A stretch of 64,000 bases of DNA, taken from assembly GCF_900169785.1 (NCBI RefSeq), contig NZ_FWER01000027.1:1-64000 (forward strand), in the 5' to 3' direction. This document shows, one piece after another, positions 1 to 64,000 of this stretch. How positions within the stretch are numbered: the stretch's first letter is position 1; the number at the start of each line of letters is the position of its first letter. A program made the translations under genes and the position numbers. The notes under the pieces were generated by a model. It had not been told where the DNA came from and searched no databases. It saw nothing but the letters and a program-made list of their open reading frames with translations. This DNA is from Rhizobium sullae. GTDB taxonomy: Bacteria; Pseudomonadota; Alphaproteobacteria; Rhizobiales; Rhizobiaceae.

Positions 1-408
1 ACCGGCACCGAACTCATCGTGCTTGCACGCTACATGCAGATCCTGTCTGACCGCATGTGCACCGAGATGTCCGGCAAGATCATCAATATCCACCACTCCT
101 TCCTGCCGAGCTTCAAGGGCGCCAATCCGTACAAACAGGCCTACGGTCGGGGCGTAAAGCTGATCGGCGCGACGGCTCATTATGTCACCGCCGACCTGGA
201 TGAAGGCCCTATCATCGAACAGGACACGGTGCGCGTCACCCACGCACAGAGCCCTGAAGACTATGTCTCGCTCGGCCGCGACGTCGAAGCGCAGGTTCTG
301 GCGCGGGCCATCCACGCCCATATCCATCGCCGCACCTTCATCAATGGCAACCGCACCATCGTGTTTCCGCCAAGCCCGGGCAGCTACGCATCCGAGCGTA
401 TGGGGTAA
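1..408 (+). CDS. purU: Formyltetrahydrofolate deformylase, C-terminal part (cut by window start)
   Basis: PurU hydrolyses 10-formyltetrahydrofolate to formate and tetrahydrofolate, feeding purine synthesis and one-carbon balance in the cytoplasm. The last 135 codons are visible, so the N-terminal ACT domain lies outside the window. The formyltransferase-type catalytic core is clear: the N-x-H signature in [16 protein letters not shown] and the downstream Asp in [13 protein letters not shown]. The frame is open from base 1 and ends in TAA. No coupling to the next gene is evident because about 140 bases with an operator follow. The family call is firm from motifs and C-terminal layout; only the missing 5' part is uncertain. 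Confidence 0.93.
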
Positions 409-470
409 AAAGCAGCGTGGCGAATAACTGCGCCACCAGTTGCAATCGTCCGACCCTGTCGATAAGTATT

Positions 471-486
471 TGGTACGCCATAATAT
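471..486 (+). promoter_or_regulatory. Operator in front of the GntR gene
   Basis: The 16-mer TGGTACGCCATAATAT recurs in reverse orientation at 2285-2300 with one mismatch (TGGTATGCCATAATAT). It has the TGG-N4-CCA core typical of FCD-type GntR operators. It sits about 64 bases upstream of the preferred start of the regulator at 550, so it is probably the autoregulatory site. Binding is inferred. Confidence 0.65.
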
Positions 487-549
487 GGTGTGGCCGTGTT
501 GCATCCCGTGCGACACCGCGAGCATGTCATATCAAGACAGGGGCGGACA

Positions 550-1245
550 ATGACCGTAGGTTTGAAAGATTCGACGATCAAAGTGGAGCGGCCCGCGAAA
601 ACCTTGCGCGAACTGGCGCTGGACAAGGTTCGCGAGGCCATCGATAGCGGTCATTTCAAGCCAGGTGATCGTCTGGTGGAGCGAGATCTCTGCGCCCAGC
701 TTGGTGTGAGCCGGACGATTGTTCGCGAGGTGCTGCGCCATCTTGAGTCGGAAGGCCTTGTTGCGAATCTTCCGAACAAGGGCCCGATCGTGGCCCAGCT
801 CGATGCCGATGAAGCGCGGCAAATCTATGAAATACGCGGAGCTCTGGAGGGCATGGCGGCGCGTCTCTGCGCCGAGCGTCGCGATCCTGCAATAGTTGAG
901 GCACTCGAGGCCGCGCTGAACGATATTCGCCAATGCTACAGCAAAAAAGATATGCCGGGCGTGCTTGCCAGTACCTCGGCTTTTTACCAAGTGCTTTTCA
1001 GCAAGGTCGATCGCCGCGTTGCCTGGGGCATTGTCAACCTGCTGACTGTCAGGATCAATCATCTCCGCTCGATGACAATCAAGACGGATAACCGCAATAT
1101 CGAGGGTCCCGCACAGATGGAGCGGATCATCGAGGCGATCAGGCGGGGGGATGGCGAGGGTGCCTATCGCGCGGCGATGGACCATGTCACAAGTGCGGCA
1201 GCCATTGCCGAGGCCGTGATCTCGGCCCAGTCGCCGGCTGCCTGA
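550..1245 (+). CDS. GntR-family (FCD subfamily) transcriptional regulator
   Basis: A ligand-responsive DNA-binding regulator of 231 aa. The N-terminal winged helix (about residues 15-80) contains the GntR recognition segment LGVSRTIVREVLRHLESEG. The C-terminal all-helical FCD ligand domain (about 90-220) carries acidic and histidine positions expected for a metal or carboxylate pocket. The ATG at 550 is preferred because AGGGGCGG lies just upstream; an in-frame GTG at 490 would overlap the operator at 471-486. A near-identical operator occurs before the catabolic operon that begins at 2329, so this protein most likely controls itself and that operon. Its ligand is unknown and is probably a pathway substrate or intermediate. 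Confidence 0.92.
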   Translation: MTVGLKDSTIKVERPAKTLRELALDKVREAIDSGHFKPGDRLVERDLCAQLGVSRTIVREVLRHLESEGLVANLPNKGPIVAQLDADEARQIYEIRGALEGMAARLCAERRDPAIVEALEAALNDIRQCYSKKDMPGVLASTSAFYQVLFSKVDRRVAWGIVNLLTVRINHLRSMTIKTDNRNIEGPAQMERIIEAIRRGDGEGAYRAAMDHVTSAAAIAEAVISAQSPAA

Positions 1246-1299
1246 CATCTTTGCCGTTGATGTGAAGCGGCGGTCCCTTCCCTGGCGGTCGCTGCTTAC

Positions 1300-1608
1300 T
1301 CACGCTGCGGAAGCAAGAGGTTTGGCACGTCCGACTCGCTCAATCTCACGCGGAGAGTGCATCGCTTCCCACAAATCGGTGCGGCGCTGCGCGTTGAGCC
1401 AAAAGTCGGGACTATTGCCGAAAACACGCGCCAGAATGAGCGCGGTCGGAGCTGTCACGGTGCGGCGAGCGTTGCAAAGCTCGTTCACATGTTTGCGCGG
1501 AACTCCCATCGCCTCGGACAAAGCCAACTGCGTCAGGCCAAACGGCTGCATGAACTCTTCCACCAGAATTTCCCCGACTGTCGCCGGCTTACGCGCGGTC
1601 ATCAACAT
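1300..1608 (-). CDS. higA: HigA-type antitoxin (XRE family), in frame with a frameshifted higB
   Basis: About 102 residues of HigA-type antitoxin: an XRE helix-turn-helix (LALSEAMGVPRKHVNELCN) followed by the family hallmark NSPDFWLNAQRRTDLWEA. Starts at 1608 or 1602 (ATGTTGATG) are possible; GAGGTG lies about five bases before 1608. In this family HigA neutralises the HigB RNase and represses the operon. Here the upstream higB frame has lost its own stop through an apparent one-base deletion, so ribosomes starting at higB would read through into higA and make a fused polypeptide. The antitoxin itself looks intact. Identity is firm; its function in the absence of free HigB is uncertain. Confidence 0.85.
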   Translation of the reverse strand: MLMTARKPATVGEILVEEFMQPFGLTQLALSEAMGVPRKHVNELCNARRTVTAPTALILARVFGNSPDFWLNAQRRTDLWEAMHSPREIERVGRAKPLASAA

Positions 1609-1618
1609 TTTTGTCACC

Positions 1619-1908
1619 TCATCGATAGCTATGGTCGTCAAGATATAGGTCAGACGCTTCGCTTCCGTCCATCGGAACACCAGCCTCCATTGCTTGTTGA
1701 CGCGGATGGAATGGAAGCCGTCGAGATTGCCTTTTAACTTCTCGAAATGATTGCTCGGCGGTACCCTCAAGTCTTGATCGGGAGTCGCATCGTCAATCAT
1801 CTGGAGTTTGCGAAACAAGCGGCTTTCGAGATCGAACGGAATATTGCGAGAACTTATATCCTCCACGAAGAAGGCCCGTAACCACCCATTCCGAAACCCT
1901 GCGATCAC
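1619..1908 (-). pseudogene. higB: HigB-type toxin (RelE-like) with a one-base frameshift near its 3' end
   Basis: RelE/HigB-fold ribosome-dependent mRNase. The conserved core is present (NHFEKLKGNLDGFHSIRVN, QWRLVFRW). The GTG at 1908 has a good GGAGG site seven bases upstream. After the Trp of FRW (TGG complement at 1669-1671) the frame departs from the family. Restoring one G there (TGGAC to TGGGAC) gives WDGSEASDLYLDDHSYR and a stop at 1619-1621, which looks like a natural HigB C-terminus directly before higA. As written, the frame instead continues into higA (open 1300-1908, about 202 aa). This is either an inactivated toxin or a fusion. A sequencing error is the main alternative. Confidence 0.72.
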
Positions 1909-1932
1909 TCCAATCCTCCAAAGTAGTCGCAA

Positions 1933-2284
1933 TGTACCGCTCTATGGGACTATGGGAACGCGTTTCCCCCGCCGCAAGGCTCAGATGACAACAGTCCTGT
2001 TGCAGGAGAAGGCATCATCGATGTCTTCGTCGCACTTCGTATGGGCTGAGGGTTCCGACGCTCAAAGACTTCGGGGCGGACCGAACCCATTGCCTCGAGT
2101 TGTTGCCAGAAACGATGTGCGAAGCCTGCGGCTTCCCCCAATGAGCGGAGATGGCTTGCCTCTATGAACTTGCATGTGAAGGGTGCGATTCGAGCGCGCA
2201 TTATCTAAGTAACTGATAAAAATACACAATATCTGAGAATGACGCCCCAATTATTCCATCCGGATAAAGGCTATTGACGAATTA
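1933..2284. other. Intergenic stretch without a recognisable gene
   Basis: About 350 bases between higB and the operator of the catabolic operon. A short minus-strand frame (1950-2201) is open but matches no family I recognise and has no convincing ribosome site. The segment from 2195 onward is AT-rich and probably holds the promoter of the operon at 2329. Confidence 0.4.
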
Positions 2285-2300
2285 ATATTATGGCATACCA
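2285..2300 (-). promoter_or_regulatory. Operator in front of the catabolic operon
   Basis: On the minus strand this reads TGGTATGCCATAATAT, matching 15 of 16 bases of the site at 471-486 in the opposite orientation. It lies 29 bases before the ATG at 2329, inside the AT-rich promoter region, where a bound GntR protein would block transcription. This is the main evidence that the regulator at 550 controls the operon. Confidence 0.68.
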
Positions 2301-2328
2301 TAACACCATATGTAGCTGAGGACGTCGC

Positions 2329-2931
2329 ATGAGCATCCAGATCCGCAAGACGCTGTTGCAAATTGAAACCACCTTGATCGAAGGCGGAAAGGCCGCGCCG
2401 CTACCGCTGAAACTGTATTCGGCTTTCGCGGTGGTTAAGAATCCATGGGCAGGCAAAGGCTTTGTCGAGGACCTCAAGCCGGAAATCCACGCGGGCGCGC
2501 CTGTGCTGGGAGAATTGCTGACGCGCATGATCATCGAAGCCGTTGGTTCGGGCGAAGCCGTCGAAGGTTATGGTAAGGCCGCGCTCGTCGGTCTCGATGG
2601 CGAAATCGAGCATGCCTCTGCGCTGATCCACACACTGCGTTTTGGCAATCACTACCGCAACGCCGTCGGCGCCAAGTCTTATCTTGCCTTCTGCAATACG
2701 CGCGGTCCGGCCAACGCGCCGATCATGATCCCCTTGATGGACAAGAATGATGAAGGTCGCCGTTCGCATTACCTGACCATTCAGACCGCCATTCCCGATG
2801 CGCCGGCAGCCGACGAGATTGTGGTGGCGCTTGGCGCGTCGGTAGGTGGGCGCCCGCATCACCGCATCGGCGACCGCTATCAGGATCTGAAGGATCTTGG
2901 CCAAGACGTCGCCAATCCCGCCGGTGTTTGA
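2329..2931 (+). CDS. AA_synth (PF06684-type) family protein
   Basis: A 200-aa protein of the 'amino acid synthesis' family, recognised by its length, the start MSIQIRKTLLQIETTLIEGG and the C-terminal VVALGASVGGRPHHRIGDR. The family occurs in catabolic operons of soil bacteria and its biochemical role is not settled. No signal peptide or membrane segment is visible, so it is cytoplasmic. It opens the operon directly behind the GntR operator and is followed after 17 bases by an alpha/beta hydrolase. Its place with a flavin monooxygenase pair and an aldehyde dehydrogenase suggests it acts on an intermediate of the same pathway, possibly as a cyclic-amide or lactam-type hydrolase. That role is speculation. 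Confidence 0.82.
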   Translation: MSIQIRKTLLQIETTLIEGGKAAPLPLKLYSAFAVVKNPWAGKGFVEDLKPEIHAGAPVLGELLTRMIIEAVGSGEAVEGYGKAALVGLDGEIEHASALIHTLRFGNHYRNAVGAKSYLAFCNTRGPANAPIMIPLMDKNDEGRRSHYLTIQTAIPDAPAADEIVVALGASVGGRPHHRIGDRYQDLKDLGQDVANPAGV

Positions 2932-2948
2932 GAAGGCTGGGCGCTGAA

Positions 2949-3791
2949 ATGCAGATCGCTGGATCAACCACGCAAGGCGCTTGCGCAAAGGCCTACGGTG
3001 CCTTTGCCAGGGACGCGACGGCAAGTGGCGTGGCCTATCACGAAGCCGGCACGGGTGAACCGCTTGTGCTCATCCACGGTGTCGGTATGCGGCTCGAAGC
3101 CTGGGGGCCACAGATAGCATGCCTGTCTGCAAGTCATCGCGTGATCGCGGTCGACATGCCTGGGCACGGTGGAAGCAGGAAGCTGCCGGTGGGCAGCCCG
3201 CTTGAGGCTTTCGTGGCCTGGTTCGGGCGCTTTCTGGACGAGATGGGATTGGACGCGGTGAACGTGGCCGGGCACTCCATGGGGGCCTTAGTGTCCGGGG
3301 GCGCGGCGGCGACGTTCGGCGACCGGATCAAGCGTGTTGCCTACCTCAACGGCGTATACAGGCGAGATCCGGAAGCAAAGGCTGCCGTGCTTGCGCGCGC
3401 CGCGGCCATTTCTCAGTCGGGCGTGGACAAAGAGGGGCCTCTGGTCCGTTGGTTCGGTGATGATCCCGACAGTGCGATTGCACGCGAGCTGACGCGGAAG
3501 TGGCTGAATCTTGTCGATCCGGAGGGATATGCCATCGCCTATTCGGCCTTCGCCGGAGGAGACGCGACCTTTGCTGATCGCTGGAAAGACGTGGCAGGAC
3601 CCGCGCTGTTCTTGACAGGATCGGATGATCCGAACTCGACGCCGCTGATGGCGGTACAAATGGCGGCGCTTGCGCCGCAAGGCTCGGTCCGCATCGTCGA
3701 AGGCCATCGTCACATGGTCAACCTGACAGCGCCGGATATCGTAAACTCGCTGCTCGCGGAGTGGCTGTCGTTCGGGGAGGACGTACGATGA
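2949..3791 (+). CDS. Alpha/beta-fold hydrolase
   Basis: A 280-aa cytoplasmic hydrolase. It shows the oxyanion-hole strand LVLIHGVGMRLEAWG, the nucleophile elbow AGHSMG with the catalytic Ser, a late Asp in FLTGSDDPNSTP and a terminal His in EGHRHMVN, giving a complete Ser-Asp-His triad. The ATG at 2949 is chosen over an upstream in-frame start that overlaps the preceding gene. The stop overlaps the next start (ATGA at 3788), indicating translational coupling with the flavin reductase. Within the operon it would hydrolyse an ester, carbamate or amide made by the monooxygenase, comparable in position to RutD of the pyrimidine Rut pathway. The substrate is unknown. Confidence 0.85.
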   Translation: MQIAGSTTQGACAKAYGAFARDATASGVAYHEAGTGEPLVLIHGVGMRLEAWGPQIACLSASHRVIAVDMPGHGGSRKLPVGSPLEAFVAWFGRFLDEMGLDAVNVAGHSMGALVSGGAAATFGDRIKRVAYLNGVYRRDPEAKAAVLARAAAISQSGVDKEGPLVRWFGDDPDSAIARELTRKWLNLVDPEGYAIAYSAFAGGDATFADRWKDVAGPALFLTGSDDPNSTPLMAVQMAALAPQGSVRIVEGHRHMVNLTAPDIVNSLLAEWLSFGEDVR

Positions 3792-4723
3792 CAATCCAGA
3801 CTGTCGACCCAAGGGCCCTGCGCGACGCATTCGGCGCGTTCCCGACCGGCGTGACTGTCGTGACCGCCAACGACAAGGCCGGAAACCCGATCGGCTTTAC
3901 GGCAAACTCCTTCACCTCCGTATCCCTTGATCCACCGCTCCTGCTTGTCTGCCTGGCAAAGACGTCGCGCAACTACGCGACGATGACGGGCGCACGACAT
4001 TTTGCAATCAACGTGCTCTCCGAAACGCAAAAGGATGTGTCGAATACATTCGCACGGCCTGTCGAGGACAGATTTGCTGCGGTCGAGTGGGGCAAGGGAT
4101 CTGTAGGTTGCCCGATATTCTCGAATGTGGCGGCCTGGTTCGAATGTGCCATGGAACAGGTCATCGAGGCCGGCGACCACGTCATCTTGATGGGGCGCGT
4201 GGAGTCTTTCGACAATAGCGGCCGCAACGGTCTCGGTTATGCGCGCGGCGGCTATTTTACGCCGATCCTGGCAAGCAAGGCTGTTTCGGCGGCAACGGAA
4301 GGCAATATCGAGCTCGGTGCCGTGGTCGAACGCCGTGGAGAGGTCCTGCTTCTCGGCGACGATATCCTCTCGCTGCCGACCTGCGATGTCGATGACGGCA
4401 ACCCGACTGAAAAGCTCCAGGAATACCTCGAGACACTTACGGGACTGACGGTCAGCATCGGCTTCCTCTATTCGGTTTACGAGGGGAAAAGCGACGGAAA
4501 GCAACATATCGTCTATCGCGCTTCTATTTCGTCAGGGGAGCCCGCAAACGGCAGGTTCCTGAAGCCGGACGCTCTGTCCCAGGCGTGTTTCAGGACCAGC
4601 TCGACCGCAGACATCGTCGCTCGTTTCGCTATGGAAAGCTCGATCGGCAATTTCGGCATCTATTTTGGCGATGAGACTGCCGGCACTATTCGTCCCATTC
4701 CATCCAAGGGCATACGATCATGA
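3788..4723 (+). CDS. Flavin reductase with a C-terminal degenerate Nudix-like domain
   Basis: A 311-aa protein. Residues about 8-165 form an HpaC/RutF-type flavin reductase domain (FRxxFPTGVTVVTAND, GFTANSFTSVSLDPPLLLVCL, EAGDHVILMGRVE). It would reduce FMN with NAD(P)H and hand it to the monooxygenase encoded next. Residues about 175-311 are an added domain whose start (ELGAVVERRGEVLLL) and central helix (GNPTEKLQEYLETLTGL) resemble a Nudix hydrolase. The positions of the metal-binding Glu residues in the Nudix box are replaced, so hydrolysis is unlikely. Ordinary reductases of this kind are about 160-180 aa. The gene is coupled to both neighbours by ATGA overlaps. Confidence 0.85.
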   Translation: MTIQTVDPRALRDAFGAFPTGVTVVTANDKAGNPIGFTANSFTSVSLDPPLLLVCLAKTSRNYATMTGARHFAINVLSETQKDVSNTFARPVEDRFAAVEWGKGSVGCPIFSNVAAWFECAMEQVIEAGDHVILMGRVESFDNSGRNGLGYARGGYFTPILASKAVSAATEGNIELGAVVERRGEVLLLGDDILSLPTCDVDDGNPTEKLQEYLETLTGLTVSIGFLYSVYEGKSDGKQHIVYRASISSGEPANGRFLKPDALSQACFRTSSTADIVARFAMESSIGNFGIYFGDETAGTIRPIPSKGIRS

Positions 4724-5760
4724 AATTCTCCCTCTTTGTTCATATGGAGCGGCTCGACGCCGACCAAACCCACAAGGACCTCTACGAGGAATTCGTGGCT
4801 CTCTGCGAGATCGCCGACAAAGGCGGCATGCACGCGATCTGGACCGGCGAACACCACGGGATGGACTTTACGATCGCGCCCAATCCGTTTGTTACCATTG
4901 CCGATCTGGCCCGGCGCACGACGCGGGCAAGGCTTGGAACCGGGACTGTCATCGCACCCTTCTGGCACCCGATCAAACTCGCTGGCGAAGCTGCGATGAC
5001 CGACATCATTTGCGACGGCAGGCTCGACATCGGAATTGCCCGTGGTGCTTATTCTTTCGAATATGAGCGTCTGCTGCCCGGTCTTGATGCCTGGGGCGCT
5101 GGGCAGCGAATGCGCGAACTCATCCCCGCCGTCAAAGGTTTGTGGAAGGGTGACTACACCCATGAGGGTGAATTCTTCAACTTCCCATCGACCACCTCGG
5201 CGCCAAAGCCGCTGCAGCACCCCCACCCACCTATATGGGTTGCGGCGCGCGATCCGAACTCGCATGAGTTCGCCGTGGCCAACGGCTGCAATGTTCAGGT
5301 GACGCCGCTGTGGCAGGGCGATGACGAAGTCCAGACACTGATGGGGCGCTTCAACGATGCCTGCGCCAAGAACCCGGATAGAGACCGGCCGAAGATCATG
5401 CTGCTTCGTCACACCTATGTCAGCTCCACCGAGGAGGACATCGCCCAGGCCGCGCATGAGCTGAGCGTCTACTACAATTATTTCTTTGCCTGGTTCAAAA
5501 ACGAAAAGCCGATCACGCAAGGCCTGATTGAACGCATTCCGGACGAAGATATCCGATCGAACGCGATGCTCTCGGATGAGGTCATGCGCACGAACAATGT
5601 CGTGGGAACCGCGCAGACCGTCATTGATCGCCTCAAGTCCTACGAAGCACTCGGCTACGACGAATATTCCTTCTGGATCGACACCGGTATGAGCTTCGAG
5701 CGCAAGAAGGCGTCGCTTGAGCGCTTCATCGCCGACGTCATGCCGGCATTTTCGGAGTAA
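4720..5760 (+). CDS. LLM-class flavin-dependent monooxygenase
   Basis: A 346-aa luciferase-like monooxygenase that uses reduced FMN and O2. Family features are the N-terminal strand MKFSLFVHMERLD, WTGEHHGMDF with conserved His residues, the RLGTGTVIAPFWHPIKLA segment, DGRLDIGIARGAYSFEY and C-terminal VGTAQTVIDRLKSYEALGYDEY. The start overlaps the flavin reductase stop, as expected for a two-component oxygenase. An aldehyde dehydrogenase follows, so oxidative cleavage giving an aldehyde (C-N, C-S or ring opening) is plausible. The arrangement LLM, flavin reductase and alpha/beta hydrolase recalls RutA, RutF and RutD, but rutB and rutC equivalents are absent. The substrate cannot be read from the sequence. 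Confidence 0.9.
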   Translation: MKFSLFVHMERLDADQTHKDLYEEFVALCEIADKGGMHAIWTGEHHGMDFTIAPNPFVTIADLARRTTRARLGTGTVIAPFWHPIKLAGEAAMTDIICDGRLDIGIARGAYSFEYERLLPGLDAWGAGQRMRELIPAVKGLWKGDYTHEGEFFNFPSTTSAPKPLQHPHPPIWVAARDPNSHEFAVANGCNVQVTPLWQGDDEVQTLMGRFNDACAKNPDRDRPKIMLLRHTYVSSTEEDIAQAAHELSVYYNYFFAWFKNEKPITQGLIERIPDEDIRSNAMLSDEVMRTNNVVGTAQTVIDRLKSYEALGYDEYSFWIDTGMSFERKKASLERFIADVMPAFSE

Positions 5761-5764
5761 GTAT

Positions 5765-7228
5765 ATGCAGCGTTTCCGGTATTATATCGATGGCGAATTC
5801 TTAGATGGCGAAGCTCGCTTTCCGAGCATCGATCCCGCGACCGGCAAGGTCTGGGCGGAGATGCCGGAAGCGCGCGAAGCGGATGTCGATCGGGCCGTGA
5901 GCGCCGCCGACAGGGCGCTTTATGAAGGCCCCTGGTCGAAGATGACGGCGACGCAACGTGGCAGGCTGCTCTATAAACTCGCTGACCTCGTTGCGGCAAA
6001 CGCTCAGACGCTTGCCGAACTTGAGACGCGGGATACCGGCAAGATCATCCGCGAGACATCCGCTCAGATTGCCTATGTCGCCGACTATTATCGTTACTAT
6101 GCCGGCATGGCCGACAAGATCGAGGGCTCCTACCTCCCGATCGACAAGCCCGACATGGATGTCTGGTTTCGCCGGGAGCCCATTGGCGTTGTCGCGATGG
6201 TCGTGCCTTGGAACAGTCAGCTCTTCCTGTCCGCCGTAAAAATCGGACCGGCGCTCGCGGCCGGCTGCACCATGGTCGTGAAAGCCTCCGAAGACGGTCC
6301 GGCGCCGCTTCTCGAATTTGCGCGCCTCGCGCATGAGGCAGGCTTTCCCCCAGGTGTGGTCAACATCATTACGGGGTTCGGCGCATCTTGCGGCGCAGCG
6401 CTCGGCAGGCATCCCAAGGTCGCCCATGTCGCCTTCACAGGTGGGCCAGAAACCGCACGGCACATCGTTCGCAACTCGGCTGAAAACCTTGCATCCACCT
6501 CACTTGAGCTTGGCGGCAAGTCGCCCTTCATCGTCTTTGCGGACGCTGACCTCGAAAGTGCTGCCAACGCCCAGGTCGCAGGTATCTTCGCCGCCACGGG
6601 ACAGAGCTGTGTCGCCGGATCGCGGCTGATCGTGGAGCGCAGCGTCAAGGATGAGTTCATGGCACTGCTGCAGCAGAAGGCCGAAGCGATCCGGATTGGC
6701 CCTCCGCTCGATATGGCAACCGAAGTTGGACCACTTGCGACTAAGCGCCAGCAGGACAATATCGCGGCCCTCGTCGAGAAGTCGGTGGCATGCGGAGCCC
6801 GTCTCGTCACAGGCGGACGCAAGGCTGATGGGAAGGGCTATTACTTCCCGCCGACGATACTCGACTGCGACAATGTCGCGTCGCCCTCGCTAGTCGACGA
6901 GTTCTTTGGACCGGTTCTTTCAGTCGTCTCGTTCGAGACCGAGGCCGAAGCGCTGAGGCTTGCAAATGATACGCGCTACGGCCTGGCGTCCGGCGTCTTC
7001 ACTCAGAACCTCACCCGCGCCCACCGCCTGATGAAGGGCCTGCGGGCCGGGATTGTCTGGGTCAATACCTATCGCGCGGTATCACCGATCGCGCCGTTCG
7101 GCGGTTTCGGCCTGTCCGGTCATGGCAGGGAAGGCGGCATGGCTGCGGCTCTCGATTATACCCGCACCAAGACGATCTGGCTCCGGACGTCTGACGATCC
7201 GATCCCCGATCCGTTCGTGATGAGGTGA
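5765..7228 (+). CDS. NAD(P)-dependent aldehyde dehydrogenase
   Basis: A 487-aa ALDH of the broad betaine or semialdehyde dehydrogenase type. It has the cofactor region MVVPWNSQLFLSAVKIGPAL, Lys in TMVVKASEDGP, GFGASCGAALG, the general base Glu in LELGGKSPF and the nucleophile in GQSCVAGSR, followed by EEFFGPVL-like VDEFFGPVLSV. The ATG at 5765 lies four bases after the monooxygenase stop; a longer in-frame start would overlap that gene. It should oxidise the aldehyde released by the monooxygenase to a carboxylate. The class is certain, the substrate is not. Confidence 0.93.
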   Translation: MQRFRYYIDGEFLDGEARFPSIDPATGKVWAEMPEAREADVDRAVSAADRALYEGPWSKMTATQRGRLLYKLADLVAANAQTLAELETRDTGKIIRETSAQIAYVADYYRYYAGMADKIEGSYLPIDKPDMDVWFRREPIGVVAMVVPWNSQLFLSAVKIGPALAAGCTMVVKASEDGPAPLLEFARLAHEAGFPPGVVNIITGFGASCGAALGRHPKVAHVAFTGGPETARHIVRNSAENLASTSLELGGKSPFIVFADADLESAANAQVAGIFAATGQSCVAGSRLIVERSVKDEFMALLQQKAEAIRIGPPLDMATEVGPLATKRQQDNIAALVEKSVACGARLVTGGRKADGKGYYFPPTILDCDNVASPSLVDEFFGPVLSVVSFETEAEALRLANDTRYGLASGVFTQNLTRAHRLMKGLRAGIVWVNTYRAVSPIAPFGGFGLSGHGREGGMAAALDYTRTKTIWLRTSDDPIPDPFVMR

Positions 7229-7233
7229 CGCCG

Positions 7234-7566
7234 ATGTTTTACGAGATCCGGACCTACAGGCTGAAGAACGGCACGATTCCGCAATATCTCAAGGTCGTGG
7301 AAGAAGAGGGCATAGAAATCCAGAAGAGCCATCTCGGCGCACTGGTTGGCTACTTCTTTTCGGAGATTGGAACCATCAACGAGATCGTCCACATCTGGGC
7401 TTTTGCCAGCCTGGACGATCGGGACGCAAGACGACAGAGGCTGATGGCCGATCCGCGCTGGCAAGCCTTCCTGCCAAAGATTCGTGACCTCATCGAGGTG
7501 GCGGAAAACAAGATTATGAAGCCAGCAAACTTCTCCCCCAAGGAAAGACGCGCGCTGACGGCATAA
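7234..7566 (+). CDS. NIPSNAP family protein
   Basis: A 110-aa ferredoxin-like alpha/beta-barrel protein starting FYEIRTYRLKNGTI, with GYFFSEIGTINEIVHIWAF and a late RWQAFLPKI, which are hallmarks of bacterial NIPSNAP proteins. These small dimeric proteins are frequent in catabolic operons and are thought to act as auxiliary or isomerase/oxygenase-like factors; the exact role is unknown. The ATG at 7234 with GAGGTG six bases upstream is preferred over a GTG at 7225 that overlaps the dehydrogenase stop. It is the last enzyme gene before the transporter genes. Confidence 0.85.
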   Translation: MFYEIRTYRLKNGTIPQYLKVVEEEGIEIQKSHLGALVGYFFSEIGTINEIVHIWAFASLDDRDARRQRLMADPRWQAFLPKIRDLIEVAENKIMKPANFSPKERRALTA

Positions 7567-7604
7567 TCCAAAAGCGAGACGAACCAAAACAAGGATAAGG
7601 GAAC

Positions 7605-8615
7605 ATGAAAACCACATTCGCTGTCGCAGCAGTTGCCGCGCTCATCGCAGCATCCGCACCGGCCAAAGCCGAAAGCCTCGTCTTCTCCAGTTGGGGGGGA
7701 ACCACGCAGGACGCGCAGAAGGCCGCATGGGCAAGTAAATTCACCACCGACACCGGCACCCCCGTCGTACAGGATGGCCCGACGGACTATGGCAAGTTGA
7801 AGGCCATGGTCGAGGCAGGACAGGTCTCCTGGGATGTCGTCGACGTCGAAGGGGATTATGCCGCTCAGGCCGGCAAGAACGGCCAGCTTGAGAAGCTTGA
7901 CTTCTCCGTCATCGACAAGTCAAAGCTTGACCCGCGGTTCGTCACTGATTATTCCGTTGGCAGCTTCTACTATTCCTTCGTGGTTGGCTGCAATGCCGAT
8001 GCCGTCAGCGCTTGCCCGAAAACATGGGCGGACCTGTTCGACACGGCAAAATTTCCGGGAAAGCGCACCTTCTACAAGTGGTCGGCTCCCGGTGTGATCG
8101 AGGCTGCGCTGCTGGCCGACGGCGTTGCGGCCGACAAGCTTTATCCACTTGACCTCGACCGCGCCTTCAAGAAGCTGGATACGATTAAATCCGACATCAT
8201 CTGGTGGTCGGGCGGCGCCCAGTCGCAGCAGTTGCTCGCCTCAGCCGAAGCGCCCTTCGGCAGCCTTTGGAATGGCCGCATGACGGCGCTCGCCAAAAGC
8301 GGCGTCAAGGCTGAGACCTCCTGGGAACAGAACATTACCGCTGCGGATTCGCTTGTCGTGCCGAAGGGAGCGCCGAACCTCAAAGCGGCTATGAAGTTCA
8401 TCGCGCTGGCCACATCCGCAGAGGCGCAGGCAGCGTTTGCAAAGGAAACGGGCTACGCTCCGACCAATATTGAATCGGCCAAACTGATGGATCCGGAGAC
8501 GGCGAAAACACTACCCGATCAGCAGACGGCCAGCCAGGTCAATGCCGATATGGCCTACTGGGCAGACAACCGCGATGCGATCGGCGAACGCTGGTACGCC
8601 TGGCAAGCCAAGTAG
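7605..8615 (+). CDS. Periplasmic solute-binding protein of a Pot-type ABC transporter
   Basis: A 336-aa binding protein of the spermidine/putrescine (PotD-like) class. A Sec signal peptide (MKTTFAVAAVAALIAASAPAKAES) with a probable AKA cleavage site precedes the typical first strand LVFSSWGGTTQDAQK. AAGG-type start context AAGGATAAGGGAAC lies just upstream of the ATG. It delivers the substrate to the permeases at 8735 and 9615. A strong hairpin follows the stop. The class transports polyamines and also opines, amino acids and other amines, so a nitrogenous substrate is likely but unproven. Confidence 0.9.
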   Translation: MKTTFAVAAVAALIAASAPAKAESLVFSSWGGTTQDAQKAAWASKFTTDTGTPVVQDGPTDYGKLKAMVEAGQVSWDVVDVEGDYAAQAGKNGQLEKLDFSVIDKSKLDPRFVTDYSVGSFYYSFVVGCNADAVSACPKTWADLFDTAKFPGKRTFYKWSAPGVIEAALLADGVAADKLYPLDLDRAFKKLDTIKSDIIWWSGGAQSQQLLASAEAPFGSLWNGRMTALAKSGVKAETSWEQNITAADSLVVPKGAPNLKAAMKFIALATSAEAQAAFAKETGYAPTNIESAKLMDPETAKTLPDQQTASQVNADMAYWADNRDAIGERWYAWQAK

Positions 8616-8634
8616 GCTGAAGAGCAGATCACCA

Positions 8635-8662
8635 GGCACGGCGGCGCAATGCCCGCCGTGCC
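8635..8662 (+). promoter_or_regulatory. Intercistronic hairpin after the binding-protein gene
   Basis: GGCACGGCGG pairs fully with CCGCCGTGCC around an 8-base loop. No T-run follows, so it is not a standard terminator. Placed between the binding protein and the first permease, it fits an mRNA-stabilising or partial-termination element that keeps binding protein in excess. Confidence 0.6.
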
Positions 8663-8734
8663 GAGAACGCAGCGTCTGTGCCGCTTCCAGGCTCTTAGGC
8701 GCCAGTCCGGAATTCGCCGTCGGGAAGGATTGTC

Positions 8735-9613
8735 ATGTCGACGTTTAGTGATGCCCCCACCGTAGCCGTAGCAATAGCTGTACCAAAGGCACGGAAGCCG
8801 ACAGGTTTCGGTGGGGTTGTCCCGGCGCTCATCGTCGTGGCCATCTTCTTCATCGTGCCCGTTGCGGCACTTTTGCTGCGAAGCGTTTTGGAACCCGTCC
8901 CGGGTTTAGGTAACTATGCCGAACTGCTTGGATCGGCGACCTATCTCAAGATATTTGCCAACACCTTCATCGTCTCAGCTTTCGTGACTGGGATTTCGCT
9001 CCTGATCGGCTTTCCCGTCGCCTGGGCCTTGGCAATCATGCCTGGAAGACTGGCATCGGTGATGTTTGCAATCCTGCTCCTGTCGATGTGGACCAATCTG
9101 CTGGCGCGCACCTATGCCTGGATGGTGCTTTTACAACGGACGGGTCTGATCAACAAGATGCTGATGGGCATGGGGCTGATCGACCAACCGCTGCCGCTCG
9201 TCAACAATCTGACAGGTGTCACGATCGGCATGACTTATATAATGCTGCCCTTCATCATCCTGCCGCTCTACGGTGTGATCAGGAAGATCGACCCGTCGAT
9301 CCTGCAGGCGGCTGCCCTTTGCGGGGCGAACCGGTGGCAATGTCTCACACGCATTCTCCTGCCGTTGGCCGTGCCGGGAATGGCGGCCGGTGCGCTGATG
9401 GTCTTCGTCATGTCGCTGGGTTACTTCGTGACGCCGTCGCTTCTCGGCGGCACGGCGAACATGATGCTCGCAGAACTGATCGCGCAGTTCGTGCAGTCGC
9501 TGGTCAATTGGGGCATGGGAGGCGCAGCCGCGTTGGTTCTCCTTGTGGTAACTCTGTCGCTTTACGCCGTGCAACTGCGTTTCGTCGGTAACCAGAACCC
9601 GGGAGGGCGTTGA
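8735..9613 (+). CDS. ABC transporter permease (PotB-like)
   Basis: A 292-aa inner-membrane permease with about six transmembrane helices. The first follows GFGGVVPALIVVAIFFIVPVA. The cytoplasmic EAA loop is recognisable as AAALCGANRWQCLTRILLPLAVPG, which contacts the ATPase. It follows the binding protein after 119 bases containing a hairpin and is followed by the second permease after one base. It forms the heterodimeric channel with that protein. Confidence 0.9.
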   Translation: MSTFSDAPTVAVAIAVPKARKPTGFGGVVPALIVVAIFFIVPVAALLLRSVLEPVPGLGNYAELLGSATYLKIFANTFIVSAFVTGISLLIGFPVAWALAIMPGRLASVMFAILLLSMWTNLLARTYAWMVLLQRTGLINKMLMGMGLIDQPLPLVNNLTGVTIGMTYIMLPFIILPLYGVIRKIDPSILQAAALCGANRWQCLTRILLPLAVPGMAAGALMVFVMSLGYFVTPSLLGGTANMMLAELIAQFVQSLVNWGMGGAAALVLLVVTLSLYAVQLRFVGNQNPGGR

Positions 9614-9614
9614 T

Positions 9615-10415
9615 ATGCTGCTCAATTTCGATCGCCTCGGCTGGTGGAAATACATCCTTGTTGTGATTACGGTTTTGACCGCAGCCTTTCTGTTGCTGCC
9701 CATCGTCTTTATCGCAGCGCTATCCTTCGGCTCCTCGCAATGGCTGATCTTTCCGCCTCCTGGCTGGACGCTGCAATGGTACCAGGACCTTCTGGCCGAT
9801 CCCCGATGGCTGGAATCGGCCTGGACGAGTTTCAAGATCGCGGTCATCGTGACGATCCTGTCGGTGCTGCTCGGGCTTATGACGTCCTTCGGACTGGTCC
9901 GCGGAACGTTCATGTTTCGCGATGCCTTGAAGGCGCTGTTCCTGACACCGATGATACTTCCCGTCGTCGTTCTTGCGGTTGCTCTTTATGCCTTCTTTCT
10001 GAGGATCGGCCTTGGCGGCACGCTGGTTGGTTTCGTGATATCCCATCTCGTTCTGGCGTTGCCATTCTCGATCCTCGCCATTTCCAGTGCGCTGGAAGGC
10101 TTCGACAAATCCATCGAGGATGCCGCCGTGCTTTGCGGTGCATCTCCCCTTGAAGCGAAGATCAGGGTTACCCTGCCGGCGATTAGCCATGGACTGTTCT
10201 CAGCGGCTGTCTTCTCGTTCCTAACGTCTTGGGATGAAGTGGTGGTGGCGATTTTCATGTCCAGCCCAACGCTTCAGACACTGCCCGTGAAGGTCTGGGC
10301 CACGCTGCGGCAAGACCTAACGCCCGTCGTCGCGGCCGCATCGACCCTCCTCATACTCTTGACGATCATCTTGATGGCCTTTGTCGCTGTCGTACGCAAG
10401 GTGCTGAAACAATGA
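9615..10415 (+). CDS. ABC transporter permease (PotC-like)
   Basis: A 266-aa inner-membrane permease with about six hydrophobic segments, beginning YILVVITVLTAAFLLLPIVF. The EAA motif EDAAVLCGASPLEAKIRVTLP is present. The N-terminal periplasmic region PPPGWTLQWYQDLLADPRW is typical of PotC proteins. The stop overlaps the ATPase start (ATGA), indicating coupled translation. It pairs with the permease at 8735. Confidence 0.9.
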   Translation: MLLNFDRLGWWKYILVVITVLTAAFLLLPIVFIAALSFGSSQWLIFPPPGWTLQWYQDLLADPRWLESAWTSFKIAVIVTILSVLLGLMTSFGLVRGTFMFRDALKALFLTPMILPVVVLAVALYAFFLRIGLGGTLVGFVISHLVLALPFSILAISSALEGFDKSIEDAAVLCGASPLEAKIRVTLPAISHGLFSAAVFSFLTSWDEVVVAIFMSSPTLQTLPVKVWATLRQDLTPVVAAASTLLILLTIILMAFVAVVRKVLKQ

Positions 10416-11491
10416 ATGATTCTTTTCTTCAGATCAGAGGCATCCGCAAGGAATACGGCCCGGTCGTCGCGGTACACGATGTCAACCTTGACGTACGTCG
10501 CGGCGAGTTCCTGACCTTTCTCGGCCCGTCCGGATCGGGCAAGAGCACGACCCTTTACATCCTGGCCGGCTTTGAAAATCCGACGAAGGGGGACATTGCC
10601 CTGGAGGGGCAGACCCTGCTCGCCATGCCATCGCACAAGCGCAACATCGGCATGGTGTTCCAACGCTACACCCTGTTTCCACATCTCACGGTGGGAGAGA
10701 ATATCGCCTTTCCGCTGAAGGTCAGGCGCAAGTCCAAGGCGGAGATCGATGCCAAGGTGAAGGAGATGCTGCGCCTTGTCAGGCTCGAAGGGTTCGAGGA
10801 TCGCAAGCCGGTGCAAATGTCCGGTGGCCAGCAGCAGCGCGTCGCGCTTGCCAGAGCACTCGCCTACGATCCGCCCGTGCTTCTGATGGATGAGCCGCTC
10901 TCCGCGCTCGACAAGAAGCTGCGTGAGGAAATCCAGCATGAGATACGCCGGATCCACCAGCAAACTGAAGTGACGATCCTTTACGTGACGCACGACCAGG
11001 AGGAGGCGCTCAGGCTCTCCGATCGCATCGCCGTCTTCTCGAAGGGCGCTATCGATCAGATCGGGACCGGCCCTGAACTTTACGCCAGTCCTCGGACGCG
11101 CTTTGTCGCTGAATTCATTGGCGATAGCGACTTCATTTCCTGCGATCTGCTGTCGTCGTTCAACGGACAAGCGACGATCTCCCTTGGTGGTGATGCGGTG
11201 TTCAACCAGATCCCCGTGCATGGCAACGCGGCCTCTGGCGCCAAAGCAGCCCTCATGCTGAGGCCCGAGCGTATCAGGCTGTCGCGCAGTCAGGGAACAG
11301 CAAGCAGTCTTGCCGCAACCGTCAGCGACATCACCTTCCTCGGCAACAATATTCATGTATCCACCAAAACGGTTGCGGGCGAGGCACTGGCGGTGCGCCT
11401 GCCGTTTGGCCACGAGGCGATCAGCGGGCTTAGCCGTGGCGATCACGTGCATCTCGACTTCGATCCTGGTGCCGCTCACGTATTCTGCTGA
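10412..11491 (+). CDS. ABC transporter ATP-binding protein (PotA-like)
   Basis: A 359-aa ATPase energising the Pot-type importer. Walker A GPSGSGKST (about 38-46), Q-loop VFQRYTLFP, signature SGGQQQ (about 137-142), Walker B LLMDEP (about 157-162), D-loop SALD and switch His in VTHDQEEAL are all intact. The C-terminal TOBE-type domain covers about 235-355 and includes LRPERIRLS. It closes the operon begun at 2329. No clear intrinsic terminator was seen before the convergent abiE genes 28 bases later. Confidence 0.92.
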   Translation: MNDSFLQIRGIRKEYGPVVAVHDVNLDVRRGEFLTFLGPSGSGKSTTLYILAGFENPTKGDIALEGQTLLAMPSHKRNIGMVFQRYTLFPHLTVGENIAFPLKVRRKSKAEIDAKVKEMLRLVRLEGFEDRKPVQMSGGQQQRVALARALAYDPPVLLMDEPLSALDKKLREEIQHEIRRIHQQTEVTILYVTHDQEEALRLSDRIAVFSKGAIDQIGTGPELYASPRTRFVAEFIGDSDFISCDLLSSFNGQATISLGGDAVFNQIPVHGNAASGAKAALMLRPERIRLSRSQGTASSLAATVSDITFLGNNIHVSTKTVAGEALAVRLPFGHEAISGLSRGDHVHLDFDPGAAHVFC

Positions 11492-11519
11492 AGGTTTTCC
11501 CACGACGCTCAACGATCCT

Positions 11520-12221
11520 TCACTGTTCCGTCAAGGCGTCACCGCTGGATAGAAGCCGAAGGTCGTCAAGCAACGACGATCCGTAATCCGGCAACAGGCG
11601 AGACGAAGATGTTCCGGTCTGCGGCGCGAGGGCTCCAGCCATGGAGTGGACGGATACAGCATGGCCTTTCATGGCGAGCAGCGCCGGGATCGAGGCAACG
11701 GCGATCTGCACGCGATTATGCCCACCACCAGGCATCTCGCCTTCAATCGCCGTCAGTTGATGAAAACGCACGGCGAGCTCCGCACCTGAAGCGCGCTGCA
11801 CCGCGAATTCCGACAGAAGAGGCGGGATGTTCTTCTCAATTTCAGCATCACGCGGCATCAGGAAGTCAACGATGACGTCGACGGGCGGCCCCCCGTCGGC
11901 CACGTTAATCGTGCGAACCAGCTGGAACCGCCGGTGCTCCGCGCTCTGCGCGTAACCATGGCCCATGAGGGCTTCGACCAACCGCACATACTCGCCGTCA
12001 CCAAGCGCCTCCGCGGTCAGCGTCAGGTCAATGTCGATAGTGCCGACGTGCTGCATGTCATCGGCTTCCAGAAGCAGCCACGGCACCGCTCCGCCGACAA
12101 CGGCGAATTTGCCCTCGAAGCTCCCAAGGATCTGCCCGATCTCCATGAGCGCGGATTTGACCGCGTCGCTGACGCGGTTGGTGTAGTCGGCGGCGGATTG
12201 TGGATCAGGCTCTAATGCCAT
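11520..12221 (-). CDS. AbiEii-type nucleotidyltransferase toxin with an altered, probably truncated C-terminus
   Basis: A 233-aa protein of the type IV toxin AbiEii class. The nucleotidyltransferase signature is present: VVGGAVPWLLLE (GG at 43-44) and GTIDIDLTL (D63 and D65). Similarity to the family holds up to LLAMKGHA (about residue 188). The usual Lys-Asp continuation of the KDAYDIYY kind is missing and 45 unrelated, Ser/Leu-rich residues follow. This suggests that a deletion or rearrangement replaced the 3' end, so the toxin may be inactive. Its start overlaps the end of the antitoxin gene, the standard abiE arrangement. Confidence 0.75.
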   Translation of the reverse strand: MALEPDPQSAADYTNRVSDAVKSALMEIGQILGSFEGKFAVVGGAVPWLLLEADDMQHVGTIDIDLTLTAEALGDGEYVRLVEALMGHGYAQSAEHRRFQLVRTINVADGGPPVDVIVDFLMPRDAEIEKNIPPLLSEFAVQRASGAELAVRFHQLTAIEGEMPGGGHNRVQIAVASIPALLAMKGHAVSVHSMAGALAPQTGTSSSRLLPDYGSSLLDDLRLLSSGDALTEQ

Positions 12222-13321
12222 TTTAGCAACTGTTCTCGCAAATGTTCAGCGGCCTCGCGCCCTCGGTCATCGAGGCGCGAAAGGTCAAGATAGGTGAGGA
12301 CCGGTGAGGACACGGGTGGCGCCCCGGGAATCTCGACACGCTCCTTCAGAATGGCCGGATCATCCGGTTCAATAACTTCGACATTGGCGCCGCTCTTCGA
12401 TGGCTTCAGCTTCAGCGCCTCGATCAGTTCCGGCATGACCGCCGGGTCCGCATAAAGGGTCGTCATGTTGCCGCGCAGATAGGGAGCGAGCCACTGCGCT
12501 GCCGAAAGACCGCCAAGCATCGCGTGCCCTGCCGCGTGGGGCCGGTCCAACGCTGCGCGAAGCGTTTCCTCCCACTGGCGCCCATGGAGGATACTGTACC
12601 AGAACGACCGCTTGCCACGGACCGGCTCGTAGGAGTCGCACCAGGCATCTAGCAACGCGTCCGGAGCGGTCAGGTGAAGGCCCTCGTCATCGACCTTTGC
12701 CCACTCCCTGTCGCGCAGTGCCGATCGGACATTGCTCACATGGCCGAGGCTGACGTCCGAGGCCTCGGCAAGATCATTGACCTTCCAGGCCCGTTTTGGA
12801 TCGAGCAAAAGTGTGCGCAGTACCTGTCCCGCCTTTGGCGAGAACACGGCACGGTAGTTGCGCGCCGCCGGCTTCGGTTTGTCGGCTGTTTCCCGCTCGA
12901 TATAGACGCCGTCGAAGGCTATCCGGCAGTTGCCGGCAAGATCCAGCCAGCCCATTCCCGCCTCCGCGCAGATATCGCGGGACTCGGGAGACAGCCACGA
13001 GGCCCCGACAACGGGCACGACGACATCGGCATCATCGTGGAGCCGATATCGCGTCATATAAGCATAAAGCTGATCAATCGCGCTCCGGACCTGGCGCGGG
13101 TATGCTGGCTCTTTCACCTCGCAGACCAGCGTCACTTTTCGGTCTGCCATTTTGACACGGGCGAGAATATCAGGGCGCGCCAGCGCCATATTGCGGCTGA
13201 TGCTCACTTCCCAGTCCTTGCTCATTGACTCGATCTCAAGCGACGGAATCCGTTCCAGCTGCTGGCGCAGCGCGTCAGCAAGCTCATGTTCGATCTCTTT
13301 CATTCGTTCATGGGTTTTCAT
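12212..13321 (-). CDS. AbiEi-like antitoxin with a PD-(D/E)XK-like N-terminal domain
   Basis: A 369-aa protein encoded before, and overlapping by about 10 bases, the AbiEii-like gene. The N-terminal part (about 25-130) has Asp51 in ALARPDILARV and E68-x-K70 in TLVCEVKEP, the layout of a PD-(D/E)XK nuclease-like fold. Residues about 165-220 form a winged helix (WKVNDLAEASDVSLGHVSNV). The C-terminal half resembles the toxin-neutralising part of AbiEi proteins. Canonical AbiEi proteins lack such an N-terminal domain. The tandem inverted repeats at 13329-13363, directly upstream, are the expected autoregulatory operators. The antitoxin role is inferred from position and domain type. Confidence 0.72.
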   Translation of the reverse strand: MKTHERMKEIEHELADALRQQLERIPSLEIESMSKDWEVSISRNMALARPDILARVKMADRKVTLVCEVKEPAYPRQVRSAIDQLYAYMTRYRLHDDADVVVPVVGASWLSPESRDICAEAGMGWLDLAGNCRIAFDGVYIERETADKPKPAARNYRAVFSPKAGQVLRTLLLDPKRAWKVNDLAEASDVSLGHVSNVRSALRDREWAKVDDEGLHLTAPDALLDAWCDSYEPVRGKRSFWYSILHGRQWEETLRAALDRPHAAGHAMLGGLSAAQWLAPYLRGNMTTLYADPAVMPELIEALKLKPSKSGANVEVIEPDDPAILKERVEIPGAPPVSSPVLTYLDLSRLDDRGREAAEHLREQLLKWH

Positions 13322-13328
13322 CGGACAG

Positions 13329-13363
13329 TGAAATAGCCTATTTCAGTGAAATTGGCGATTTCA
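13329..13363. promoter_or_regulatory. Tandem inverted-repeat operator of the abiE-like pair
   Basis: Two 17-base inverted repeats stand side by side: TGAAATAG-C-CTATTTCA (13329-13345, arms perfect) and TGAAAT-TGGCG-ATTTCA (13347-13363). A third half site GTGAA follows. They lie within 45 bases of the antitoxin start, as in AbiEi-autoregulated promoters. Confidence 0.7.
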
Positions 13364-13460
13364 GTGAAGTTTCTGCGGCCCTCGCCCAAGCGACATTAGC
13401 GCCCATCCCACGTAATAGCCAATGGATCAAAGACTTAGCTAAAGCAAGCGACGGGGCGAC

Positions 13461-13486
13461 GGTTCGATTCCCTTCAAGAGCGACCA
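13461..13486 (+). repeat. tRNA 3'-end look-alike, copy A
   Basis: GGTTCGATTCC followed by CTTCAAGAGCGACCA resembles a T-arm plus acceptor 3' strand ending in CCA. No matching 5' half could be folded, so it is not called a tRNA gene. Related motifs occur at 24074, 37066, 38521 and 40641. Confidence 0.45.
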
Positions 13487-13538
13487 AAATTCTGTCGGTG
13501 TTGTCACATATGGCGCGACCTTGGCGTCCTGCACCTTT

Positions 13539-14693
13539 TTACCAAGCGACTTCGTAGATCCTGACAGCATCCGGCAGCGACACCGTGCGCGGATTGTTGA
13601 CCAGGAGACGGGTCTGTTCCATCGCACTTTCCGCTAGCAGAGGAAGTCCGTCCTTGGGAATTCCAACATCTCTCAGGCGTACGGGCAGGTTCAGGCGCAC
13701 AGGCAGCATCGCCAATCCTTCGATAAAGCCGGAAATCCGCTCGGCCTGACCTGCAGGCTCAAGGTGAGGATACAGGCAAGGCGCCAGCTCAGCATAGGCA
13801 TCGCCACACACGGTCGCGTTGAAGCGCAGGACATGCGGTAAGACAAGACTGTTGGAAAGGCCGTGCGGGACGTGATAGCGGCCACCGACCGGATAGGCGA
13901 GCGCATGGACGGCAGCGACCGGCGAATTGGCAAAGGCCTGGCCGGCCAACATCGCGCCGAGCAGCATCGCCTGTCTGGCGGCCAGATCAGTTCCGTTCAT
14001 CACGGCGATCTCGATATTCGCCCCGAGAAGCCGAAGAGCCTCCTTGGCAAGGGTACGGGAAACCGGATTGTTATTTGCACTTGCGGAGGTGAACGCCTCG
14101 ATGGCGTGCACCATGGCGTCAATCCCTGTTGCAGCGGTCACGGTTGGTGGAAGGCCGAGCGTCAGTTCGGCGTCGAGAACGGCAGCATCCGGTAGCAGCA
14201 CCGGCGATACGACGCCCTTTTTCTGGTATGCGCCCGTGGTGACGATGGAAATCGGTGTGACTTCTGATCCGGTGCCCGCCGTTGTCGGCACAAGCACCAG
14301 CGGCAGACGCTGCCCACTAACCTTGCCCACTCCATAGATATCATCGAGTGCTTCGCCGCTTCTGCAGAGCAGAGCTACAAGTTTTGCGACATCGAGCGAC
14401 GAGCCACCGCCGATGCCCAATACACCGGTTGCGCCAAACTCGATCGCCTGCGCCACAGCCGCATGAATGATGGCTTCCGGCGGATCGGCGACAACGCCTG
14501 TAAAGAGCGATGTTCCAGCGCCACCTGCCGAAAGGCTCGCCAGGGCCGGCTGCACCAGTCCCGCCTTGACTCCCCCATCATCTGAAATCAGCAGAACACG
14601 CGACCCGAGCCGGTTTTTCAGCTCCGAAAGCCTGGCGATGCAGCCCGGCCCTGCAATGATCTGCGGGACGGTCGCAAATGTGAATGTGGACAT
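13539..14693 (-). CDS. Iron-containing alcohol dehydrogenase (group III)
   Basis: A 384-aa Fe-ADH family enzyme that interconverts an alcohol and an aldehyde or ketone with NAD(P). It shows the nucleotide motif GIGGGSSLDVAK, the VPTTAGTGSEVTP signature, and metal-site segments DAxL, ATGIDAMVHAIEAF and HALAYPVGGRYHVPHG with conserved His residues. ATG 14693 is preferred; the open frame extends far upstream only as a shadow of the nitrilase gene. It lies 11 bases downstream of the tandem nitrilase and is probably the last gene of the amiC-amiR-urt operon. The substrate is not predictable; maleylacetate reductases belong to a neighbouring branch. Confidence 0.88.
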   Translation of the reverse strand: MSTFTFATVPQIIAGPGCIARLSELKNRLGSRVLLISDDGGVKAGLVQPALASLSAGGAGTSLFTGVVADPPEAIIHAAVAQAIEFGATGVLGIGGGSSLDVAKLVALLCRSGEALDDIYGVGKVSGQRLPLVLVPTTAGTGSEVTPISIVTTGAYQKKGVVSPVLLPDAAVLDAELTLGLPPTVTAATGIDAMVHAIEAFTSASANNNPVSRTLAKEALRLLGANIEIAVMNGTDLAARQAMLLGAMLAGQAFANSPVAAVHALAYPVGGRYHVPHGLSNSLVLPHVLRFNATVCGDAYAELAPCLYPHLEPAGQAERISGFIEGLAMLPVRLNLPVRLRDVGIPKDGLPLLAESAMEQTRLLVNNPRTVSLPDAVRIYEVAW

Positions 14694-14704
14694 GTACCGG
14701 TCTC

Positions 14705-16444
14705 TCACTGATGCCATTTGACGAGCGGCTGATAGTGATGCGGCTGGCGCATAACGACCAGGTCCTTGCGCCGGACGATATTCGTCGGATACGGAGTATC
14801 GAGATTGGTGGTGTCGACGGTTGCCGCAGCAATCCCGTCCTCGTCGAGAATCGCAGATTCCTGGCGCGGAAAGGCAAAGGAATCCGGCCCGAACACCGCA
14901 CTCTTGCCTTGGTATCCCCGGGCCGTATCCAGCACATTGGCGAAGGCGAAATAGACGTTGTTCTCGCCGCCGCGCACGCGCAACGCATGCCAGTGATAGG
15001 GGTCGGAACCCTTGGGGATCGGATAGTTGTGGGGGATTTTCGTGCCGCCATGGCTGCCGGTGAAGGTGCCGGCAATGGCCGATGGGCAGACCACCACGTC
15101 GCATCCCATCAGCGAGAGCGAACGGATAGCTTCCGGGTACAGCGCGTCATGGCCGACCGCGAGCCCGACGCGGCCGATGGCGAGATCGTAGACCTTCCAT
15201 TCGTCGCCAGCCGTCGCCCAGGCGTCGGCAATGCCGAGGTGCGTCTTGCGGTAGCTTCCCACAAGTCCCTCGGGGCCAGCGAGAACCGCGCTGTTATAGA
15301 CCTTGTCTCCATCCGCTTCGGCAAATCCGGCGACAAGATAGAAGCCGAGCTTCATTGCCAGACGAACGAAGGCGGATACCGTCGGGCCCGAGAGTGGCTC
15401 CGCTCGGGTTTGAGGTGCCTCCAGTCCGGTCAGCGACAGTTCCGGGAAAACCAGAATGTCCGGCGCTGTCGTCGTCTTCGCCTCGGCTGCTAGATCGGCA
15501 ATTCGGGCAAGATTGTCGGCGATGACGCAGGACGGGGCGAACTGGGCGACCGCGGCGCGCGATGCGCGTCCGCGCGGGATCGGCTGGTAGCCATAGAGAC
15601 GGAAGTAGTCGCCCGGATTCCAGGTGAAGCTGTTGGTCATCATGTTCATATAGAGTTCGGGCCGGCGGGACTTGAACACCGGTTCCGACAGCACCTCGCG
15701 GCGGCGGGCACGGGCGAGATCGACCGTGCCATAGGCTATCCCGTCGCCCGTATCGATAGATGCGGCCACCCTGCCATCGGGTTCGATCACGCAGCTTCCA
15801 CCGGAAAACTGCACGGTTCTCTCCAATCCCCAACGGTTGCTTTCGATGACGTAGCAGGCGTTTTCGAAAGCGCGGTTGATCCAGTAGGGTGCAGGCGTGC
15901 GCTCCTGCAGCCAGTTGGAGATGTGGCAAATGATGTCGGCACCCGCCAGAGCTTCCAGTCGCGCCGTCTCGAAGAAGTGCAGATCCATGCAGACCAGCAT
16001 GGAGATCCGGCCGATTTCCGTTTCGAAAACCTCGTGGACGATGTCGCCATTGGCAGCCCATTTCGGCTCCGCGATATAGGGATGCGACTTGCGGTGCCGG
16101 CCAACGATACCCTCAGGGCCGATCAGGACAGCGGTATTATAATAGAGTTCGCTCGAAGGATCGACTTCCGGCATGCCGACGACGATATAGCAGCGGTGTT
16201 TGCTGGCAATGGCCTGGAAAACATCCGTGGTCGGTCCGGGGATTGCCTCGACGAAAGGTTTCACTTCGGCCCTGTCGAACCAGCAATAGCCGGTCGTGCC
16301 CATTTCGGGGGTGACAATCAGGCGTGCGCCTGCCTCCGCCGCCTCCTCGCAAAGAGCCGCCAGCCGGCTGATATTTCGCGCTTTTTCGAACATGGTCGGT
16401 TCGAACTGAATGGTGGCGGCGGTGTAGTTTTGTGTCGATGTCAT
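14705..16444 (-). CDS. Tandem nitrilase-superfamily amidohydrolase with one degenerate domain
   Basis: A 579-aa protein made of two carbon-nitrogen hydrolase domains. Domain 1 (about 5-280) has the full catalytic triad Glu47 (VTPEMGTTGY), Lys119 (GRHRKSHPY) and Cys152 (MLVCMDLHF). Domain 2 (about 295-575) keeps Glu335 (LVFPELSLTG) and Lys400 (SYRKTHLG), but the nucleophile position is Gly431 (VGLAVGHDALYPE), so it cannot form the thioester intermediate. A start at 16456 is also possible. It lies between urtE and the Fe-ADH. An amide, ureide or nitrile imported by the adjacent transporter is the likely substrate. The class is firm, the exact reaction unknown. Confidence 0.87.
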   Translation of the reverse strand: MTSTQNYTAATIQFEPTMFEKARNISRLAALCEEAAEAGARLIVTPEMGTTGYCWFDRAEVKPFVEAIPGPTTDVFQAIASKHRCYIVVGMPEVDPSSELYYNTAVLIGPEGIVGRHRKSHPYIAEPKWAANGDIVHEVFETEIGRISMLVCMDLHFFETARLEALAGADIICHISNWLQERTPAPYWINRAFENACYVIESNRWGLERTVQFSGGSCVIEPDGRVAASIDTGDGIAYGTVDLARARRREVLSEPVFKSRRPELYMNMMTNSFTWNPGDYFRLYGYQPIPRGRASRAAVAQFAPSCVIADNLARIADLAAEAKTTTAPDILVFPELSLTGLEAPQTRAEPLSGPTVSAFVRLAMKLGFYLVAGFAEADGDKVYNSAVLAGPEGLVGSYRKTHLGIADAWATAGDEWKVYDLAIGRVGLAVGHDALYPEAIRSLSLMGCDVVVCPSAIAGTFTGSHGGTKIPHNYPIPKGSDPYHWHALRVRGGENNVYFAFANVLDTARGYQGKSAVFGPDSFAFPRQESAILDEDGIAAATVDTTNLDTPYPTNIVRRKDLVVMRQPHHYQPLVKWHQ

Positions 16445-16484
16445 TGTTGTTCCCATTGTCTCTATGAAAGGATGCCCGGCTGTT

Positions 16485-17180
16485 TCAGACAGCCATATGC
16501 CGATGAACAAGCGCGTCGGAGAGCGCGTCGATCGCGCCAGCCGCGACCACACGTCCTTTCTCCAGCATCGCGAACTGGTGGGACGCGTGCCGCGCAAAGG
16601 CGACGTTTTGCTCGACAAGGACGATCGTCATGCCGATCTCGCGATTGAGCCGGATGATGATCTTTTCGATCTCCTCGACGATGGATGGCTGAATACCTTC
16701 GTTGGGTTCATCGAGAAGAAGCACCTTGGGGTCGGCGGCAAGCGCGCGGGCGATGGCAAGCTGCTGTTGCTGACCGCCCGAAAGCACGCCGCCCGGTCGA
16801 TCGAGGTTGGCCATCAGGTACGGAAAAAGCTCCGGCACCAGCGCTGGAATTTCGCGTTTGCCATCGGTTCGCGCAAAGGCGCCCATCAGGATGTTCTCGC
16901 GGATGGTGAAATCGGGAATGATCTCCCTGCCTTGCGGGACGTAGGCGATGCCGGCCCTTGCCCTTTCATGCGTCGGGGATGCGGCCATGTCCCTTTCCTG
17001 AAGACGCATCTCGCCCGTCATGCGGTCGGTCAATGCCATCAGGGTTTTCAACAGCGTCGTCTTGCCGGTGCCGTTGCGGCCGAGAATGCTCGTCACCTTC
17101 CCGGCCGGAACATCGAGCGTGACGCCGTGCAGGATATGGCTGCGGCCGTAATAGCTGTGCACGTCTTTCAACGACAGCAT
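16485..17180 (-). CDS. urtE: Urea/amide-type ABC transporter ATP-binding protein UrtE
   Basis: A 231-aa LivF-like ATPase. It has Walker A GRNGTGKTT, signature LSGGQQQQLAIARAL, Walker B LLLDEP followed by NEGIQPSIVEEI, a phrase characteristic of UrtE rather than LivF, and switch segment VLVEQN. Its ATG overlaps the urtD stop. With UrtD it drives an importer for urea, short amides or related compounds. Subfamily placement rests on the EGIQPS motif and on gene order. Confidence 0.88.
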   Translation of the reverse strand: MLSLKDVHSYYGRSHILHGVTLDVPAGKVTSILGRNGTGKTTLLKTLMALTDRMTGEMRLQERDMAASPTHERARAGIAYVPQGREIIPDFTIRENILMGAFARTDGKREIPALVPELFPYLMANLDRPGGVLSGGQQQQLAIARALAADPKVLLLDEPNEGIQPSIVEEIEKIIIRLNREIGMTIVLVEQNVAFARHASHQFAMLEKGRVVAAGAIDALSDALVHRHMAV

Positions 17181-17929
17181 CAGGATATTCCTTTCGAACC
17201 GAGATAGGCTTCACGGACTTTCAGGTTGCGCTCGATATCCTTGACACTTCCTTCCGCCAGAACCTCTCCGAGATGGAGAACGGTGATGCGCTCGGCGATT
17301 TCGCGGACGAACCCCATGTCGTGTTCGACGACGAGGATCGTATGGCGACCTTTGAGATTGTTGATGATCTGGGCCGTCTTGCGGGTTTCCGCCTGGGTCA
17401 TGCCGGCCGTCGGCTCGTCGAGCAGAACCACCTTGGGATCTTGGACGATGAGCATGCCGAGCTCCAGCCACTGCGTCTGGCCATGGCTGAGATAGGCGGC
17501 CATCACGTCCTGCTCGGCCTCGAGGCCGATGAGCGCAAGGACGTCGTCGACGCGGGTTGCCTCCGCACGCGAAAAGCCGAAGCGAAGATTGGCGAACACC
17601 GACGGATTGCGGCAATTGGCGACCTGCAGATTCTGCCGCACGGTAAGGTCGCGAAAGACGCTGGGGATCTGGAATTTCCGGCCAATTCCCGCGCGTGCGA
17701 TACGGTGCTCGGGCCAGTTTGTGATCTCGGTGTCGTAGACGAAGACCTTGCCCTGCGTGCTTTGGGTCTTGCCGCTGACCAGATCCATCAAGGTTGTCTT
17801 GCCGGCCCCGTTTGCGCCGAGCAGCACCCGCAATTCGCCGTCAAAGACGGTGATGCTGACATTGTTGACGGCGCGGAAGCCGCCGAAATCGACGCTAAGA
17901 CCGTCGATGGTCAATGCGATGGCGCTCAT
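17180..17929 (-). CDS. urtD: Urea/amide-type ABC transporter ATP-binding protein UrtD
   Basis: A 249-aa LivG-like ATPase with Walker A GANGAGKTT, the UrtD-type segment GIGRKFQIPSVFRDLTVRQN, signature LSHGQTQWLELGM (diverged from LSGGQ, as usual for UrtD), Walker B VVLLDEPTAGMT and switch VVEHDM. ATG 17929 is used; the longer frame is a shadow of urtC. It overlaps urtE and follows urtC after one base. Confidence 0.88.
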   Translation of the reverse strand: MSAIALTIDGLSVDFGGFRAVNNVSITVFDGELRVLLGANGAGKTTLMDLVSGKTQSTQGKVFVYDTEITNWPEHRIARAGIGRKFQIPSVFRDLTVRQNLQVANCRNPSVFANLRFGFSRAEATRVDDVLALIGLEAEQDVMAAYLSHGQTQWLELGMLIVQDPKVVLLDEPTAGMTQAETRKTAQIINNLKGRHTILVVEHDMGFVREIAERITVLHLGEVLAEGSVKDIERNLKVREAYLGSKGIS

Positions 17930-17930
17930 A

Positions 17931-19070
17931 TCACAATGCCTCGCTTTGCTGCTGTAAGGCCGGAAAGTCCTCGCTTGGTTTGCGCCTCCGGACGAACCAC
18001 CGCAGCACATCGTGCGCAAGACCGCCAAGGCCGCGCGGCATGAACAGCACGACCAGCACGAAGATGAGACCGATGATCGCCTTCCATGCCTCGACCAGCG
18101 CTTCTGTTTCGCTGACCTCCGCTTCGATCATGTTGATCAGGATCGCACCGATGCAGGCGCCAAGCAGGGACGAGCGGCCGCCGACGGCAGCCCAGACGAC
18201 CATCGTCACGGAGAAGGACAGATCCATGAATGTCGGCGAGGCAAACTCCGCGACGACCACATAGAGCATTCCGGCAACGCCGGCGATCCCCGCCGAAATG
18301 ACAAAGAAGAACACCTGGTAGAGCGAGACGTCGAAGCCGAGATACCGGGCGCGAACATGATCGTCGCGGATCGCCTGCAGGATCATGCCCGCGCGGGTTT
18401 CGACGATAAGACGGGCACCGATGAGGGTCAGCGACAGGCATACGGCACACAGATAATAGGTCGCCCTGCTGTAGGGATCGAATTCGATGCCGCCGATCGT
18501 CAGCCAGCCAAGATCCGTCAGGCCGTTGAAGCCGTTTGTGATCGGTTGCGCATCGACCATGACGAGACGGACGAGAAGAACGAGCGCCAGCGTGATGATC
18601 GAGACGAAAACGCCGGAAATGCGCTTGCGGAAAACAAGCATGCCGAGTGCGCCGGCAATCACCACCGGAAGCACAATGCCGAGCACGAGACCAACGGACT
18701 GGCTTTGAAAGGGAAGCCAGAGGAAGGAGCCCTTGTTGATGCAGCAAAGCTCCGTCGGAGCGCCGGGTTCGGCATTCCAGAGCATGAAATCCGGAACCGG
18801 CCTGTCAGAGCCCTGTTGGAGACTGGTCGGGCTCGACAGCTTGAGCGACATAGCGAGCATGTATGCGCCAAGACCGAAAAACAGTCCCTGGCCGAGATTG
18901 AGAATGCCGGCATATCCCCAGGTGAGCCCGATGGCGACGCCCAGCATGCCGTAGACCAGGTACTTCGAAATGCGATTCAGCCAGAATTCGTCGCCGAAAA
19001 CAGGCGCTGCAAAGATCACCGCGATGAAAAGCACGTAGGCGGCGATCTGGAATTTCCGTTCGATGCTCAT
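17931..19070 (-). CDS. urtC: Urea/amide-type ABC transporter permease UrtC
   Basis: A 379-aa LivM-like permease with about ten hydrophobic segments. The region GLTWGYAGILNLGQGLFFGLGAY is diagnostic of branched-chain/urea permeases, and the AIRDDHVRARYLGFDV segment is the ATPase-coupling loop. A Cys- and Pro-containing insertion (about 100-130, including PGAPTELCCINKGSF) lies between early helices, as in other UrtC proteins. ATG 19070 follows urtB after one base. Confidence 0.9.
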   Translation of the reverse strand: MSIERKFQIAAYVLFIAVIFAAPVFGDEFWLNRISKYLVYGMLGVAIGLTWGYAGILNLGQGLFFGLGAYMLAMSLKLSSPTSLQQGSDRPVPDFMLWNAEPGAPTELCCINKGSFLWLPFQSQSVGLVLGIVLPVVIAGALGMLVFRKRISGVFVSIITLALVLLVRLVMVDAQPITNGFNGLTDLGWLTIGGIEFDPYSRATYYLCAVCLSLTLIGARLIVETRAGMILQAIRDDHVRARYLGFDVSLYQVFFFVISAGIAGVAGMLYVVVAEFASPTFMDLSFSVTMVVWAAVGGRSSLLGACIGAILINMIEAEVSETEALVEAWKAIIGLIFVLVVLFMPRGLGGLAHDVLRWFVRRRKPSEDFPALQQQSEAL

Positions 19071-19071
19071 G

Positions 19072-19965
19072 TCAACGTCCCTTAAACGAGAACAGCCCGC
19101 TGGGCTTGACGAGAATGACGAGGATGACGACGCCGAACACAACGGCACGCGCCAGAATGTCGTTCGTGCCGATGGCCACCAGCGCGTTGATCTCTCCAAG
19201 CAGGCCCGAGGACAGGATGGTGCCGAAAAGGCTGCCGACCCCGCCGGTCACTACGACCATGAAGCCGTCGACGACCATCGTCGTGCCCATATCGGGAAAG
19301 ACGGTCTTGAAGCCGGACATCATCACGCCGGCGACGCCGGCAAGGCCGGAACCGAAAGCAAAAGTCATGGCGTTGACGCGTTTCACGTCGATACCGCAGG
19401 CTCCAGCCATTTTCGGATTTCGGATGATGGCGCGAACCTGCATGCCCGCCGCCGTCCGGTAGAGAATGAACCATGTTGCCAGCGTCAGCGCGGCGGTAAC
19501 AGCGATGATGAAGGTGCGGTAGGCGTTGATGTCCGCGCCGGCGAGCCTGAACGTGCCCTGAAGGTAGGCAGGCACCGCGACGTTCTGCAGGCCGGCCCCC
19601 AGACCTTCGACATGAAAGCCAAAAAAGGACAGGCCGAATTCGAGCCGCACGGCCTGCTGCAAAAGGATGGCAATGCCCCAGGTGGCGAGAAGCGTGTCCA
19701 GGAGACGACCGTAGAGCCGGCGGACGACCACCCGCTCGATCAGCAGGCCGAGCAGGGCCGTCACGACGAAGGCCAGAGGGATGGCGAGCAGAAGGCTTGC
19801 TTTCAGCCAGATGCCGGATAGGACGGCGACGTAGGCGCCGATCATCACCATCTCTCCATGGGCCATATTGATGACGCCCATGGCGCCGTAGGTGATGGCA
19901 AGGCCGAGCGCCACCAAAAGGAGGATCGAGCCGAGACTGAGGCCGATAAAGAGAATGTCGAGCAT
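19072..19965 (-). CDS. urtB: Urea/amide-type ABC transporter permease UrtB
   Basis: A 297-aa LivH-like permease with about eight hydrophobic segments. It shows the family-specific GAMGVINMAHGEMVMIGAY and the coupling segment VRAIIRNPKMAGACGIDVKRVN. The ATG at 19965 gives the usual length; the longer frame upstream enters the intergenic region after urtA. It forms the channel with UrtC. The 141-base gap to urtA may allow binding-protein excess. Confidence 0.9.
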   Translation of the reverse strand: MLDILFIGLSLGSILLLVALGLAITYGAMGVINMAHGEMVMIGAYVAVLSGIWLKASLLLAIPLAFVVTALLGLLIERVVVRRLYGRLLDTLLATWGIAILLQQAVRLEFGLSFFGFHVEGLGAGLQNVAVPAYLQGTFRLAGADINAYRTFIIAVTAALTLATWFILYRTAAGMQVRAIIRNPKMAGACGIDVKRVNAMTFAFGSGLAGVAGVMMSGFKTVFPDMGTTMVVDGFMVVVTGGVGSLFGTILSSGLLGEINALVAIGTNDILARAVVFGVVILVILVKPSGLFSFKGR

Positions 19966-20106
19966 AACGCCACCGTTCGTGAGAAGGGCGGGCCGGGACT
20001 TCCTGCCCGTTGCCCGTCCTGAACGCAGGATGGCAGCTTGCGGAAGAAAGGGGAGGCCGGCCTTGCCGAGACATGATCCCGCCATCCATTGATGGCGGGA
20101 CGACGG

Positions 20107-21357
20107 TCAGCCCTTGAGCTTTGTGGTGTCGAGACCGTTGCTGGTGCAGAAGAGATTGCTCTCCGTCTCGCCATAGGCCGAATAGGGCAGAGGCTTGATC
20201 GGTGCCGGGTAGGCGTTCACAACCTTGCTCTGGCCGTCCGCCTGCCATTGCCCGATGCGCGGCGTCAGCCAGCAATGCAGGTTGTCGGGGTCGGTGGTCA
20301 CCTTGCCGCCTGGCGCTTCATAGGTTTGGCCGCGAATGCCGGCCCTGATCGCATCAGCCGAAAGATCGCCGGATTTTTCGACGGCCTGTTTCCACAAAAA
20401 GACCTCGAAATAGGCTGCTTCGAGCGAATGGTATGTAACAGCCTTCGGATCGTTGACGAACGTCCTGAAGCGGTCGATGAAGCTCTTGTTTGCCGGCGTG
20501 TCGATCGACATGAAATAGGGGAAAGAGGTGTAGCTGCCGGCGGCATATTCGGCACCCATCGCCGCGATCTCGATTTCGGAGGTAACGGTCGCGCAGATAG
20601 GCAGAACCTCCTGCGAGAGCCCCTGGTTCTTGAACTCGCGGTAGAAGGCGATGATGGAGTCGCCGACAACGTTGGACAGAACCACGTCGGCGCCGGACTC
20701 CTTGATCTTGCTGACCATAACGGCCCATTCCGAATGGCCAAGCTCCAGATATTCGTCCGCCACCCATTCGGCACCGGCCGCCTCGATCAGCTTCTTGGAA
20801 ACCTTCGCCATTTCGCGCGGATAGACATAATTCGAACCGACGATAAAGAATTTCTTCTTGCCCAGTTTCTCGACGATCCAGGGAATGTAGTTGGAGAGTT
20901 GCTGGTTCGGAACGGCGCCGGAATAGACGACGTTGCGTGAGCACTCGAAGCCTTCGTAATGCGTCTGGTAGAACAACATCGCGCCGCGCCGCTCGAAGAT
21001 CGGCAGCACGGCCTTGCGGCTGGCCGAGGTATGGCAGCCGAACACGGTGGAAATCTTGTCCTTGAGGATCAGTTTCGAGGCTTTCTCACTGAAGGTCTTC
21101 GGATCGGAGGCCCCATCTTCGACGACCACCTCGACCGGACGGCCGAGCACGCCGCCGGCGGCGTTGATTTCTGCCACGGCCATCATCACGCCGTTTGCCA
21201 GAAGCTTTTCGGCAACGGAAAGCCCGCCGGTCTGAGAATAGAGCGCGCCGATCTTGATGGCATCGGCTGCGAAGGCGCGGCTACCCAATGCCGGCAGGGC
21301 GAATGCGGCGGAAGCGGTGGCTGCGGTTTTCAGAAATTCACGTCTGTTGAACACCAT
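20107..21357 (-). CDS. urtA: Urea/amide-type periplasmic binding protein UrtA
   Basis: A 416-aa type I periplasmic-binding-fold protein. The N-terminus FNRREFLKTAATASAAFALP is a twin-arginine signal with an AFA cleavage site. The mature part begins AIKIGALYSQTGGLSVAEKL. It is homologous over its length to the cytoplasmic sensor AmiC-like protein at 22228 (shared VFGCH, STRKAVLP/SRKAVLP, LFYxTxYEGFE and SNYVYP), so sensor and transporter probably bind the same ligand class. The family includes UrtA (urea) and FmdD (formamide/short amides). It is the first structural gene behind the leader terminator at 21464-21498. Confidence 0.88.
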   Translation of the reverse strand: MVFNRREFLKTAATASAAFALPALGSRAFAADAIKIGALYSQTGGLSVAEKLLANGVMMAVAEINAAGGVLGRPVEVVVEDGASDPKTFSEKASKLILKDKISTVFGCHTSASRKAVLPIFERRGAMLFYQTHYEGFECSRNVVYSGAVPNQQLSNYIPWIVEKLGKKKFFIVGSNYVYPREMAKVSKKLIEAAGAEWVADEYLELGHSEWAVMVSKIKESGADVVLSNVVGDSIIAFYREFKNQGLSQEVLPICATVTSEIEIAAMGAEYAAGSYTSFPYFMSIDTPANKSFIDRFRTFVNDPKAVTYHSLEAAYFEVFLWKQAVEKSGDLSADAIRAGIRGQTYEAPGGKVTTDPDNLHCWLTPRIGQWQADGQSKVVNAYPAPIKPLPYSAYGETESNLFCTSNGLDTTKLKG

Positions 21358-21463
21358 CTTGGTTCCCCTTTTTTTGAGTGGCGCGCACGGCGGCACGGCC
21401 CGCCGAACGGCGAGGCTTTCATGCCGGAAATAAGTAGAGAACTGACGTCACTGTCAGCAGACA

Positions 21464-21498
21464 ACAAAAAACCCGCGAGGCTTGTCACAGCCTGCGGG
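21464..21498 (-). terminator. Leader terminator between amiR and urtA
   Basis: On the minus strand CCCGC-AGGCT pairs with AGCCT-C-GCGGG around a short loop (21472-21498), followed by a run of T (21464-21471). It stands 107 bases before urtA in an operon context, so it is best read as an attenuator that AmiR overcomes. Confidence 0.72.
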
Positions 21499-21508
21499 CA
21501 TCCTTGCC
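21497..21508 (-). promoter_or_regulatory. Candidate ANTAR hairpin overlapping the terminator
   Basis: Minus strand GGC-AAGGAT-GCC: a hexaloop with A at position 1 and G at position 4, the signature recognised by ANTAR proteins. Its 3' arm shares two bases with the terminator stem, so the structures exclude each other. The stem is only three pairs, so this is tentative. Confidence 0.4.
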
Positions 21509-21542
21509 ATCACCGCATCACGGCTGCGCCGCGTGCAACAGC

Positions 21543-21600
21543 GGCACATGGCTTCATTAAACGAAGGGATGTGCCGAAGGTGTTTTCATCCGAAACACCT
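21543..21600 (-). promoter_or_regulatory. Two further leader hairpins after amiR
   Basis: On the minus strand, AGGTGTTT pairs with AAACACCT at 21578-21600, beginning just after the amiR stop. GGCACAT pairs with ATGTGCC, with an inner CTTC/GAAG stem, at 21543-21575. Neither has a T-run. They may stabilise the amiC-amiR mRNA or form part of the antitermination structure. Confidence 0.5.
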
Positions 21601-21606
21601 AAAAAA

Positions 21607-22215
21607 CTAATCATGTTTTCGGGGCGGGCGCAAGAGCTGTTCGGCGTTGATAATCGAATTGGCGATTTCGTCGATCGGCACGCGCCGGGTCATCGCCTGC
21701 TCGCGCATTTCGCGGTACGCCTCATTCTCACTGGTGCCGCGGTTGGCCATCAGAATGGCTTTTGCCCGTGCCAATTTCTGGTCACCCAGAACCTTGCGCT
21801 TGTACTTGCGTGCTTCCTTGACAAGCTTCTGGCGTTCGAGCCAAAGGTTGCGGGCGATGGCCAGATTGGTCAGGAGGCCGAAGGGTTTGATTGGTCTCTC
21901 GACGATGGCGAGCGCCCCGCTTTCCAGCACGATCTGCAACGTCGAGGGGTTTTCGTAACCGACGATGGCAAGCATGGTCGGGGCCGGGTTGGGAAAGGAC
22001 TTCAGGAGGCGCTCGATTTCCGGTCTCGCCTCATCCTCGATGGCAAGGAAGACGACATCCGTGCCGTGTGGCAATTCGGCTGGCACCGGCCAGAGGCAAT
22101 TGACCATGCAACCGATACGGCGCAGATGATCCACGAGAAAATCTCCCTCGGATGTCCGAGGGTGGATGACTAGAACCTTGAGATCCCGTAAATCTCTGAG
22201 AAGGGCGAACGACAT
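21607..22215 (-). CDS. amiR: ANTAR-domain RNA-binding antiterminator AmiR
   Basis: A 202-aa AmiR/NasT-type protein. The N-terminal pseudo-receiver (about 10-125) lacks the phosphoacceptor pattern of true response regulators. A coiled-coil linker (about 125-150, KLVKEARKYKRKVLGDQ) leads to the C-terminal ANTAR domain (KLARAKAILMANRGTSENEAYREMRE). ANTAR proteins bind paired hairpins in leader RNA and prevent termination. It is encoded 12 bases after amiC, as in the Pseudomonas amidase operon, where AmiC sequesters AmiR until amide binds. Two leader terminators with candidate ANTAR hairpins flank amiC-amiR. Confidence 0.9.
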   Translation of the reverse strand: MSFALLRDLRDLKVLVIHPRTSEGDFLVDHLRRIGCMVNCLWPVPAELPHGTDVVFLAIEDEARPEIERLLKSFPNPAPTMLAIVGYENPSTLQIVLESGALAIVERPIKPFGLLTNLAIARNLWLERQKLVKEARKYKRKVLGDQKLARAKAILMANRGTSENEAYREMREQAMTRRVPIDEIANSIINAEQLLRPPRKHD

Positions 22216-22227
22216 CTTCGCTCCCTC

Positions 22228-23379
22228 TCAAATCTGGACGTGGTGCGGGGAGGGCTGTGTGAAGTCCGGGCGATATTCACGCATGAACGGATCGGGCGCG
22301 ACCCTGAGAGAGGGATCGTAGACGATGTCATACCCGCCCTGAGCATTCACCCTGGCCACTCTTGGCCACAGATGCGTGTGGTTCGTCAGCCGGTCTATCT
22401 TAACTGCCCCCTGCGGTGCATCGTACTCGACGTCGTAAAGAGCCGGCAGAAGCTCCTCGAGCCGATCACCACCGGCGTGCTGCAAAGCCGCCGCATAGAG
22501 ATAAACCTGAAAGTAGGCGGCTTCGGCCGGCGCGGTGGGCGGCATCTGCAGGCCATAGCGCCGTTCGTAAGCGGAAACGAAGGCGCGGGCTCGCGGCGTA
22601 TCCAGGGACGCAAAGAAGGGGGCGGCGGTGATGTGCCCCTCCGCCACCTCCGGCCGCATGCGGATCACGTCGGCCTCGCTGGTCGACTGGCTCGAGATCG
22701 GCATCGTCGCCGCATCGAAACCGGCTTCCTTGAACGCGGTGTAGAAGGGAATGATGCCGTCGCCGACTACGGTCGAATAGATAACGTCCGGCCGGGCCGC
22801 GCGGATATGCCGGATGATTTTGGCGACGTCGTCTGGTTTGAGGTTCAGGGGAACGTACATCTCGTCCAGCACCTGTCCGCCCACCTGAAGAAAGAGGTCG
22901 CTGATCGTCCGGTTGGATTCATAAGGGTAGACATAGTTCGAGCCGACCAGAAAAACCCGCTTTCCGTAGTGCTTGGTCAGGAAGTCGACGAGCTGAACGG
23001 AGTTCTGATTGGGGGCTGCACCCGTATAGATGCAGTGACGGGAGTATTCGAACCCCTCATAGAGCGTCGGGTAGAACAGCAGCGCGTCACGGGCCTCAAT
23101 GACGGGCAGAACGGCTTTGCGGGTGCTCGACATATGGCAACCGAAAACGACCCGGATCCGGTCTTCGTCACACAGCCTGACCGCGAGCTCCTTGTAGAGA
23201 TTGGGCGTCGATTGCGGATCGTAGACGACCGGCTCGATCGCCCGCCCGAGAACGCCTCCCGCTGCGTTGATTTCGTCGATCGCCAGCAAGGTTGCCGCCC
23301 TTTGGGTTTTTTCCACGGCTCCGGTCACACCCGTTTCGGAGAACAGCACGCCGACCCGCCAATTTTCTGATTGTATCAT
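22228..23379 (-). CDS. amiC: Amide-sensing negative regulator AmiC
   Basis: A 383-aa type I periplasmic-binding-fold protein without a signal peptide (starts MIQSENWRVGVLFSETGVTG), so it acts in the cytoplasm. It is closely related to AmiC, the amide sensor that binds AmiR, and to the UrtA-like protein of the same operon. Conserved pocket segments include VVFGCHMSSTRKAVLP, LLFYPTLYEGFEYSRH and GSNYVYPYES. GGTGGG precedes the ATG at 23379. A terminator hairpin (23388-23427) sits directly in front of it, suggesting that the whole operon, including its own regulator, is under antitermination. Confidence 0.88.
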   Translation of the reverse strand: MIQSENWRVGVLFSETGVTGAVEKTQRAATLLAIDEINAAGGVLGRAIEPVVYDPQSTPNLYKELAVRLCDEDRIRVVFGCHMSSTRKAVLPVIEARDALLFYPTLYEGFEYSRHCIYTGAAPNQNSVQLVDFLTKHYGKRVFLVGSNYVYPYESNRTISDLFLQVGGQVLDEMYVPLNLKPDDVAKIIRHIRAARPDVIYSTVVGDGIIPFYTAFKEAGFDAATMPISSQSTSEADVIRMRPEVAEGHITAAPFFASLDTPRARAFVSAYERRYGLQMPPTAPAEAAYFQVYLYAAALQHAGGDRLEELLPALYDVEYDAPQGAVKIDRLTNHTHLWPRVARVNAQGGYDIVYDPSLRVAPDPFMREYRPDFTQPSPHHVQI

Positions 23380-23387
23380 CGCCCACC

Positions 23388-23427
23388 AAAAAATAAAAAA
23401 GCTCCCGCCCGTTTCCGGTCGAGAGCT
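23388..23427 (-). terminator. Leader terminator directly before amiC
   Basis: Minus strand AGCTC...GAGCT with an inner CCG-GAAA-CGG stem (23400-23427), followed by TTTTTT-A-TTTTTT (23388-23400). It ends about 9 bases before the amiC ATG, so termination here would silence the operon. An ANTAR-type hairpin overlaps its 5' arm. Confidence 0.75.
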
Positions 23428-23470
23428 ACCCTGCTCATGGACTATCAGCGGCCCATAGGAGCCTACCTAT
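23423..23470 (-). promoter_or_regulatory. Candidate dual ANTAR hairpins upstream of amiC
   Basis: Minus strand, 5' to 3': ATAGG-TAGGCT-CCTAT (23455-23470), then, 18 bases on, GAGC-AGGGTA-GCTC (23423-23436). Both have six-base loops with G at position 4; only the second has A at position 1. The second shares its 3' arm with the terminator stem, the arrangement used by AmiR/NasT/EutV antitermination. Confidence 0.58.
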
Positions 23471-23577
23471 CCATGATGTCAGTTTGTCAGTCCGGTGACA
23501 ATAGAGCGGCACGCTGAAAAGTTTGCACGGTTTTCGGAACATCCGCGTCGAAACGAAGAGCCGGAGGCGATGCATCG

Positions 23578-24060
23578 TTATCTGTCTGCATCCTCGAGAC
23601 GCATCGCAGCGCCATTCATCGCGATCATCGCGATCATCGCCGTTGGCGTATTGGTGTTGCCCGAGGTGATCGTCGGCATGATCGACGCATCAATCACGCG
23701 CAGACCCGTTACCCTGTGAAGCCGCAGGCGCGCGACGGACAGCGGGTCGTCCGCGTCCCATCTTCTCGATCCCGACCGGATGGAAGGTCGTGGTACCGAT
23801 ATCGCCGGCGGTCTTTGCCAGCGATGCCTCGTCGTCTCCGACGGCTCTGCCCGGAGGAAGCTCTTCCGGCTTATGCGGCGTCAATGCGGGCCGCGCCATC
23901 AGCTTTCGGGTAACGCGGATGGCATCCGCGTCACCCGTCTGTCTTCCGCCGTCGTCAGATACTGTGAGGCGATGACGGACGCTCGTGGATCGTTACCTCG
24001 GGCCGGCATAGATGTTGGTCGTTGGCTTCGCAAAGTAATTACCGCTAGCAGCATTAGAGG
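23578..24060 (-). pseudogene. GMC oxidoreductase C-terminal remnant
   Basis: Pieces of the C-terminal part of a choline-dehydrogenase-type GMC oxidoreductase lie in order but in different frames on the minus strand: RGNDPRASVIASQYLTTAED, then [18 protein letters not shown] with TTTFHPVG, then [20 protein letters not shown] ending [10 protein letters not shown]. At least two frameshifts are needed and the N-terminal FAD part is absent. The stop complement is at 23578-23580. The 5' boundary lies next to tRNA-like copy B (24074). It is clearly dead, and its family is firm. Confidence 0.8.
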
Positions 24061-24073
24061 ATACCGGCGCCGC

Positions 24074-24095
24074 GGTTCGTTTCCTTTCAAGACCA
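24074..24095 (+). repeat. tRNA 3'-end look-alike, copy B
   Basis: GGTTCGTTTCC followed by TTTCAAGACCA. The T-loop-like part has T where A58 is expected. It lies beside the broken end of the GMC pseudogene. See copy A at 13461. Confidence 0.35.
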
Positions 24096-24245
24096 AGAAG
24101 GCTTATCATTCTCCCGAGCACTGAGAAGGCTGTTCGGAACAGATCCAAACTCGACGAAGACAACAGTGCATTCATTGCTTGCAGAAGCATCTTTATCGAT
24201 GTCAGGAGTTGCAACTTCTGGATGCGCTTCGGTCAACGTAGAAAT

Positions 24246-25028
24246 TCAGAAACGATGAATGCGAAGGCCCAGCACTTTCTCCGACAATATGACGACGAAC
24301 AAGGTCAGCACGATTGATACCGTCGACACGGCGGCAGCCTCGGGGGTGAAATTCGTGCGCAGATAGTCGTAGAGCTGGATTGGAAGCGTGGCGGTTCCCA
24401 CGTTCTTCAGCATGAAGGATATGGTGAACGTGTCGAAGGATATGATGAAGGCGAACAGGCATCCGCCAATCACGCCGGGCTTGATCAGCGGCAGCATGAT
24501 ACGGCGAAACCGCGTCAATGGTCGGGCGCCGAGGCTCTTGGCCGCCAGGCTCCAGGACGGTTCGTAGGACTCCATCGCCGCCGAAACGTTGATGAAGACG
24601 AAGGGAAGGGTGATGAGGCAATGGCCGATGACCATCGCCGCGATCGTTCGTGTGCCCATGCCGATCGAGTAGACGAAGAACAACAGCGAGATGGCCGTTA
24701 GCACTTCCGGCAGCAGCAGCGGCAGAAGCATGGCGAGCCGGATGCTTTCCTTCCAGCGTCCGGCATGCTGGACATAGAAGATTGCCGCCATCGTGCCGAT
24801 GATCGAGGAGATCACGGTCGAGACCGCGGCCACCCAGAGCGATGTCTTGATCGCGCTAAGGAAGACCTCATTGTGAAAGAACACGACATACCAGCGAAAT
24901 GAAAGTCCCTGTGGCGGAAATGTCAGGAAGGCGCCGGCATTGAAAGACGCGCCGACGACCACGAGGATCGGCAGCAGCAGAAAAGCGTAGATCATCAGGC
25001 AGTAGCCGGTGAGGAGATGCCTGGACAT
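24246..25028 (-). CDS. ABC transporter permease (PotC-like)
   Basis: A 260-aa inner-membrane permease with about six helices. It has the PotC-type opening FLLLPILVVVGASFNAG, FPPQGLSFRWYVVFFHNE and the EAA motif LAAKSLGARPLTRFRRIMLP. ATG 25028 overlaps the stop of the PotB-like gene. It is the last gene of the operon read from 34988 down and works with the proteins at 25028, 25882 and 27061. Confidence 0.9.
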   Translation of the reverse strand: MSRHLLTGYCLMIYAFLLLPILVVVGASFNAGAFLTFPPQGLSFRWYVVFFHNEVFLSAIKTSLWVAAVSTVISSIIGTMAAIFYVQHAGRWKESIRLAMLLPLLLPEVLTAISLLFFVYSIGMGTRTIAAMVIGHCLITLPFVFINVSAAMESYEPSWSLAAKSLGARPLTRFRRIMLPLIKPGVIGGCLFAFIISFDTFTISFMLKNVGTATLPIQLYDYLRTNFTPEAAAVSTVSIVLTLFVVILSEKVLGLRIHRF

Positions 25029-25885
25029 CAGTTTGCCTTCCATTTCATGCCGGTCAGCCTTGCAAACAGCATCACCATGATCGCGCCGGTCAGAGACAGC
25101 ATCAGCGCCATGGCCGAGCCGAAAGGCCATTGAAACGTGTCGATAAGTGCGTCGACCACGCTGACCGCCATCGTCTTTACGCGCAGGCCGCCGATCAAGG
25201 ACGGCGTGACGTAGGCGCTGAGCGATAGGATAAAGACCAGTATGCAGCCGGCCTGTATGCCTGGCATCGCCAGCGGCAGAACAATTCTTCGAAAGGCGGT
25301 GATGCGTCCGGCTCCGAGCGACCGGGCAGCCGCTTCGATCGACGGATCTATCCCCTGCAGCGCGCTCATAAGCGGAAGGATCATGAAGGGCAGGAAGACA
25401 TGCATCAGGGCAATCACGATCCCAAGGGAGTTATACATCAGGGCAAGGGGGCGATCGATCAGGCCGAGGCTGATCAGAGTGCGGTTTATCATGCCGTTAT
25501 TGCCCAGCAGGATCGTCCAGCCATAGCTGCGGATGACGATGCCCACGAGAAGCGGTGAGAGCACGAGGCCATAGGCCAGGCCACGAAAACGCATCTGGGT
25601 CTTCGCAAGCTGCCATGCGACAGGGAAGCCGAGAACAAGGCAGACAGAAGTGGTGATGAAACCGATCATCAACGTGTTTGCGGTCTGCTCCAAATAAAAG
25701 CTGTCGGCGAAGAGCCTGAGATAGTTCCCCAGGGTGAAGCCAGGCGCAAAGGGCGTCCCGTTCCCCGGATTGCGCAGGCTCATGATCACGATGTTGATGT
25801 ATGGCAATACCAGGAAGACGCCGAGTAGCAGCACAGCCGGGGCTATCAAAACAAAGGGCTTCAGAGATTTCGCTCGAAGGCTCAT
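25028..25885 (-). CDS. ABC transporter permease (PotB-like)
   Basis: A 285-aa inner-membrane permease. The N-terminal helix is FVLIAPAVLLLGVFLVLPYI. The EAA motif is AARSLGAGRITAFRRIVLPLA, followed by PGIQAGCILVFILSLSAYVT. The start overlaps the ATPase stop by four bases (ATGA) and the stop overlaps the PotC-like start, so the three genes are translationally coupled. Confidence 0.9.
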   Translation of the reverse strand: MSLRAKSLKPFVLIAPAVLLLGVFLVLPYINIVIMSLRNPGNGTPFAPGFTLGNYLRLFADSFYLEQTANTLMIGFITTSVCLVLGFPVAWQLAKTQMRFRGLAYGLVLSPLLVGIVIRSYGWTILLGNNGMINRTLISLGLIDRPLALMYNSLGIVIALMHVFLPFMILPLMSALQGIDPSIEAAARSLGAGRITAFRRIVLPLAMPGIQAGCILVFILSLSAYVTPSLIGGLRVKTMAVSVVDALIDTFQWPFGSAMALMLSLTGAIMVMLFARLTGMKWKAN

Positions 25886-26946
25886 GCGGCAGCTCCGAGC
25901 GCCCAGAAGCGATCGCCATCGACCTTGATGGTGACACGGTCGCCCGTAGAGAAGCGGTTGCGGGGAAAGGTCTGAACGCTGATCGTGTCGCCGCCGGCGA
26001 GTGCCAGCCGATAGTCGATCAGGCTGCCCGAATAGTAGCTCGCAGTGATGGTGGCCGTGGCGCCTGCCTGCCCGGCGCTTTCCGGAAACAGCTCGACGGC
26101 CTCGGGCCGCAGCACCAGCGTCACGGCTCCATCGGGCGACCGGGGCATATTGCCGATCCTGACCGTGCCGAGCGCGGTATCGATGACCGAAACACCGTTC
26201 GCTTCGGTGCATAGCAGCCGACCGGACAGAATGTTGACCTGCCCCACGAACTGCGCGACTTCCAGGCTCGCCGGCCGATCATAGATATCGGCTGGCGCGC
26301 CATACTGGGCGATCTGCCCACCAAACATGACGACGACACGATCCGACATGGTCATTGCCTCGGCCTGATCGTGGGTCACGTAAACGGTGGTGATGCCAAC
26401 ACGCTTCTGAAGATCGCGGATGAAGACGCGCATCTCCTCGCGCAGCTTGGCGTCGAGGTTGGCAAGCGGCTCGTCGAGAAGGAGAATTCGGGGCTCGATC
26501 ACCAGCGCTCGAGCAAGGGCGACGCGTTGTTGCTGTCCACCGGAAAGCTGGCGCGGATAGCGATCCGCATATCCGGAGAGCTGCACCATATCCAGCACAC
26601 GGGCCGTGCGCTCGGCGATCTCGCGTTTCGGTCTGCGACGCATCTCCAGTCCGAACGCCAGGTTTTGAGCAACGGTCATATGCGGGAACAGGGCGTAGTT
26701 CTGGAAGACCATGCCGATGTCGCGTTTTTCGGCAGGCACATGCACGACGTCCTGCCCATCGAAACGGATCGCGCCTGATGTAGCGTCCTCAAAACCGGCT
26801 ATCATTTTCAGCGTGGTTGTCTTACCGCAGCCGGAAGGGCCAAGAAGGGAGATAAACTCCCCCTTCGCGATTTTCACGGAAATGCCGTTTACCGCAAGAG
26901 ATGCCCCATAGTGCTTGCTCAGCGCTTCGATGCTCACCTCTGTCAT
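25882..26946 (-). CDS. ABC transporter ATP-binding protein (PotA-like)
   Basis: A 354-aa ATPase. Walker [11 protein letters not shown]-loop [12 protein letters not shown], signature [15 protein letters not shown], Walker B ILLLDEP, D-loop LANLD and switch [10 protein letters not shown] are intact. A TOBE-type C-terminal domain spans about 240-350 ([11 protein letters not shown]). ATG 26946 is used; the frame extends to 27018 without a better start. It follows the binding-protein gene after 114 bases. Confidence 0.92.
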
Positions 26947-27060
26947 GATCGATCTTCCAAATTCTGTCGGCGGCGATCGCGTCCATGCCACCATGCCGGG
27001 AAAAGAGCCGGACCGCATGATGGCGGGCCGGCATATAGCGAGGGGATGATCAAGGCGCGC

Positions 27061-28098
27061 CTAGCGCATGACCTTTGCCCAGGTCTCCGAGAATTCGGCC
27101 TGCTTTTGGTTCATGAAATTCCAATCCCATGTCAGGATCTTGTCCATTGCCTCGCCCGAGATCGGCACATCCTTTTGCAGGTCGGCCGGGACCACCACCT
27201 TGGAATTGGTGGGTGAAACGAAAAACTGCTTCATGAGCGGTATCTGCCCCTCCGGGGAGAGCAGGAAGCCGGCATATTGATAGGCGAGTTCCTTTTCCGG
27301 GGCGTGGGCAAGAATATTCAGCGTCTGGTCGAACATCAGCATGCCCTCTTCGGGAACGACGACATCGATCGGCAGCCCCTGGGATCGCAAGCGCGCCACC
27401 TCGCCGAAGTCAAAGGGCGCAACCACGAATTCGCCCGCTGCAATGCCCGTCGACAGATTGAAATCCGCCTGTATGACCGGGCCGAGCTTTTCCAGCGCCT
27501 TGAAGCCGGCATCGATGTCATATTGATCCTTGCCGAAGATCTTCGATGCCAGCATCAGCTCCATCTTGCCGGCTGTATTGGCGAAGTTGTAGAGGCCGAT
27601 GCGCCCCTTGAATTCCGGATTCTCCCAAAGGTCCTTCCACCCCTTTGGCGGGGTTTTGACCATATCGGTGCGGTAGGCGATGCCGATCGGCGAGACCATC
27701 GCCACGGCGCCCCAACCATCCGTCTTCTTCGCAAGAGGGTAGAGATCGTTGTAGTGCGACAGTTTCGTCAAATCGAGCTTCTCGAAGAACCCTTCCTTGC
27801 GCAGGCTGGAGGCGAAGGCCTCGTTGGTCATCAGGATCGAATAGGGCGGGTTTTCAGCGCCCGCCGCCCGCAGGTTGGCACTCCAGACACGACCGTTGCC
27901 GGCATCGAGTGTCACCGCGGCACCGCTCTTTGCCGTAAATGCCGGTGCGAGCGTCGAGCGCCAGAACTGTTCCCAGGCGCCGCCGAGCGTTGGCACCACA
28001 AGCGTCTTATTTTGCGCGCGCGCAGGAAGGCTGATCATGCTTGCTGCGGCAAGGCCGCCCATTCCGGCAAGAAGCTGCCGCCTGTTCATGTTCATCAT
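27061..28098 (-). CDS. Tat-exported solute-binding protein of a Pot-type ABC transporter
   Basis: A 345-aa binding protein. The N-terminus MMNMNRRQLLAGMGGLAAAS carries a twin-arginine motif and ends at PARAQ. The mature protein begins KTLVVPTLGGAWEQFWRSTL. AGGGGAACCGAG precedes the ATG at 28098. It belongs to the PotD/Fe(III)-binding superfamily, which also binds amino acids, opines and carboxylates. With the neighbouring oxidative enzymes the ligand is probably a hydroxy- or keto-acid or its conjugate; this is inference. Confidence 0.9.
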   Translation of the reverse strand: MMNMNRRQLLAGMGGLAAASMISLPARAQNKTLVVPTLGGAWEQFWRSTLAPAFTAKSGAAVTLDAGNGRVWSANLRAAGAENPPYSILMTNEAFASSLRKEGFFEKLDLTKLSHYNDLYPLAKKTDGWGAVAMVSPIGIAYRTDMVKTPPKGWKDLWENPEFKGRIGLYNFANTAGKMELMLASKIFGKDQYDIDAGFKALEKLGPVIQADFNLSTGIAAGEFVVAPFDFGEVARLRSQGLPIDVVVPEEGMLMFDQTLNILAHAPEKELAYQYAGFLLSPEGQIPLMKQFFVSPTNSKVVVPADLQKDVPISGEAMDKILTWDWNFMNQKQAEFSETWAKVMR

Positions 28099-28158
28099 CT
28101 CGGTTCCCCTTGTCATGGCTGCGTGTCGGTGGCTGCTGCGCGCTAGGTCTGCTTGCGC

Positions 28159-29124
28159 TCAGGACTTGCTGAAGGCCTGACTTGTCTTCAGCGCGATATA
28201 GTCTCCGTAGGTAATCGGCGTGTATTTCGCCGGCGCCTTTGCCGCAAAGGGCGGCAGGCATTCGATGAGCGTCTCTTTCGACGGATTGACAAAGAAGGGA
28301 ATGGATTGACGCCGTGTCATTCCCTTGAAGTTGCCGGGCGGATTGGCAACCCGATGCGGCGTCGACAGCCATTCGTCATTGGTCCAGCGCATGAAGGCAT
28401 CGGCAATATTGACGACATAGGCGCCTTCGACATTCGGCGCATCCAGCCATTCGCCATCGCGCCTGCGGACCTGAAGCCCTCCTGGAGATGCTTCCGAGCG
28501 CAGAATGGTCATGAAGCCGTAATCGGTATGGACGCCAGCACGCAACTGTCCGGGCAGCGGGCTTTCCTGTTGTTCCGGATAGTTGATGACACGGAGTGCT
28601 GAAAGGTGGTCGGCAAACGCCGGCTCGAAGTAGTCGGGCGCAAGCCCGATCGCCTGGCAGAATGCGCGCCGCAGATGCCCGGCGAGCATCTCCATCTCGG
28701 CAAAATAGGCGTTGAAGGCCGCATGCAATCCTTGTGGAACCGTGGGCCAGACATCACCCGGAAGGCGCGGCCCGAAATTCAGGCTTTCCTTGTAGTCACC
28801 CGGCGTCTTGATCCCAAGCGTGGCGCTCAGCGCCTCGTCCGCGATGGGGGAGAAGGCGACACCCCCCTTTAGCGAAGTTCCCCGGCCTTGTTGCTTCTTC
28901 CAGTCCTGCGGTTCGTCGAAGAAATCTCGGGCAAGATTGTAAAGCTGTGCGGTCGCCTCGGTGGAGACGCCATGTCCGGTGATCAGGAAGAAGCCGGTTT
29001 CGCGGCAGGCGGCTTCGATCGCCTTGACGACGGCATCGCTACCGGCGGTCTGATGGATGAAAGGCGAGATATCTATGACCGGAATGCTGTCCATATCCTG
29101 CCTTGAGGATGGGGCCATCTGCAT
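28159..29124 (-). CDS. 2-oxoglutarate/Fe(II)-type oxygenase (isopenicillin-N-synthase-like)
   Basis: A 321-aa cytoplasmic oxygenase. The N-terminal DIOX_N region has IPVIDISPFIHQ and GFFLITGHGVS. The double-stranded beta-helix core carries the iron ligands His199-x-Asp201 (GVHTDYGFMT) and His257 (STPHRVANPP), and Arg272-x-Ser274 (RRQSIPFF) for 2-oxoglutarate. AAGGATC precedes the ATG at 29124. It lies between the binding protein and the enoyl-CoA hydratase, so it may hydroxylate or demethylate the pathway substrate. Related bacterial proteins are often uncharacterised. Confidence 0.88.
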   Translation of the reverse strand: MQMAPSSRQDMDSIPVIDISPFIHQTAGSDAVVKAIEAACRETGFFLITGHGVSTEATAQLYNLARDFFDEPQDWKKQQGRGTSLKGGVAFSPIADEALSATLGIKTPGDYKESLNFGPRLPGDVWPTVPQGLHAAFNAYFAEMEMLAGHLRRAFCQAIGLAPDYFEPAFADHLSALRVINYPEQQESPLPGQLRAGVHTDYGFMTILRSEASPGGLQVRRRDGEWLDAPNVEGAYVVNIADAFMRWTNDEWLSTPHRVANPPGNFKGMTRRQSIPFFVNPSKETLIECLPPFAAKAPAKYTPITYGDYIALKTSQAFSKS

Positions 29125-29199
29125 TGTCTGATCCTTTCCGGAGTGAACACAGCCATGTTGTCGTGGCGCTTCGACGCCACACCTGCGTGGGAGATGATG

Positions 29200-30021
29200 T
29201 CAGTCGAGCCCCTTGAAGGGTGCGTCGCGAAATTCGAGGTATTCCTTCAGCGACATCTTCTGAAGATTGCGCATCCATTCCTGCCCGTCCTTGCTGACAT
29301 GGAGGGCGGCAATAGCGTGCACGTTGTAGTCGAAGGATGTCATCAGGCCGGCGGCGATCTGCTGGTTGTTGATGGAGGACTTGGCGAACTTGATGGCCGG
29401 AACCGGCATGCGCGCCAGTTTGCGTGCGAGGTTCTCGGTCTTTTGCTTGAGCTGATCGGCGGGCACGATCTTGTTGATCAGATGCATGCGCAGGGCCTCT
29501 TCAGCATCCACCAGATCACCGGTATACATCAGCCAACGGACGTCGCGGGTGGCCAGCAGCCACGGCATGAACAGGGCAGGCGGACCGGAATTGTGCCGGA
29601 CTTCCGGCTCGCCAAACTTGGCGTTGTCGGCGGCGATCGCAAGATCGCATGACATGACGAGTTCGAGCGCCCCGGCAAGCGCATAGCCGTTCACCGAGGC
29701 GATGACGGGAATTGGAGCTTTCCAGATATTCAGAAGCGCCTGGGCATTTTCCGACATGTCGGCATGCCAGTCCTCGATACTGACGTCATAGTCTGCGCCT
29801 TGCAGGTCATAGCCGGCCGAAAACGCGCGACCGGCACCCGTAATCACCAGCGCGTTGACGTCCTTGTCGGCGACGGCAAGCGCAACGGCGCGGTCGATCT
29901 CGCGCACTGTCGTCTTGTTCATCGCATTGAGCTTGTCCGGCCGATTGATGGTGATCGTCGCGAACTTGTCCTGTTCGTCCTTGTCGTAGAGAATGGTTTC
30001 GAAGCTCTCGGCCATGCTCAT
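29200..30021 (-). CDS. Enoyl-CoA hydratase/isomerase family protein
   Basis: A 273-aa crotonase-fold enzyme acting on CoA thioesters. The oxyanion-hole segments GRAFSAGYDLQG and NGYALAGALELVMSCDLAIA are present. One of the usual catalytic Glu positions falls in GALELV; the second region reads FGEPEVRHNSGPP. Its start overlaps the stop of the ferredoxin oxidoreductase gene (ATGA), so its substrate is probably the acyl-CoA produced by that enzyme. Hydratase and isomerase activities cannot be told apart here. Confidence 0.9.
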   Translation of the reverse strand: MSMAESFETILYDKDEQDKFATITINRPDKLNAMNKTTVREIDRAVALAVADKDVNALVITGAGRAFSAGYDLQGADYDVSIEDWHADMSENAQALLNIWKAPIPVIASVNGYALAGALELVMSCDLAIAADNAKFGEPEVRHNSGPPALFMPWLLATRDVRWLMYTGDLVDAEEALRMHLINKIVPADQLKQKTENLARKLARMPVPAIKFAKSSINNQQIAAGLMTSFDYNVHAIAALHVSKDGQEWMRNLQKMSLKEYLEFRDAPFKGLD

Positions 30022-33000
30022 ATGCTTTTCCTCTTTACGCTGGGGTCAGCCGGTTCCGATGCAGTGCTCGATGCCTGCATTAGCAGGGCCGCCTTGTTCT
30101 TCTCGAAACGTTCTATCGATGCTGATTTGACGGGACCAAACCCCCTGATCTGATCGGGGAGTTGGGCGAGCGCGATGGCGCGCTGCTGGTTTTCCGGGGA
30201 CAGGTTTGCTGAGAGGTCCGTGATCAATGCCGTGTAATCGGCGATCAGTTTGCGCTCGATGCGACGCTCGTGCGTATAGCCGAACGGATCAAGCGGCGTG
30301 CCGCGAAGGACACGCATTTTCTCCAGCACGGAGAATGCCGGCGAAATGAGCTTGCGGCCGATCGCAATCTTTGCAGGGTTGCCGGTGCGCTTGTCGATCT
30401 TTCGGGAAAAGAGCGGCGGCGCGAGATGGTGCTTGATCTCAAAATCACCTTCGAACTGCGCGGTGATCTTGTCCTTGAAGCTCCGGTCGTTGTGGAGACG
30501 GGCCACTTCATATTCGTCCTTATAGGCCATCAGCTTGAAGGCATTGCGCGCGACGGCTTCGGAAAAATCCTCTCCGAGCTTCAGTCGGGCCTCGGCATTG
30601 CGGGCAGTCGTCACCAGCTTGCGGTATTTGTCGGCATAGGCGGTGCTCTGATAGCGCGTCAGGAACTCGATGCGCTTGGCGACGAGGTCGTCCAGCGTCT
30701 GCTTGGCAGGCACCTCGTCCAGGTCGATTGCGGCGGCTTGTTTGACAGCTTCCGGATCGACCACCGAGCGACGGCCCCAGCCAAAGGCTGCGCGGTTCAT
30801 CGCAATGCCTGTGCCGTTGAGGTCGATTGCCGCATCGATTGCCTCGAGGCTGATTGGGACAAGTCCGCGCTGCCAGGCGTGGCCAAGCAGGAACATGTTG
30901 GCCGCGATCGCGTCACCCATCAGGGCCGCTCCCAGTTTCGTCGCTGCGATAAGGCTAATGGCGTTGTCGCCAGCCGCTTTGCGCAACGCCTTCAACGTCG
31001 CTTCCTGACGAAAATCGATCGCGGTGTTCTGCACAAATGAGGCGGTCGGCGCGAAATGATCGTCGAGAACGGCCTTGGTGCGGCCGGTAGCGAAGGTGGA
31101 CAGGGCGTTCTGCGCCGCGGACACGACGATATCGAAGCCGAGGACCAGATCGCTTTCCCCCGGTCCGATGCGTACGGAGGTGATCTGCTCTCGCGTCCTT
31201 GCGACCCGCAGATGCGAGATGACGGCCCCATTCTTCTGGGCAAGGCCGGTCTGGTCGAGTGTCTGCACGGCAAGGCCGTCGATGTGCGCGGCCATCGACA
31301 TTATGGCGCTGACGGTGATGACGCCCGTCCCGCCGATGCCGGCGAGCAACATGTTGTAGGATCGGTCGGTGATCGGTGGGATGGTCGGAAGGGGGAGGTC
31401 GTCGAAGCTTGCCTTGCTTGCTTTTGCGTCTGGCTTGCGGATGGTCCCGCCCTCGACGGTGACGAAGCTCGGACAGAAGCCTTTTACGCAGGAAAGATCG
31501 GTGTTGCAGCTCGACTGGTTGATCCGCCGCTTGCGGCCGAACTCCGTTTCCTGCGGTTCGATGGAGATGCAATTGGAAACCGCGGAGCAGTCGCCGCAGC
31601 CCTCGCAGACGAGTTCGTTGATGAAGGCGCGCTTGTCGGAGACAGTCAAAGCGCCTCGCTTGCGCCGGCGCCGTTTTTCGGCAGCGCAAACCTGATCGTA
31701 GACGAGGACGGTAACGCCCGGCACCTCACGCAGTTCGCGTTGCACCGCATCCAGTTCGTCACGGTGGTTGATGGTAACGCCGCGCGGCAGATTGCCTTGC
31801 CAACCCTCGGGGCGCTCGGCGACCACCGCGACCCGGGCGGCTCCTTCGGCCAGCATCTGCCCGACAATGCCGGGAACGGAGACGTCGCCGTCATGCTTTT
31901 GGCCGCCGGTCATGGCAACCGCGTCGTTGTAGAGGATCTTATAGGTGGCGTTGACCTTGGCGGCAATTGCGGCGCGGATCGCAAGCAGCCCGGAGTGGAA
32001 ATAGGTGCCGTCGCCCATGTTGACGAAGATATGCTTCTCGTCGGTGAACTGGGAAAGGCCGATCCACGAGCCGCCTTCGCCGCCCATCTGGGTGAAGGTC
32101 GAGGTATTCCGCTCTTCCAACCCGATCACCATCATATGACAGCCGATGCCGGTCGACGCGCGGCTTCCCGCCGGCAGTCGGGTGGAAATACTGTGCGGAC
32201 AGCCTGAGCAGAAATAGGGATCGCGCTTCAGTGCCGGCGTTTCCGCAGCAGTTGCTGCGAGGAGTGTCTCGATATCGCGCGATCGGGCCTGCAGATCGGT
32301 CTGATACTCACCGAGGACCGAGATAATCGCCTTCGCGACGGCAACGGCGTTGAGCTCGCCGGCCGCAGCCAAGAGCGGTCTGCCATTCGCGCCGAATTTT
32401 CCATAGACTCTCGGGCGCCGGTCGGAGGCCATGTTGAAAAGCTGAGCCTTGATCTGGTCTTCGACGACCGCGCGCTTTTCCTCGACCACCAACAAGGTTT
32501 CGACGCCGGATGCGAAGCGTTGAAGGCCCTCCGGTTCGATCGGCCAGACCATGCCGATCTTGTAAAGCCGGATGCCGAGTTCGCCGGCCCGGCGCTCGTC
32601 GATGCCAAGGCTTGCCAGTGCTCCCATGAGGTCGAGCCACGATTTCCCGGTCGCAACGATGCCGAGCCTCGCCCTGCCGGCAGTGCTGCCCCAGCTCGTT
32701 TTGTCGATGCTGTTTTGACGGGCGAAAGTGTGTATCGCCTCCATCTTGTTTTCCAGCCGCCGCTCCATCGCATGTGGGCCATCCGGCCATCGCAATGAGA
32801 GGTCGCCATGACCATCGGGATAGACGATGGCGGGCCGATCGGGATCGAGCTCGACCGTTGCGGTGCACTCGACGATTTCCGTCTGGCATTTGAAACCGAC
32901 CCAGGCGCCGGAATAGCGGCTGAGTGCCCAGCCAAGCAATCCATAGTCGATATATTCCCCAACGCCAGCCGGCGACAGCAACGGCACCATTGCGGAGATC

Positions 33001-33530
33001 AGATTGTGCTCGCTCTGGTGCGGCAGGGTCGACGAAACGGCACCGTGATCGTCTCCGACGAGCAGCAGAACGCCGCCATTCGGATTGGTGCCGACGGCGT
33101 TGGCGTGGCGGATCACGTCCATGCTGCGATCAACGCCAGGTCCCTTGCCGTACCACATGGCGAAGACGCCATCATATCGGGCGCCGGGAAACATCGCTGT
33201 CTGCTGCGTGCCCCAGACAGCGGTGGCGGCCATGTCTTCATTGAGGCCGGGCTGGAAGCGGATGTGATGGTCGTCGAGATATTTCTTCGCGCGCGCCATT
33301 TCGCGGTCGAAGTTGGCAAGTGGCGAGCCGCGATATCCGGAGACATAGCCGGCGGTATTCAGGCCGCGCGCGCGGTCACGCTGACGCTGGATCGTCGGCA
33401 GGCGAACGAGCGCCTGCGTGCCGGAAACGAGGATGCTTCCTCGATCGAGCGTGTAGCGGTCATCAAGGCTGAGTGTCGTCGCGGCAGAGGCTGGGGGCCG
33501 ATCTTCGGGGGCGACGGGGAGGGTGGACAT
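30018..33530 (-). CDS. Fused indolepyruvate ferredoxin oxidoreductase
   Basis: A 1170-aa single-chain 2-oxoacid oxidoreductase that converts a 2-oxoacid, CoA and ferredoxin to acyl-CoA, CO2 and reduced ferredoxin. The N-terminal part (about 30-430) has the pyrimidine-binding domain start GTQALVRLPTIQRQRD. Next comes the TPP-binding domain (GCPHS, GIGCHMMVIG, MGDGTYFHSG). A Cys-rich iron-sulfur insert follows (CEGCGDCSAVSNC and CNTDLSCVKGFC), and a gamma-type domain (ENMLLAGIGGTGV-like NMLLAGIGGTGVITVS) completes the chain. Substrates of the family are aromatic or branched 2-oxoacids. It is adjacent to a 2-hydroxyacid dehydrogenase that could make its substrate. Confidence 0.93.
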   Translation of the reverse strand: MSTLPVAPEDRPPASAATTLSLDDRYTLDRGSILVSGTQALVRLPTIQRQRDRARGLNTAGYVSGYRGSPLANFDREMARAKKYLDDHHIRFQPGLNEDMAATAVWGTQQTAMFPGARYDGVFAMWYGKGPGVDRSMDVIRHANAVGTNPNGGVLLLVGDDHGAVSSTLPHQSEHNLISAMVPLLSPAGVGEYIDYGLLGWALSRYSGAWVGFKCQTEIVECTATVELDPDRPAIVYPDGHGDLSLRWPDGPHAMERRLENKMEAIHTFARQNSIDKTSWGSTAGRARLGIVATGKSWLDLMGALASLGIDERRAGELGIRLYKIGMVWPIEPEGLQRFASGVETLLVVEEKRAVVEDQIKAQLFNMASDRRPRVYGKFGANGRPLLAAAGELNAVAVAKAIISVLGEYQTDLQARSRDIETLLAATAAETPALKRDPYFCSGCPHSISTRLPAGSRASTGIGCHMMVIGLEERNTSTFTQMGGEGGSWIGLSQFTDEKHIFVNMGDGTYFHSGLLAIRAAIAAKVNATYKILYNDAVAMTGGQKHDGDVSVPGIVGQMLAEGAARVAVVAERPEGWQGNLPRGVTINHRDELDAVQRELREVPGVTVLVYDQVCAAEKRRRRKRGALTVSDKRAFINELVCEGCGDCSAVSNCISIEPQETEFGRKRRINQSSCNTDLSCVKGFCPSFVTVEGGTIRKPDAKASKASFDDLPLPTIPPITDRSYNMLLAGIGGTGVITVSAIMSMAAHIDGLAVQTLDQTGLAQKNGAVISHLRVARTREQITSVRIGPGESDLVLGFDIVVSAAQNALSTFATGRTKAVLDDHFAPTASFVQNTAIDFRQEATLKALRKAAGDNAISLIAATKLGAALMGDAIAANMFLLGHAWQRGLVPISLEAIDAAIDLNGTGIAMNRAAFGWGRRSVVDPEAVKQAAAIDLDEVPAKQTLDDLVAKRIEFLTRYQSTAYADKYRKLVTTARNAEARLKLGEDFSEAVARNAFKLMAYKDEYEVARLHNDRSFKDKITAQFEGDFEIKHHLAPPLFSRKIDKRTGNPAKIAIGRKLISPAFSVLEKMRVLRGTPLDPFGYTHERRIERKLIADYTALITDLSANLSPENQQRAIALAQLPDQIRGFGPVKSASIERFEKNKAALLMQASSTASEPADPSVKRKSI

Positions 33531-34988
33531 TTATGCGCGCTCCCCCGGTGCTGTCGGTTCCATGTCGAAAACGCGGCCGGGATTGAGGATGTTATTGGGA
33601 TCGAACGCCGATTTGAGACGGCGCATGGCGGCCATCTCAGCCGGGCTGCGAACCAGCGGCAGCCACTTCTTCTTTTCAAGGCCAATGCCATGTTCGGCCG
33701 ATATCGATCCGCCTTCGCTGGCGACACAGGTGAAGGTCGCGTCCGCGACGCGCTCATAGTGGTGCGTACGAACGAGGAAATGCAGATTGCCATCACCGAG
33801 ATGACCGAAAATGTAGATGGAAGCGGCGGGATCGACATTCGCGATTTCGGCCGTGGCCCTGTCCAAAAACCGTTGCATCGCGGAAATGGGCAGGCTGACG
33901 TCGAAGCCCGCGACATGGTCCATGCTGAAGATGAACTCGCTCGCCGCATCGCGCAAAGCCCAGATGGCATGATAATCGCGCAGCGAGCGGGAAACCGCGA
34001 CATCGCTGACGATGCCTTCCTCATAGCATTCCATCAGCGCGGCCGCGAAGCGATCCTCGTCACCCGCTTCGTCCTGTCCCTGCATCTCGATGAGCGCATA
34101 CATTCCGGCACCCGGCGGCACGGGCGGCGGCGCGTCAGTGCGATTGAGAACGCCGGCGTAAACGGTCGGGAAGATGACTTCGAAAGCGGAGAGGGAAGGT
34201 CCCAGCCTCCGACGCAGACGCCGCAGAAGCGCAATTGCCGCACCGAGCGAGGGGAGTGCGCAAAATGCATTTGCCAGTGACTGCGGCTTGGGATGAAGAC
34301 GCAGGCAGGCACGGGTTACGACCCCGAGCGTGCCCTCGCTGCCGATGAATACCTGGTTGAGATCGAAACCCGAATTATCCTTCGAAAGGCCTTTTAGGCT
34401 GGTCAGCACCGAGCCGTCCGCCATTACGGCCTCCAGGCCAAGAATCTGAGCGCGATACATGCCGTAGCGCAGCACGCGAACGCCGCCGGCATTGGTGGCG
34501 ACGTTGCCGCCGATGGTGGAGGTGCCGCGCGCACCGATATCCACGCCGAACATCAAGTCGTGACTGGCTGCGGCCTCGTGGACGGCCTGCAGGGTCGCGC
34601 CGGCGTGGGCGATCACAGTGACGGCATCCTCGTTGACGGGTTCGATTGCGCTCATACGCTCCAGGGACAGCGCAACCTCGCCAGCCATGGGTCGCGCGGC
34701 GCCTGCAAGGCCGGTCCGTCCGCCTTGCACGACGACAGGCTGGCGGAGGGCATCGCATGCGGAAAGAATGGCCGACACCGATGCGGTATCCCTGGGGCGA
34801 AACAGGACGGCCGGCCGCACGCCGAGCTCGTCTGTCGCGTCCGCGCAATAGGCGTCCCCGACATCCGGGCCTACGACCACAGCATTCTTGTCCAGCCTGT
34901 CGTGGAGGCGGGCCAGCAATTCCCACAGCCGCAAAGACGGCGCAGATAAGGGATGAGCGGCGAGCGCCCGGTCGATCGATCCGCCCAT
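33531..34988 (-). CDS. FAD-binding 2-hydroxyacid dehydrogenase (GlcD/D-lactate dehydrogenase type)
   Basis: A 485-aa VAO/PCMH-family flavoprotein. The FAD-binding domain (about 50-230) contains PVVVQGGRTGLAGAARP and GVDIGARGTSTIGGNVATNA. The C-terminal substrate domain has IYIFGHLGDGNLHFLVRTHH and ends near SAEHGIGLEKKKWL with the metal/substrate His residues. Such enzymes oxidise D-2-hydroxyacids (glycolate, D-lactate, 2-hydroxyglutarate) to 2-oxoacids. It opens the operon, immediately before the 2-oxoacid oxidoreductase and divergent from the FCD regulator at 35121. The combined step is 2-hydroxyacid to 2-oxoacid to acyl-CoA. Confidence 0.9.
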   Translation of the reverse strand: MGGSIDRALAAHPLSAPSLRLWELLARLHDRLDKNAVVVGPDVGDAYCADATDELGVRPAVLFRPRDTASVSAILSACDALRQPVVVQGGRTGLAGAARPMAGEVALSLERMSAIEPVNEDAVTVIAHAGATLQAVHEAAASHDLMFGVDIGARGTSTIGGNVATNAGGVRVLRYGMYRAQILGLEAVMADGSVLTSLKGLSKDNSGFDLNQVFIGSEGTLGVVTRACLRLHPKPQSLANAFCALPSLGAAIALLRRLRRRLGPSLSAFEVIFPTVYAGVLNRTDAPPPVPPGAGMYALIEMQGQDEAGDEDRFAAALMECYEEGIVSDVAVSRSLRDYHAIWALRDAASEFIFSMDHVAGFDVSLPISAMQRFLDRATAEIANVDPAASIYIFGHLGDGNLHFLVRTHHYERVADATFTCVASEGGSISAEHGIGLEKKKWLPLVRSPAEMAAMRRLKSAFDPNNILNPGRVFDMEPTAPGERA

Positions 34989-35046
34989 TCTGTTCCCCTG
35001 GTTATCTGGATCGAGGGCAGGTTATCGCCTATCGAATATTTGTCAA

Positions 35047-35067
35047 ACCTATATTTAAATACCTATA
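35047..35067. promoter_or_regulatory. AT-rich operator region in the divergent promoter
   Basis: The palindrome TATTTAAATA (35052-35061) is flanked by two direct copies of ACCTATA (35047 and 35061). It lies 54-74 bases before the regulator at 35121 and about 60 bases from the start of the divergent operon at 34988, so it could bind that regulator and overlap one or both promoters. Confidence 0.5.
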
Positions 35068-35120
35068 GCCTTTCCGATGAAGGCATGGCATCAATGCCTT
35101 CGAGCGAAGGATGGAGCTCT

Positions 35121-35876
35121 ATGAATCTTAGATATGACGAAGTCGTAAGATCTGGCATCGCCAAGCAGGTCGCCGAGAATATCAAGTCCGCGATCCTGGA
35201 CGGGCGCCTGAAGATCGACGAGCGCTTGCCGACGGAAGAGGATCTTGCCCGGAGCTTCGGAATTTCGCGCCCGACAGTGCGCGAGGCGCTGAAGCGTCTG
35301 GCGGCGCAGAATCTCATTCATTCGCGTCGCGGCCCCCTTGGCGGCAATTTCGTGATGCGGCCGGATCCGGAAGGGCTGTCGAAAGCGATTACTGGTGCCG
35401 CGACGCTTCTCGTCGGCATCGGTGCTTTCGATATCGACGAAATCATTACCGCAAGGCTTGAGACGGAAACGATCTGCTGCCGGCTTGCCTGCGAAAACCG
35501 CAGTGAAGAGGGATTGCAGGCCATGGCGGCCGAAATCGCCTTGCAGCGGGATCAGGATATCAGTGATGAAGATTTCTGCGCTTCCGATGTGCGCTTCCAT
35601 CGAGCCTTGGTCGACTCGACCGGCAACGGCCCCTTGAAGCTGATGATGTACATCGTGATCGAATCTTTCATTCCGATCACGAACATGATCGTCTTCAGGG
35701 TACGGGAGCGCCGTCAGGTGGTTGCTTTCCACCAGCAGCTCCATCAGGCGCTGAGCAATCGCGATGTCAGCGAAGCAACGGCGGCGCTCACAAATCTCCT
35801 CGCTTATATGCGTGACAGCTATAGCGCCGCGCTCGATGCGCGCGGCCGCCGGGCGAGCGAGCAGGCGCAGTCCTGA
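35121..35876 (+). CDS. FadR/GntR-family (FCD) transcriptional regulator
   Basis: A 251-aa regulator. The winged helix (about 8-75) includes LPTEEDLARSFGISRPTVREALKRLAAQN and the wing SRRGPLGGNFV. The FCD domain (about 95-240) follows. The ATG at 35121 has GGAG eight bases upstream; in-frame starts further up run into the divergent promoter. It is divergent from the oxidoreductase operon at 34988 and followed by the AcuI-like gene, and probably controls both through the operator at 35047-35067. The ligand is probably an acid of the pathway. Confidence 0.9.
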   Translation: MNLRYDEVVRSGIAKQVAENIKSAILDGRLKIDERLPTEEDLARSFGISRPTVREALKRLAAQNLIHSRRGPLGGNFVMRPDPEGLSKAITGAATLLVGIGAFDIDEIITARLETETICCRLACENRSEEGLQAMAAEIALQRDQDISDEDFCASDVRFHRALVDSTGNGPLKLMMYIVIESFIPITNMIVFRVRERRQVVAFHQQLHQALSNRDVSEATAALTNLLAYMRDSYSAALDARGRRASEQAQS

Positions 35877-35923
35877 ACCCGGTCGACTCACATCCTCGAA
35901 GTACTGAAGTTCAAGGGAATTCC

Positions 35924-36916
35924 ATGGCAGATTCTTTCAGGGCAATGGTGATCGATACAGTTGATGACAAGCCGCAGGCTGGCTTCCGGCAGTTGACCTT
36001 AGCCGATCTGCCCGACCATGACGTTCTGGTCGAAGTCGCGTTTTCCACGGTCAACTACAAGGACGGCCTGGCTCTTTCCGGCAAGGGAAGGATTGCACGT
36101 CGCACGCCGATGGTTGGCGGAATCGATCTTGCAGGCGTTGTCGTCGAGTCGCGTTCGGACAAATGGGTCGCGGGCGACAAGGTCGTTCTGAATGGCTGGG
36201 GGCTCTCCGAAACCGAGTGGGGTGGTTATTCCCGATACCAGCGGGTCAAGGCGGAATGGTTGATCGCGCTGCCGCAGGCGTTCTCTCTGGAGCAGGCGAT
36301 GGCAATCGGAACGGCCGGCTATACGGCCGCGATTTGCGTCGATGCCCTGGAGGATTGGGGAGTGATCGGCGCGGACGATCGAGAAGTGCTGGTCACTGGA
36401 GCCGCAGGCGGCGTGGGATCCGTGGCCGTGAGCCTGCTTGCCAATAAGGGGTACCGGGTGACGGCGTCGACCGGTCGGCCGGAGACCCATGACTATCTCG
36501 CGTCACTCGGCGCCAAGGATTTTATCGACCGTGCAACGCTGAGCGAGAAAGGCGGCCCGCTTCAGAAGGAACGCTGGGCCGGAGCCGTCGACAGCGTAGG
36601 GTCGACGACGCTTGCGAATGTTCTGTCTCAAACAGTCTATGGCGGGGCCGTCGCGGCCTGCGGTTTGGCGGGAGGTGCCGATCTGCCTGCAACAGTGCTG
36701 CCGCATATCCTGCGCGGTGTTGCTCTGCTTGGCATCGATTCTGTCATGGCGCCCATCACAAAGCGCCAACGTGCCTGGCAGACGCTTAGCCAGCACCTGA
36801 ATCCGATACATCTAGAGAGATTAACGCGGATCGAGCCGATGTCCGCATTGCCGCAAATAGCAGACGATATCGTTGCGGGTCGCATCCGCGGCCGCGTAGT
36901 CGTGGCGATCACCTGA
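35924..36916 (+). CDS. AcuI/YhdH-type acrylyl-CoA reductase (MDR family)
   Basis: A 330-aa medium-chain dehydrogenase/reductase without the catalytic zinc ligands. It shows STVNYKDGLALSGKGRI, GGIDLAGVV, GTAGYTAAICVDALE and the NADPH loop VTGAAGGVGSVAVSLLANKGY, the standard AcuI/YhdH pattern. AcuI reduces acryloyl-CoA to propionyl-CoA, detoxifying a reactive enoyl-CoA. Encoded 47 bases after the FCD regulator and opposite the ferredoxin-oxidoreductase operon, it probably reduces or detoxifies a CoA ester produced there. The family is firm; the physiological substrate is inferred. Confidence 0.88.
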   Translation: MADSFRAMVIDTVDDKPQAGFRQLTLADLPDHDVLVEVAFSTVNYKDGLALSGKGRIARRTPMVGGIDLAGVVVESRSDKWVAGDKVVLNGWGLSETEWGGYSRYQRVKAEWLIALPQAFSLEQAMAIGTAGYTAAICVDALEDWGVIGADDREVLVTGAAGGVGSVAVSLLANKGYRVTASTGRPETHDYLASLGAKDFIDRATLSEKGGPLQKERWAGAVDSVGSTTLANVLSQTVYGGAVAACGLAGGADLPATVLPHILRGVALLGIDSVMAPITKRQRAWQTLSQHLNPIHLERLTRIEPMSALPQIADDIVAGRIRGRVVVAIT

Positions 36917-36941
36917 CATCACCGCTGGCAGATACCATTCC

Positions 36942-37049
36942 AATGAAAATGGCCCCAACTTGTGCGGAAGTTCCGCAACTGCGTCCCGGCATCGATCCCT
37001 ATCTGCATCTTGACGCGATCAAGGTGAAGACGCGGGATTTCAGGTAGTT
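36942..37049 (+). pseudogene. Short gene remnant
   Basis: A 35-codon frame starting MKMAPTCAEVPQLRPGID and ending HLDAIKVKTRDFR followed by TAG. It is open, protein-like in composition and directly precedes tRNA-like copy C. No family is recognised; it looks like the end of a lost gene or a very small protein. Confidence 0.3.
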
Positions 37050-37065
37050 GGCGCGGAGTGGTCGC

Positions 37066-37091
37066 AGGTTCCAATCCCGTCAAGGCCACCA
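37066..37091 (+). repeat. tRNA 3'-end look-alike, copy C
   Basis: AGGTTCCAATCCC followed by GTCAAGGCCACCA, ending in CCA like a mature tRNA tail, but without a foldable 5' half. See copy A at 13461. Confidence 0.4.
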
Positions 37092-37133
37092 GCCCCGCCG
37101 TTGTCCGACGTGGCGCAATACCCTGCGAGATTG

Positions 37134-37595
37134 CTACTCAATTCGCGCCGATTGCCGCGTGGGCTCCGTCCTTCGGCTGTTCAAGGCGTCGCGCTCGGCG
37201 AATAGGCGAGTGACTTCGGCCATGTTTTCTGTGCCCCAAGAGCAGAGGGGTACGAGGGCTTCGGCCAAGCTACGGCCCATCGGAGTGAGGCTGTAGTCTA
37301 CCCGCGGTGGGATCTCTTTGTAGTCGGTCCGCTTCACAAGACCGTCGCGCTCCAACTCCTTGAGCTGCTGGATCAGCATCTTATCACTGACATCGCGCAC
37401 GGCTCGCCGCAGCGCGCCGTATCGGGTCGGGCCGCCTTGGGCAACGAAATACAGGATCAGCGGTTTCCACTTGCCGGCGATGACCCGCAAAGTCGCGTCG
37501 AGACCGCAGGTGAAGCCAGGTAGGGTGGGGGTACAAGTTGCCAGCGGTGGAACCGGCACCAGCGGTGAGGTCGGGTCTGAATTATCTGATGACAT
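37134..37595 (-). CDS. HxlR-family transcriptional regulator
   Basis: A 153-aa regulator with the HxlR winged-helix core: LRVIAGKWKPLILYFVAQGG, RYGALRRAVRDVSDKMLIQQLKELERDGLV and the wing PPRVDYSLTPMGRSL. A single Cys in LPGFTCGLDA, N-terminal to the domain, could be redox- or electrophile-sensing as in other HxlR proteins. It is divergent from the short-chain dehydrogenase at 37680 across an 84-base intergenic region with a candidate operator, so it most likely controls that gene. Confidence 0.92.
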   Translation of the reverse strand: MSSDNSDPTSPLVPVPPLATCTPTLPGFTCGLDATLRVIAGKWKPLILYFVAQGGPTRYGALRRAVRDVSDKMLIQQLKELERDGLVKRTDYKEIPPRVDYSLTPMGRSLAEALVPLCSWGTENMAEVTRLFAERDALNSRRTEPTRQSARIE

Positions 37596-37601
37596 TTCTA
37601 G

Positions 37602-37623
37602 GTACTTACCAAAAGGTGCATAC
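37602..37623. promoter_or_regulatory. Candidate HxlR operator
   Basis: GTACTTACC-AAAA-GGTGCATAC forms an imperfect inverted repeat in the divergent hxlR/SDR promoter, seven bases from the regulator start. This spacing and GTA...TAC ends fit HxlR-type operators controlling divergent genes. Confidence 0.5.
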
Positions 37624-37679
37624 TTGTCAATGGGTAGGTATGTCGCCAGCTTAGTGCAATCTCAATGAAGGAGCACATC

Positions 37680-38414
37680 ATGAGCAGGCTACAGGGTAAG
37701 ACGGCAGTAGTGACGGGAGGCGGAAGCGGCATCGGCCTCGGGGCCGCCAAGCGGTTCATCGAGGAAGGCGCGTTTGTCTACATCTTCGGCCGTCGGCAGG
37801 AGACGCTCGATGCTGGCGTGGCGCAGTTGGGGTCCTCGGCGCGCGCCGTCCAGGGCTCGGTGACCGATCTGTCCGACCTCGACCGACTGTATGCGACGAT
37901 CAAAACCGAACGCGGTGGGCTCGACATTCTACTCGCCAACGCCGGGACTGGGTCGTTCGCACCGCTCGGCGAGATTACGCCCGAGCACTACGACCAGATC
38001 TTCGACCTCAATGTAAAGGGTTTGGTGTTCACGGTACAGAAGGCCCTGCCGCTGATGAGGGTGGGGGCGTCGATCATCTTGACCGGTTCAAGCACGGGGG
38101 TGATGGGGACGCCGGCGTTCAGCATCTACAGCGCAACCAAGGCGGCCGTCCGAAACCTTGCACGCAGTTGGGCGCTGGACCTGCGTGGCACGGGCATCCG
38201 CGTCAATGTGATGTCGCCGGGGCCGATCACGACGGAGCTGGCGCTGGAGGTTTTGGGCGAGGAAGGGATGGAAGCGATTGGGGCGACGACGGTGTTCGGA
38301 CGCATGGGTGACCCGGCGGAGACGGGGGCGGTGGCTGCCTTCCTGGCATCCGCGGACAGCAGCTTCATGACCGGCGGCGAGGTCTTCGTCGATGGGGGCC
38401 TGGCACAAGTCTGA
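37680..38414 (+). CDS. Short-chain dehydrogenase/reductase (SDR)
   Basis: A 244-aa classical SDR. It has the cofactor motif TGGGSGIGLGAAKRF, NAGT, the catalytic Ser of LTGSSTG, and Tyr-x-x-x-Lys in IYSATKAAVRNLARSWA. AAGGAG lies eight bases before the ATG at 37680, which is preferred over 37665. Arg in FGRRQ after the second strand suggests NADPH. Divergent HxlR/SDR pairs commonly respond to electrophiles or quinones; the substrate is unknown. Confidence 0.9.
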   Translation: MSRLQGKTAVVTGGGSGIGLGAAKRFIEEGAFVYIFGRRQETLDAGVAQLGSSARAVQGSVTDLSDLDRLYATIKTERGGLDILLANAGTGSFAPLGEITPEHYDQIFDLNVKGLVFTVQKALPLMRVGASIILTGSSTGVMGTPAFSIYSATKAAVRNLARSWALDLRGTGIRVNVMSPGPITTELALEVLGEEGMEAIGATTVFGRMGDPAETGAVAAFLASADSSFMTGGEVFVDGGLAQV

Positions 38415-38482
38415 CACGCTAGGGACATGAGCGTGAGGGTTTCGAGCTTAAATCGAAGCCCTCACTGGCGGTCTCCATATCC

Positions 38483-38545
38483 TCGCTGGGGTAACGAAGG
38501 CGGTTTATCATGATGGCTAGGTTCGATTCCTATCAAGGCGAGGCA
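38483..38545 (+). repeat. tRNA-like element, copy D
   Basis: The core AGGTTCGATTCCTATCAAGG lies at 38521-38540 and has a canonical T-loop (TTCGATT) with a TAGG/CCTA stem. CCTCGC (38483-38488) is complementary to GCGAGG (38540-38545), giving an acceptor-like closing stem for a 63-base unit. No convincing anticodon arm was found, so it is a degenerate or tRNA-like sequence rather than a tRNA. Confidence 0.4.
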
Positions 38546-38833
38546 TTTCGCAGCGGTATCGGGGCCAGCCCGTCGATCCAAGGTATTTTCGACTACGAAG
38601 CGCCGCGCATGATCGGTCGGTTAATTGCTCTGATCGGCGATCCCGCCTATGTCGCGCGCCCGCACATCGCAATGGGCGTGTCGAAAGCGGCGGGCGATGT
38701 GATGGCGTTGGTAAATTGCCTGTCGGGCGAGGGTGACATGTTCACGGCTTTGCGCGGGTATGAGGCCGATCGCATCGGCACAGGAAGGGAAATCGCAGCA
38801 TATGGGCGGCAGCTTGGAGGTTCGGCGCTCTGA
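38516..38833 (+). pseudogene. C-terminal fragment of an FAD-dependent monooxygenase
   Basis: About 90 residues match the C-terminal FAD-pyrophosphate part of aromatic-ring-type monooxygenases: IQGIFDYEAPRMIGRLIALI, GDPAYVARPHIAMGVSKAAG and DRIGTGREIAAYGRQLG. The GD...P motif is present, but the N-terminal Rossmann fold and substrate domain (about 300 residues) are missing. The first codons MARFDSYQGEAF are encoded by tRNA-like copy D, so the fragment looks joined to foreign sequence near 38550. It is not expected to be functional. Confidence 0.78.
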
Positions 38834-38932
38834 GCGCCGAGCAGACTCTACTCGAAGTAGGGCGACCCTCAAAGATGACATTGGACCCGTCAGCGCAACT
38901 GGCGGTCCTTTATTTTGGGTGAGTGCTCGTTG

Positions 38933-40537
38933 CTAACGAGAATTGTTGGTCAGGCTCAGCGCGGCATGAATTTGGGAAACGACGGCAGCACCTTCGCCGA
39001 CTGCGGCGGCGACCCGTTTGGTCGATCCGGCACGGACATCGCCGATGGCAAAGACGTTCGGCAGGCTGGTTTCCAGGGCCAAGGGCTTGCGGGTAAAATT
39101 GCAAAGCGCATCGAAGGACTGGCCGGTGACTATGAAGCCCTTGCCGTCGGTCTGCACGCGGTCGCTGATCCAGCTTGAATTGGGATCGGCACCAATGAAG
39201 AGGAACAGGTGGTGAAGCGGCAGTTTTTGTTCGCTTCCATCCAGCCGGTTGCGAAGGGTTGCCGAGGAAATACCGGTCGCCGGATCGCCCTCGATCGCGT
39301 CGACTTCGCAATGCATGTGAAGCTCGACATTGGGGAGGGCTTTGATGCGATCGATGAGATATTGAGACATTGTCTCTTCGAGCGCACGCCGGACGACGAG
39401 ATGCAGCGTTCTGACCTGCGGTGCAAGAAAGACGATGGCTTGGCCGGCCGAATTGCCGCCGCCGACCAGTGCCACCTCTTCGCCGGCGCAGAGTTTCGCC
39501 TCGATCGGCGAGGCCCAGTAGGAAATACCGTTTCCCTCATAGGTTTTGATATTGGCGACGTCGGGGCGCCGGTAGCGGGCCCCGGATGCGATGACGACAC
39601 TGCGGGCTGTGACGGACTTGCCGCCGGCAAGATCGAGCGTCAACGTAGCAACATCGTCGTTGGCCGGCACGAGGCTCTCGACTCCAACGGGCAGGACGAG
39701 CTCTGCGCCGAATTTCACGGCCTGGTTATAGGCGCGCCCGGCGAGCGCCCGGCCGGATATGCCGGTGGGAAAGCCGAGATAGTTCTCGATTCGCGACGAG
39801 GCGCCTGCCTGTCCGCCGACCGAGCGCTCATCGATGACGATAACCTCCAAGCCCTCCGATGCGGCATAGACGGCGGTGGCAAGTCCCGCCGGACCCGCTC
39901 CGACGACTGCGACATCGTATAGCTTGCCCGGTATGAGCGCCGGTGTCATGCCAAGGCAGCCAGCCGCCTCTATGTCGGTCGGGTTCTTCAGCACAGTGCC
40001 ATTGGGGCAGACCATCAGCGGCAGCTCGGTGGTGAGGATGCCCAAGCGTTCGATCAGGGCGCGGCCTTCACCCTCTCTTGCGGAATCGAGGACGATATAG
40101 GGGAAGGCATTGCGGGCCAGAAATCCCTGCAGGCGAGACAGCGCGGCACTGCCAGCAGCGCCGATCAGCACGGAGCCTGCCCCGGCGTCGATCAGGCCGA
40201 CACGACGCAGGATAAAGGAGCGCATGATGATTTCACCGACATCGGCGGAGCCGATCACCAAAGCCCGCAGATGCGCTGCGTCGAACGCGATCGCCGTGCA
40301 ACCGTCGGGGCCGGCGCGCGCACCAGCGAGTGTCGGGCGGCCGGACAGTTGGTTGACCTCGCCTGACAGTTGGCCGACGCCATGCGTGGTGATCGGCGCT
40401 TCATGCGACAGGCCTTCATGTCGAAAGACATCCATCGAACCTGCAAGCACCAGCCACGCAGGAGCTGCAGGGTCACCCACTTTGTAAACGAATTCCCTTC
40501 GATTCGCAGGGGGCGCTAGAATCGACCCGGCAAACAC
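38933..40537 (-). CDS. cNMP-binding/thioredoxin-reductase-like flavoprotein, N-terminally shortened
   Basis: A 534-aa protein. Residues about 10-115 are part of a cyclic-nucleotide-binding-type domain (WLVLAGSMDVF, GQLSGEVNQLSGRP). Residues about 115-200 form a linker domain. Residues about 205-530 are a pyridine-nucleotide-disulfide oxidoreductase core with VAVVGAGPAGLATAVYAASEG, GGQAGASSRIENYLGFPTG, ALVGGGNSAGQA and FAIGDVRAGSTKR. The redox CxxC of true thioredoxin reductases is replaced by the YWASPIEA region. The GTG at 40537 follows an in-frame TGA by six bases, and the first strands of the cNMP fold appear to be missing, so the 5' end is probably truncated. It may be inactive or use another start. 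Confidence 0.82.
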   Translation of the reverse strand: MFAGSILAPPANRREFVYKVGDPAAPAWLVLAGSMDVFRHEGLSHEAPITTHGVGQLSGEVNQLSGRPTLAGARAGPDGCTAIAFDAAHLRALVIGSADVGEIIMRSFILRRVGLIDAGAGSVLIGAAGSAALSRLQGFLARNAFPYIVLDSAREGEGRALIERLGILTTELPLMVCPNGTVLKNPTDIEAAGCLGMTPALIPGKLYDVAVVGAGPAGLATAVYAASEGLEVIVIDERSVGGQAGASSRIENYLGFPTGISGRALAGRAYNQAVKFGAELVLPVGVESLVPANDDVATLTLDLAGGKSVTARSVVIASGARYRRPDVANIKTYEGNGISYWASPIEAKLCAGEEVALVGGGNSAGQAIVFLAPQVRTLHLVVRRALEETMSQYLIDRIKALPNVELHMHCEVDAIEGDPATGISSATLRNRLDGSEQKLPLHHLFLFIGADPNSSWISDRVQTDGKGFIVTGQSFDALCNFTRKPLALETSLPNVFAIGDVRAGSTKRVAAAVGEGAAVVSQIHAALSLTNNSR

Positions 40538-40640
40538 GTTGGATCAGCGATATCAATGACGTAATAATCTGATCCTAAGCAAAGCTTCCTGACAGGCGCG
40601 TTTGCGGACGATGCCGTAGCTGGTTTCAGTGAGGGGTCGG

Positions 40641-40663
40641 AGGTTCAGATCCCTTCAAGAGCG
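40641..40663 (+). repeat. tRNA 3'-end look-alike, copy E
   Basis: AGGTTCAGATCCC followed by TTCAAGAGCG, preceded by GAGGGGTCGG that resembles a variable loop. A58 of the T-loop is not conserved. It lies about 100 bases from the shortened 5' end of the flavoprotein gene. See copy A. Confidence 0.38.
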
Positions 40664-40941
40664 CTTAGAAGACTGACGGAGCGTGCGGCCGGCTAAACCT
40701 TCCATGATTTGGCTCTGGGGACGGTCGATCCCCAATGCGCCGAGCAGCGCTACCGCGCGCAAACCTATGTAAGCCCCAGCCTGCAGGTCGGGCCTTAGTC
40801 TTCAACTATGCATACGATATCTTCCTATCTGCATATTGGAACTTACACCGCATTGGTATGCAGTGGGAACGATAGGCAGCAGCCTGGAGCCGCGATACGA
40901 CTATCGGTCTCCGAGCTGCGGGCTTCCTCGCCTCTGGTCCC

Positions 40942-41114
40942 CGCAGTCCGTCGCCCGGGGCGGCGTACACCTATGTGACGACGAAGCATTTCCTCTCCGC
41001 TTTGGCTTCGAAACACTGCGCGATCTCCCGGACGTTGAAATGCTGGAAGACGCGGGGCTGGTTAGATCGGCACATGGTCGAACAGGCGACCACTTTGGAC
41101 GACGAAGTCGTTGA
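40942..41114 (+). pseudogene. scpB-like C-terminal fragment
   Basis: The frame RSPSPGAAYTYVTTKHFLS is followed, after an apparent one-base deletion near 40999, by FGFETLRDLPDVEMLEDAGL in the next frame. Together they resemble the C-terminal winged helix of alphaproteobacterial ScpB, a condensin partner of Smc. The N-terminal part is absent. A functional scpB must exist elsewhere. The identification rests on about 40 residues. Confidence 0.58.
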
Positions 41115-41196
41115 TCAGAGTTCCTTCGACGGGGAGTGAGGGCCGGAACAATCGGTACGTAAGGCTTTTCGGCTGCCGGCTGGAAACCGTCAGTCG

Positions 41197-42090
41197 TCAC
41201 GTTCCGCAGGATGGCCCTTCGTCGTCCGTATGCGCCGGCATTGCCCGAATGTAACGGAGGCCCTTGGTCCCGACGTCACCGATCGCGACGATCTCAAACC
41301 CGGCCTCAGTGAGAAGCGCACCGATCGCCTGCATGTCGACATGTCCGTGTCGGTGGAAGCTCGGCAATCTCGACCTCCGCGCCGGCTTGCCGAAGTCAAT
41401 CAGCAACAAACGGCCTTCCGGCCTGAGGACGCGGCGCGCTTCGCGGGCGAAGGCTGCTCGAGCACGCTTTGGCAAATGGTGGAGCATGAGCGTGCCGGTG
41501 ACGACGTCAAACCGGGCATCATCGAACGGCAACCTCTGGGCCGCTCCGTGCACGAAGTTGACATCAAGCTGCACTCTTTGCGCCTTCGCCTTCGCTCGCG
41601 CGACCATCTCCGCCGAGGCGTCGAGCCCGGTCACGCGGCCGGTTAGTCCAACCTGACGTTTCGCCGCGATCGCCAGCGTCCCGGTCCCGCAGGCGACATC
41701 GAGCACGATTTCTCCCGGACGGAGCCCCGCTAGGCGCAGCATTGAAGTGCGAAACCGACCCTCGCGCCCGAGCGTCAGCATGCGGGCGAGCAAATCGTAG
41801 GTGGCGGCTCCGTGTAAGACGATTCCAATCGCGTTGCCGTGTTCGTCGTCGCTGCGGCCTCCGATAAGGCTTTGCCGTCGGCTGCGTCCCCAGATTACCA
41901 GGGCCAACAGGGCGGTCAGAACGACGCCGTGGAACACGAACACCGAGGCACCAGCGCTTAGATATCCGGCTCCAAGCCACAGCAACGCCATCAACCCTGC
42001 GATCAACGACAGCTTCGCTGCGACGACCATGATGATCAGGCTTCTGCGGGAAGGCGAACCCACTCCGGCGTTGCGACCAAATCCGTGCAT
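41197..42090 (-). CDS. Membrane-anchored class I SAM-dependent methyltransferase
   Basis: A 297-aa protein. Two hydrophobic segments near the N-terminus (LIAGLMALLWLGAGYLSAGA and FVFHGVVLTALLALVIW, about 30-75) anchor it in the membrane. A UbiE-like methyltransferase domain follows (about 110-280) with motif I LDVACGTGTLAIA, TGLDASAEMVARA and post-motif DVVTGTLMLHHLP. GGAGG lies upstream of the ATG at 42090. It is divergent from a TetR regulator with a perfect palindrome between them, so it is probably induced by a small molecule. The methyl acceptor is unknown. Confidence 0.88.
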   Translation of the reverse strand: MHGFGRNAGVGSPSRRSLIIMVVAAKLSLIAGLMALLWLGAGYLSAGASVFVFHGVVLTALLALVIWGRSRRQSLIGGRSDDEHGNAIGIVLHGAATYDLLARMLTLGREGRFRTSMLRLAGLRPGEIVLDVACGTGTLAIAAKRQVGLTGRVTGLDASAEMVARAKAKAQRVQLDVNFVHGAAQRLPFDDARFDVVTGTLMLHHLPKRARAAFAREARRVLRPEGRLLLIDFGKPARRSRLPSFHRHGHVDMQAIGALLTEAGFEIVAIGDVGTKGLRYIRAMPAHTDDEGPSCGT

Positions 42091-42164
42091 GAGATGCAGC
42101 CTCCGTGGTGACAAAAGCGCGCCGTAAAGGCGCCGTAAACTTTCGGGACACGTCGTATCATGCT

Positions 42165-42177
42165 GGACACAATGTCC
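42165..42177. promoter_or_regulatory. TetR operator palindrome
   Basis: GGACA-CAA-TGTCC is a perfect inverted repeat between the divergent methyltransferase and TetR genes. Two further GGACAC half sites lie nearby (about 42146 and 42193). It is the likely binding site of the TetR protein at 42245. Confidence 0.65.
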
Positions 42178-42244
42178 GGAAATAGTGTTACAGGACACCC
42201 GACGGTCAGATGTTCGGAACGGCACAATCCAGGAGGCAGTGGCC

Positions 42245-42865
42245 ATGAAAATCGAGCGGTCAGCAAAGAACGGCTCGATCGATCGTCGCGTCGCGCGAAC
42301 GCGCGCTCTGCTGCAGGACGCGCTCATCGCACTGATCACGGAGCGGGGATATGCGGCAATTACTGTCGAAGACATTTGCCGCAAGGCCAATGTCGGACGA
42401 TCGACCTTTTACGCTCATTACACGAGCAAAGATGAACTACGCAGCGCAACGATCGAGGCACATCTGAGATCGCTCGATCAACAGCGCCTGGCGACGCTTC
42501 CGGCGTCCGGCCGACGCCTATTCCGGTTCAGCCTGCCGATGCTTGAGCATGCGCAGGCGGCCCGCGAACTCCATCACGCGCTGCTCTCGAGCAGCAGCGA
42601 CGCGATTCACGATGAATTGCGCGAGCGGATCCGCCGCGCTGTCCGGCATGAGCTTGCCGAAAAGCGGATCGGCAATACCGACGTCCCTGTCGAGGTTGCC
42701 ATGCAATTCATCTCCGGAGCCTTTGTCGCCCTCCTTGCCTGGTGGATCAACGGAAATGCTGACCTGTCGCCGTCCGAGGTCGATGAGTTGTTCCAGCAGC
42801 TGGCGCTGAACGGCGTCGGCGCCCGTGTCGAGACGGACGAAGCTGATCCTCAGCAATTCCGTTAG
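42245..42865 (+). CDS. TetR/AcrR-family transcriptional regulator
   Basis: A 206-aa regulator. The N-terminal helix-turn-helix (about 12-62) has ARTRALLQDALIALITERGYAAIT-type sequence with the recognition stretch ANVGRSTFYAHYTSKDEL. The C-terminal ligand domain is all-helical and ends with the hydrophobic FISGAFVALLAWWINGN typical of the TetR_C_7-like group. AGGAGG precedes the ATG at 42245. It is divergent from the methyltransferase and converges with the gene at 42869. Confidence 0.92.
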   Translation: MKIERSAKNGSIDRRVARTRALLQDALIALITERGYAAITVEDICRKANVGRSTFYAHYTSKDELRSATIEAHLRSLDQQRLATLPASGRRLFRFSLPMLEHAQAARELHHALLSSSSDAIHDELRERIRRAVRHELAEKRIGNTDVPVEVAMQFISGAFVALLAWWINGNADLSPSEVDELFQQLALNGVGARVETDEADPQQFR

Positions 42866-42868
42866 CCG

Positions 42869-43411
42869 TCAATTTTCCCATTGCGTTTCGGCGATCGAAC
42901 TGGCCATGAGCTGGTCTCTACCATCAGGTGCGGCGGGCACCGTCAACGTGACAAGTTCATTGCGGCCCTTGACGATCACGCTGTAAAGCTTGTGCACATG
43001 CGTCGGGCTACGGTTTTCATCTATCGCTTCGGCGTCGAATACGTCGAAGAGCTGCCTTTCAAAGCCCCTGCTGTCGACGCCGGATGTCGCCACCGTGCAG
43101 GCTTGGACCGACTTGCCGCCGAGGTTGTTTTTAGCGACGCCGACGAAGAGAGGTTGGCCTATGCCATTGCCTTGCGCCACCCAGCCTTCGATGCTCTCCG
43201 GATCGTCCACGGGTGCCAAGCCGATGACCACCTCGTCGCCGAGCGGCGTCCAGCCGTGGGCCTGCGCGGCCCTGACTGTCCTGTCGAAGTCGGGTCCGCT
43301 CGAAAGGCAGTGGCGACGGAAAAAGTCGAAAGATGTGTTGCTATCCTCGGCTTCGGCCGTTGACGCGACGCAAAGGATGGCGGCCTGCAGTATCGTTCGG
43401 GAGCGTACCAT
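42869..43411 (-). CDS. Predicted exported protein of unknown function
   Basis: A 180-aa protein with a short Sec-type signal (MVRSRTILQAAILCVASTAEAED, cleavage probably after AEA). The mature part has two Cys residues (HCLSS and QACTVAT) that could form a disulfide, and an alternating hydrophobic pattern suggesting a compact beta-rich fold. Similar hypothetical exported proteins occur in rhizobia, but no function is known to me. It converges with the TetR gene, separated by only three bases. Confidence 0.7.
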   Translation of the reverse strand: MVRSRTILQAAILCVASTAEAEDSNTSFDFFRRHCLSSGPDFDRTVRAAQAHGWTPLGDEVVIGLAPVDDPESIEGWVAQGNGIGQPLFVGVAKNNLGGKSVQACTVATSGVDSRGFERQLFDVFDAEAIDENRSPTHVHKLYSVIVKGRNELVTLTVPAAPDGRDQLMASSIAETQWEN

Positions 43412-43569
43412 TGTGTTATATCGCTCGGATCGCCGAGCGATCCCCGGACATGGAATTCCTTGGCGCCCAGTCTAATTATACCTCCTAGTGTGGTTAAAGC
43501 ACAGGCGGTTTGTTGAGTTTGCCTACGCACAGCAACCCTTTCAATGTCGGGGGCCAATTTGCCGTGATA

Positions 43570-43589
43570 TTGTTAGCCGGCACTAACAA
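43570..43589. repeat. Short inverted repeat
   Basis: TTGTTAG-CCGGCA-CTAACAA forms a seven-pair hairpin in the otherwise gene-poor stretch 43412-43886. Without a T-run it is not called a terminator; it could be an operator. Confidence 0.4.
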
Positions 43590-43769
43590 TTTCGAGGAGC
43601 AGCTTCCTTAGAGGCTGACCTTGATGTGGTGAAGCTCCTGACCGCCGCTACCGATGAAAAGTACTCAGAAGAAAAAGGTTCGGGTTGCAGGGTTCCCGGC
43701 GAGGGCCGTATAGAGCTTGTGAAGACGCTCCTGGCGAAGGCGGGTCCCGACGACGGGCAGCGCCCGTAG
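43587..43769 (+). pseudogene. Ankyrin-repeat-like remnant
   Basis: An open frame without a plausible start encodes EADLDVVKLLTAATDEK and, further on, GRIELVKTLLAKAGPDDG. Both resemble the second helix and loop of ankyrin repeats. An in-frame TAA lies just upstream (43584). It is probably the tail of a lost ankyrin protein; similarity is short. Confidence 0.38.
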
Positions 43770-43886
43770 GAAATGTCGAATGGGGCGGCAGCCTCCACGG
43801 CGAAGACGGATCGCAGATGCCGAGAACCATCAGGATGGCGGCCAAGCTACGTTTCATCTCACTTCGCCCGAGAACATCGCCAGGCC

Positions 43887-44621
43887 TTATCCGAGACCTG
43901 CCCACCTCGAAAGCTCGAACCCGGCGACGGTTAGAAGGATCGCTCCGGCGATGGCCTCGACCGATTTCGAGACGGTCGCGAGCAGCTCCGGTCTGCTGCG
44001 CGTCAGTCGTCCGAGCTGCTCCCTGAAGATGACCGCCAGGAGTGCGACCGCCGACAGGGTTAGGCAGACGCCGATCATCATCGAAACCGCGAAAAGCAGT
44101 CCCGTTACGACAACCTGGTGGATCATCGCGAACGTCATGACGAAGAGCGTGAGTGGACAGGGGATCAGTCCCGCCATGAAACCCACGATGACGCCTTCGC
44201 CGCTCGAATGGATATGGGAGTGCCGGAACAGCGCGCTCCCCAGCATCCACAGGCCGATCACGCCAAGCAGTCCGCGGCTGAGCGCCTGGAGGGCGGGGGC
44301 AGTTCCGGCGTTGATGAAGGAGTGCGAAACCAGCGGCAGGGCAAGCAGCGCGATCAGTACCGCCATGGACACATGCGTGAACGACAGCGCCATCGACACC
44401 AGCAACGCCTTGTGCGCCTTCATCGACGAACCCATGAGGTAGGTGGCGAGGATCGACTTGCTGTGCCCCGGCGTCAGGGCATGGACCGCGCCAAAGGCAA
44501 TCCCCATCGGAAGAAATGCCAGAAAGGCGAACCAGCCGCCACCGGTCGCGAAAGCTTTGATGTGGTCGGCGAAGGCCAGATAGATGTCGCGCTGGAATTC
44601 GATGATCTGCTGCCAGGGCAT
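43887..44621 (-). CDS. NicO/RcnA-type nickel-cobalt exporter
   Basis: A 244-aa inner-membrane protein with about six helices. The first long helix carries the NicO signature FGAVHALTPGHSKSILATYL, with His and Asp/Ser positions for Ni(II)/Co(II). A His-containing loop HSHIHSSGEG and AGLIPCPLTLFVMTFA follow. It lacks the long His-rich loop of Escherichia coli RcnA. The start overlaps the stop of the YqaA-like fragment (TGATG). With DmeF- and DmeR-like genes upstream on the same strand it forms a metal-efflux island. Confidence 0.85.
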   Translation of the reverse strand: MPWQQIIEFQRDIYLAFADHIKAFATGGGWFAFLAFLPMGIAFGAVHALTPGHSKSILATYLMGSSMKAHKALLVSMALSFTHVSMAVLIALLALPLVSHSFINAGTAPALQALSRGLLGVIGLWMLGSALFRHSHIHSSGEGVIVGFMAGLIPCPLTLFVMTFAMIHQVVVTGLLFAVSMMIGVCLTLSAVALLAVIFREQLGRLTRSRPELLATVSKSVEAIAGAILLTVAGFELSRWAGLG

Positions 44622-44790
44622 CAGGTCAGTCCCGTGGTTGGCGCTGCCAGGATGATATAGCGTCCGAACTTGGCGATCGCCACCAGCAGGACGAAGGCCG
44701 GGAAGCGGCTGGCGGAGGACACCTGCCATGACCGTGATCGGATCGCCGGCCAGCGTAGGCGTCCAGTCGGCCTGCCGTGGACCTCTTCCC
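44622..44790 (-). pseudogene. YqaA/DedA-like membrane protein, C-terminal fragment
   Basis: Two frame segments on the minus strand, WTPTLAGDPITVMAGVLRQP then FVLLVAIAKFGRYIILAAPT, read as the final loop and helix of a YqaA-type (DedA superfamily) protein joined by a frameshift near 44708. The rest of the gene is absent. The stop overlaps the ATG of the NicO gene, so the remnant may still matter for translation of that gene. Confidence 0.5.
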
Positions 44791-44895
44791 TCAATGCATC
44801 GGAGCGAATGCCCTTCATCGGTCGTTCATATCCGATCCGAAACTAAAACGTGAAAGATGTGTTGATCTAGCATGCGGAAGAAGGAGCACCGAGCC

Positions 44896-45213
44896 ATGAA
44901 GCTTTTGACCATATCTGCCGCGGTTGGCATGGCACTTTCCGTGTGTGCCGGGAACGCATTGTCCGATCCCCGGAAGGACGAAAGCGGTCATGGGCGTTGG
45001 CGTGAGGGCGGCTACTACGATGGACCCCGATATGAGCAACGAGCATACAAAGAAGAGTATCGTCGCGGTGGCTGCAAGATCGAGCGGAAATGGGATGGCG
45101 ACGAGTACAAGGAAGAGATCAAGTGCAAGCGCGGCGCGCGACCGATCTACGGGTATTTTCGTACTGAGCCGGTGCTCATCGGGCAACCAAACGAGAACTC
45201 GATTGATCAATGA
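44896..45213 (+). CDS. Small exported basic protein
   Basis: A 105-aa protein with a clear Sec signal peptide (MKLLTISAAVGMALSVCAGNA). The mature region is rich in Arg, Lys, Glu, Gly and Tyr (GYYDGPRYEQRAYKEEYRRG). It has two Cys (GGCKIER and IKCKRG) likely to form a disulfide. AAGGAG lies ten bases before the ATG. No recognised domain. It sits on the opposite strand inside the metal-efflux island, where an envelope or metal-related role is possible but not shown. Confidence 0.75.
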   Translation: MKLLTISAAVGMALSVCAGNALSDPRKDESGHGRWREGGYYDGPRYEQRAYKEEYRRGGCKIERKWDGDEYKEEIKCKRGARPIYGYFRTEPVLIGQPNENSIDQ

Positions 45214-45312
45214 CGGTGTGCCGGCTGCGGCAAGGTGACGAGAACAGCTTCCGGCATCGAAATGATCGTTGCCATCGCGAGTACGGCCGCATGCCGTTCA
45301 TCACCCATCGGC

Positions 45313-45600
45313 TCAAAGATACTTGGTGATCGTCTTGAACTCGTCGATGGACTGCCGCTGGTCGCGGGGCAGCGCGCCGACGGTCTCCTCCAAGCAGTGG
45401 TCGAGATGGTCCTGGATGAGCGTGCGCTTGGCGTTGATGATCGCTTTCTCGACGGCGGAGAGCTGCTGGGCAATGTCGACGCAGGGTCGGCCAGCCTCGA
45501 TCATGGCGATGACGCTCTTCAGATGGCCCTCCGCGCGCTTGAGACGCTTGACGATCTCGGGGTGGGTGGCATGCGTGTGGTGTTCGGTCATCGTGTCCAT
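45313..45600 (-). CDS. Metal-sensing repressor of the CsoR/RcnR family (DmeR-like)
   Basis: A 95-aa all-helical repressor. It contains the RcnR-type ligands: His residues near the N-terminus (EHHTHATHPE), Cys in AGRPCVDIAQQL, and DHLDHCLEE. The RLKRAEGHLKSVIAMIE helix is the family hallmark. GGAGG lies nine bases before the ATG at 45600; ATG 45591 is also possible. DmeR represses the DmeF exporter until Ni(II) or Co(II) binds. Here it lies downstream of dmeF on the same strand rather than upstream. A candidate operator is at 47047-47068. Confidence 0.85.
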   Translation of the reverse strand: MDTMTEHHTHATHPEIVKRLKRAEGHLKSVIAMIEAGRPCVDIAQQLSAVEKAIINAKRTLIQDHLDHCLEETVGALPRDQRQSIDEFKTITKYL

Positions 45601-45666
45601 TTCCAAATGCCTCCGTCGCGACGGGACCGACGGGACGATACGCCGCCGGTCCCGTGATCGGCAAGG

Positions 45667-47019
45667 TCAGTGTTGATGTCCTTCCGGCTCTTCCATCCGA
45701 AAGGAAAGGTCATCCACCTCGATCCCAGCCATCAGTTTTAACACGGCTTCGAACTCGTGCGGCTCGGCAGGAGCGACCGCACTGATCATCACATGATGAT
45801 CAGTCGGGGAGGGAAGCAACGGCAGACGTTCGATTGCGCCGTTACCGCGATCGATCTCCACCACTGCCTGCAGGCCATGGATATGCTTTCCAACCGAAAG
45901 CCGGAAACGTTCGCCATCAGGAGTGTCGACAATCTCCAGCAAACCGATCGCCAATGGGGAACTGACGGTGAACGGCGCGGGGGCGTGGTGATGTCCGTTG
46001 CCCTGATTTTCAACGGGCGTCGCCGTTCCTGCGGTGTCGAGCTGGATCGTCGCGGTTCCGAGGGCCGGTAGATGGACGTTCAGCTCCTTACGGAGAGCGA
46101 GCACGACCGCATTGGCCTGGACAACCGACTTCGAACTATCGACGGCGATCGTCACATCGGCGTGAAGCTTGTGACCAAGCCAGCGGGCCTTGACGTCGAT
46201 GAGGCGCTCGATACCGGCAACGTGTCCGGCGGCATGATGGATCTCGTCGGTGATCCCAGGTTCGACGCCGTCGAGGCTACGGGTGATGACCGAACGCGCC
46301 GACTGCCAGACGATACCGAAGATCGCGATGGTGATCAGCAGGCCGACGATCGGATCGGCGAGCGGGAAGCCCATCCAGACGCCGAACGCGCCGAGGACGA
46401 CGGCAAGGCTGGTTAGGCCATCGGTTCGGGCATGGTAGCCGTCGGCGATGAGGGCCGCGCTGTTCATCTCGCGGCCGACCTTGATGCGGAAGATGGCGAC
46501 CGCCTCGTTGCCGATGAAGCCGATGATGCCCGCGGCGCCCACGGCGAGAAGCTGCGTGATCGGCTGCGGGTTCATCAGGCGGTCGATGGCCTCGTAGCCC
46601 GCAACGATAGCGCTGAAGAGGATGATGAGGACGATCAGCATGCCTGCGAAGTCTTCGACCCGGCCGAGACCGTAGTTAAAAATTCTGGTCGGCTTGCGGC
46701 GGACCAGCGTGAAGGCGATCCAGAGCGGGATGGCCGTGGCGGCGTCGCCAATGTTATGGATCGTGTCGGCCAACAGGGCGACGCTTCCCGAAATGAAGAC
46801 GACGACGAGCTGAAGTGCGGCAGTGATCGCCAGGATCACGAACGACCATTTGATCGCCCAGATACCACGCGCGGAAGATGCGATGCTCGGATCGACAACA
46901 CCGTGTGTATGGCCATGGCCTCCGGCGTTGCTATGTGAGTGCGTGTGCGAGCCGTGGCCATGCCCGTAGGCGTGACCGGCGTGGCCGAAACCAAACCATT
47001 CCTTGATGCTGGCAAACAT
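45667..47019 (-). CDS. dmeF: Cation diffusion facilitator DmeF-like nickel/cobalt exporter
   Basis: A 450-aa proton-coupled metal exporter. A His-rich N-terminus (GHAGHAYGHGHGSHTHSHSN) precedes six transmembrane helices. The metal site is visible as LLADTIHNIGDA (D-x-x-x-H type, helix 2) and ALIADGYHARTDGL (helix 5). The cytoplasmic ferredoxin-like domain spans about 255-330. A further C-terminal extension (about 340-450) ends HQH and contains another His-rich loop (GNGHHHAPAP). It is encoded before the DmeR-like repressor. Substrate assignment to Co/Ni follows the family and context. Confidence 0.9.
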   Translation of the reverse strand: MFASIKEWFGFGHAGHAYGHGHGSHTHSHSNAGGHGHTHGVVDPSIASSARGIWAIKWSFVILAITAALQLVVVFISGSVALLADTIHNIGDAATAIPLWIAFTLVRRKPTRIFNYGLGRVEDFAGMLIVLIILFSAIVAGYEAIDRLMNPQPITQLLAVGAAGIIGFIGNEAVAIFRIKVGREMNSAALIADGYHARTDGLTSLAVVLGAFGVWMGFPLADPIVGLLITIAIFGIVWQSARSVITRSLDGVEPGITDEIHHAAGHVAGIERLIDVKARWLGHKLHADVTIAVDSSKSVVQANAVVLALRKELNVHLPALGTATIQLDTAGTATPVENQGNGHHHAPAPFTVSSPLAIGLLEIVDTPDGERFRLSVGKHIHGLQAVVEIDRGNGAIERLPLLPSPTDHHVMISAVAPAEPHEFEAVLKLMAGIEVDDLSFRMEEPEGHQH

Positions 47020-47046
47020 GGGAGACCTCTGATCAGACGTGTTTTC

Positions 47047-47068
47047 CTCCTATCCCCCCGGAGAGGAT
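47047..47068. promoter_or_regulatory. Candidate DmeR/RcnR-type operator
   Basis: TCCTATCCCCCCGGAGAGGA: a six-base C/G tract flanked by TCCT/AGGA inverted ends, the G-tract-plus-inverted-repeat pattern bound by RcnR/InrS-type regulators. It lies 28 bases upstream of the dmeF-like ATG. Confidence 0.6.
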
Positions 47069-47180
47069 GCGTCAAGTTGGTTTCTTATGCGCGTCCATAG
47101 CACAACCAACGCAGATTCACGGCTCGACAATCGACGGACTGACAGTCAATGCGGGGGGCTGTGACGACATCCGGGGTCTT

Positions 47181-48413
47181 TTAACGCTCTTCAGGTGGCT
47201 TGAGGTGGCGGAACTGCAGCAGCAACAACAGGTCGTAGACGATCTTCAGCATGCCGCAGATGACGAGCGGCCAAGCGCGATAGGAGGCAGCAACGAGAGC
47301 ACCCGCCAGGGCAGGACTGGCCGCCGCGGCAAGACTGCGCGGTACCGATGTGAAGCTCGCCGCCGCGGCGCGCTCCGCCTCGGTCACGACGGCCATCACG
47401 TAGGACGAGCGCGTCGGTACGTCCATTTGCGAGAGAGCGGCCCGGAGGAGCAACAAGGCGAGCGCCAGGGGCAAGTTGGGGGCGAAGGCCGCCAAGATCA
47501 GCATGACGCTCGACGGAATGTGGGTGAACACCATGGTGTTGATCAGCCCGATACGCCGCGAGAGCCAAGCGGCGACCGGGAAGGAAAACGCCGAAAGTAC
47601 GCCGGACCAGAAGAAAAACATGCCCGCCGCCGCAAGCGATAGATCGAACCGTTCAAACAGCCACAGGGCTAGCAGAGACTGGACCACGAAACCGCCGGCA
47701 AAGGCATCGAGGCTGAACAGGCCCGCAAGTTTGAAGACAACGGCACGCGAAGGCCCGAGTGCCGACGCTTCGGCGGGCCCCATTGTAGGGCGTCGCGGTA
47801 TGCGGGCATAGAAAAGACCGCCAGCTATTCCGACCAGAGCATAGAGCACGAACATCAGCTTGACGGCGGTCAATCTTTCGAGACCCACCAGCGCGGAGGA
47901 GTCCGGTATCGCTGCCGCGAGCGCGCCGACGGCGCTTGCAAGCGCACCAGTGAGGCTATAACGAGCGAACATCTTCGTCCGATCGACTGCGGTCACCTCG
48001 CGAGTGAGCGCCGCGTGCTCCAGCGGCACGAACACGCTCACGCTGCCGGCTGAAGGATTAATCGTACCGGCGAAGGCAATCACCAGCAGCGGTGCATAGT
48101 CGTGAACCATGGCCATGGCCACGCCCGTGGCCACCATAAGTCCGGTGGCAGCAAATAGCAGTTGGTGGAGATCGCGATGCGCACCGAGGAATCCGATCGC
48201 AATCGTCAAGAGTGCAGAACCGAACAGCGATGCCGTCGCGATGATGCCGACTTGCAGGGGCGAAAATCCGAGTTCGAGCAGATAAACCGGCAGTAAGATC
48301 GCCACAAAGCCGTCGCCGAAGTCGCGCAGAGCGCGTGCGGCGAAGAGACAGGTCGCGGGATTAAGTCCCGGTGCGATTTTTCCGTTCGGTTTTTGTCGTT
48401 CGCGCGGCGGCAT
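47181..48413 (-). CDS. MFS transporter
   Basis: A 410-aa major facilitator with twelve predicted helices. The N-terminal part has ARALRDFGDGFVAILLPVYLLELG and the cytoplasmic loop after helix 2 is short (FLGAHRDLHQLLF). ARYSLTGALASAVGALAAAI and the late DVPTRSSYVMAVV are conserved in a group of MFS proteins found beside nickel/cobalt genes. It is 161 bases upstream of dmeF on the same strand and may be a further metal or drug efflux pump. The substrate is not predictable. Confidence 0.85.
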   Translation of the reverse strand: MPPRERQKPNGKIAPGLNPATCLFAARALRDFGDGFVAILLPVYLLELGFSPLQVGIIATASLFGSALLTIAIGFLGAHRDLHQLLFAATGLMVATGVAMAMVHDYAPLLVIAFAGTINPSAGSVSVFVPLEHAALTREVTAVDRTKMFARYSLTGALASAVGALAAAIPDSSALVGLERLTAVKLMFVLYALVGIAGGLFYARIPRRPTMGPAEASALGPSRAVVFKLAGLFSLDAFAGGFVVQSLLALWLFERFDLSLAAAGMFFFWSGVLSAFSFPVAAWLSRRIGLINTMVFTHIPSSVMLILAAFAPNLPLALALLLLRAALSQMDVPTRSSYVMAVVTEAERAAAASFTSVPRSLAAAASPALAGALVAASYRAWPLVICGMLKIVYDLLLLLQFRHLKPPEER

Positions 48414-48728
48414 CTCTTCAGGCGCCTAATAAGAAACGCCGTGAGATCACCGACTCGAGCCGCAAACTGGCATGTGTCCTTTGTTGCATGGTCTTCCGCA
48501 AGCCTCCGCTACCGGCTTTCCACTTCGAGGAACGCGGGTGCTTCTTCCGTGCTCTATTTGCTCCAAACTTCGTGGCAGTCTGCGAACTCGCCTCACGAGC
48601 CGGCGATGAGAATAGGGTCAGCCGGATTTTTGGATTCATTAACGGCTGCGATTTGCGTGGTTTGCGATGAACAAAACGACGCGGGCAACGTTTCCTCGAC
48701 GCCCCAATATTCAAGAAAGGAAAAGAAC
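48414..48728. other. Divergent intergenic region before csbD
   Basis: About 315 bases between the MFS gene and the CsbD gene. The last 20 bases hold a purine-rich ribosome site (AAGAAAGGAAAAGAAC). Overlapping open frames on both strands lack family similarity and start signals. A stress promoter for csbD is expected here but no clear box could be assigned. Confidence 0.4.
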
Positions 48729-48935
48729 ATGGATTGGAACCGCGTCGAAGGCAACTGGAAACAGGCCAAAGGGAAGATCAAAGAGCAATGGGGCAAGCTG
48801 ACTGACGACGACCTTGATCAGATCGCCGGTAAACGCGAGCAGCTTGAAGGCAAGATCCAGGAACGCTACGGCCTCGAAAAGGATCGCGTGCGTCGCGATA
48901 TCGATGACTGGTATGCGCGCCAGACTTGGCATTGA
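48729..48935 (+). CDS. CsbD-family stress-response protein
   Basis: A 68-aa hydrophilic protein starting MDWNRVEGNWKQAKGKIKEQ, with WGKLTDDDLDQIAGKREQLEGKIQERYG, the complete CsbD domain. In Bacillus subtilis CsbD belongs to the general stress (sigma B) regulon; in alphaproteobacteria CsbD genes are typically under EcfG-type control. It is part of a cluster with DUF892 and small membrane proteins. The molecular function is unknown. Confidence 0.93.
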   Translation: MDWNRVEGNWKQAKGKIKEQWGKLTDDDLDQIAGKREQLEGKIQERYGLEKDRVRRDIDDWYARQTWH

Positions 48936-49151
48936 ACCTCCCGCACGGCAGTTGATGAGTGATGTTTCGAGTGTGATCGGCGATCGGCTCTTCCCGGTCG
49001 CCGGATTCTGCTGTCGCGTTGGCGACACTCTGGTGCGCGTATTGGGAAGCCTGCAGCCGGATCCGCTCTACCTCCGCCAAGCCAGTAAACGCTAAGGGTC
49101 CTTCCGGTGCAGAGCTCTTCGCATTGCTTGGATGCCCCCATCGAAGCATGC

Positions 49152-49178
49152 GAGAAGGCCGCGAACACGGCCTCCTCG
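49152..49178 (-). terminator. Possible terminator hairpin after the DUF892 gene
   Basis: AGGCCG pairs with CGGCCT around a six-base loop, 20 bases past the stop of the DUF892 gene. The T-run is poor (TTCTCG), so termination is uncertain. Confidence 0.35.
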
Positions 49179-49192
49179 CTATCGGAAATGGC

Positions 49193-49690
49193 TCAGGCGG
49201 CTTTCGTTGCCTTCAAATTCGCCGACGCCTGTGCAAGCTTCGTCAGCTTCTTATCGGTGGCTTCCTCTTCCGCGAGGCTCGCCTGAAGGAGTGGGACCGC
49301 GTCCTTCAAGCCAAGCTGCTTGGCCCAAGCGATAAGTGTGCCGTAGCGGGCGATCTCATAATGTTCGACGGCCTGGGCTGCGGAGATCAATCCTGCGTCA
49401 AGCGCGGGAGACCCCTTGAATTCTTCCATGATCTCCTCCCCTTCGGCGATAATGCCTTGGATGGCCTCGCAGGTCTTGCCGCGAGCGGGCTTGCCTACGA
49501 TCTCGAACACTTGCATGAGACGCTCGACTTGGCTTTCGGTCTCGTCACGATGCTGCAGAAAGCCCGTTTTACCTTCCTCCGATTGCGTGGCGCGAGCCAT
49601 CTTCGGCAATGCTTTCAGGATTTGCCTCTCTGCGAAGTAAATGTCCTTGAGGGTCTCTACGAACAGGTCGTTCAAAGTCTTCTCTGCCAT
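49193..49690 (-). CDS. DUF892/YciE-type ferritin-like protein
   Basis: A 165-aa four-helix-bundle protein: LNDLFVETLKDIYFAERQIL, EETESQ-type HRDETESQVERLMQVFE, GLISAAQAVEHYEIARYGTL and LQASLAEEEATDKKL. Glu and His positions in these helices form the ferritin-like di-iron site. GGAGGATAG precedes the ATG at 49690. The family is induced by osmotic and general stress. A C-terminal Ala/Lys-rich tail follows the bundle. It is near the csbD gene in a small stress cluster. Confidence 0.92.
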   Translation of the reverse strand: MAEKTLNDLFVETLKDIYFAERQILKALPKMARATQSEEGKTGFLQHRDETESQVERLMQVFEIVGKPARGKTCEAIQGIIAEGEEIMEEFKGSPALDAGLISAAQAVEHYEIARYGTLIAWAKQLGLKDAVPLLQASLAEEEATDKKLTKLAQASANLKATKAA

Positions 49691-50000
49691 TCTATCCTCC
49701 TGTGGTGGGATGATTTGTGGACTCTGAACGTGGGGCATCGCGGGTTGTTCCGATTAGCGGCCCAACAAGTCCGTTGGGCGCGAAAGACTCATTAGACAAT
49801 TCCGAGACCACGAGGAGCGCTGGCCCGTTAGGCGGTTCACTCGACCGGAAAACGCAGCTGAGATGCCGGGGACCTGGCAGGGTTACTACCGGAATGATGG
49901 ATGATGACGGTCGACGGCATCGTCATGCGCTTCCTTGTGATCGCTGCGGCATGCTTGACGAAGCCATCATCTTGGCCGGCCGCAGTTCTGCGATCGGTGT

Positions 50001-50897
50001 TTACGTGCGAGTAAGAAAAAGGTCCTCTTCCTCATCCCTTTGCCGACCTCCGAGTGCTGCGGCAGCAGAGGAGATAAAAGCACCAACAATGAGAGACAGG
50101 GCACCGAGCATCGCCGTTGTTGCCGCTGCCTTACGTGCCTCGTCTGCTGTTTTTTGCGCAGCGACCTTCGCGTCTTCCACACGCTTTAAGATTGCGTCGA
50201 CTCGGGCCTTGGCGTCGGCCTCCGGCAGGGCGGTGCGCGATGCCACAATCGTTGCGAGGTAGTTTTTGTCCTCGTCTGGGATCCCGCCTTGAGCAGCACC
50301 TTGAAGAAGAATTCTCGACACCTCCGCTGCGGCCGCCCCGTCGTCGGTCGTGGCCTGCGCGCCGCTTCGATCGGGTCGAAGCAAGGCATCGGTGAAATAG
50401 GACGTCGAGAGATCGGTCGTGCGCGATTCTGCTGCTGCAAGAGTGCCGGCAAGGCTTGCGGTTGTCACGGCCTGGCTGACACCCTGAGCTCCGGCGCCCG
50501 CCAGCGCGGTCAAAGACGACGCTAGGAAACCGGCGACAAAAACCGTGGCGACTGCCCAGCTAATCAGACCGTGAGCGGTGTCGCGGAAGAAGACCTCGTC
50601 GCTGTGGACAGCGGTCCATTTCGTGCGGAGCCGGCCCGTGAGGTAGCCGCCCAGCGCCGCTGACAGCCACTGCACGACCACAAGCCAAATTGCAGCGGTG
50701 ACGCCAATTGACCCTGCCGAAGCGCTCTGTCCCGTCCACGGGGAAACAGCCGTCAGCCCGACGCCCGAGCCAAGAAGCAGAAGGATCAGTGTAACGCCGG
50801 TGGCGGCAAAAGCGCCGCCGAAGATCGGTCCCCACGACATCGCGGATTTGGACGATTCAACCGGAGTGGCCACGACGCCCGTGTCTGTCATGGACAT
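50001..50897 (-). CDS. Predicted membrane protein of unknown function
   Basis: A 298-aa inner-membrane protein. The first region MSWGPIFGGAFAATGVTLIL is shared by a family of alphaproteobacterial membrane proteins. About four helices are apparent: residues 25-50, 65-90, 110-135 and 260-285. A helical, Ala-rich soluble segment (about 150-255, DAKARVDAILKRVEDAKVAA) lies between helices 3 and 4. GGAGG eight bases before the ATG overlaps the stop of the small gene at 50910-50987. No function is known. Confidence 0.82.
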   Translation of the reverse strand: MSMTDTGVVATPVESSKSAMSWGPIFGGAFAATGVTLILLLLGSGVGLTAVSPWTGQSASAGSIGVTAAIWLVVVQWLSAALGGYLTGRLRTKWTAVHSDEVFFRDTAHGLISWAVATVFVAGFLASSLTALAGAGAQGVSQAVTTASLAGTLAAAESRTTDLSTSYFTDALLRPDRSGAQATTDDGAAAAEVSRILLQGAAQGGIPDEDKNYLATIVASRTALPEADAKARVDAILKRVEDAKVAAQKTADEARKAAATTAMLGALSLIVGAFISSAAAALGGRQRDEEEDLFLTRT

Positions 50898-50909
50898 GGC
50901 AGACGCCTC

Positions 50910-50987
50910 CTATCGCATGAAAAGAACAAGGAGAATGACGATCGGCAGTGGAATGCCGAGAAGCCAGAGAAGAATGCCGCGACCCAT
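50910..50987 (-). CDS. 25-residue single-helix membrane protein
   Basis: The frame MGRGILLWLLGIPLPIVILL, ending VLFMR then TAG, is almost entirely hydrophobic with short charged ends. GGAG lies nine bases before the ATG at 50987. Its stop codon forms part of the ribosome site of the membrane protein gene at 50897, so the two are translationally linked. Very small membrane proteins with this WLLGIPxPI pattern recur in proteobacteria. Function unknown. Confidence 0.68.
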   Translation of the reverse strand: MGRGILLWLLGIPLPIVILLVLFMR

Positions 50988-51365
50988 GGCGTTGTCTCCG
51001 ATCTTGGGCGTTGAAAAATATTCGAGAGACTTAACGCCGGTTGACGTTCGATGTTCCGGTCGCATTTGGGGTCTATCATTCGCGAATGATACTGCCGAGA
51101 AAGATCAGCCACTCGAAGTCACAATCCTCCGCAGCCTCCGCCCTTTAGGAGTCATTTTCTCTTCCGGCGGCTCGGGGAGTGGCGTTTCCGATAGCGGCGG
51201 GTGATGAACTTGTCGCCATCTTAATTCTAATGGTGTGCATGCGCTTCGCGCGCACGCCGCCTTCATTCGCGGCGCGGAATCCAGCCCATCCGGCAGTCGC
51301 CCGGTGGCCCGGCCGCCGATCGCGTCCAAAGCCGGCCGGGCCAATTCGGATAACCACCGTTCTGG
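50988..51365. other. Gene-free region with an 18-base palindrome
   Basis: About 380 bases. Overlapping short frames have no family similarity. TATCATTCGCGAATGATA (51074-51091) is a perfect palindrome lying about 90 bases upstream of the small membrane protein at 50987. The remainder is G+C rich with no clear signal. Confidence 0.45.
51074..51091. promoter_or_regulatory. Perfect 18-base palindrome
   Basis: TATCATTCG-CGAATGATA, perfectly self-complementary, located upstream of the minus-strand membrane protein pair (50910-50897). The size and symmetry suit a dimeric repressor operator. No adjacent regulator gene is present. Confidence 0.5.
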
Positions 51366-52223
51366 CTATCGCGGCGTGACGTCGAAGCCGAACCACTTCT
51401 GAGACAGTCTGGTGACCGTGCCGTCGGCTTTTGCCGCGGCGATGGCATCGTTGAACAGCGCCTTCAGTTCCGGATCGGTCTTGCGCAGGCCCACCGAGCT
51501 GCCGCGTCCGAGAAGTCCGCCCTGGAAGCGCGGGCCGGTCACGACCATGTCCTCGTTTCCGGGCTTTGCCGCCGCAGTCGAAAGGTAGGCCATGGACGCG
51601 ATGATGAGATCGACGCGCCCGGCCTTCAGGTCGAGATCGTGCTGTTCGGTAGTCTTATATTCCCTGATCTCGACGACGTCCCTGAGGTATTTGTCAAGAA
51701 AGGCCGCGCCAATGGAGGAACCCTGGACACCGATCGTCTTGCCCTGAAGGAGAGGCGTCAGCTGTTTTACAGCATCGGCTGCACCGGCTTCGTTGGTGGC
51801 GAGCGAAAATACCTCTCCCTTCAGCGGAAGCGTGGCGAGCGGGCTCGACTTGAGGGTCGCGAATGTCTGGCCCGTCGTGCCGTAAGAGTCGCTGAAATCG
51901 ATCACTTCCTCGCGTTTTGCCGTTGCCGACATGCCGGAGATGATGGCATCGAACTTGCCGGCATTGAGCGCCGGGATCATGCCGTCGAAGGATTGAATGA
52001 CAGTCGTGCATTCCACCTTCATGTGGGCGCACAGATATTTGCTGAGCTCGATTTCATAGCCGTCCAGAGTGCCGTCGGCATTGGTGAAGTTCCACGGGCG
52101 GAACTCGCCTTCGGTGGCGATCGTCATATGCGTCCATGTCTTGCCTTCTGCATGGGCGGCCGGCGAGGCGAACATGAGCGGCAGGACGCAAAGCGCCTTC
52201 AGAATTCCAGTCAGATATTTCAT
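51366..52223 (-). CDS. Amino-acid-type ABC binding protein, second copy
   Basis: A 285-aa periplasmic protein of the lysine/arginine/ornithine-binding (SBP_bac_3) family. A Sec signal peptide (MKYLTGILKALCVLPLMFAS, ending AHA) precedes MTIATEGEFRPWNF. Other family segments are LDGYEIELSKYLC, PALNAGKFDAIISGMSATAK and GRVDLIIASMAYL. It is clearly paralogous to the protein at 54657. AGGGGAACTGCA precedes the ATG. It is the last gene of the operon, so the transporter has two binding proteins. The ligand is probably a modified amino acid. Confidence 0.9.
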   Translation of the reverse strand: MKYLTGILKALCVLPLMFASPAAHAEGKTWTHMTIATEGEFRPWNFTNADGTLDGYEIELSKYLCAHMKVECTTVIQSFDGMIPALNAGKFDAIISGMSATAKREEVIDFSDSYGTTGQTFATLKSSPLATLPLKGEVFSLATNEAGAADAVKQLTPLLQGKTIGVQGSSIGAAFLDKYLRDVVEIREYKTTEQHDLDLKAGRVDLIIASMAYLSTAAAKPGNEDMVVTGPRFQGGLLGRGSSVGLRKTDPELKALFNDAIAAAKADGTVTRLSQKWFGFDVTPR

Positions 52224-52263
52224 TGCAGTTCCCCTTTTTCGTTGTTTGGGTTTCGGACCGCTG

Positions 52264-53046
52264 TCATTTGCTGATGAACTGGCGGAAACGTTCGGATTTC
52301 GAGTTGGCAAACACCTCCTGCGGATGGCCGTCTTCTTCGACGACGCCCTTGTGCAGGAAGACGACCCGACTGGAGACATCTCGGGCAAAGCCCATCTCGT
52401 GGGTGACGACGAGCATGGTTCGTCCTTCCTCGGCCAGCGCCCGCATCACGCGCAGCACCTCGCCGACCAACTCCGGATCAAGCGCCGAAGTCGGCTCGTC
52501 GAAGAGCATGACCTTCGGCTGCATGGCGAGCGCGCGGGCGATCGCGGCGCGCTGCTGCTGGCCGCCGGAGAGATGGACGGGATAGTGGTTGCGCTTGTCT
52601 GATATGCCGACCTTGGCAAGCAACATCTCCGCCTCCGCGATGCATTCGGCGCGGGACCGGCGCTGCACGTGAACCGGAGCCTCGATGATGTTTTCGAGCA
52701 CCGTCTTGTGGGACCAGAGATTGAAGCTCTGGAAGACCATGCCCAGGCGCGAGCGGATCCGGTCGACCTGCTTCCGATCCTCGGGATGGGCATGGCCCCT
52801 GGCATTGGTCCGCATGCGGATCGTTTCTCCGGCAACGGTGATTTCGCCGGAGCCCGGCGTTTCCAGAAGGTTGATGCAGCGCAGAAGCGTCGACTTGCCC
52901 GAGCCGGAAGAGCCGAGAATGGAGACGACTTCGCCTTCGCGAGCATCGAGCGAGATGCCCTTCAGCACTTCGACCGGCCCAAAGCTCTTGTGCAGGTTCC
53001 TGACGCTCAATGCCAGCGGCGCGGTTTTGGACACGGTGACGATCAT
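52264..53046 (-). CDS. Amino-acid-type ABC transporter ATP-binding protein
   Basis: A 260-aa HisP/OccP-class ATPase. Walker [10 protein letters not shown], the inserted [16 protein letters not shown] before [16 protein letters not shown], signature [15 protein letters not shown], Walker [13 protein letters not shown] and switch VVTHEMGFA are intact. The insertion and FNLWSH are typical of opine/polar amino acid ATPases (OccP, NocP). Its start overlaps the permease stop. Confidence 0.93.
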
Positions 53047-53783
53047 GAGGCATCTCCTTCGATAGCCGTCGCTGCGGAGGCGGCCGGGACAGATGGCGGA
53101 GGCGCGCGCAGATGCGGGCTCAGCCGGTATTCCAAGAGCTGGATGAGGCGCGTCAGCAGGAAATTGATGGCGAGATAGATGGTGCCCGCGACGATGAAGA
53201 CTTCGATTGCCCGGTAGGTCTCCGAGATGATCTTCGCGGCGACACCGGTGACTTCCATCAAAGTGATGATCGAGGCGAGCGACGTCGCCTTGACCATGGA
53301 GATCATCTCGTTGCCGTAGGCGGGTAACGCCTGGCGGATTGCAAGCGGCATGACGATGCGCCGAAAGAGCATCAGCTGCGGCATGCCGCAGGCTTTGGCC
53401 GCTTCGACCTGCCCGTGCGGCACGGAGAGCAGTCCGCCGCGGATGATTTCGCTGGCATAGGCGGCCGTGTTCAAGGTCAACGCCAGGACGGCGCACCAAT
53501 ACGGCTCGCGCAGCAGTGGCCAGAGCAGACTGTGGCGGACGGCCGGAAACTGGCCGAGGCCGTAATAGATCAGGAAGATCTGCACCAGGAGAGGCGTACC
53601 GCGGAAGACGAAGACGTAGAAACGAGCAAACCAGTCGAGGACGAGAATGCCGGAAAGGCGGGCGAGGGCCAGCCCGAGCGCCAGGATCGCGCCGAGCGCG
53701 ATCGATGTGGCGGCAAGCTGCAGCGTCAGCGGGATTGCGGAGACGAGGCTGAGGAAAGTCTCGGTGGTGAAAGCCCAATCCAT
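53043..53783 (-). CDS. Amino-acid-type ABC transporter permease (HisM-like)
   Basis: A 246-aa permease with five helices, starting [41 protein letters not shown] and the EAA motif [20 protein letters not shown] are characteristic of polar amino acid permeases. ATG 53783 overlaps the stop of the partner permease and the stop overlaps the ATPase start. A short hydrophilic C-terminal tail is rich in Pro and Ala. Confidence 0.92.
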
Positions 53784-54502
53784 CAGCCCCTCCTGACGCC
53801 GCGGGAGAAATGCCGCTCGGCCTGGCGCATGAAGACGCCGGAGATCGTCGAAATCAGCAGGTAGATCGCCGCGGCGATCAGGTAGAAATCGAAGGGAAGG
53901 CCGGTCGATCCGGCACCCACCTGCGCCTGACGCAGCAGTTCGGCGACGCCCGTGATCGAGACCAACGCCGATTCCTTCAGAACGACCTGCCAGACATTGC
54001 CGAGGCCGGGCAGGGCGTGCCGCAGGGTGAGTGGCGCGACAATCCGCCTGAAGCGCATGAGGCGCGGCATTCCGCAGGCAATCGCCGCTTCGATCTCGCC
54101 GGGATGCACGGCTTTGAAGGCGCCACGAAAGACTTCGGTGTGCTGCGCGCCGGAGGTGATCCCGACGGCCAGCGCGCCGGCGAGAAAGCCCGGAAAGCCG
54201 ATGAAACCTTCCGCGCCGAACAGCCTGCCGACCGTCGTCACCATGGCGCTGCCGCCAAAATAGAGGAGATAGATGACGAGAAGATCGGGAATGCCGCGCA
54301 ATATCGTCGTATAAGCATCCGCCGCCGTTCTGACGGCAGTGCCGCCGGAGATCTTTGCCCAAGCGCCGAAGGTGCCGATCACTGCCCCGATCGCGTAGCC
54401 TGCCAGCGCGATCAGGATCGTCATCCATGCACCGGCAAGGAGCGCGTGGCCCCATCCGCCGGGACCAAAGCTGACGAGCTCCAGGATTCCGGGTTGGTTC
54501 AT
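53783..54502 (-). CDS. Amino-acid-type ABC transporter permease (HisQ-like)
   Basis: A 239-aa permease with about five helices ([21 protein letters not shown] first). It has [21 protein letters not shown] and the EAA motif [20 protein letters not shown]. It pairs with the permease at 53043. The gap to the binding-protein gene at 54657 is 154 bases. Confidence 0.92.
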
Positions 54503-54656
54503 GGCCGGGCCGCGCTCTGCTGGGTGTCTAGAAAATCGAATGGCATATCCGTCATCCTGTCTTCAGGAAGGTGCCTGCCGGTGAAGCGTTCCGACCAGCC
54601 AGCTCATTCGGAGCGGGCGTTGCGGTCGGGTGCAGCATCCGGGAAGGCAGGCGCGA

Positions 54657-55514
54657 TCAGTTCGTTTCGAAGTTCGGCGTGAGGTCGAGCTTGCTCCACT
54701 TCTCGGAGAGCGACTTGATCACGCCGTCCTTGGCAGCGGCCTTGATCGCATCGTCGAACTTTGCCTTCAGATCCGTTTCGCCCTTGCGCATGCCGAGTGC
54801 CACTTCGGTCGCCAGCATGGCGCCTTTGACGAGCGGGCCGGACATCATCAGATCGTCATTGCCGGGTTTGGCGAGGACGGATGTCGCATAGACGCCGCTG
54901 TCGAATCCTGCGTCGATGCGCCCGGCCTTCAGATCCAGATCGCGTTCGCCGGAATTCTTGTAAGCACGCACGGTGACGTCACTGCCGTAATAGGCGTTGA
55001 TTAATTGTTCCTGACTGGTCGATTGCACGACGCCGACCGTCTTGCCCTTCAAGGCTTCGCCGATCTTTGCCATGACGGGATCGGCCTTGTCCTTGTCGTT
55101 GAGGTTCAGCCGCTCGCCGGCCATCGGCAACTCGGCTACGGGACCATCCTTAAGCAGCAGGAATGTGGCGACGCCGCTGGCATAGGGCACGGTGAAATCG
55201 ACAACCTGCTTGCGCTTTTCATTGATGCCGAGCGTCATGATCAGATCGAACTTACCGGCATTAAGGCTGGGGATCATCGCCGTCCACTCGCCGGCGGTCA
55301 GTTCGCACTCGACCTTGGCGCGGGTGCAGAGATCGTTGATGAGATCGACGTCGAAGCCCGCGAGCTTGCCGCTGGAATCGATCATGTTCCAGGGCGGGAA
55401 AGCGCCCTCGATGCCGACCTTCACATGTGTCCAGTCCTTCGCATCGGCGCTCGCAGGGCCGAGGGAGAGAATTGCGGCCGCAACGGCGGCAAGGAATTTC
55501 GTTTTCACGGTCAT
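54657..55514 (-). CDS. Amino-acid-type ABC binding protein, first copy
   Basis: A 285-aa SBP_bac_3 protein. Its Sec signal is MTVKTKFLAAVAAAILSLGP, with probable cleavage at ADA, followed by WTHVKVGIEGAFPPWNM. Other family segments are LAGFDVDLINDLC, PSLNAGKFDLIMTLGIN and GRIDAGFDSGVYA. It is paralogous to the protein at 51366 and lies first in the transporter block, directly after the two hydrolase genes. The differing pocket residues suggest a related but distinct ligand. Confidence 0.92.
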   Translation of the reverse strand: MTVKTKFLAAVAAAILSLGPASADAKDWTHVKVGIEGAFPPWNMIDSSGKLAGFDVDLINDLCTRAKVECELTAGEWTAMIPSLNAGKFDLIMTLGINEKRKQVVDFTVPYASGVATFLLLKDGPVAELPMAGERLNLNDKDKADPVMAKIGEALKGKTVGVVQSTSQEQLINAYYGSDVTVRAYKNSGERDLDLKAGRIDAGFDSGVYATSVLAKPGNDDLMMSGPLVKGAMLATEVALGMRKGETDLKAKFDDAIKAAAKDGVIKSLSEKWSKLDLTPNFETN

Positions 55515-55583
55515 CTTTGGTTCCCCTTGCATTGCCGCATCGTTGGCGGCGGATTGATCGGAGCGTTGGCAGCTCCTTTAAGG

Positions 55584-57263
55584 TTAAGGTTGAAGTGCTT
55601 CCCGTAATGCTTCGTTGGCTTGCCGCAGCGCGGAAGCGATGCGATTTCGTGTCTGCCGCGCGTGGACGGCATAAAAGGCGGTGTCCAGCGAGCCTGCGGG
55701 CAGCCGCGCAAGTTCATCGATCCCTTCCAGCGACGGCCAGGGTCGATGAGGCAGGGCGGGATCATGGTGAAAGCGCTCGCCGCTCGTATAGTTCAACGGC
55801 ACGAGCTGCCGCGAAGCACGCAGGAGCGAGGCGTTGATGCGATCGGCAGTTTCGCCTGCCGCGCCGTCCGACAGCCGGGCGAGGGCAATTGCCTGCCGCG
55901 CGAGTTCAGAAGCACCATCCTTCAATGCCGATATATCCAGCCGGCCGTCGAGCGCCCTCTCGAGATGATCAAGTTCCGCCTGCAATGACGTGGCGTAAGC
56001 GGCGTAGTCATAGGGCAGGACCGTCGAAGTCAGCAGCCGCCATAGGACTTCGAGAACGATCCGCGTGTCCCGTTCGAGATTTTCCGGGTCGATGTGATCC
56101 ATCGTGTCGTGGGGCGTATGCCACCACCACCCTAGCGCCGTCAGCATCTCGACCGGACCGGGAGGCTGGTGGCTCAGACTGCCGAACATGGAGGGAATGC
56201 CGACACCCCAGAAGGACTGATCGGCAGCGCGCCCATGACGCCTGCCGGCGTGCTTCTGTCCTGAGACCGCAGCGACAGCATCCGCGGCGACGGCCTTCAA
56301 TTCATCGATGACAGCGGAGTTGGTGAGCACTGTCGCGCCCTCGCCACCGGTGGAATCGACGTTGACATGCGCGACGCAACGGCGTTCGAGTTCGTCGAAA
56401 TACTCGTCGGCATACCAGGCCGATCCGGAATAGCGCCCGTGCGAATGGCCGGACCAGAAGCAGAGGCGAAGCCCCCTTCGCCATTCGCTTCGCGTTTCGG
56501 CGAGAACGTGTGCGGCTTCCAGCATCGTCGCGTTGGCTCCGCCATTGTCCATGACGCCGAAATGCCAGGTGTCGTGATGGCCGGAAAATAACACGAACGG
56601 CGCGTCGTCAGGACCGTTCTCCGCCGAGAGTTCCGCGACCAGCAGAGGCGTCTTGCGCCAGCCGGTATCTACTTCGGCCTCGAGGCGGGCGTGAACCCGC
56701 TCGCCGCCCGCCAGCCGGCGGCGCAAACGCTCGCCGTCCTCCTGACGAATGGAGCAGATCACAGTCGAGGGCAGTTTTGCGCGGGTATGCTGCGACGGGC
56801 TTCCCCAGACGGGCGAAACGCACATTTCATAGAGATGTTCGTTCGGGCTGACATGGATCTGGCCGATCGCGCCGGCCGCACTGGCAAGGGCTGCGACTTC
56901 CTCGGTCGCGATGCCGTCGACGAGAACGATCCTGCCGGTGACATCACGATCGGCGAAATGGGCTTCGCTGCCTTCGCCGACGTAAACGAGCTCGGCGGTG
57001 ATGCCGGCGCTCGACACCGACATCGAGTGTGTGATGCAGGCTAGCGCCATGCCGTCGATTTCCACCTTCGCCCGCCCCGGTAGGCTGATGAAGGCGTCAT
57101 GGGCAATCAGCCGGGTCCGATAGCCGGCTGCGTTCATTTCCGCCTGCAAGTATGCGAAGCTTTCGAGCTCCTCCGGCGTTCCCGACAGTTTCACGCGCCG
57201 CGAGAATTCGCGGATATGCGACACCAGGTGCGCTCGGTCGGGAAGGGGAGCGGTGCTAGGCAT
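55584..57263 (-). CDS. M28-family peptidase-like hydrolase
   Basis: A 559-aa protein. A PA-type inserted domain covers about 100-200 (GRIVLVDGIATEEV). The M28 core (about 225-420) retains the zinc motif FVLFSGHHDTWHFGVMDNGG, HVNVDSTGG and late DHIDPENLERD. Where canonical M28 enzymes have the catalytic Glu-Glu pair, this protein reads FWSGHSHGRYSGSAW, a feature of a distinct subfamily. No signal peptide is seen, so it is cytoplasmic. It overlaps the upstream AbgB-like gene by eight bases, so both probably hydrolyse an imported N-acyl or peptide-like amino acid. Confidence 0.82.
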   Translation of the reverse strand: MPSTAPLPDRAHLVSHIREFSRRVKLSGTPEELESFAYLQAEMNAAGYRTRLIAHDAFISLPGRAKVEIDGMALACITHSMSVSSAGITAELVYVGEGSEAHFADRDVTGRIVLVDGIATEEVAALASAAGAIGQIHVSPNEHLYEMCVSPVWGSPSQHTRAKLPSTVICSIRQEDGERLRRRLAGGERVHARLEAEVDTGWRKTPLLVAELSAENGPDDAPFVLFSGHHDTWHFGVMDNGGANATMLEAAHVLAETRSEWRRGLRLCFWSGHSHGRYSGSAWYADEYFDELERRCVAHVNVDSTGGEGATVLTNSAVIDELKAVAADAVAAVSGQKHAGRRHGRAADQSFWGVGIPSMFGSLSHQPPGPVEMLTALGWWWHTPHDTMDHIDPENLERDTRIVLEVLWRLLTSTVLPYDYAAYATSLQAELDHLERALDGRLDISALKDGASELARQAIALARLSDGAAGETADRINASLLRASRQLVPLNYTSGERFHHDPALPHRPWPSLEGIDELARLPAGSLDTAFYAVHARQTRNRIASALRQANEALREALQP

Positions 57264-58680
57264 GGCTCTTCTCCGGTAGAGGCGGCTCAACGTCATCGGG
57301 AATCGGATTGACGAAAGCGATCCCCTCGAGGCGTCCCTGATGGTCCGCCTTGGCCGCCTCGATGAGTGCGGGATCGCAGATGAGATCGACGGCGGTGCTC
57401 GCCATCACCTTGGCTGCATGCTCCATGCCCTTGTGGGCGGCCGGAAGCTTTCCCTGGGCCACGAGCTGCCAGGAATGGCCCGGCGTGCCGATGGCATATG
57501 TGGCGCCGCGCATCTGCACGGTCGGCACCACCCAGCTGACGGTGCCGACATCCGTGGAGCCGACGATCGTTCCGTCGCCGCTTTCCGGCGGGAAGATCCC
57601 GTCGCAGAGCGCCACACCCTTCTTCGGGTTCAGTCCGAACCGGCCATAGGATGCGGAAATATCTTCCACCGAAAAGGTTTCCTGGAATTTCCGGGCCGTC
57701 TCGTGATCGGTGGCGTCGAAGGGCGGCGGGCCGAGGCGCTGGAGATGCTTGTGCATCAGCTCTTCGAGCGGGGTATTGCCGACGAGGTTGGCGTCGCCGC
57801 TGAGCACTTCGCTGCGCACCGTGGTTTCGGTCATCAGTGCAGCGCCTTCCGCCAGCTTTTTTACACGGGCGACGAGGCTCAGCAGTTCGGGAAGGCTTCG
57901 CGCACGCACGAGGTAGCGCACGGTCGCCCGAGCCTGCACCACATTCGGCGCGGCACCGCCGGCATCGGTGATCGCATAATGGATGCGCGCGGTCGAAGGC
58001 ATGTGTTCACGTAGGTAGTTGGCGCCAACATTCATCAGCTCCACCGCGTCAAGCGCGCTGCGTCCAAGATGCGGGGTTGCCGAGGCATGCGAGGCACGGC
58101 CGGTGAAATGGAAATTAATTTCGTTGCAGGCGAGCGAGATCGGATTGTTGACACCGGCAAAGGATGCCGGATGCCAGGAGATGGCGATATCGACATCGTC
58201 GAAGACGCCGGAACGAACCATGAAGCCTTTCGACGATCCGCCTTCCTCGGCGGGGCACCCGTAGTAGCGCACCCGGCCCTTCAGGCCGTTCGCCGCCAGA
58301 AAATCCTTGACGGCTGAGGCTGCAAGCATCGACCCCGCGCCGAGCAGGTTATGGCCGCAGCCATGGCCGTTGCCGCTTTTTTCGATTGGCCTCTCCTCGG
58401 CGATGCCCGCCTCCTGGCTGAGGCCGGGAAGTGCGTCGAATTCGCCGAGGATGGCAATCACCGGCCCGCCTTCGCCGGCCTCACCCATGACCGCGGTTGG
58501 CAGTCCGGCAATGCCACGCTCAACGCGAAAGCCCTCTTCTTCCAGAAGGCGCGCATGCTCAGCCGAGGAGCGGAACTCCTCGTAATTCGTTTCCGGCATG
58601 CCCCAGACGCGATCGCTGAGCCCGACGAAGGCGTCGCGTTTCGTTTCGACAATATTCCAGATGGCGTCGGAGTTTTTCAT
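57256..58680 (-). CDS. M20-family amidohydrolase, AbgB-like
   Basis: A 474-aa protein very similar in layout to AbgB, a subunit of p-aminobenzoyl-glutamate hydrolase. It has GEFDALPGLSQEAG, the metal segment NGHGCGHNLLG, YGCPAEEGGSSK with catalytic Glu, SWHPASFAG, GRASHASATPHLGRSALDAV and HSWQLVAQGKLPAAHKGM. ATG 58680 is favoured because the operator palindrome at 58713-58728 leaves almost no leader for ATG 58704. It is the first gene of the operon and divergent from the GntR gene at 58852. No abgA-like partner is encoded here; the M28-like protein may take that role. Confidence 0.88.
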   Translation of the reverse strand: MKNSDAIWNIVETKRDAFVGLSDRVWGMPETNYEEFRSSAEHARLLEEEGFRVERGIAGLPTAVMGEAGEGGPVIAILGEFDALPGLSQEAGIAEERPIEKSGNGHGCGHNLLGAGSMLAASAVKDFLAANGLKGRVRYYGCPAEEGGSSKGFMVRSGVFDDVDIAISWHPASFAGVNNPISLACNEINFHFTGRASHASATPHLGRSALDAVELMNVGANYLREHMPSTARIHYAITDAGGAAPNVVQARATVRYLVRARSLPELLSLVARVKKLAEGAALMTETTVRSEVLSGDANLVGNTPLEELMHKHLQRLGPPPFDATDHETARKFQETFSVEDISASYGRFGLNPKKGVALCDGIFPPESGDGTIVGSTDVGTVSWVVPTVQMRGATYAIGTPGHSWQLVAQGKLPAAHKGMEHAAKVMASTAVDLICDPALIEAAKADHQGRLEGIAFVNPIPDDVEPPLPEKSHA

Positions 58681-58712
58681 AGTGCTATAAGGATCCGCGT
58701 GCATGGTCACCA

Positions 58713-58728
58713 AAATTGGCGCCAATTT
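58713..58728. promoter_or_regulatory. Perfect 16-base palindrome before the abgB-like operon
   Basis: AAATTGGC-GCCAATTT lies between the abgB-like gene and the divergent GntR gene, beside further A/T-rich inverted sequence (TTGATTTTTGAATCA, minus strand). It is the probable operator of the regulator at 58852. Confidence 0.62.
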
Positions 58729-58851
58729 ATGATTCAAAAATCAATTGCGCAATAGATAGGCTTGAATATTTTTTGATCATCTCTGTTCGCGCGGGATCGG
58801 AAACGGAAGACAGGCCCGGCTAAGCGGCCTGCTGAATGATGGGAGAGTGAA

Positions 58852-59484
58852 ATGAATGACAGCCAGCTAAAGCCTGTTGCCGAGGGAGAAGAGAAAGACG
58901 TTACCGATTTCATTCTTCAGGACATTCTGACCGGAGTGCTGGCACCCGGCACGTGGCTTAAGCAAATCGATCTGGAGCGTCGCTACGAATGCACGCGGCC
59001 GGAAGTGCGCCGGGCGCTCGACAGGCTGGCGCAGAAGCGGCTGGTCGAGCATGTGCCGAACCGCGGTTATCATGTCTACGAGCCCGACGGCCGCCGCGCC
59101 AGGGAGGTCAGCGAAATTCGTATCATCCTGGAGACCGGCGTCGCCGATCGGATCATTTCGAACGCCTCCGCAGAAAGCATTGCGAGATTGCAGATGCTTG
59201 CAAAAGCCTTCGACGACATGATCCTTTTCGGCACGATGTTGGAGCTCTACGAAGCCAATCTCGCGTTCCATCGGGAATTGCTGGCACTGAGCGGCAACCA
59301 GGAACTCGTGGATCTTGTCACGGAGATACGCCAGCGCACCTCATCTGCTCCCGTTTCACAGTGGCGAACCCGCGCCCGCATAGAACAGTCGGGAAATGAG
59401 CATCACCTGATGCTAGAGGCCATCAAGAACGGCGACGTGGAGGAGCTGAAGAACCTGACGAGAAAACATATAATGCAAGGCTGA
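58852..59484 (+). CDS. GntR-family (FCD) transcriptional regulator
   Basis: A 210-aa regulator. Winged helix (about 15-75): ILTGVLAPGTWLKQIDLERRYECTRPEVRRALDRLAQKR, with the wing PNRGYHVYEPDG. The FCD domain follows (about 80-205) with LAFHRELLALSGNQ and late HHLMLEAI carrying the His ligands. GGGAGAGTGA precedes the ATG. It is divergent from the abgB-like operon and presumably controls it through the palindrome at 58713-58728. The ligand is probably an N-acyl amino acid or a product. Confidence 0.9.
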   Translation: MNDSQLKPVAEGEEKDVTDFILQDILTGVLAPGTWLKQIDLERRYECTRPEVRRALDRLAQKRLVEHVPNRGYHVYEPDGRRAREVSEIRIILETGVADRIISNASAESIARLQMLAKAFDDMILFGTMLELYEANLAFHRELLALSGNQELVDLVTEIRQRTSSAPVSQWRTRARIEQSGNEHHLMLEAIKNGDVEELKNLTRKHIMQG

Positions 59485-59649
59485 TAGAGGACACCTTGGA
59501 GATATGGTGAGCGCGACGAACAGCCGACCGGTCTCTTGCCGAGGCAGACGGGGAGATATCGCAGGTCATATAAGGCCCCATATCGTTTGGAACATCCGTC
59601 GCGATGCCGCCCGAACTACGACATATCCATCGGGTAGGCCGACCAGACT

Positions 59650-59863
59650 GGCGACGGGATCGCACGTCACCACGACCTTGTGGTCAACGTCCAACGACGA
59701 GATCAGTTTCACAGCCCATGTGACATTGAAGCCCGGCGATGACCGGGCGGCCGTCAGGCGCGAGATCGAAAAGGTTCTAAAAGAACGCTTCGGAATTCAT
59801 CACACGACGATACAGGTCGAGAGCGAAGCAGAGACCCACGAAGGGGCAATCTTTCATCGATAA
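59650..59863 (+). pseudogene. Cation diffusion facilitator, C-terminal remnant
   Basis: The last about 60 residues of a CzcD-type CDF cytoplasmic domain are readable: WSTSNDEISFTAHVTLKPGD, AAVRREIEKVLKERFGIHH and TTIQVESEAE, ending in TAA. The preceding DNA encodes HHDLVV in another frame, close to the VHDLHVW that normally precedes, so a frameshift is also present. All membrane helices are missing. It lies 165 bases after the GntR gene. Confidence 0.7.
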
Positions 59864-59924
59864 CGTTAACGGGGGAATGGAAACCACCCGGCGGCGAAAT
59901 CTATCAGAGCGGTGATGACTACTC

Positions 59925-61313
59925 TTAGCCTTCCGAGGGTGAGGCAAACCGCTCGGCGTCGAAACGTTCAGTGGCGGCGACAGGGATTATGTTCGCACCG
60001 GATGCTGCATCAGGATTTTGCTGAACCGTGCGGCGGGAAACGCGAGGCGCTCTCATGCCAATCACCGCGCCCGGAGGGTGCAGCGCCCAATTCATCAGCG
60101 CTGCATCTGAAATCGATCCGAATAGATCTGCCTTTTCCCTGGAGGTAGCCATTGGCAGGGAGGCGATGATCGCGCCTTCTTTTGAGCCGGGACGTGCGGC
60201 AGCGAAAGGCTTGAAGCCGGTATTGGTCGCCGATGCAGATGAGCGTCTATCCGGAAGCACGCCGACTGGGCCAATCGAAGCAGTCTCCAGCTTGGCATCG
60301 GCACCCGCGTAGCCCCGTAAGTCGGATGGCCGCATCGCCGGTATCGGGATCGGGAAAGATGAAAGATCCAGTGAGGACCTTTCGTCGTCCCGTTCGGCCG
60401 CGTTGGTCTGCAAAGCAAGCACATTCAATGCGCGGCTTCGCGGCGTGGGCAGGAGCGCCGTCACGAGGCTCCTGTCTGTGGCGTCGCGGCTTGAGGTGGC
60501 TGACGCTCCTGCGTCATCGTCTTCTCCAGCGGCGCTGGCAATCTGGATGGAGGAGGGGCCGGCGCGCTTCTTATAGTTCGCAACCGCCTGGTTATATCCC
60601 GGCAGCGGCCGGCCGTCGGCTGGAAGATGCACCGTCTGCCCGTTCGGGAATATCCGAGCGAGTTCCTGCCGAGACATGCGGGGCCATGCCCGGACGTTGC
60701 CGACGTCGAGATGCACGAAGGGCGATCCCGAGGTCGGATAATATCCGACGCCGCCGACCTGCATCTGCATTGCAAGCGCACGCAGCGTCGAAAGCTTCAC
60801 GCCGGGAACATAGAAGTCCATCGCCTTGCCAAGCATGTGCTGGCTCTTCTTGGCAACGCCCGTGCTACGCGAACGGTTGCGGAGCATGTTGTTGGTAGCC
60901 GGAGACCGGTAGGCGGAGACAATGTGGATATAGTCCTTCGCGCCGCTGCGCTTGTACACTTCCCAGACCAGGTCAAGCAGCCGGGGATCCATGCGGGTAG
61001 GTTCGTTCCTTCGCCAGTCGCGCAGAAACCGATTTATCTGGGACAGCCCCTTTGGATCGAACCTTCCGTCGCGCTTGTAGGTAATCGTGGCCCTTTCGCC
61101 CGTATGGGTAAAGAACAGCTTCAACGTACGATCTTCGGCAGAGGCAAAAGATGCAGAACCGATAAGCGCAGCGAGCGCAAGCAGAGCCGGCAGAATGGTC
61201 TGGGCGGCGAGCCGTACCACACGCGACAGGAGTACAGCAATCCCGCCGCCTAAGGCTCCACCCGAGAGCTCTCTCACTGGATATTTCGACACGAACAAAC
61301 CCGTCCCATACAA
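59925..61313 (-). CDS. DUF882 (YcbK/M15-like) murein-associated protein
   Basis: A 462-aa exported protein. A hydrophobic N-terminal segment (about 28-58, TILPALLALAALIGSASFAS) is a signal or anchor. The DUF882 domain (about 60-215) has the M15-type metal site: SAYRSPATNNMLRN, SQHMLGKAMDFYVPG (His and Asp) and FVHLDVGNVR (His-x-Asp). Such proteins are predicted murein endopeptidases acting in the periplasm. The C-terminal half is low-complexity, Ala/Ser/Arg-rich and probably disordered. A shorter start within the first 30 residues is possible. Confidence 0.85.
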   Translation of the reverse strand: MYGTGLFVSKYPVRELSGGALGGGIAVLLSRVVRLAAQTILPALLALAALIGSASFASAEDRTLKLFFTHTGERATITYKRDGRFDPKGLSQINRFLRDWRRNEPTRMDPRLLDLVWEVYKRSGAKDYIHIVSAYRSPATNNMLRNRSRSTGVAKKSQHMLGKAMDFYVPGVKLSTLRALAMQMQVGGVGYYPTSGSPFVHLDVGNVRAWPRMSRQELARIFPNGQTVHLPADGRPLPGYNQAVANYKKRAGPSSIQIASAAGEDDDAGASATSSRDATDRSLVTALLPTPRSRALNVLALQTNAAERDDERSSLDLSSFPIPIPAMRPSDLRGYAGADAKLETASIGPVGVLPDRRSSASATNTGFKPFAAARPGSKEGAIIASLPMATSREKADLFGSISDAALMNWALHPPGAVIGMRAPRVSRRTVQQNPDAASGANIIPVAATERFDAERFASPSEG

Positions 61314-61496
61314 AACGCTCGACGACGTGCGGGAACGTCCGCATCCATCGCGCTCAATGAAACCACTTTATGGTCAACAAAGTCCTAATAGTGCGAGCAG
61401 ATCGTGAAGGGTTCCAGCGGGGCCGGTCACGCTCATTCGCTTCGATGCCTCGTGCTTGGGCAGCAGCTGACGCTCCCGCGCAGTTGAATTTGCTGA

Positions 61497-61739
61497 TTAC
61501 CTCATCGACGTTAAGTTCGTGATCAGGCCTGCTTTAACTTCGAGCACCGGTCGATTGACCTCCGGATGGCCTATGTCCCTCAACTGATCGAGCGTCAACT
61601 CTGCCAGTGCCTTCCGTTCCGCGACGGTCCGCCGCCACACCACGAGGGCAGTGACGATCGTTGCTACGCTATTCGGCTTGGATCCAAACAACTGCTTTTC
61701 CGACGCGCTGCCGACAGCGTGAGTTTCCGTGTGAACCAT
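61497..61739 (-). CDS. DUF1127-family small protein
   Basis: An 80-aa protein whose C-terminal part carries the DUF1127 core WRRTVAERKALAELTLDQLR followed by DIGHPEVNR. In alphaproteobacteria DUF1127 proteins (for example CcaF1) are small Arg-rich RNA-interacting proteins linked to stress and phosphate/carbon responses. The N-terminal 35 residues are an unusual extension for this family. A purine-rich GGGAGACTGAAA precedes the ATG. Confidence 0.85.
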   Translation of the reverse strand: MVHTETHAVGSASEKQLFGSKPNSVATIVTALVVWRRTVAERKALAELTLDQLRDIGHPEVNRPVLEVKAGLITNLTSMR

Positions 61740-61913
61740 TTTCAGTCTCCCATTTTTGAGATTTGCGGATGGGAGAGTGCCACGGGGCTATTTTCTGACC
61801 GTTCGGCTATCCGTGAACCAAAAGTAAAAGTTCGACAGCCGCCGCTAAATCGGTGTTAAATCTATTCGCAGAAATGCTGTTTTGCCTTGGCGGTCAAAGT
61901 CTGGAGAGGATCA

Positions 61914-63926
61914 GTGCGGATCAGGTTGCTGGGCGGCCTTGAAGTTACTTCTCCGGAACTCCGGCAAATCCGCTTTGCCACGCGCAAGACTTCGCTTCTT
62001 TTTGCTGCCTTGGTCCTCGGAGGCCGCCGCGGCTATCGTCGGGAACAGCTTTGTGAAGCCTTCTGGCCGGGACGAAGCAATGGGCAGGCCCGCAGTAGTT
62101 TGCGGCAAGCGCTGGTCGATATCAGGCGGTCGTTCCCGGCCGACAAGGATGCCGGCGTCTACATCGATGGAGATCAGAATGCCGTCGTGTTGATTGCCGG
62201 TCCGGATGAAGCGGATATTTCCATCTTCGACCGGAAACTGGGGGACGGCCGGCCCGCAGATCTCGCCTTCGCTGCGGATCTTTATCGCGGTGAGTTGCTT
62301 GCAGGGGAATCCATTCCGGACGGACTGGATGAATGGTTCGGACCCTACCAGGGCATGTATCAACGGAAGGCGCAGCAGCTGGTGGAGCGGCTGAGCCTTG
62401 CGCTTTCCGAGCCTGGCTCCGCCGAAGAATCAGCCTGCGAAGGGCTCGCGGAGAGGCTGCTTGCCTCGGATCCGACCGTGGAGGCCGCCCATCGCGCATT
62501 GATCCGGATCCACGTTCTCAGGGGTCACGAAAACGCGGCCTTGCGCCAGGTGGAGTCCTGTCGGGCTCTCCTGCAGAAGCATCTAGGTGCCGAACCCGAG
62601 GCGCAGACGGCCTCCCTAGCGCCTTCGCTGCAATCACGGGCGAGACCCGAATATCAGCGGATCACACCGGGACCTTACGTCGTTTCTCAGCCGCAGGTCT
62701 TCTCAGCTTCGACGAAGCATCACGATCGGCCGTCGGTTGCGGTGTTGCCGTTTCAGAATCTAAGCGGCGATATGGAGCAGGAATATTTTGCCGACGGCAT
62801 AGTGGAAGACATCATCATCGCCCTGGCGCAATTTCGACACCTGTACGTCATCGCACGGAATTCGAGCTTCGCGTACAAAGGACAGGCCGTCGATATAAAG
62901 CAGGTCGGGCGCGAGCTGGACGTACGCTATGTGGTTGAGGGAAGCGTGCGCCGGACCGGTGACCGCCTGCGCATTGCCGGGCAGCTCATCGACACCTCGA
63001 CGGGTGCACACCTTTGGGCCGATCGTTTCGACGGAACTGTGGCGAATGTATTCGATCTTCAAGATCAGGTCGCATCAAGTATCGTGGGCGCAATAACACC
63101 GAGACTAGAGGAGGCTGAGATTGAGCGCGCCAAACGCAAACCGACAGAGAGCCTCGACGCTTACGACTACTATCTTCGCGGCCTGGCGGCCTTTGATCGG
63201 ACGATTACGAGTCGATCAGTCATTGACGATGCTTTGCGGCTCTTCATGAAGGCAGTTGACCATGATCCCGAGTTCGCAATCGCTTACGCGCGGGCGGCCC
63301 GGTGCTACGCGACCCGAAAGAGCAACGGCTGGATGGTCAATCCCGCAAAGGAGATTGCCGAAGCTACTCGACTGGCCAGGAGAGCGGTTGAACTCGGCAG
63401 GGATGATGCGATTGCGCTCTCCTACGGTGGATACGTCCTCGGTTATGTAGACGGTGATCTTGACGAGAGTGCCGCTTGTATCGATCGAGCACTCTTACTC
63501 AACCCGAACTTGGCCGCTGCTTTGGGCGTGAGCAGCTGGGTGAAGGCTTGCCTGGGCGAACCGGAAATGGCCGTCGAACACGCCGCGCTTGCCATGCGCC
63601 TGAGCCCATTTGATCCACGCCTGTTCGCTTGGCAGTTCAATACCGGGCTCGCTCATTTTTGTGCTGGCCGCTATGATGAGGCTGTCGCCTGGGCGGGGAA
63701 GTCGTTGCGGCACCAGCCGAACTACCCGAGCGCGATGCGTGTCGTGGCGGCGGGGAATGCCTTGGCAGGGCGGCTTGCAGAAGCACAGGACATGATCGCT
63801 CGTATATGCGAACTCGATCCGGCGCTCCGGCTTTCGAATCTTGTCGATGTGCTACCACCGTTCCGGCGACTGGACGATCGTGATCGCTACATCGAGGCTC
63901 TTTGGAAGGCCGGACTGCCCGAGTAA
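61914..63926 (+). CDS. BTAD/TolB-like/TPR transcriptional regulator
   Basis: A 670-aa protein. The N-terminus (about 1-90) resembles an OmpR/SARP DNA-binding domain (MRIRLLGGLEV, LCEAFWPGRSNGQARSSLRQ), followed by a bacterial transcriptional activator domain (about 95-235). Residues about 270-390 form the TolB-like segment SVAVLPFQNLSGDMEQEYFA and DGIVEDIIIALAQF, as found after adenylate cyclase and CadC-type regulators. TPR-like helices fill about 410-660. GTG 61914 with GGAGAGG seven bases upstream is preferred. No phosphoacceptor or membrane segment is seen; the regulated genes are unknown. Confidence 0.85.
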   Translation: MRIRLLGGLEVTSPELRQIRFATRKTSLLFAALVLGGRRGYRREQLCEAFWPGRSNGQARSSLRQALVDIRRSFPADKDAGVYIDGDQNAVVLIAGPDEADISIFDRKLGDGRPADLAFAADLYRGELLAGESIPDGLDEWFGPYQGMYQRKAQQLVERLSLALSEPGSAEESACEGLAERLLASDPTVEAAHRALIRIHVLRGHENAALRQVESCRALLQKHLGAEPEAQTASLAPSLQSRARPEYQRITPGPYVVSQPQVFSASTKHHDRPSVAVLPFQNLSGDMEQEYFADGIVEDIIIALAQFRHLYVIARNSSFAYKGQAVDIKQVGRELDVRYVVEGSVRRTGDRLRIAGQLIDTSTGAHLWADRFDGTVANVFDLQDQVASSIVGAITPRLEEAEIERAKRKPTESLDAYDYYLRGLAAFDRTITSRSVIDDALRLFMKAVDHDPEFAIAYARAARCYATRKSNGWMVNPAKEIAEATRLARRAVELGRDDAIALSYGGYVLGYVDGDLDESAACIDRALLLNPNLAAALGVSSWVKACLGEPEMAVEHAALAMRLSPFDPRLFAWQFNTGLAHFCAGRYDEAVAWAGKSLRHQPNYPSAMRVVAAGNALAGRLAEAQDMIARICELDPALRLSNLVDVLPPFRRLDDRDRYIEALWKAGLPE

Positions 63927-64000
63927 CGCCGCAGCGGCGCGACGCGAGATCTTCACGGACAAATCGCTTGCACACGTAGCCTTCTTAAAAAATGCCATCA

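Follow-up and report, generated by a model that had tools for sequence, protein, structure and literature searches.

AmiR-dependent antitermination is, by homology, the best reading of the amiC leader, and the segment at 23466-23388 on the minus strand, with its mechanism taken as a whole, is quite likely an attenuator that halts transcription of the amiC-amiR-urtABCDE operon until AmiR opens it. All positions are those of the window, the whole 64,000-nucleotide stretch of DNA that was analysed. Without ligand, AmiR would be held by AmiC, and RNA polymerase would halt at the U-tract before amiC. With the presumed ligand, AmiR would be released and would grip the hexaloop of the P2 hairpin as it emerges, which would deny the terminator its GCUC segment and let polymerase enter amiC-amiR. 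Further on, polymerase would read through another terminator of this kind, which lies ahead of urtA. The levels of the sensor and the regulator would rise jointly by action of the operon itself, with the second gate giving access to the transporter genes. The kind of system, ANTAR antitermination, is already known, and its mechanism has been described (PMC3369931, PMC8934654); the layout here is reduced and unusual. If the reading is true, the operon is unlocked by two of its own products, an amide- or urea-type sensor and its antiterminator, which go on to open another gate ahead of the transporter, and nature here provides a test of ANTAR antitermination by a single hexaloop. On the question of one hexaloop or two, the genetic model of 2012 and the structural model of 2022 disagree.

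The genes on the minus strand are, in order, amiC, amiR, urtA, urtB, urtC, urtD, urtE and a nitrilase-family hydrolase gene. The amiC product (23379-22228) has a Peripla_BP_5 domain and its best PDB matches are the AmiC proteins of 1pea (E = 3.1e-102) and 1qo0. The product of amiR (22215-21607), an ANTAR antiterminator with AmiR_N and ANTAR domains, matches AmiR, chain D of 1qo0 (E = 1.3e-27). We take AmiC of 1pea and AmiR of 1qo0 chain D to be Pseudomonas aeruginosa proteins. Judged by their sequences, AmiC and AmiR are a sensor and its ANTAR regulator. Next on the strand is urtA, a gene for an UrtA-like binding protein (21396-20107). Annotations of A. fabrum C58 pAt and R. johnstonii 3841 pRL12 show an operon with the genes in the identical order, and AmiR is found at E <= 1e-40 in 87 records of a plasmid collection, 62 of which are typed as conjugative. 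The genome (G000) has four ANTAR domains; besides AmiR, three ANTAR-domain proteins are encoded on contigs C159 and C175.

Anatomy of the amiC leader

Read 5' to 3' on the minus strand, a predicted sigma70-type promoter, TTGTCA-17-CATCAT (23501-23473), is followed by GGATAGGTAGGCTCCTATGGGCCGCTGATAGTCCATGAGCAGGGTAGCTCTCGACCGGAAACGGGCGGGAGCTTTTTTATTTTTTGGTGGGCG and then by the ATG. The promoter comes from a consensus scan, and the match is weak by itself because the same scan of 15000-34000 gave 4 promoter-like sites compared with 5.3 expected in shuffles. Its pairwise identity among 17 related leaders is.864, against.425 for the 6 nt that follow. The -10-like element ends at 23473, from which we infer that transcription of the operon starts near 23466. 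A short tandem repeat, TCATCGCGA, is present in 2.8 copies upstream of the promoter (23616-23640).

The P2 hexaloop hairpin, GAGC-AGGGTA-GCTC (23436-23423), has A at loop position 1 (A1), G at position 4 (G4) and a closing C-G pair, and it is the putative antiterminator hairpin bound by AmiR. Its 3' arm, GCTC, sits within the 5' arm of an intrinsic terminator hairpin, AGCTCTCGACCGGAAACGGGCGGGAGCT (23427-23400), and the two hairpins therefore exclude each other. The U-tract, TTTTTTATTTTTT (23400-23388), ends nine positions 5' of the amiC ATG at 23379. Both the position of the terminator nine bases before amiC and the overlap of GAGC-AGGGTA-GCTC with its 5' arm had been claimed in the first-pass annotation of this DNA, and both are borne out. 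The terminator should win over P2 when no protein is bound, because its predicted folding energy is -17.6 kcal/mol compared with -4.0 kcal/mol for P2 alone, and because it also forms in a fold of the whole leader, where GAGC pairs instead with a GCTC of the P1 region. A fold-based scan lists this terminator and a simple scan misses it.

Rfam gave no matches in the window at the gathering score. A whole-model match to ctRNA_p42d under relaxed settings (23388-23432) reached 18.4 bits compared with a cut-off of 50, and we read it as a chance resemblance to the terminator.

Conservation and spread of the amiC site

The alignment of amiC leaders joins the window to 16 distinct leaders from Rhizobium, Neorhizobium, Agrobacterium and Pararhizobium, one of which comes from a member of the window's genus, and to two from Shinella; counts on 17 leaders refer to the Rhizobium/Agrobacterium group, with Shinella set aside. 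In these 17, pairwise identity is.983 in P2 and.988 in the terminator (23428-23401), compared with.687 at third codon positions of amiC. Invariant columns make up 12/14 of P2 and 26/28 of the terminator; within amiC, no 36-nt window exceeds 28. All four P2 pairs are kept in 17/17 orthologs. There are no two-sided base-pair changes in P2 or the terminator anywhere in the alignment, since the core hardly varies, and covariation is consequently not informative among the rhizobia. The flanking genes differ between loci, which argues that the terminator belongs with amiC and not with the upstream gene.

More distant leaders preserve the same core or a changed form of it. In one Bradyrhizobium locus (L096), 43/44 nt of the core are identical, whereas amiC identity is 69% and the bases upstream diverge; the best 43-nt window of its amiC coding sequence matches at 38. 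This locus and L099, which share the genus of L048 (Bradyrhizobium by record) and have AmiR identities of 70-72%, each score 66 bits with a leader model built without them. L048 and L050 have GAAC-AGTGTG-GTTC on a different terminator, its stem compensated and its A1 and G4 kept. This form, GAGC-AATGGA-GCTC and GAGC-AACGAA-GCTC are the P2 versions of other groups, and in the two Shinella leaders P2 is GAGC-GGGGTG-GCTC with G1 instead of A1.

Additional AmiR targets were sought in the genome with two exact or near-exact patterns and a leader model (R1). The P2 14-mer, with at most one mismatch, occurs once in the 7.9-Mb genome and 0 times in the reversed control. Model R1 exceeds 100 bits in 4 of 100 genomes of the genus, exactly those that encode this AmiR, and its score elsewhere does not pass 27.3 bits, a result that is informative mainly as absence elsewhere because close relatives are built into the model. 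Four weak matches (26-27 bits) lie in other genomes of the genus, and Rfam identifies a tRNA at one such locus.

Hexaloops of this type are uncommon on control terminators. Among 151 distinct control terminators found outside these leaders by the same terminator finder, an overlapping G4 hexaloop occurs on 8 and one with both A1 and G4 on 2. A terminator was found in 27 of 49 distinct amiC leaders, and 26 of the 27 have the G4 hexaloop and 22 have A1 and G4. When AmiR identity is below 80%, 10 of 32 leaders have a terminator, with G4 on 9 and A1 and G4 on 5; the one without a hexaloop (L062) sits far upstream of amiC. Counts of P2 position 4 from a G4-filtered scan are biased and do not enter these figures. 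If the hexaloop is chosen blind to its letters, G4 is present in 9/9 diverged amiC leaders compared with 7/47 control terminators, and in 6/6 when one leader is taken per lineage (p ~7e-5), p-values being guides only because the loci are related. The letter-blind pick in Shinella, CGGG-GTGGCT-CTCG, is a register-shifted hairpin and not the homologous P2.

The predicted urtA site is the widespread one, and the amiC site is that of a close group plus scattered lineages. The latter comprise the two Shinella leaders, Bradyrhizobium L048, L050, L096 and L099, and also L056/L058, L065/L066, L071 and L082. Of the 32 distinct amiC leaders whose AmiR is less than 80% identical, 22 gave no detected terminator, a count that includes L048 only because its T-run is interrupted. 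The fold-based scan gave no amiC-leader terminator in Rhodopseudomonas L049 (70% AmiR identity), and the hexaloop-terminator was not seen in ten amiC leaders of Bradyrhizobium paralogs (53-55%). A looser T-run rule found terminators in 2 of these ten and an overlapping hexaloop in 0, in a scan that merged duplicates only partly, repeated the window locus and missed the hexaloop of L096 and L099. Control at amiC is thus not general, given the 22 of 32 leaders and the paralogs.

Several other leaders contain related elements. A canonical hairpin, GAAAC-AGNGNC-GTTTC and often longer, lies near the amiC promoter in L064, L067, L072-L075 and L081, where a terminator was undetected. A second AmiC/AmiR-like group (L022-L034, AmiC-like identity 32-35%) has leaders with terminator-like ends, and 8 of its 13 loci carry GGGC-AGTTTC-GCCC, a hexaloop with A1 but U4 that possibly reflects a different loop specificity.

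Upstream hairpins and other readings

In the window's lineage, P2 appears to be the only canonical hexaloop on which the attenuator depends, and the place of P1 is taken by a non-canonical hairpin. The dual-hexaloop definition of ANTAR targets (PMC3369931) combines an ANTAR regulator encoded in the operon or genome, a terminator whose 5' arm overlaps P2, a P2 stem of at least 3 pairs with a six-base loop bearing A1 and G4, and a P1 hexaloop with A1 and G4. The first three are present at amiC, with GAGC-AGGGTA-GCTC as P2. Within 160 nt upstream of amiC, P2 is the only A1/G4 hexaloop with a stem of at least 4 pairs in the Rhizobium/Agrobacterium leaders, and no such P1 was found. The minimal motif was reduced to one hexaloop with G4 in structural work of 2022 (PMC8934654), and this motif is present. 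We consequently regard the amiC leader as a variant that would work like an AmiR attenuator. In the account of eutP in PMC3369931, deletion of P1 abolished induction, which counts against our best explanation because no canonical P1 was found in the Rhizobium/Agrobacterium amiC leaders.

The first-pass annotation had drawn a two-hairpin ANTAR layout with a second six-loop hairpin 18 bases upstream of P2, ATAGG-TAGGCT-CCTAT (23470-23455). This hairpin exists in the window as a perfect 5-bp stem with a six-base loop, and two distant orthologs do have canonical pairs of hexaloops (GGATC-AGCGTC-GATCC with GAGC-AACGAA-GCTC in L065, and GGGTC-AGCGCC-GACCC with GAGC-AATGGA-GCTC in L066), but a full target with this hairpin as P1 is most improbable, and we rejected it. 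It forms fully in 1/17 orthologs, with 56/85 cells paired (66.3% of 89 cells across 19 rows), and its pairing changes are not in excess of shuffles. Its loop begins with U, compared with A in the published motif. Most of its 5' arm lies in the promoter discriminator, before the predicted start, so the hairpin is probably transcribed only in part. Its 18-nt linker also exceeds the 14 nt that impaired eutP, as reported in PMC3369931, where the P1-P2 linkers of the eut genes of E. faecalis are given as 5-12 nt. Across the orthologous leaders, where absence of the hairpins was to count against the annotation, the upstream hairpin is all but confined to the window and the terminator-overlapping one is present. 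A conserved hairpin at the 5' end of the leader, GGCT-CCTATG-GGCC (23463-23450), occupies the P1 position instead, and that it is a relaxed P1 of a dual attenuator with altered P1 loop specificity is a doubtful but not negligible reading. All 4 pairs form in 16/17 orthologs (67/68 cells), mostly around a six-base loop, and the linker to P2 is 13 nt. However, its loop is without A1 and G4, and it has no two-sided changes relative to the commonest pair, the types being UG/UA/CG and GC/GU. An extra loop base is present in L041 and L043, the segment is missing in the two Shinella leaders, and in L096 its place is taken by another hairpin, whose loop has seven bases.

The leader could also be a plain terminator, which ends an upstream transcript or acts as a constitutive brake, with the hexaloop as a by-product of its 5' arm. 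Its folding energy and long U-tract are compatible with this, genes on the same strand end about 0.85 kb before it, and such a hexaloop is also present on 8 of the control terminators. We nevertheless hold this to be improbable, as amiC keeps the terminator while the upstream genes differ, G4 is retained in all nine diverged leaders, and the 5' half of P2, which is dispensable for a terminator, is also nearly invariant. That another ANTAR protein of the same genome acts on the leader in place of this AmiR is less probable still: the genome has candidates in its four ANTAR domains, but the 4 of 100 genus genomes with strong leader matches are those that encode this AmiR.

Known ANTAR systems and the urtA leader

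Antitermination by AmiR at a P2 hexaloop would place this leader beside three described systems. The same sensor-regulator pair is found in P. aeruginosa AmiC-AmiR/amiE (PDB 1qo0), where the leader terminator of amiE is thought to be opened by AmiR (PMC3369931); the likeness drawn here is that of the proteins and of this description. The known target there lies before amiE, whereas the sites here lie before amiC itself and the urt transporter genes. The Enterococcus faecalis EutV/eut system shares the A1/G4 hexaloop, the conserved closing pairs and the overlap with the 5' arm of the terminator, and as described has four attenuators in one operon (PMC3369931, PMC8934654). Unlike the amiC leader in the window's lineage, where no canonical P1 was found, eutP is reported to require one, and the parts of the eut literature consulted do not describe a hexaloop after the terminator such as that of the urtA leader. 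The NasT/NasR nitrate attenuators also have an ANTAR protein that acts on leader terminators, with NasT paired with NasS (PMC6759348, PMC3795266), but the sensor and the target genes are others. Urea transporter genes are already among the ANTAR targets predicted in PMC3369931. A search of the main texts of agrobacterial transcriptome papers with a few terms found no mention of the amiC leader.

The urtA leader contains a P2 hexaloop, GGC-AAGGAT-GCC (21508-21497, minus strand), that overlaps an intrinsic terminator (21499-21471, -19.7 kcal/mol) followed by a T-run. Of 35 distinct urtA leaders, 34 have a terminator, and a G4 hexaloop overlaps it in 34/34, with A1 in 20; when the letters are ignored, G4 is found in 33/34, the exception being L056, where another hairpin is picked. 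Because of this 34/34 overlap, the two-point control that the first-pass annotation proposed, with AmiR-type attenuators before the sensor gene and before urtA, is plausible and gains support from the leader sequences. The overlap is less regular among Bradyrhizobium paralogs that were added later. At AmiR identity below 60%, the looser rule gave 22 urtA terminators, 19 with a hexaloop and 17 with G4; the urtA terminators of L103, L109 and L110 are without a hexaloop. P2 is preceded, at a distance of 5-10 nt, by a canonical A1/G4 hairpin in 12/17 diverged urtA leaders, and it starts with U in most of those 12.

A further canonical A1/G4 hexaloop, CTGAC-AGTGAC-GTCAG (P3, 21457-21442, minus strand), follows the urtA terminator. 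If A1 and G4 are demanded, P3 is found in 32/35 distinct urtA leaders and is missed in L055, L068 and L070. If neither letter is demanded, a hairpin with a closing C-G pair is found in 32/35, with G4 in 32 and A1 in 31; in many leaders, a rule that takes the longest stem chose hairpins other than P3. The stem varies as CTGAC/GTCAG, CCGAC/GTCGG and CCGAC/GTTGG. With later loci included, some of them duplicates, P3 is present in 18/18 leaders with AmiR identity above 80%, 5/5 at 60-80% and 11/22 below 60%, and it was not seen in the 53-55% Bradyrhizobium paralogs. Its motif, CTGACANNGNNGTCAG, occurs once in the window's whole genome. Among the top-listed titles and abstract beginnings of the AmiR, ANTAR and hexaloop literature, no description of a post-terminator ANTAR hexaloop was found.

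P3 cannot block the urtA terminator, but it may keep AmiR on the transcript during elongation, act as a second checkpoint or influence how urtA mRNA is translated or how stable it is. It would be a new element and is directly testable. We tentatively suggest, as a possibility somewhat short of even, that AmiC-AmiR-Urt operons have an ANTAR hexaloop layout outside the two-hairpin model, in which a single canonical hexaloop suffices at amiC in rhizobia and P3 lies beyond the terminator at urtA. The urtA leader also contains an upstream hairpin, GGCACATCCCTTCG...GAAGCCATGTGCC (21575-21543, minus strand), that is kept in rhizobial relatives and has a recognisable counterpart in Bradyrhizobium L048/L050.
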